Source: Bryobacterales bacterium
GTDB taxonomy: Bacteria > Acidobacteriota > Terriglobia > Bryobacterales > Bryobacteraceae
DNA length: 14,354 bases
Direction: 5' to 3'
Assembly (NCBI GenBank): GCA_003142355.1
Contig: PLMF01000112.1
Coordinates: 7,944 to 22,297, forward strand
Under the pieces are notes generated by a model, which worked only from the letters and a program-made list of their open reading frames with translations, ran no database searches and was not told the origin of the DNA. The position numbers were made by a program, and so were the translations under genes. This document shows, one piece after another, positions 1 through 14,354 of the stretch (its first letter is position 1; each line of letters begins with the position of its first letter).

Positions 1-981
1 AGCCACGGGCGCCGACTTTCGCGTCGGCGCGTCGTCCCCCGCCACCTCCACCGTGCGCCGGGTTTCGTCCCGGTCTCCGCGAAAGGTCCGCCGCGTCGCA
101 TCCAGGTCCTCATCCACCGCTTTCACCGGCCGACCCTCGCGGAACGCCTGCAAATCTTCCTCGAGCTCATGCGCCGTCTGATAGCGCGCTTCGGGCGTCG
201 AGGCCAGCGCCTTCATGAGGATCTTCCGCACCGCTTCCGGGCAGGGGTCGGGCGCCGGCGGCGGCGGAATCCGCGAACGGATCATGCGCTCCAGCCGCTC
301 CGTGGAATCGGCCTGGTAGGGCTGCATCCCGGTGGCCATCTCGTACAGCATCACTGCCAGCGACCACAGGTCCGATCCGGCGTCCACCGTGCCCGTTTCC
401 AGCCGCTCCGGCGACGCGTACGGCACGCTGCCAAACTCGTTCCGCGTCAGCCGCCGCGAGAGCGAAAGCGCCTTGGCGATGCCGAAATCGAGCACCCGCA
501 CTTCACCCCTCGCGTCGATGCGGATGTTCTTCGGCTTGATGTCGCCGTGCACCATCCCGCGGATATCCTTACCGTCGATGATGGCTTCCAGTTGGTGCGC
601 GTTCTCCAGCGTGTGCGCCACCGCCGACGCCACATCCGCCGCGAATTCCACGTCTAGCGGCCCGCGGCGCATCAACTCCGCCAGGTCCTGCCCGTCGACG
701 TACTCCATGGCCACGAAGAAGTACCCATCCACGTCGCCCGCATCGTAAACGCGCACCACCCGCGGATCCACCGCCGCCAGCCGTTCCTGCAGCACCGCCC
801 CGCGCATCTCCGCCGCGATGGCGTCGCGCGTGTCGGCGTCCGTGCTGTGCTCGATCAGCTTCAGCGCCACGGTCTGGCCGGATTCGCTGTCCCGGGCAAG
901 GTACACGTCCGCCATGCCGCCGCGCCCCAGCTTCTGGCGGATCTCATACTTCCCGAGTCTGCGCGACGCCGACGCGATCAT
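1..981 (-). CDS. Ser/Thr protein kinase (Hanks type), 3' end cut by window edge
   Basis: Translating the minus strand from ATG at 981 gives 327 open codons to the window edge with no stop, so the C-terminus lies outside. The kinase fold is clear: glycine loop LGRGGMADVY at residues 18-27, ATP-binding Lys in VALK at 38-41, catalytic loop HGDIKPKN at 145-152, DFG at 166-168, SPE at 190-192 and DLWSL at 204-208. The catalytic loop has Gly where the usual HRD arginine sits. After the kinase domain (about 10-282) comes a charged, Thr-rich segment with two TRRT motifs (296-299 and 307-310), likely juxtamembrane. The start codon overlaps the upstream phosphatase stop as ATGA, so the two are translationally coupled. 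Role by family: it phosphorylates Ser/Thr on partner proteins, here probably read by the FHA protein and reversed by the PP2C of the same operon. Whether a transmembrane sensor follows cannot be seen. Confidence 0.93.
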   Translation of the reverse strand, partial: MIASASRRLGKYEIRQKLGRGGMADVYLARDSESGQTVALKLIEHSTDADTRDAIAAEMRGAVLQERLAAVDPRVVRVYDAGDVDGYFFVAMEYVDGQDLAELMRRGPLDVEFAADVASAVAHTLENAHQLEAIIDGKDIRGMVHGDIKPKNIRIDARGEVRVLDFGIAKALSLSRRLTRNEFGSVPYASPERLETGTVDAGSDLWSLAVMLYEMATGMQPYQADSTERLERMIRSRIPPPPAPDPCPEAVRKILMKALASTPEARYQTAHELEEDLQAFREGRPVKAVDEDLDATRRTFRGDRDETRRTVEVAGDDAPTRKSAPVA

Positions 982-2513
982 TCTTCTTTTTTCCGTGGGG
1001 CGGCTTTCTTAGCGGGCGCTCCCAAATCCAGAAAAGTGTTCCGCTCCAGGACGGTCTGTCTCATGTCCTCCGGCACTTCCACCGCATTTTTCTCGAAAAC
1101 GTTGCCCACCAGGGCCGGCCGCGCGCCGTCCCGCGCCGCCAGGCCCCCGCCCTTGTTCCGGCGAATGTCGTTATGCGAAATCCACGCTTCCGAGGCGCCC
1201 AGAATCAGCACGCCCTGGTTCGCGCAATCGTGAATCGCGTTGGCCCGCAGCACCGGGTTGGCCGTCCCGCGGATCTCCACCCCCACTCCCGCGCCGTCCA
1301 CCTCCACATCGTCCACTTCCACGTTGGAATTCTGCAGCAGGATGCCGGTCGCAATCGGCATGTTCTTCGCCGCCAGAATGCGGAATCCGCTCAGGCGCGC
1401 GCCCTCCACGTTCTCCGCCATCGCCGCCGGTCCGCTGGCGAGCGGCGCCGCCCGCAGGATGGCCGCGCGCGGGACGTGGCTGCGCAGCGTCACGCCGCTC
1501 GCCAGATGCACCTGCTCGCTGTACTCTCCCGCCGCCACGTCGATGGTATCGCCCGCGCGCGCCGCTGCCAGGGCCGCCACAATGCTCGGGTACGCCGCTC
1601 CGCGCCCCACCGCCAGCACCCGCGCCTTCTCAACCACCGGCTGCGGAACCCACAGGCTCCGCGAAAACCAGGCCCCCGCCGCCGCCAGCGCCAACCCCGC
1701 CACAAACCACAAAGCCCGGCCCATCGCGCCGCCGCCCGCCGCGCCGGGCGCGCCCGCGGCGCTGGCCGTAAAACTCTCCCCTTCCACCACCACCACCGTG
1801 ACGTTATCCTTGCCGCCCGCCGCATTGGCCGCGCCGATCAGTTCTTCGATGGCGCGCGCAGGCTCGCCCGCGTGGCGCTCCACCGCGCGCTGGATTTCGC
1901 TCGAGCCCACCTGGTCCGTCAGCCCGTCACTGCACAACAACAGCGCGCTGTCGGGCTCGAACGGGATGCGCTGCAACTCGATGAAATCGGCGTCGCCCGG
2001 AGCATGTTCCTCCGACCCCACATCCCGATACACTTCGTTGCGCCGCGGATGCCGCATGGCCTCCGCTTCGCTCAACTCGCCGCTGTCTTCGCGCTCGCCC
2101 ACCGGCGAATGGTCGTGCGTAATCTTCTGTATCCGTCCGCCCCGGATCTGATATGCCCGCGAATCGCCCACGTGCCCCACCACTGCCGACCCGTTCTCCA
2201 GCACCGCCACCGTCAGCACGCAGGCCATGCCCTGCCATTCCGGATTGCCGCGCGCCGCCTCCAGAATCTCGTTGTTCGCCATGGTGATGGCTTCGCGGAT
2301 GCGCTGCTCCACCGTGCCCGTCTCCCGCTCCAGGCGCGCCCGCACCCGCCGCACCGCGATCTCCGCCGCCTTCTCGCCCGCTGCCTGTCCGCCGATGCCG
2401 TCCACCACCAGGAAGATGCCGCGCTCCGCGTCCACGTGCAGCGCGTCTTCGTTGTTCCGGCGCACCCGCCCCGCGTCGCTCGCTCCCGCGAACCTGATTC
2501 TCGGTCTATCCAT
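978..2513 (-). CDS. PP2C-type Ser/Thr phosphatase fused to a membrane anchor and a right-handed beta-helix domain
   Basis: This is a 511-residue protein. Residues 5-245 are a PP2C phosphatase with the metal-binding aspartates visible: RNNEDA (D23), VVDGIGG (D38), GDSRAY (D117), CSDGLTD (D196) and GKDNVTV (D236). A Gly/Ala linker leads to one hydrophobic segment at about 265-283. Residues 300-495 resemble pectate-lyase/NosD/DUF1565-type beta-helices: AVGRG..YPSIVAAL..A..GDTIDVAAGEY, then repeating short strands with N-turns (VLRANAIHDC, ISHNDIRRN, LVGNVFEKN). The tail is Lys/Glu-rich. ATG at 2513 was chosen because it begins MDRPRIRFAG, just before the fold, and overlaps the FHA stop by 8 bases; the frame continues further upstream but only as a shadow of the FHA gene. 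Inferred role: dephosphorylates targets of the co-operonic kinase, with the beta-helix probably outside the membrane as a carbohydrate or wall sensor. The domain fusion is seen; topology and ligand are inferred. Confidence 0.92.
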   Translation of the reverse strand: MDRPRIRFAGASDAGRVRRNNEDALHVDAERGIFLVVDGIGGQAAGEKAAEIAVRRVRARLERETGTVEQRIREAITMANNEILEAARGNPEWQGMACVLTVAVLENGSAVVGHVGDSRAYQIRGGRIQKITHDHSPVGEREDSGELSEAEAMRHPRRNEVYRDVGSEEHAPGDADFIELQRIPFEPDSALLLCSDGLTDQVGSSEIQRAVERHAGEPARAIEELIGAANAAGGKDNVTVVVVEGESFTASAAGAPGAAGGGAMGRALWFVAGLALAAAGAWFSRSLWVPQPVVEKARVLAVGRGAAYPSIVAALAAARAGDTIDVAAGEYSEQVHLASGVTLRSHVPRAAILRAAPLASGPAAMAENVEGARLSGFRILAAKNMPIATGILLQNSNVEVDDVEVDGAGVGVEIRGTANPVLRANAIHDCANQGVLILGASEAWISHNDIRRNKGGGLAARDGARPALVGNVFEKNAVEVPEDMRQTVLERNTFLDLGAPAKKAAPRKKEE

Positions 2514-3393
2514 GCTGAATACTTCGGAAATCCAGAAACACCACTCCCGCCAGGCCGATCCGCGCGCGCGGCGGCACCGGGGCTTCCACGTTCCGGTCGC
2601 GCTTGCCGCCATCGCTGAAATCGATGCTCGAGGGCACCGCCTGCCCGTCAATCGTGGTTCCCAACCGGCTCAGGTCCTTCAGAAAAAACTTCCCGCTGGC
2701 CGCGTCCCGCCGCAGCCGGAAATGTTCCCGCGATACGTCCGGCAGCGTATCCAGTTTGATGTCGGTCCAATAATCGCGGCCCCCGCGCCCCACCACGATT
2801 TCGTCCTTGGTCATGCGAAACGTCTTCTGCCCGGAATGGTCCGCATACTCGATCACCGCAAAGGCCCCATCGCCGGGCCCCGGCGCCTCCAAAGCCGTTG
2901 CCTCCACCTCGCGGGCCTCTGCCGGCGCCGCCGTAGTCGTAGTCGCCTGTGTCGCCCCCAGTTTCCGCGTGGCGATCCTCCTGGTCATCGACCCGGCGCC
3001 CAACTCCGCCTTCACCGGCAATGCCAGCTCCGAGTAGATCAGGATATCGCCCGCCGCCACCTCATCGTCCGTGTTTTCCAGGATGCGGATCTGCCAGCCG
3101 CCCTCCGGCGCCGCCACTTTGGGCGCCGCCCGCCGCGCCAGCTTCAGACGTTCGACGATGGACGGCCCGTTCAGCGCCTCAACCTCGGCATCGAGCGCCC
3201 GCCGCGCTTCCTCGACGATGCGCGGAACAATCGCGCGCAACCGTTCCATATCGTCGGGATGCAGGTAGACGTGATAAACCGCGGGCGGAAGAACGGAATA
3301 GTGCAGCGGCTCGAGCCCCTCCTTCATATTCCGCACGATTTCGAGAATGACATCCCGGGCGGTCGCGGAAGTGGGAGCGGCAGGCCGGTCCAT
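2506..3393 (-). CDS. FHA-domain protein with FhaA-like (DUF3662-type) N-terminus
   Basis: This 295-residue protein is probably the first gene of the signalling operon. Residues 14-75 (ILEIVRNMKEGLEPLHYSVLPP onwards) resemble the N-terminal domain of actinobacterial FhaA. Residues 98-145 look like a small beta domain. A Thr/Ala linker at 147-175 contains TQATTTT, a plausible phosphorylation patch. Residues 178-290 form an FHA domain with the signature VGRGG (201-205), SREHF (221-225) and LKDLSRLGTTIDG (238-250), the phosphothreonine-binding loops of the family. No membrane segment is visible, so it should be cytosolic. ATG at 3393 is preceded by AGGAGG seven bases upstream. The stop TAG overlaps the phosphatase start. 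Inferred role: adaptor that recruits phosphothreonine proteins, including the downstream kinase, to the membrane phosphatase. Confidence 0.92.
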   Translation of the reverse strand: MDRPAAPTSATARDVILEIVRNMKEGLEPLHYSVLPPAVYHVYLHPDDMERLRAIVPRIVEEARRALDAEVEALNGPSIVERLKLARRAAPKVAAPEGGWQIRILENTDDEVAAGDILIYSELALPVKAELGAGSMTRRIATRKLGATQATTTTAAPAEAREVEATALEAPGPGDGAFAVIEYADHSGQKTFRMTKDEIVVGRGGRDYWTDIKLDTLPDVSREHFRLRRDAASGKFFLKDLSRLGTTIDGQAVPSSIDFSDGGKRDRNVEAPVPPRARIGLAGVVFLDFRSIQHG

Positions 3394-3400
3394 TGGGGAA

Positions 3401-3406
3401 CCTCCT
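3401..3406 (-). promoter_or_regulatory. Strong ribosome binding site of the FHA gene
   Basis: On the minus strand AGGAGG lies seven bases before ATG 3393 and fixes the start of the FHA gene. A TAAGAT hexamer just upstream (3410-3415) could be a -10 element, but I see no matching -35, so I do not call a promoter. The rest of the 3394-3559 spacer shows no gene and no clear terminator. Confidence 0.75.
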
Positions 3407-3559
3407 ACAATCTTAACAACGTACGCCGCGGAATTTCGTTCACCGGATTCTGCCGGACCCTTGCGCGCCGAACTGCCGCCGATGACCCCCGATTGACCTC
3501 GAGCCGCCGCTTTACCTTGACTCGCCGCGCTCCCGTACGCGACGGCGCTCCGGCGACGG

Positions 3560-3892
3560 CTACTTCAAAATGAGCAGGCTGCGCCTGGTGTCATTTTCGA
3601 AATCAGCGAAGCGAATGGCGTTGTCCCGGACAAGGCGCTCGATTTTGCCAGTTGAGCAGTTGCCCGTTTGCAGCAAGATCACTTTAGGTGGAGCGCCCCA
3701 CGCGATACTCAGGCTCGCAAAATCCTTGTCTTTCGTTAGGAACGTGAACCCGTGTGCCTTCGCGTATTCCCATATGACTGCATCGGGAGTGCTGCCCAGT
3801 TCGGCGGAGCTGACGTGAATTGAACTGGGGAACAGGTCCGCCAGGTCGGCGGCAAGACCGGGTGCAAGGTTCTCGTCAACGAGAAGCTTCAA
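3560..3892 (-). CDS. DUF5615-type PIN-like toxin
   Basis: This 110-residue protein has the hallmarks of the DUF5615 (Mut7-C/PIN-like) family: N-terminal MKLLVDENL with acidic D6 and E7, D37 in the TPDAVIW helix, and FLTKDKDF (51-58), where D55 and D57 complete the acidic metal site. By family it would be an RNase-like toxin paired with a DUF433 antitoxin. The antitoxin gene lies directly upstream and overlaps it by 17 bases, the usual order. The length is normal and the frame intact, so it looks functional. The RNase activity is inferred from the fold; the RNA target is unknown. Confidence 0.85.
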   Translation of the reverse strand: MKLLVDENLAPGLAADLADLFPSSIHVSSAELGSTPDAVIWEYAKAHGFTFLTKDKDFASLSIAWGAPPKVILLQTGNCSTGKIERLVRDNAIRFADFENDTRRSLLILK

Positions 3893-4109
3893 GAACCGAG
3901 ATCCTTTCCGGAATACTGGCGAAGAACTCGTACACCGCCTGGAAGTCTTCCTTCTCCAGGTAGGGGAAGTCCTTCAGAATCTCTTCCTCTGTCATTCCGG
4001 ATGCGAGGTACGATGCGAGATCGTAGACCGTGAAGCGCAGGCCGCGAATGCAGGGCTTGCCGCCCATTTTGCCGGGTTCGACGGTAATGCGTGGGTTCAG
4101 GCCCGCCAT
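3876..4109 (-). CDS. DUF433 family antitoxin
   Basis: From ATG 4109 this is a 77-residue protein beginning MAGLNPRITV. The core is a close match to the DUF433 family: LNPRITVEPGKMGGKPCIRG, then LRFTVYDLASYLASGMTEEEILKDFPYLEKEDFQAV in two parts, a winged-helix-like fold. DUF433 proteins are commonly found as antitoxins next to DUF5615 PIN-like toxins, as here with a 17-base overlap. The frame stays open upstream to a TTG at 4172, but the added residues look unlike the family, so the internal ATG is preferred even though its ribosome site is weak (GGTGGTGG). It probably binds its own promoter and neutralises the toxin; no operator can be assigned with confidence. Confidence 0.85.
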   Translation of the reverse strand: MAGLNPRITVEPGKMGGKPCIRGLRFTVYDLASYLASGMTEEEILKDFPYLEKEDFQAVYEFFASIPERISVLEASR

Positions 4110-4246
4110 GGATGTACCACCACCATGATACTCTTCGCAGGCGTTGATTACGAAGTGCCATCTCGAATCCAAGCTTAGCCAACAGGTCCGGCTGAGCTGG
4201 TGAACCCGGTGGTGGCGGAAGGGTAGGGGCTGCCGAAACTGGCCCG

Positions 4247-4330
4247 CTACGCGCCGATCTGCGCGAAAAACGGAAATGTTTTGTTGATAACGGTAGGGTT
4301 GTCGTTCAAACTACGCGCAGATCTGCGCGA
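4247..4330. repeat. Paired palindromic repeats, two 20-base copies 64 bases apart
   Basis: The 20 bases at 4247-4266 and 4311-4330 are identical except at 4255 (C) versus 4319 (A). The second copy contains a perfect 16-base palindrome CGCGCAGATCTGCGCG at 4314-4329; the first has one mismatch to that palindrome. The DNA between them is AT-rich. The pair sits between the start of the DUF433 operon and tRNA-Arg, so it could be a double operator for either. The repetition is seen directly; the regulator is unknown. Confidence 0.7.
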
Positions 4331-4376
4331 GGTCCCGCCGCCGCTCCGGTGTAAAACTGATTCTGACCACCAGCGC

Positions 4377-4453
4377 GCGCCCGTAGCTCAGGTGGATAGA
4401 GCGGCTGGCTTCGAACCAGTAGGTCGGGAGTTCGAGTCTCTCCGGGCGCGCCA
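4377..4453 (+). tRNA. tRNA-Arg (anticodon UCG), attachment site of the element
   Basis: A full cloverleaf can be drawn by hand: acceptor GCGCCCG (4377-4383) with CGGGCGC (4443-4449), discriminator G and encoded CCA (4451-4453). The anticodon stem GCUGG/CCAGU closes a CUUCGAA loop, giving anticodon UCG for CGA arginine codons. The T stem is GGGAG/CUCUC around UUCGAGU. The gene is 77 bases long. Its 3' part from 4406 is repeated at 7446-7493, so part of this functional gene may derive from the integrated element, which restored the tRNA on insertion. Confidence 0.96.
4406..4453 (+). repeat. attL: tRNA-proximal attachment repeat
   Basis: These 48 bases, from the anticodon stem through CCA of tRNA-Arg, match 7446-7493 with a single difference (G at 4436, A at 7476, in the T loop). 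Homology stops sharply at both ends. Tyrosine integrases often cross over in the anticodon-loop half of tRNA genes, which fits the left edge of the repeat. Confidence 0.92.
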
Positions 4454-4469
4454 TTTAACTCAAAGTCAT

Positions 4470-5632
4470 TCAGATAGTTGGCGTCAAGACGGGCGTGTTC
4501 TCTAAATCCTCGTTTTGTCTGGTATGCCCAGAAGTATGCCCACTGTTTGCCACTTGCGCCCGATCCATCGCCGCGCGAATGGTCTGTTCTTGCGGGTGAA
4601 CGTACCGCCTCGTGATGTTCATGTCGCGGTGTCCCGCGAGGTATGCCAGCGTCCAAGGGTCCATGTGGGGTGCCCATCGGGTTAGGCAGGTGTGCCGCAA
4701 GGTGTACAGTTCGAATCCCTGGAACTCGATGTCTTCCCGTTCGGTCTGCTTCTGGAGGATGGCCGTAGCTTGCTCAATCGCCTTGGCGTGCTGCTTCTTG
4801 AGGGTGGAAGGTTCCATGTGCCCGCTCCTGGTGGGGGCCGGAAAGACCCATTCCCCACCTGCGATCTTGGAAAGGCGCATATCCAGAATCGCTTGTACTC
4901 GTGGAGTCATGGGAATTCGACGGCGGGCGTTGTCGGTTTTGCCGTACTAAATCTCGATTTTCCCATCCCGGACATTCTCCGGGCGCAGACGGAAGCACTC
5001 TTCGGGCCTGAGTCCGCAATCCAGGAGGATGCTTGCCACGTCCGAAAGCAAGCTGGCGTCCATGTGCTGATTCATTGCCTCTGACTTCGCGCCCGCGAAA
5101 TACAGGGTCTCTTCCTCCGCCGTAAGGACCCGCTCTCTGTGGTTCTCCCCTGGGACCATGCGCACGGTGGGTAGCGCCTTCTCTACCTTGTCCCACTCCT
5201 GGGCCAAGTGGAACATCCTTCGGAGTGCTTGCAGTTCGCGCTTAATGCTGCTGATTTGCAGGCCCACGCCCTTCCGCAGTGCGATGAAGGCCCCAATTAT
5301 CTCGGTTGTGATGGAGTGAAGACGTGCGGCGGCCAGTTTCTCAGACGACAACAGGGCCTTGACGCTGTACTCGTAATACTTCTGAGTCTTCACCTTCGCG
5401 GTGAACGTGGCGCGGACGAAGGGCAGGAAATCGCGTTCAGCGAATTCCTTCAGTGTCGGTACAGGCTTCTTGTCGCGGATTCCCACTTCGCCCTTGGCGA
5501 GTGCGGTTCGATGCGCCGCCTCCATCTGTTCGGCAACCGCTTGTTGGTCTGTTTCGTGCTCTCTCGGATCTGCTCGCCGTTCCAGTTGAACTTGTACCAC
5601 CAGTTCTTGCTCTTGGCCTGCTTGTAGACCAT
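4470..5632 (-). pseudogene. Tyrosine recombinase (phage-type integrase), interrupted by a frameshift and an amber codon
   Basis: Joining the pieces gives about 387 residues, a normal integrase length. The N-terminal arm-binding part (MVYKQAKSKNWWYKFNWNG, from ATG 5632) runs to TKQTNKR. One base is then missing in a G run (plus-strand C run at 5537-5538), and the frame resumes as VAEQMEAAHRTALAKG. The core-binding domain follows, then GLRPEE with the first catalytic Arg. TAG at 4949-4947 interrupts KIEI*YGKTDNARRR just before the catalytic Lys of GKT. Beyond it the same frame keeps LRHTCLTR, LAGHRDMN and RRYVHP, i.e. the His, Arg, His and Tyr residues. CAG to TAG would explain the stop. Apart from these two lesions every signature is preserved, so decay looks recent. 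Restart at ATG 4910 would lack the catalytic Lys and first Arg. Confidence 0.9.
4523..4544. repeat. Left arm-type site candidate (tandem TATGCCCA)
   Basis: The site reads TATGCCCA, three variable bases, then GTATGCCCACT. It matches 7310-7331 at 20 of 22 positions and lies inside the 3' end of the integrase gene, where it encodes the repeated SGHT-SGHT residues near the C-terminus. Its place about 70 bases inside the attachment core and its twin at the other end fit integrase arm-binding sites. Binding is inferred. Confidence 0.65.
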
Positions 5633-5805
5633 CACGTGCCGCCTTTCTTCGTCTGCTTCTTGCCGCTACCCTTCGGACGCCCACTTTTCTTGCCGTTCTC
5701 CCGTGCGATCTCCTGAAGCCTTTTCAGCCCGAACCGTTCCAGCCGGCCCTTGTAGGAGCGCTTACCGAGCCAGCTTGTGAACTGCTCAAGCTCGAACTTT
5801 TTCAT
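5632..5805 (-). CDS. Small basic protein with AT-hook-like tail, coupled to the integrase
   Basis: This is a 57-residue reading frame from ATG 5805 to TGA 5634-5632, starting MKKFELEQFTSWLGKRSYKG. It is strongly basic; the tail KKSGRPKGSGKKQTKK contains a GRPKG core like an AT-hook. The stop shares its last A with the integrase ATG (TGATG), so the two are translationally coupled, and AGGA lies seven bases before its own ATG. I do not recognise a family. Position, size and charge suggest a DNA-bending accessory factor such as an excisionase or recombination directionality factor, or an autoregulator of the element. Coding is supported by the start signal, the exact junction and its composition; function is inferred. 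Confidence 0.75.
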   Translation of the reverse strand: MKKFELEQFTSWLGKRSYKGRLERFGLKRLQEIARENGKKSGRPKGSGKKQTKKGGT

Positions 5806-5814
5806 GTCTATATC

Positions 5815-5831
5815 CTAACTGTTTCGGTTAG
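5815..5831. promoter_or_regulatory. Inverted repeat in the divergent control region of the element
   Basis: CTAAC-TGTTTCG-GTTAG is a 5-base inverted repeat ten bases upstream of the small basic gene, in the 109-base spacer between it (leftward) and the kinase (rightward). It could be an operator for a regulator of both. TATAGT at 5866-5871 might be a -10 for the kinase, but no good -35 is visible. Confidence 0.4.
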
Positions 5832-5914
5832 CTCCGCAAGTGCGAGAGTGCGGGCCGTTTTATGCTATAGTCGTGAATTGCCAAGGTGCTTTCTTGGTTT
5901 GGAAGATTTGCTCA

Positions 5915-7093
5915 ATGCCCGACTACCGTGGATGGGAAATAATCAAATCGCTGGGAGAAGGTGGGCAAGGTGAAGTATTCCTTGTGCGAAGTCCGCAGAG
6001 AGTCAGCGAACGTCGCGAAGCAAATACGGTGGTTAAGACCACGGTGGTTCGACTCAACGGCATCGGGCGTGACGCCCACGATCACGACCTTGCGGCCCAG
6101 AGACTAGCCGACGCTGTGTTGACGTACTCTAGGCCGGAGACGCGAAACGAACTCGGTGCATTGAAACAGTACAAGATGCCTGAGGGAGAAGAGGGAAAGA
6201 AGGTCGACGCGCGATTTATCAACGAGGTGCAGGCGCTCTGGAACCTCAAGGAAGATCCGGCTGTCCTTCAGGTTGTGGAGTACGATCCGCACGAGCATTG
6301 GATACTTACCAGTTATTACGAGCGGGGGAGCCTCAGCAGGCATCAGTCGCTGTTTGAGGGCAATGTCTCCGCAGCCCTAATGGCATTGCGGCCAGTAGTC
6401 GAAGTACTAGCGAAACTTCACGAAAAGGGTATCGTGCATCGCGACATCAAGCCGAGAAACATTTTTCTCAACTCTGCGAACAAAGCGGTCCTCGGCGATT
6501 TCGGCATCGTCTTCCTTGAGGCCGGAAACCGCCCAACCGAACTACTGGAGCGCGTGGGTTCGAGGGATTGGATGGCGCCGTGGGCACACACTGGAATGCG
6601 CATTGACGACGTACAGCCCAGCTTTGACGTATTCCCGATGGGCAAGGTGATTTGGTCGGTGATTTCGGGCCGTCCAGTGCTGCCGTATTGGTACCACAGG
6701 CATTCGGAGTACGACCTTACGAAGCAATTTCCTGACGACCCTGCCATGCACGCGGTAAACGATCTTCTGGACCGCTGCGTCGTCGAACTGGAGAAGGACT
6801 GCGTAACCTCTGCCGGCGCACTGCTCAAGATCGTTGACGAGACCCTAGTCCTCTTGCGCGCTGGCGGTCAGCCGGTCAGCGATGCAATTCCGCGCCGGTG
6901 TCGAGTCTGCGGGAGAGGGCACTATTTACGACTCAAGAAGGATTCAATTTCGGTTTCCGGTGCTGAGCCCATTCTGGTCGATCTGTATGGATGCGAGTTC
7001 TGTGGCCACATTCAGATGTTCGGACGCAGAGCCACCAAATTTACTGGACATGACGCCTCAGATAGTCCGAGATTTTGGGACGTCCCACTCTGA
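5915..7093 (+). CDS. Ser/Thr protein kinase with C-terminal zinc-ribbon-like domain (element cargo)
   Basis: This 392-residue protein starts at ATG 5915, nine bases after GGAAG; a GTG at 5840 in the same frame only adds residues unlike a kinase. The kinase domain spans about 5-315: glycine loop GEGGQGEV (14-21), Lys in VVK (41), a charged insertion at about 45-97, Glu in FINEVQAL (104), HRDIKPRN (175-182), GDFGI (194-198), MAPW (220-223, where APE would be usual) and FDVFPMGKVIW (237-247). Active-site residues are intact. The C-terminus has CRVC (329-332) and CEFC (360-363), two CxxC knuckles 28 residues apart, as in zinc ribbons. No membrane segment is visible, so it is likely cytosolic. It is divergent from the integrase unit and the only cargo of the element. 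Kinases on mobile elements include abortive-infection defence kinases such as Stk2, so a defence role is possible but unproven. Confidence 0.93.
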   Translation: MPDYRGWEIIKSLGEGGQGEVFLVRSPQRVSERREANTVVKTTVVRLNGIGRDAHDHDLAAQRLADAVLTYSRPETRNELGALKQYKMPEGEEGKKVDARFINEVQALWNLKEDPAVLQVVEYDPHEHWILTSYYERGSLSRHQSLFEGNVSAALMALRPVVEVLAKLHEKGIVHRDIKPRNIFLNSANKAVLGDFGIVFLEAGNRPTELLERVGSRDWMAPWAHTGMRIDDVQPSFDVFPMGKVIWSVISGRPVLPYWYHRHSEYDLTKQFPDDPAMHAVNDLLDRCVVELEKDCVTSAGALLKIVDETLVLLRAGGQPVSDAIPRRCRVCGRGHYLRLKKDSISVSGAEPILVDLYGCEFCGHIQMFGRRATKFTGHDASDSPRFWDVPL

Positions 7094-7104
7094 TGCAACA
7101 GTCA

Positions 7105-7144
7105 GTTGAGACCCTGAAACAGCTCTGACAGGGTCACCTTCAAC
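7105..7144 (+). terminator. Hairpin just after the element kinase, possible terminator
   Basis: GACCCTG (7110-7116) pairs perfectly with CAGGGTC (7129-7135), and outer arms GTTGA (7105-7109) and TCAAC (7140-7144) extend the stem with a small bulge. It begins 12 bases after the kinase stop. There is no T run after it, so it is not a textbook intrinsic terminator. A second GC-rich hairpin (CCGCCC 7148-7153 with GGGCGG 7166-7171) follows. The rest of 7172-7445 has no gene I can support; it holds the right arm-type sites. Confidence 0.45.
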
Positions 7145-7284
7145 TCCCCGCCCGCCCTGGCTGGTGGGCGGTGTAATGATTACGGTGGGGCTTGCGATGG
7201 GTCTCAGGGTGACGCCTGCTTGATGCGAGGGATACAGTCTGCCTTGGTCTTCCATCCGCGCCACGGGGCTGGAATCACCAGAAA

Positions 7285-7331
7285 TGGGCATACAATGACC
7301 GCGCGCAGATATGCCCAATAGTATGCCCACT
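7285..7331. repeat. Right arm-type site cluster (one inverted and two direct TATGCCCA copies)
   Basis: 7310-7331 repeats the left site (TATGCCCA, three bases, GTATGCCCACT; 20 of 22 matching). An inverted copy TGGGCATA lies at 7285-7292, and a partial TGGGCA at 7408-7413. The cluster is 115 bases inside the right core repeat. Occurrence near both ends of the element supports an integrase or accessory-protein binding role, which is inferred. Confidence 0.65.
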
Positions 7332-7445
7332 CCACGTGTAGCAGCGCTGTTCAGTGCTGCTAGGGGTCCTTCGGAAGTGGTTGAAAATGCAACCTGTTTA
7401 GCACCGATGGGCAATGCTGTAAGTCGTTGAATTTCCGTGCGGCAT

Positions 7446-7493
7446 TGGCTTCGAACCAGTAGGTCGGGAGTTCGAATCTCTCCGGGCGCGCCA
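7446..7493 (+). repeat. attR: displaced 3' fragment of tRNA-Arg
   Basis: This copy matches tRNA-Arg 4406-4453 at 47 of 48 bases but lacks the 5' acceptor strand and D arm, so it is not a tRNA gene. It marks the distal end of the element. The A at 7476 is probably the original chromosomal base, with the G in the working tRNA brought in by the element, or else drift. Confidence 0.92.
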
Positions 7494-7502
7494 CTCCCAG
7501 GT

Positions 7503-7916
7503 CTACTGCGCTGCGGCCGTCAAAATCGTCAGTTTCTCCACGGCCCTGTAGTCGTCGGCATTGTGGGTAACCAGTGGCACGTTCAACTGCAAGGCGGCGG
7601 CCGCAATCCAGGCATCCGCGAATGTGATAGGCCGGCCTCTCTTCTCACAGCCGCTCTTGGTCCGCGCCCACGCCCGGGCCGTCTGCGTGTCCGGCAGGAG
7701 AAGCGTAAAGCGTGTGAGAAAACGGCGCATCAGATCGCGGCGCGCGGCACCCCAGTTTTTCGCTTCCATGCCATACTCGATTTCCGCAAGCGTAATCAGC
7801 GAAACCGCCAATGGTCTACCTGCAAGGATGGCTTGATAGGCCGGAGCAAGAGAATGATTCTTAAACAGGAAAGAAACGACATCGGTATCCACAACCGCGG
7901 GCATTGTGGAGTCCAT
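7503..7916 (-). CDS. PIN-domain RNase toxin, VapC/FitB-like
   Basis: This 137-residue PIN protein has the acidic metal site at expected places: VVDTDVVSF (D10, D12), LAEIEYGM (E45), FADAWIAA (D101) and VTHNADDY (D121/D122). RPITFADAWIAAAAL is typical of VapC-like toxins. By family it cleaves RNA in the cytoplasm and is held in check by the protein encoded just upstream, whose stop TAA shares one base with this ATG. ATG 7904 (MPAVVDTD) is an alternative start nearer the fold. The stop lies only nine bases outside attR of the element, but the gene is on the chromosomal side. Confidence 0.9.
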   Translation of the reverse strand: MDSTMPAVVDTDVVSFLFKNHSLAPAYQAILAGRPLAVSLITLAEIEYGMEAKNWGAARRDLMRRFLTRFTLLLPDTQTARAWARTKSGCEKRGRPITFADAWIAAAALQLNVPLVTHNADDYRAVEKLTILTAAAQ

Positions 7917-8107
7917 TAGAGAGACACAGGACGGGAGCCGTTCTTACGAAGCGCCTGGATCAGGGCCACGAACTCCTCCGCTCCTTCCGGGTCAAGCTCC
8001 GTGTCGGTCTTCAGGTCTTCCGCGCTGACCGGCGGCTTGAGGACAACGCCGGCCGGGAGCCGTACCTGGTCCTCTCCGGTTTCTGCTCCTTTGGTTCTTT
8101 GTGGCAT
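7916..8107 (-). CDS. Small acidic protein, probable antitoxin of the PIN toxin
   Basis: This 63-residue protein begins MPQRTKGAETGEDQVRLPAG. I do not recognise its family. It is acidic in the middle (SAEDLKTDTELDPEGAEEF) with a short C-terminal helix ending in RKNGSRPVSL, and has no obvious DNA-binding domain. Its stop overlaps the PIN start by one base, the usual order for an antitoxin before its toxin, and its start is eight bases after the RES toxin stop, so it probably shares that transcript. If it lacks DNA binding, regulation may come from the Xre protein at the head of the run. Confidence 0.7.
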   Translation of the reverse strand: MPQRTKGAETGEDQVRLPAGVVLKPPVSAEDLKTDTELDPEGAEEFVALIQALRKNGSRPVSL

Positions 8108-8115
8108 GTCAGTTC

Positions 8116-8625
8116 TCAGTTTAGCTCAACCGCCCTCTGGGTCCGATTGGGGATCGGGTCTGAATACGGCGGCCCGTCCCTGAACCTCCTCGGGTCAATG
8201 CCATAGGAGTGGACGCGGGCGATCCGCGCCTGCGCGCTCTCCGGGTGCCGCGGGTTCATCAGGACGTTCCAGGTCGCCGGCACGATCACCGATGGGACCC
8301 GGAACAAGGCAGTACGGCCGGAGCGGAGCCATTCGTCGCCAGCACGTCGGGTCGCCTCCAGATTGGTCCACCACGCCCGACCCACGGCGCTGATGTCCAG
8401 GTCCTCGATGGCCAGCGCGTCGGGAGTCTCGATTTCCAGATACCGAAAGTCGACGGGCACATTTTCGATGTCCACCCTTGCGTGGACCAGCACCTCAAGA
8501 AGCGCTGTCGCCGGATTCGGCGCGCAATATACGATCCGGCGTCCGGCCGTATGCCATCGGCCGGCCGCGCTCAAACCGCCGCTTCCATCCAGCGTGGAAT
8601 GGTTGCCGACGCGCCACAGAATCAC
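8116..8625 (-). CDS. RES-domain toxin (NAD-degrading family)
   Basis: This 169-residue RES protein shows the family residues in order: LWRV (R5), GGLSAAGRW (R23, W24), RIVYCAPNPATALLEVLVH (Y33, E44), then FRVPSVIVPATWNVLMNP and the C-terminal RRFRDG. Characterised members such as MbcT, ParT and Res break down NAD+ or transfer ADP-ribose and cause growth arrest. The cognate Xre/DUF2384 antitoxin is directly upstream and overlaps by four bases (ATGA), so translation is coupled. Length and motifs are normal, so it looks intact. Confidence 0.93.
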   Translation of the reverse strand: MILWRVGNHSTLDGSGGLSAAGRWHTAGRRIVYCAPNPATALLEVLVHARVDIENVPVDFRYLEIETPDALAIEDLDISAVGRAWWTNLEATRRAGDEWLRSGRTALFRVPSVIVPATWNVLMNPRHPESAQARIARVHSYGIDPRRFRDGPPYSDPIPNRTQRAVELN

Positions 8626-9077
8626 GCGAAGATCCCGTGATCGATCTGGACGAGCATCTCTTCCACCAGGCGGGCGCCGGCTTCGGTGGCCAGCATGTCG
8701 ATGGGGGCCTTGCCGTCGAAGCGCTGCTGCGGTTTCCGCAACCAGCGCCAGGCGCGTTCCGGTTCGCCGAACACCTGCTCGGCCATGGCCGTGATCCGGG
8801 CCACGCGCACGGCCTTGTCCGACTCCGCTTTCGAGAGCGGCTGATGCCTGGCGATGCGGTGCGCCAGCGTCCTGTGCGGCACGATCAACTGGTACACTTC
8901 AGCGTCGGACAGGCCGCCACGGACCAGCGACTTGATAGTCGTGACGGGAAGCCGCTTCTCCACCATGGAAGCCAGTTCATCGCCGGTCCGAATGCGGGAA
9001 ACCCCAAGCTTTCCTCGCAGGCGTGCATAGAAGCCCCCCGGCGGCGCCGGTGCGGCGGCCTTATTCAACTCGGCCAT
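8622..9077 (-). CDS. Xre/MbcA/ParS family antitoxin (DUF2384)
   Basis: This 151-residue protein has a helix-turn-helix-like N-terminal half (about 35-75, with TTIKSLVRGGLSDAEVYQLI and RTLAHR) and a C-terminal toxin-binding DUF2384 region: GEPERAWRWLRKPQQRFDG (104-122) and APIDMLATEAGARLVEEML (124-142), ending DHGIFA. In the family this half binds the RES toxin and the other half binds the operon promoter. ATG 9077 follows AAGGAGG by eight bases. A promoter and twin operator-like repeats lie immediately upstream, consistent with autorepression. It leads a four-gene run. Confidence 0.93.
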   Translation of the reverse strand: MAELNKAAAPAPPGGFYARLRGKLGVSRIRTGDELASMVEKRLPVTTIKSLVRGGLSDAEVYQLIVPHRTLAHRIARHQPLSKAESDKAVRVARITAMAEQVFGEPERAWRWLRKPQQRFDGKAPIDMLATEAGARLVEEMLVQIDHGIFA

Positions 9078-9085
9078 TTACAAAA

Positions 9086-9135
9086 CCTCCTTGGCAAGCT
9101 GCCTCTATCATACGGGCAACTTGCATGCGCGCCAA
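9086..9135 (-). promoter_or_regulatory. Promoter, twin operator-like repeats and ribosome site of the toxin-antitoxin run
   Basis: On the minus strand, TTGGCG (9135-9130), a 17-base spacer and TATGAT (9112-9107) form a good sigma70-type promoter. AAGGAGG (9092-9086) follows at ideal distance from ATG 9077. On the plus strand GGCAAGCTGC (9093-9102) and GGCAACTTGC (9115-9124) agree at 8 of 10 positions, are each near-palindromic, and start 22 bases apart, two helical turns, flanking the -10. They are likely binding sites for the Xre antitoxin. Confidence 0.7.
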
Positions 9136-9196
9136 ACCGGGCGGGCGGTCGCCTTCGAGATTCAAGGCGAGAGCAAGATCATATCGGCGGCCGCTT

Positions 9197-10378
9197 CTAC
9201 GCAATCAGCTCTTTCTTGATGGTGACACCCAATCCCGACCCCCGCGGCAGGTTCACATACCCTTCTTTGTCCACCAGCGGCGGGTCTTCCATGATCGCGA
9301 AGCCGTTGGTATAGGCGGCGATCGGCGGGTCGTGCAGAAGCTCAATCCAGGGCGCGTGCGGCCAGCAGGCAATGCAATGGAGCTGGGCAATGGTCCCCAG
9401 GTTCCCGCCACCGTGATGGGGAATAACCCGCCGGTTGAACGCCGCTGCCAGCTCCGCGATCCGGCGAAATCCCGCGACTCCGTCCGCCACCATCACGTCC
9501 GGCTGGAGAATGTCGAAAACGCCTCTCTCCAGCATCCAGCGGTACTCGTGTACTCCGTGATTGTTCTCTCCACCGGCGATCGGTATATCGACCAGCCGGT
9601 TCAGTTCGGCCAGCCCGTCGAAATCGTAGCGGCACAACGGCTCCTCGAGCCACAGCGCCTGGAGGCGCTGCAACTCGCGCGCGGTCTCGACGGCCCGGCG
9701 GAAATCCCACCGAACTCCGGGTTGCCACGTGCCCGCGGATTGCGCCTGGTTGGCGTCCGTCATGATGCCCATGTCTTCGCCAACCGCTTTCCTGACCGCC
9801 TCGACCAGCCCGATATCCTCCTTCATGGTCTGGTAATGCAGCCGTAGCTTGATGGCTTTCCAACCCTGGGCTTTGAGCTCGACAGCCATGCGCACTCTTT
9901 CATCGGGCGTCGACAACTGGATCATGCTCGCATACGCGGGCACGCGTTCCTTGGCCGCCCCCCAGAGCTTGTAGAGCGGCTGTTGGGCCGCCTTGCCGAT
10001 GAGATCCCAGAGGGCGATCTCGAGACTCGCCACCGCGCGCGAGCCGGCTCCCAGGTAGTACCGCAGCGGGCCCGCGAACTGTTCGATGTCGAAGGGATCC
10101 TTGTCCAGCAATTGGGCTTTGGCGGCGGGCACGGACGCGGCATCCATGCCTGGCCCGATCCCTGTCAGCCCCTGGTCCGTGCGGATCTCGGTGAAGGAAC
10201 CGCCGCCCATCCGCTGGGTGGTCCGGGTACCCGGGTTCCAGGCCGCCTCCATGGTGCCGGTTTCCCGGATGGTCTTCAGCGCGACCACCCGGATGTCCGC
10301 GATCTTCAGGCGCGGCGCCGATTGGACAGCCGGCAGCAGCGCCGCCGGGATTGCTTTGAGAAAACTTCGCCTTTGCAT
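9197..10378 (-). CDS. Mandelate racemase/muconate lactonizing enzyme-like (enolase superfamily) protein with Tat signal
   Basis: This 393-residue protein starts at ATG 10378. Residues 3-15 (RRSFLKAIPAALL) form a twin-arginine-type signal, so export as a folded enzyme is likely. The N-terminal capping domain (about 24-150) is followed by a barrel with superfamily residues: IKLRL (K177, R179), TDAN (D208), LEEP (E245), GGEN (E271), LQPDV (D294) and IPHHGGG (H321, H322). D208, E245 and E271 would bind Mg2+; the Lys and His would be the acid/base pair. Members abstract a proton next to a carboxylate, as in sugar-acid dehydratases or racemases; the substrate cannot be read here. The frame is open upstream to 10645 only as a shadow of the ABC gene. 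It lies 61 bases after the ABC ATPase stop and could share its transcript. Confidence 0.9.
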   Translation of the reverse strand: MQRRSFLKAIPAALLPAVQSAPRLKIADIRVVALKTIRETGTMEAAWNPGTRTTQRMGGGSFTEIRTDQGLTGIGPGMDAASVPAAKAQLLDKDPFDIEQFAGPLRYYLGAGSRAVASLEIALWDLIGKAAQQPLYKLWGAAKERVPAYASMIQLSTPDERVRMAVELKAQGWKAIKLRLHYQTMKEDIGLVEAVRKAVGEDMGIMTDANQAQSAGTWQPGVRWDFRRAVETARELQRLQALWLEEPLCRYDFDGLAELNRLVDIPIAGGENNHGVHEYRWMLERGVFDILQPDVMVADGVAGFRRIAELAAAFNRRVIPHHGGGNLGTIAQLHCIACWPHAPWIELLHDPPIAAYTNGFAIMEDPPLVDKEGYVNLPRGSGLGVTIKKELIA

Positions 10379-10439
10379 GGTGCCCTTCCCGTGGCTCAAG
10401 GTAGCACATCCTGCCGGAGACGCGGGAAGCGCCCCTACC

Positions 10440-11102
10440 CTATTCGGTGACCAGACCGTCGCGCAGCAGGACGCGGCGGTCGGCGCATTGGGCCACCGAT
10501 GGTTCGTGCGTAACCAGCACCAGGGTGGCGCCCTGTTCGCGGTTGAGCTCGAGCAGCAGATCGAGCACCATCTGGCCGCTGGCGCTATCCAGATTGCCGG
10601 TAGGCTCATCGGCCAGCAGGATGGAGGGCCGCCGTGCGAACGCACGTGCCAGCGCGACGCGCTGCTGCTCGCCGCCGGAAAGCTCCACGGGGTAATGGTC
10701 GCGGCGGTCCTCGAGGCCCACTCGACCCAGCAGGTCGCGGGCCCGGGCTCGATCGCCCGGTTCTTCGCCGCCCAGCTCCATGGGAAGCCGCACGTTCTCT
10801 TCCGCCGTCAGCGTTGGGATGAGGTGATACGACTGATAGACGAAACCGATTTTGCGGCCGCGCAGCACCGCCATCTGGTCTTCGGAGAGCACTGTGATGT
10901 CCTCTCCGTCCAACAGGACGCGGCCGCTGGTGGGCGCGTCCAGGCCCGCCAGCAAACCGAGCAGCGTGGTCTTGCCGCTGCCGGAGGGGCCCATGATGGC
11001 CGCAAATTGGCCGCTCGGGATATCCAGGTCGATGCCTCTCAAAATGTCCACACGGCGGGTGCGGGTATCGAGGGACTTGGTGAGGGCGCGGACCTGAATC
11101 AA
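10440..11102 (-). CDS. ABC transporter ATP-binding protein, YbbA/LolD/MacB-like
   Basis: This is a 220-residue nucleotide-binding subunit with Walker A GPSGSGKT (38-45), Q-loop at Q90, signature LSGGEQQR (141-148), Walker B ILLADEPT (161-168), D-loop NLDSAS and switch His H199. The FVYQSYHLIPTLTAEENV stretch is typical of the LolD/MacB/YbbA group. The start is taken as TTG 11102: the nearest ATG upstream is in another frame and hits a stop at once, and the frame upstream of TTG is a shadow of the permease gene. It begins 13 bases after the permease stop and powers that permease, probably for export or mechanotransmission at the inner membrane. Confidence 0.92.
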   Translation of the reverse strand: MIQVRALTKSLDTRTRRVDILRGIDLDIPSGQFAAIMGPSGSGKTTLLGLLAGLDAPTSGRVLLDGEDITVLSEDQMAVLRGRKIGFVYQSYHLIPTLTAEENVRLPMELGGEEPGDRARARDLLGRVGLEDRRDHYPVELSGGEQQRVALARAFARRPSILLADEPTGNLDSASGQMVLDLLLELNREQGATLVLVTHEPSVAQCADRRVLLRDGLVTE

Positions 11103-11115
11103 GTTCCCATTATGG

Positions 11116-13587
11116 CTATTCGTCGCGCAAAATGGCGAGCGGCTTCTGGCGGAGCATGCGCGCGCTCGACGCCCACCCGGCCCCAACCGCGGTCAGAATG
11201 CCCAGCAGAACGGCGCCCGCAAACACCCGCGCATCCCACGCCGCCGACGCCTTGCGAAGCGCCACCGAGAGCAGCAGAGTGGCGAACGCGCTCCCCATCA
11301 AGCCGCCGCTGGCGCCTGCCAGCGCGCCCAGCCAGGCAAACTCGGCCAGCAGCGCGTTTCTGACCTGAGCGGGCCGGGCGCCCAGGGCCTTGAGGATGGC
11401 GATCTCGCGGGTTCGGGTCTTCTCCTCCGCCAGCACCATGAGGATCAGGACGGCAGTTCCCGCCAGCAGAATCAGTAGGGCGACGGCACGCAGTATCCAC
11501 CGCGCGTCGTGGGCTACCGATTGAATGGCCGCCGTGATTTCCCGCCGGTCAATCACCGGGACGCTGGGAAAGCTGGCGGCAATCAGTCGCCGGACCGCCT
11601 CCGCGCGCGCGGTCTTCACCGAGATTCCGGCCTCGTAAAAGACGCTTAGTCCGGCGAATGCAGTGCACGGAAAAACCAGCCCGGCCATCACTTCGTCGAC
11701 AGCGTCCAGGCGGCGAAGGCCCACGATGCGCGCCGGAATTGCCCTGCCGTTGGAGAAGAACTCCAGTGTCTGGCCCACCTTCGCGCCCATCATGCCAGCC
11801 AGCGACTCCGACACCACGGTTTCCGGTTGCGCGCCGCCGGGCTGCCACCAACGCCCCGCCGAAAGAGGTCCGGAAGGCGCAAGGTTGTAGCAGGCAGCCA
11901 CCCAGCGCCCGGGGGTGGTGGCGGGCACCGACACACCGGCGACCTTGGACAGGCGCAGGACGATCAGGGGCAGCAGTTCCACCGGTTGCATGACATCCGG
12001 ATCGCCCGCCAGGAGTTCCATCAGCGGGGCGGTCTGGCCCGGTCCGAGGCCGAAGACAAACAGATCGGCGCCCGGTAAGGGGAGCGATTGTTGGATGGCG
12101 CGAACCACGGCCGCCGGCCCGAGCCAGGAGGCGGTGACGACCATAATCCCTACGGCGAGCGCCAGGAATCGGGTATCGGCCCGGCGCCCCGGCCGGCTCA
12201 GACTGCCGACGCCTGCGATCCGCCAGCGCCGGGCAGCGCAGCGCACCATGCGCAGCAGCGCGCGGCCGGTGCCCAGCAGAATCAGCCCGCCGGCGGCCAG
12301 GCCGAACAGGAACGCGGCGCCAGCCTTCCACGAGTGGACCATCCATAGCGCCAGCCCCAGCATCCCCAGCAGAGACGCCATCCCAACCATACGCCCGATT
12401 TGCCGCCGCCCAGGCGACGGTTCTACGTACCGGCGGAGCAGCAGCAAGGGCGCCGTGGTGCGCACCGCAACCAGCGGCATGGCGGTAGCCACCAGGGAAG
12501 AGAGCAGACCCAGGCCGACGGCCTCGGCGGCTTCCGTCCAGCGCCACGGGAGCGCCAGGGGAAAGGGCAACTGGTCGGCGAAGATGAGCGGGAAGACGCG
12601 CTCCAGGGGAATCGCCAGGGCGGCGCCCAGGACGCACCCTGCGAGCGACAGGCAAGTGATTTCCAGCAGATAGATCCAGAGGATCTGGCGCCATCGGCCA
12701 CCCAGCGCTTTCATGATGGCCACCGTGTCCAGGCCCTGCTCCATGTGCAGGTAGGTCACCATGGCGACACCCAGCGAACCGAGCGCCAGGGCGGTCCACG
12801 CGGCCAGGCCCAGATACGTGAGGGTGGCATCCAGCGCCGCCGCCACTCGCCGGTCGCCGTGGTCGCGATAGTCGACCACCTGGCCGTCCGGGAAGACCTG
12901 TTGCAGCCTGGCCTTGAGCTGTCCGGTGTCGTTGCCGGTGCCGGCGCCCATCCGAAAGAGCAGCCGAAAGACGATGGCGTTGCCCAGGCGGGCGATCCGC
13001 GTGCGTACAAAAGCGGCGTCGGAAAGCATCACCCGGGGATACGGGTTGGGCGCCGCCGCCAGGCGATCGGGCTCGGCGATCAGAACCGCGGCGACGCGGA
13101 AAGCCACGCCGTTGAGAAGCACCCGGTCACCGGGCGCCACCGCCAGGCGCTCGGCAAGGATACGGGACACAACCACCGTGTCCGGCCCCAACATTTCGCG
13201 AAGCGGCCGGTTCGGTTCCAGTTCCACCGTGCCGTACCACGGGTAGCGCCGGGCATCCACGCTCCTGACGGAGACCACCACCGGATCCGCCGCCTGATCC
13301 GAGGAGGCCATGCTGTAAGTCTCCAGCGATTCGCTCTCCTCGATGCCCTGGCGCGCCAGCCCGGCCATCGCGCCGCGTTGTTCTTCGGAAGGCGGCTGGC
13401 GCAGCGTGACGGCGGCGTCGGCGGCGATCCAATGGCGCATGTCGCCGTTGAGGCGGCGGGAAAACTCGCTGCTGAGCGCACGCGATGCATTCATGGCCGC
13501 TACTCCCACGGCCAGAGATGCCACAGCTACCACAAAATGCCTGCGTCCGGAACGCAGATCGCGCCACGCGATCTTGCACGGGATCAT
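11116..13587 (-). CDS. ABC transporter permease with two FtsX domains, YbbP-like
   Basis: From ATG 13587 this is an 823-residue membrane protein beginning MIPCKIAWRDLRSG, the usual opening of this family. A first membrane helix lies at about 18-34, followed by a large extracytoplasmic domain. The first FtsX unit covers about 255-385 with VAIMKALGG (289-297). A run of hydrophobic helices follows (about 400-440 and 475-490), then a second periplasmic domain and the last FtsX unit (696-823) with EIAILKALGA and a terminal RQKPLAILRDE. This layout of two FtsX units in one chain matches YbbP rather than MacB. With the ATPase downstream it would form a type VII ABC complex. The substrate is unknown. 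The frame continues upstream of the chosen start only with non-family residues. Confidence 0.92.
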   Translation of the reverse strand: MIPCKIAWRDLRSGRRHFVVAVASLAVGVAAMNASRALSSEFSRRLNGDMRHWIAADAAVTLRQPPSEEQRGAMAGLARQGIEESESLETYSMASSDQAADPVVVSVRSVDARRYPWYGTVELEPNRPLREMLGPDTVVVSRILAERLAVAPGDRVLLNGVAFRVAAVLIAEPDRLAAAPNPYPRVMLSDAAFVRTRIARLGNAIVFRLLFRMGAGTGNDTGQLKARLQQVFPDGQVVDYRDHGDRRVAAALDATLTYLGLAAWTALALGSLGVAMVTYLHMEQGLDTVAIMKALGGRWRQILWIYLLEITCLSLAGCVLGAALAIPLERVFPLIFADQLPFPLALPWRWTEAAEAVGLGLLSSLVATAMPLVAVRTTAPLLLLRRYVEPSPGRRQIGRMVGMASLLGMLGLALWMVHSWKAGAAFLFGLAAGGLILLGTGRALLRMVRCAARRWRIAGVGSLSRPGRRADTRFLALAVGIMVVTASWLGPAAVVRAIQQSLPLPGADLFVFGLGPGQTAPLMELLAGDPDVMQPVELLPLIVLRLSKVAGVSVPATTPGRWVAACYNLAPSGPLSAGRWWQPGGAQPETVVSESLAGMMGAKVGQTLEFFSNGRAIPARIVGLRRLDAVDEVMAGLVFPCTAFAGLSVFYEAGISVKTARAEAVRRLIAASFPSVPVIDRREITAAIQSVAHDARWILRAVALLILLAGTAVLILMVLAEEKTRTREIAILKALGARPAQVRNALLAEFAWLGALAGASGGLMGSAFATLLLSVALRKASAAWDARVFAGAVLLGILTAVGAGWASSARMLRQKPLAILRDE

Positions 13588-13638
13588 GCCATAGAAGCTT
13601 ATCACGCGCCCTGGCAGTACCGGCCGCCCCCGCAGCCA

Positions 13639-13667
13639 TTGAACCATCGGCAAGAAAGTGCTAGCGT
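13639..13667 (+). promoter_or_regulatory. Weak promoter candidate for the FG-GAP gene
   Basis: TTGAAC (13639-13644), a 17-base spacer and TAGCGT (13662-13667) sit in the 97-base divergent spacer, just before the AGAGGG ribosome site (13675-13680) and ATG 13685. The -10 is poor (3 of 6), so this is tentative. Confidence 0.3.
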
Positions 13668-13684
13668 ATCTCCGAGAGGGTGCT

Positions 13685-14354
13685 ATGAAACGAGTGCTCT
13701 GGCTCCTGGCTGCCGGATTCTCGGTTTCCGCAATTCACGCTCAAACCTGTCCGTCACCGAATTTTCTTCAGGGCAGTTCGGTCACGGTGCTCGACTACAC
13801 GAGCGGTGCCGGTCTTCAGCGTCAGCCGGACGGGTCGTTCACCCGGCAACGCTACCAGTCCCGGTCTCCATACAAGAAGCTCGATTCCACACCCAACTTC
13901 CAATCGGTTTTGTTGAACTGCTCCGGGGCCGGCGCCCGTACGTTCAAGACGCCGCCGGGGTGGGTTCCGCTGGCGGATCAACCCGGGGCGGCGTCGCGGA
14001 CTCTGGTTGTCTCCGATTTCCTCGGCACCGGCGCGTTGGTAGGACTGGCTACAGTCAAGGGTGGCCAATTCGGGGGGCCGTCCGTCGATAGCCTGCTGGT
14101 CGTGGTCCTCAACTCCGACGGCAGCTTGCAGTCCAACGTGTCTTATCCGGTCTCCGCGTACCCGAAAGGTCTGCTGGTGGCGGACCTGAACCACGATGGC
14201 AGGAAGGATGTGGTAGTCGTCAGCGCCGGCTCCGGTTCCGACACCGGTACCATCTCCGTCTTCCTGAACAAGGGTGACGGCACGCTCCAGCCGGCGGTGC
14301 GCTACCCGGCGCACACCAGCCCGGTTTCAGCGGTGGCCTTCGATTTCAATGGCG
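13685..14354 (+). CDS. Secreted FG-GAP/VCBS repeat protein, 3' end cut by window edge
   Basis: There are 223 open codons from ATG 13685 to the edge. Residues 1-19 are a Sec signal peptide (MKRVLWLLAAGFSVSAIHA) with cleavage likely before QT. After about 100 unassigned residues come FG-GAP/VCBS-type repeats: LVADLNHDGRKDVVVVSAG, with Ca-binding-like D-x-N-x-D-G-x-x-D, then ISVFLNKGDGTLQPAVRYPA and the start of a further repeat AVAFDFNG. Such proteins fold as beta-propellers outside the cell and are abundant in Acidobacteriota. ATG follows AGAGGG by four bases. It is divergent from the ABC permease. Ligand and full length are unknown. Confidence 0.88.
   Translation, partial: MKRVLWLLAAGFSVSAIHAQTCPSPNFLQGSSVTVLDYTSGAGLQRQPDGSFTRQRYQSRSPYKKLDSTPNFQSVLLNCSGAGARTFKTPPGWVPLADQPGAASRTLVVSDFLGTGALVGLATVKGGQFGGPSVDSLLVVVLNSDGSLQSNVSYPVSAYPKGLLVADLNHDGRKDVVVVSAGSGSDTGTISVFLNKGDGTLQPAVRYPAHTSPVSAVAFDFNG

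Follow-up and report, generated by a model that had tools for sequence, protein, structure and literature searches.

A kinase-bearing island at a tRNA-Arg gene of a Bryobacterales bacterium, probably a decayed member of a mainly acidobacterial family of elements

The window, a 14,354 nt stretch of a Bryobacterales contig, carries an intact tRNA-Arg(tcg) gene followed by a small element, the features of which are listed in Table 1. The last 48 nt of the tRNA gene recur at the far end of the element, with one mismatch and a spacing of 3040 nt, and since the next-best 48-mer match to this repeat on either strand of the whole window is 25/48, chance can be ruled out as its source. The tRNA call and the repeat search agree in this with the first-pass annotation, which had described two 48-nt copies of the tRNA-Arg 3' end at that spacing and had ascribed them to integrase-driven insertion into the tRNA gene, also borne out here. 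The element has the layout of an integrase-mediated genomic island at the 3' end of tRNA-Arg(tcg): the intact tRNA is paired with a displaced 3' fragment as a direct repeat, and a tyrosine integrase gene, though broken, lies within the repeats and adjoins the tRNA. A lower GC content had also been noted, and it is seen in the element (56.3% for 4454-7445) when compared with the far flanks (67.7% over 1-3442, 66.4% over 9181-14354). The immediate flanks are GC-poor too, however (58.7% over 3443-4376, 63.0% over 7494-9180), so GC content alone is no marker of the element.

Table 1. Features of the tRNA-Arg(tcg) island, in window coordinates.
Feature	Position	Strand	Evidence
tRNA-Arg(tcg), intact	4377-4453	+	ARAGORN
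Integrase-proximal att copy (last 48 nt of tRNA-Arg(tcg))	4406-4453	+	Direct repeat D1
Tyrosine integrase pseudogene	4470-5635	-	Pfam PF00589 (3' piece); PHROG integrase (both large pieces); tblastn
Proximal arm-type pair	4523-4544	+	D2 repeat; - strand reads GGCATACTTCTGGGCATA
57-aa basic protein with GRPKG stretch	5632-5805	-	Homologue alignments A3, A5
Divergent intergenic region	5806-5914	.	CTAAC-N7-GTTAG inverted repeat directly upstream of the 57-aa gene
Ser/Thr protein kinase, 392 aa	5915-7093	+	Pfam PF00069 (5.6e-23); alignments A1, A4
Distal arm-type sites	7276-7338	.	Direct pair 7310-7331 and inverted half-site GGGCATA 7286-7292; repeats D2, I3
Distal att copy (displaced tRNA-Arg 3' end)	7446-7493	+	Direct repeat D1, 47/48 identical

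The integrase reading frame is split, with 5635-5534 in one frame and 5537-4473 in another, and tblastn of P0125 locates two lesions, a shift of frame at about 5534-5537 and an in-frame stop (TAG, 4947-4949). With both lesions seen, the earlier description of the gene as a remnant that has lost its function holds. Intact relatives are 387-388 aa long and 87-91% identical over about 80% of the query piece. The window integrase shares its end point with two proteins from the databases, P0121 and P0123. Close phage and plasmid origins of the integrase were rejected, as matches in the phage collection (35 records) and among plasmids (54 records) were all below 60%, with 23.5-25.8% in the best 10 of each. 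A close plasmid origin of the element DNA was likewise rejected: among the 20 of 137 matches listed, coverage was 2-4% of the query, mostly tRNA.

The stop codon of the 57-aa gene overlaps the integrase start, by 4 nt if this is GTG 5635 or by 1 nt if it is ATG 5632 (a GTGA or TGATG overlap at 5630-5635; 45 starts were surveyed in the family). The GRPKG stretch of the encoded protein is AT-hook-like. There are 725 homologues at E ≤ 0.01, and the protein is identical on 15 contigs. Structure prediction gave two helices (mean pLDDT 73), for which a search of solved structures and Foldseek returned nothing convincing. Its conservation, and an analogy with the iolg genes of PICMI satellites described below, suggest that it may have had an accessory or a directionality role; being small, conserved and adjacent to the integrase, the gene is a testable candidate for an excision factor.

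Apart from these two genes and the kinase, which together make up the gene content claimed earlier, the ten longer ORFs of the element were searched. These ten gave no Pfam match at 0.01 and one weak PHROG match (0.0084), to a PHROG of unknown function. None matches a known replication, packaging or transfer family, which upholds the statement that such genes are lacking; Pfam and PHROG searches of the element ORFs likewise found neither an AlpA-type regulator nor primase or replication genes, and the PHROG search found no terminase small subunit. The inverted repeat in the divergent intergenic region, spotted by eye in the printed sequence, is possibly an operator.

The kinase ORF is open from 5840 to 7093 and undisrupted, with ATG 5915 the most likely start judging from the family consensus. 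Its catalytic residues are present and are invariant or nearly so across 89 aligned sequences, and its fold was predicted confidently (AF2 mean pLDDT 89; Foldseek was also run). It carries a two-helix insert ahead of the beta3 lysine and ends in a four-Cys, zinc-ribbon-like region. A close phage or plasmid origin was rejected for the kinase too, since it matched 13 records among phages and 174 among plasmids, every one of them below 60%. In viral contigs, the kinase family was found at 52 loci, where the match of best E-value is 30% identical and higher identities cover short pieces only. Five of 257 genomes of the order gave homologues at 1e-30, four of them at 1e-92 or better when searched again with the alignment; across the phylum, the count of 0 of 396 genomes at 1e-60 is uninformative, as only four candidates per genome were scored.

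The most informative feature, absent from the first-pass annotation, is a second pair of repeats inside the att copies. The proximal pair is set 87 nt from the tRNA, inside the integrase gene's 3' end. In 37 of 50 family loci the same tandem motif (GGCAYA-N5-GGGCAYA) occurs at 83-89 nt from their tRNA, and the motifs are probably integrase arm sites. The two ends of the element match at the arm motif, at 15-18 of 18 positions, in 11 of 13 complete elements including that of the window, and L049 and L051 lack an arm match. Apart from one for L036, none of the 251-282 random windows per element reached this score, and when letters were shuffled, L040 alone reached 15 (observed, 16). The common arm-site signature could serve to delimit further elements.

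The integrase family is mainly found in Acidobacteriota. At 43 of 55 genome loci, no more than 120 nt separate the 3' end of the gene from a tRNA in antiparallel orientation, and the gene is intact in 35 of 54 integrase loci. Thirteen complete elements are bounded by repeats of 44-61 nt of part of a tRNA and range from 1.9 to 13.5 kb; nearly all come from draft assemblies of metagenomes, in which an apparent lesion may be an error. The integrase is broken in all five elements below 5 kb and in none of the eight above 6 kb (Fisher p 0.0008). Size is partly a choice, however, because the bounds of small elements were set at the nearest repeat and L027, L036 and L049 are part of tandem arrays, and the lesion in L036 is a single early in-frame stop, with 329 aa of open frame left. 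An outlier, L048, has a repeat of the tRNA 5' half in the other orientation, a different arm sequence and a long branch. Terminase small subunit, primase and helicase matches occur among the larger members L016, L025 and L040. The terminase gene is found in L016 and L025 (weakly in L033), and these two also carry AlpA-type regulator and primase/replication genes. A combination of integrase, 57-aa gene and kinase was absent from every other locus examined; among 59 integrase loci, kinase matches outside the window came only from L011 and L049, at 23-25% identity.

Empty tRNA-Arg sites were sought in related genomes, from which 30 tRNA-Arg(tcg)-like loci, the first of a longer list, were fetched. 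Of the 28 with at least 1288 nt of downstream sequence, 26 lack a family integrase, but at least five listed tRNA places outside this set coincide with integrase loci (G006:C41, G137:C290, G010:C26, G007:C39 and G098:C292), and an orthologous empty site was not found. Identity is about 88% with G008 over window positions 6-3442 and about 89% with G166 over 10-3453, and synteny with these closest genomes ends there, the G166 contig itself ending some 350 nt further on. Both genomes carry tRNA-Arg(tcg) on other contigs, and the G166 locus has no family integrase in 11.7 kb. None of nine loci picked for similarity to the right flank has a tRNA-Arg.

Islander-type tRNA-integrated islands (PMC4383910) reportedly have a tyrosine integrase next to the regenerated tRNA and a displaced 3' fragment at the far end. 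The window element shares both traits and differs by its broken integrase, single cargo gene and very small size. In the PICMI satellites of Vibrionaceae, iolg overlaps int by 1-4 nt and is required for excision in PICMI115, with an int-overlapping gene in 21 of 35 subfamilies (PMC10803314). The window element is likewise small, with a short gene that runs a few nt into int, and among its larger relatives L025 encodes both a primase and an HTH_17 protein. It is inserted at tRNA-Arg rather than next to fis, however, lacks alpA and primase, and its 57-aa protein is likened to the iolg products by gene position. Some larger members share with PICIs (PMC6092414) an integrase, HTH_17 regulator, primase/helicase and terminase small subunit, whereas the window element has none of the PICI genes but the broken integrase. 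Tycheposons, elements of 4-200 kb with a tRNA border and a tyrosine recombinase, are counted among proposed satellites in PMC10872708 and PMC11389934; compared by description only, they share the tRNA border, recombinase and variable cargo with the window family, but come from other phyla, while the window element is 3.04 kb with a broken recombinase.

Our preferred reading, which we hold to be probable, is that the element is a decayed tRNA island of a mainly Acidobacteriota family, some members of which are satellite-like. An excised circle would have recombined with the 3' end of tRNA-Arg(tcg), at the boundaries now observed, with the integrase presumably bound to the arm pair at each end, and the 3'-end copy brought in by the element would have restored the tRNA. 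Genes for replication and packaging, as found in larger relatives, may have been lost from the element or never have been part of it. A frame change and a nonsense codon have arisen in its integrase, and with these lesions it probably no longer excises by itself. The earlier label of satellite-like thus suits some larger relatives, with their primase, helicase and terminase genes, and not the window element itself; the window's integrase clade (L015, L181 and L037, then L001 and L032) has no large member that is complete, and a satellite ancestry stays conjectural for it. The idea of an element minimal by design was not borne out: as all the small elements have broken integrases and all the large ones open frames, a decayed, cargo-retaining derivative is indicated rather than a minimal autonomous element.

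That same survey result is what tells against a true minimal mobile type, made up of an integrase, a coupled 57-aa factor and one cargo gene, moved by transduction or transformation and with its integrase lost recently. The identity of the 57-aa protein on 15 contigs is consistent with recent spread of such a module, and no replication gene was spotted by eye in the 2 kb or so that precede the integrases of L001, L015 and L181, all of the window's clade, but these regions are cut by contig ends, and we regard this reading as distinctly unlikely. It is also unlikely that the element is a cassette mobilised in trans, its att repeats and arm sites being recognised by sibling integrases much as MITEs use transposases. 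Both att copies and both arm pairs are kept, intact related integrases are common, tandem arrangements at a single tRNA occur (the three arrays above), and the longest contigs with the integrase piece P0123 and the kinase P0001 (3063 and 3120 nt) are near the 3040-nt circle size; however, the window has no intact sibling integrase, the P0121 contig is 3866 nt, and contigs of about 3.1 kb can stem from assembly breaks.

On the decayed-island reading, the intact kinase would be the likely reason for retention of the element, and our best guess is that it phosphorylates host or phage proteins during infection or stress, the zinc-ribbon-like end perhaps serving in target binding or sensing. A defence role is a real possibility that stays short of an even chance. 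The single-kinase defence proteins MAD6 and PD-T4-6 share the protein kinase domain, but the PADLOC matches (mad6, 90 bits; PD-T4-6, 87.5 bits) cover that domain alone, the score against NCBIfam MAD6 model NF047741 is 71.3 bits, far below the curated cut-off of 460, and the window kinase has its own zinc-ribbon-like C-terminus. These matches are in keeping with ordinary signalling cargo, carried by chance or for a host function, as do four of the five homologue loci from the 257 genomes (L147, L149, L150 and L151), which have neither an A2-type integrase nor a tRNA within 9.8-19.5 kb and whose neighbours look chromosomal by eye. The fifth (L148), where no A2-type integrase was found either, has a Prim-Pol/DUF927 protein and a split integrase of a different type as neighbours, from which it follows that the kinase family can travel on mobile elements. 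The cargo of sibling elements includes TIR, RelA-SpoT plus ParA, and HTH/Gp49. We see ordinary cargo as possible but doubtful.

Literature searches for Acidobacteria phage satellites, and for Acidobacteriota mobile elements with defense systems and a tyrosine recombinase, returned nothing. A bolder proposal, which we consider improbable as a whole, would be an unreported Acidobacteriota family of tRNA-targeting, phage-satellite-like elements, marked by the integrase clade, the AT-hook-like gene and the arm sites, whose small copies move in trans and spread defence genes including the zinc-ribbon kinase. Taken alone, the window element is probably a decayed island, and its value is as a lead to further elements at tRNA genes of Bryobacterales and their relatives, a set with precise ends and a common arm-site signature for which the literature searches turned up no description. 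The contrast between small elements with broken integrases and large ones with open frames, some of them satellite-like, suggests how a mobile element may turn into a fixed cargo gene.

The window holds a single tRNA by ARAGORN, tRNA-Arg(tcg), and its terminal 48 nt occur a second time 3040 nt away, differing at one position; the next-best match to this 48-mer, on either strand of the whole window, is 25/48. The first-pass annotation, which had placed an integrase remnant, a 57-aa gene and a Ser/Thr kinase between these repeats, was right in its coordinates and gene list. For ten further ORFs within the element, Pfam gave no match at 0.01 and PHROGs one weak match, of unknown function. The lower GC content also noted there holds for the element (56.3%), although the near flanks are low as well (58.7% and 63.0%, against 66–68% further out). 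The longest contigs carrying the database proteins for the window kinase (P0001) and integrase piece (P0123) are 3120 and 3063 nt, not far from the 3040 nt that an excised circle would measure.

Coordinates of features in the window
Feature	Position	Strand	Remarks
Match to G008	6-3442		~88% identity; match then stops
Match to G166	10-3453		~89% identity; match then stops
PP2C/NosD-match protein	978-3393	-	PP2C phosphatase match just below curated cut-off; NosD-type repeat match; range given jointly with its neighbour
Block beyond synteny	3443-9180		synteny with closest genomes ends at ~3442-3453
tRNA-Arg(tcg)	4377-4453
Element	4406-7493
Integrase, second frame	5537-4473	-	residues 34-388 of P0125
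In-frame stop	4947-4949	-	TAG, inside second frame
Integrase, first frame	5635-5534	-	residues 1-34 of P0125
Kinase ORF	5840-7093		ATG 5915, 392 aa
Distal tRNA-end repeat	7446-7493

Within the block beyond synteny are, besides the tRNA and its element, a DUF433/DUF5615 pair, a RES/Xre pair and a PIN protein accompanied by a 63-aa partner, so that the element is flanked by toxin-antitoxin-like loci on either side. The PP2C/NosD-match protein has a neighbour without a family match that we take to be FHA-like, and both are conserved in G166 and in G008 (Bryobacterales bacterium isolate palsa_349, the genome of locus L021). Given the left-flank matches to these two genomes, the host is most likely a relative of theirs.

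Judged from its reading frames, the integrase of the element is a pseudogene, since the 388-aa relative P0125 aligns to it in two frames, the second of which is interrupted by a stop codon. The database proteins P0121 and P0123 stop at the same place, and as P0123 represents three contigs (which may have source data in common), a single-read error is unlikely. Intact relatives share 87–91% identity over ~80% of the 245-aa query, and two of these are named Bryobacteraceae. The stop codon of the 57-aa gene overlaps the integrase start, the overlap being 4 nt (GTGA) or 1 nt (TGATG) according to which start codon is used. Its protein has 725 homologues at E <= 0.01 (120 of them listed) and is found in exact form on 15 contigs; across the alignments the core is invariant, and there is a GRPKG stretch, presumably AT-hook-like. 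The AF2 model (mean pLDDT 73) has two helices and a low-confidence tail, and no match to it was found with Foldseek. When the regions before 45 distinct integrase starts were surveyed by reading, a short ORF carrying this kind of tail, its stop codon beginning at most 6 nt from the integrase start, was seen at nine loci, with a GRP tail at L001, L002, L004, L005, L015, L018, L024 and L028, and a GGRSRG variant at L021. At the remaining surveyed loci this position holds a resolvase-like, an HTH or a different ORF, or no ORF at all. A gene overlapping int also occurs in PICMI115 (iolg, needed for excision; PMC10803314), comparable in position.

An integrase-alignment scan of genome contigs gave 55 loci, titled Acidobacteriota nearly throughout (L025 as Hydrogenedentota), and in 43 of these an antiparallel tRNA for Arg, Pro, Thr, Val or Lys lies within 120 nt of the integrase end; at L033 the two are ~900 nt apart. 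Complete elements, 13 including that of the window, were delimited via tRNA sequence repeated upstream of the integrase. The remaining loci mostly have too little upstream sequence for such a search, while L009, L010, L017, L037, L039, L045, L054 and L178 showed no tRNA repeat in ~10 kb or more. The repeat at L048 corresponds to a tRNA 5' half and has the opposite orientation. Three tRNA-end repeats at L036, and a further integrase fragment just past the distal repeat at L027 and L049, in each case at one tRNA-Pro(cgg), show that elements stack in tandem. In a 47-row integrase tree the grouping, judged by eye, is largely by tRNA target, and the window integrase clusters with L181, L015 and L037, which likewise sit at tRNA-Arg(tcg). 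A small serine recombinase lies beside or near the tyrosine integrase at L025 (Pfam Resolvase), as do resolvase-like ORFs, recognized by eye, at L016, L029, L031, L035 and L170.

Comparison of the element ends revealed matches of 15–18 of 18 positions in 11/13 complete elements, starting 70–87 nt from the tRNA and 118–142 nt inside the distal repeat; L049 and L051 gave no such signal. Of the 251–282 random 100-nt windows drawn per element from these loci, none reached the observed score for ten of the 11 and one did so for L036, and in letter-shuffled controls (10 per element) a score of 15 was reached once, for L040. A proximal GGCAYA-N5-GGGCAYA pair starts 83–89 nt from the tRNA at 37/50 loci, with an extra overlapping copy at 98 (spacer 4) at L031 and L035; the sequence at L048 is a different one. 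The proximal pair of the window is within the coding sequence for the integrase C-terminus. From their position and repetition, we infer that these pairs are integrase arm sites.

The kinase ORF matches Pkinase (5.6e-23), and its start was set by family consensus (equivalent of MPDYRGWEI). An alignment of 89 sequences shows no variation at the beta3 lysine, the alphaC glutamate, the HRD motif, the D and G of DFG or three of the four C-terminal cysteines, and almost none at the remaining cysteine and the F of DFG. The AF2 model (mean pLDDT 89) is of a kinase fold in which two helices (residues 34–79 of P0001) are inserted ahead of the beta3 strand and CxxC motifs lie on a C-terminal strand region; its top Foldseek matches are eukaryotic kinases, e.g. 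PAK4, and the PADLOC and NCBIfam matches of the protein fall on the kinase domain. The nearest of the 120 homologues listed (of 999) are 64% (full-length) and 66% (partial) identical. Five of 257 genomes carry a homologue at 1e-30, none with an integrase of the window's kind or a tRNA within the surrounding 8.6–19.5 kb, and the proposed integrase/small protein/kinase trio was recovered at none of the other loci examined. One of these homologues, at L148, has as neighbours a Prim-Pol/DUF927 protein, a protein whose HTH_17 match is below threshold, and a tyrosine integrase that is split and of a different kind; this is probably a second type of integrative element.

With at most 3 mismatches allowed, 100/257 genomes contain the 48-nt tRNA-Arg 3'-end pattern. 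Loci were examined for 30 places forming the first part of a longer list, 28 with at least 1288 nt downstream; in this check, suggested in search of empty sites, 26/28 are without a family integrase downstream (L203 and L225 have one); at least five places further down the list are occupied (G006:C41, L015; G137:C290, L181; G010:C26, L037; G007:C39, L016; G098:C292, L023). In G166 there is no integrase in 11.7 kb, and G008 and G212 retain integrase remnants.

The first-pass annotation read the element as a minimal, satellite-like or defence-type cassette, an interpretation that is supported in part. For some larger relatives the satellite-like part is apt: a PHROGs search with ten proteins from five larger members identified a terminase small subunit in L016 (phrog_51, 7.9e-14) and L025 (phrog_83, 3.7e-9), with a weak match in L033. 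Both L016 and L025 also gave primase matches, L025 an excisionase/regulator match and L040 a DnaB-like helicase; the two large proteins of L170 that were searched matched nothing. Pfam added AAA_25 for L016 and, for L025, HTH_17 together with Resolvase. Pfam and PADLOC searches of ten cargo proteins found RelA_SpoT and a ParA-like ATPase in L036, an HTH_37/Gp49 pair in L049, a DUF2652 protein in L051, a TIR protein in the 7.2 kb L040 element (180.6 bits against PADLOC TIR-TM) and a weak TPR match alone in a 498-aa protein of L027; L036:8670-9311, L049:8201-8857 and L031:5930-6937 had no Pfam match.

The window element itself is better read as decayed, mainly because size and integrase integrity divide together (Fisher p 0.0008; n = 13, most from draft metagenome assemblies). 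The frame is broken in all five elements below 5 kb (L051, 1909 nt; L049, 2943; window, 3040; L027, 4116; L036, 4399), three of them bounded inside tandem arrays, and open in all eight above 6 kb (L031, 6637 nt; L040, 7231; L177, 8036; L033, 8108; L048, 8169; L016, 8405; L025, 9602; L170, 13514). As further points against decay, the lesion in L036 is one stop near the integrase start, and the window integrase clade includes no complete large element. Confidence in the overall reading is slightly lowered because the empty-site sample is the unoccupied-rich part of its list and because the searches of the larger members covered selected proteins. On balance, these comparisons of sequence make it fairly probable that the window element is a decayed tRNA island, with an intact kinase, of a mainly Acidobacteriota family in which some members are satellite-like.
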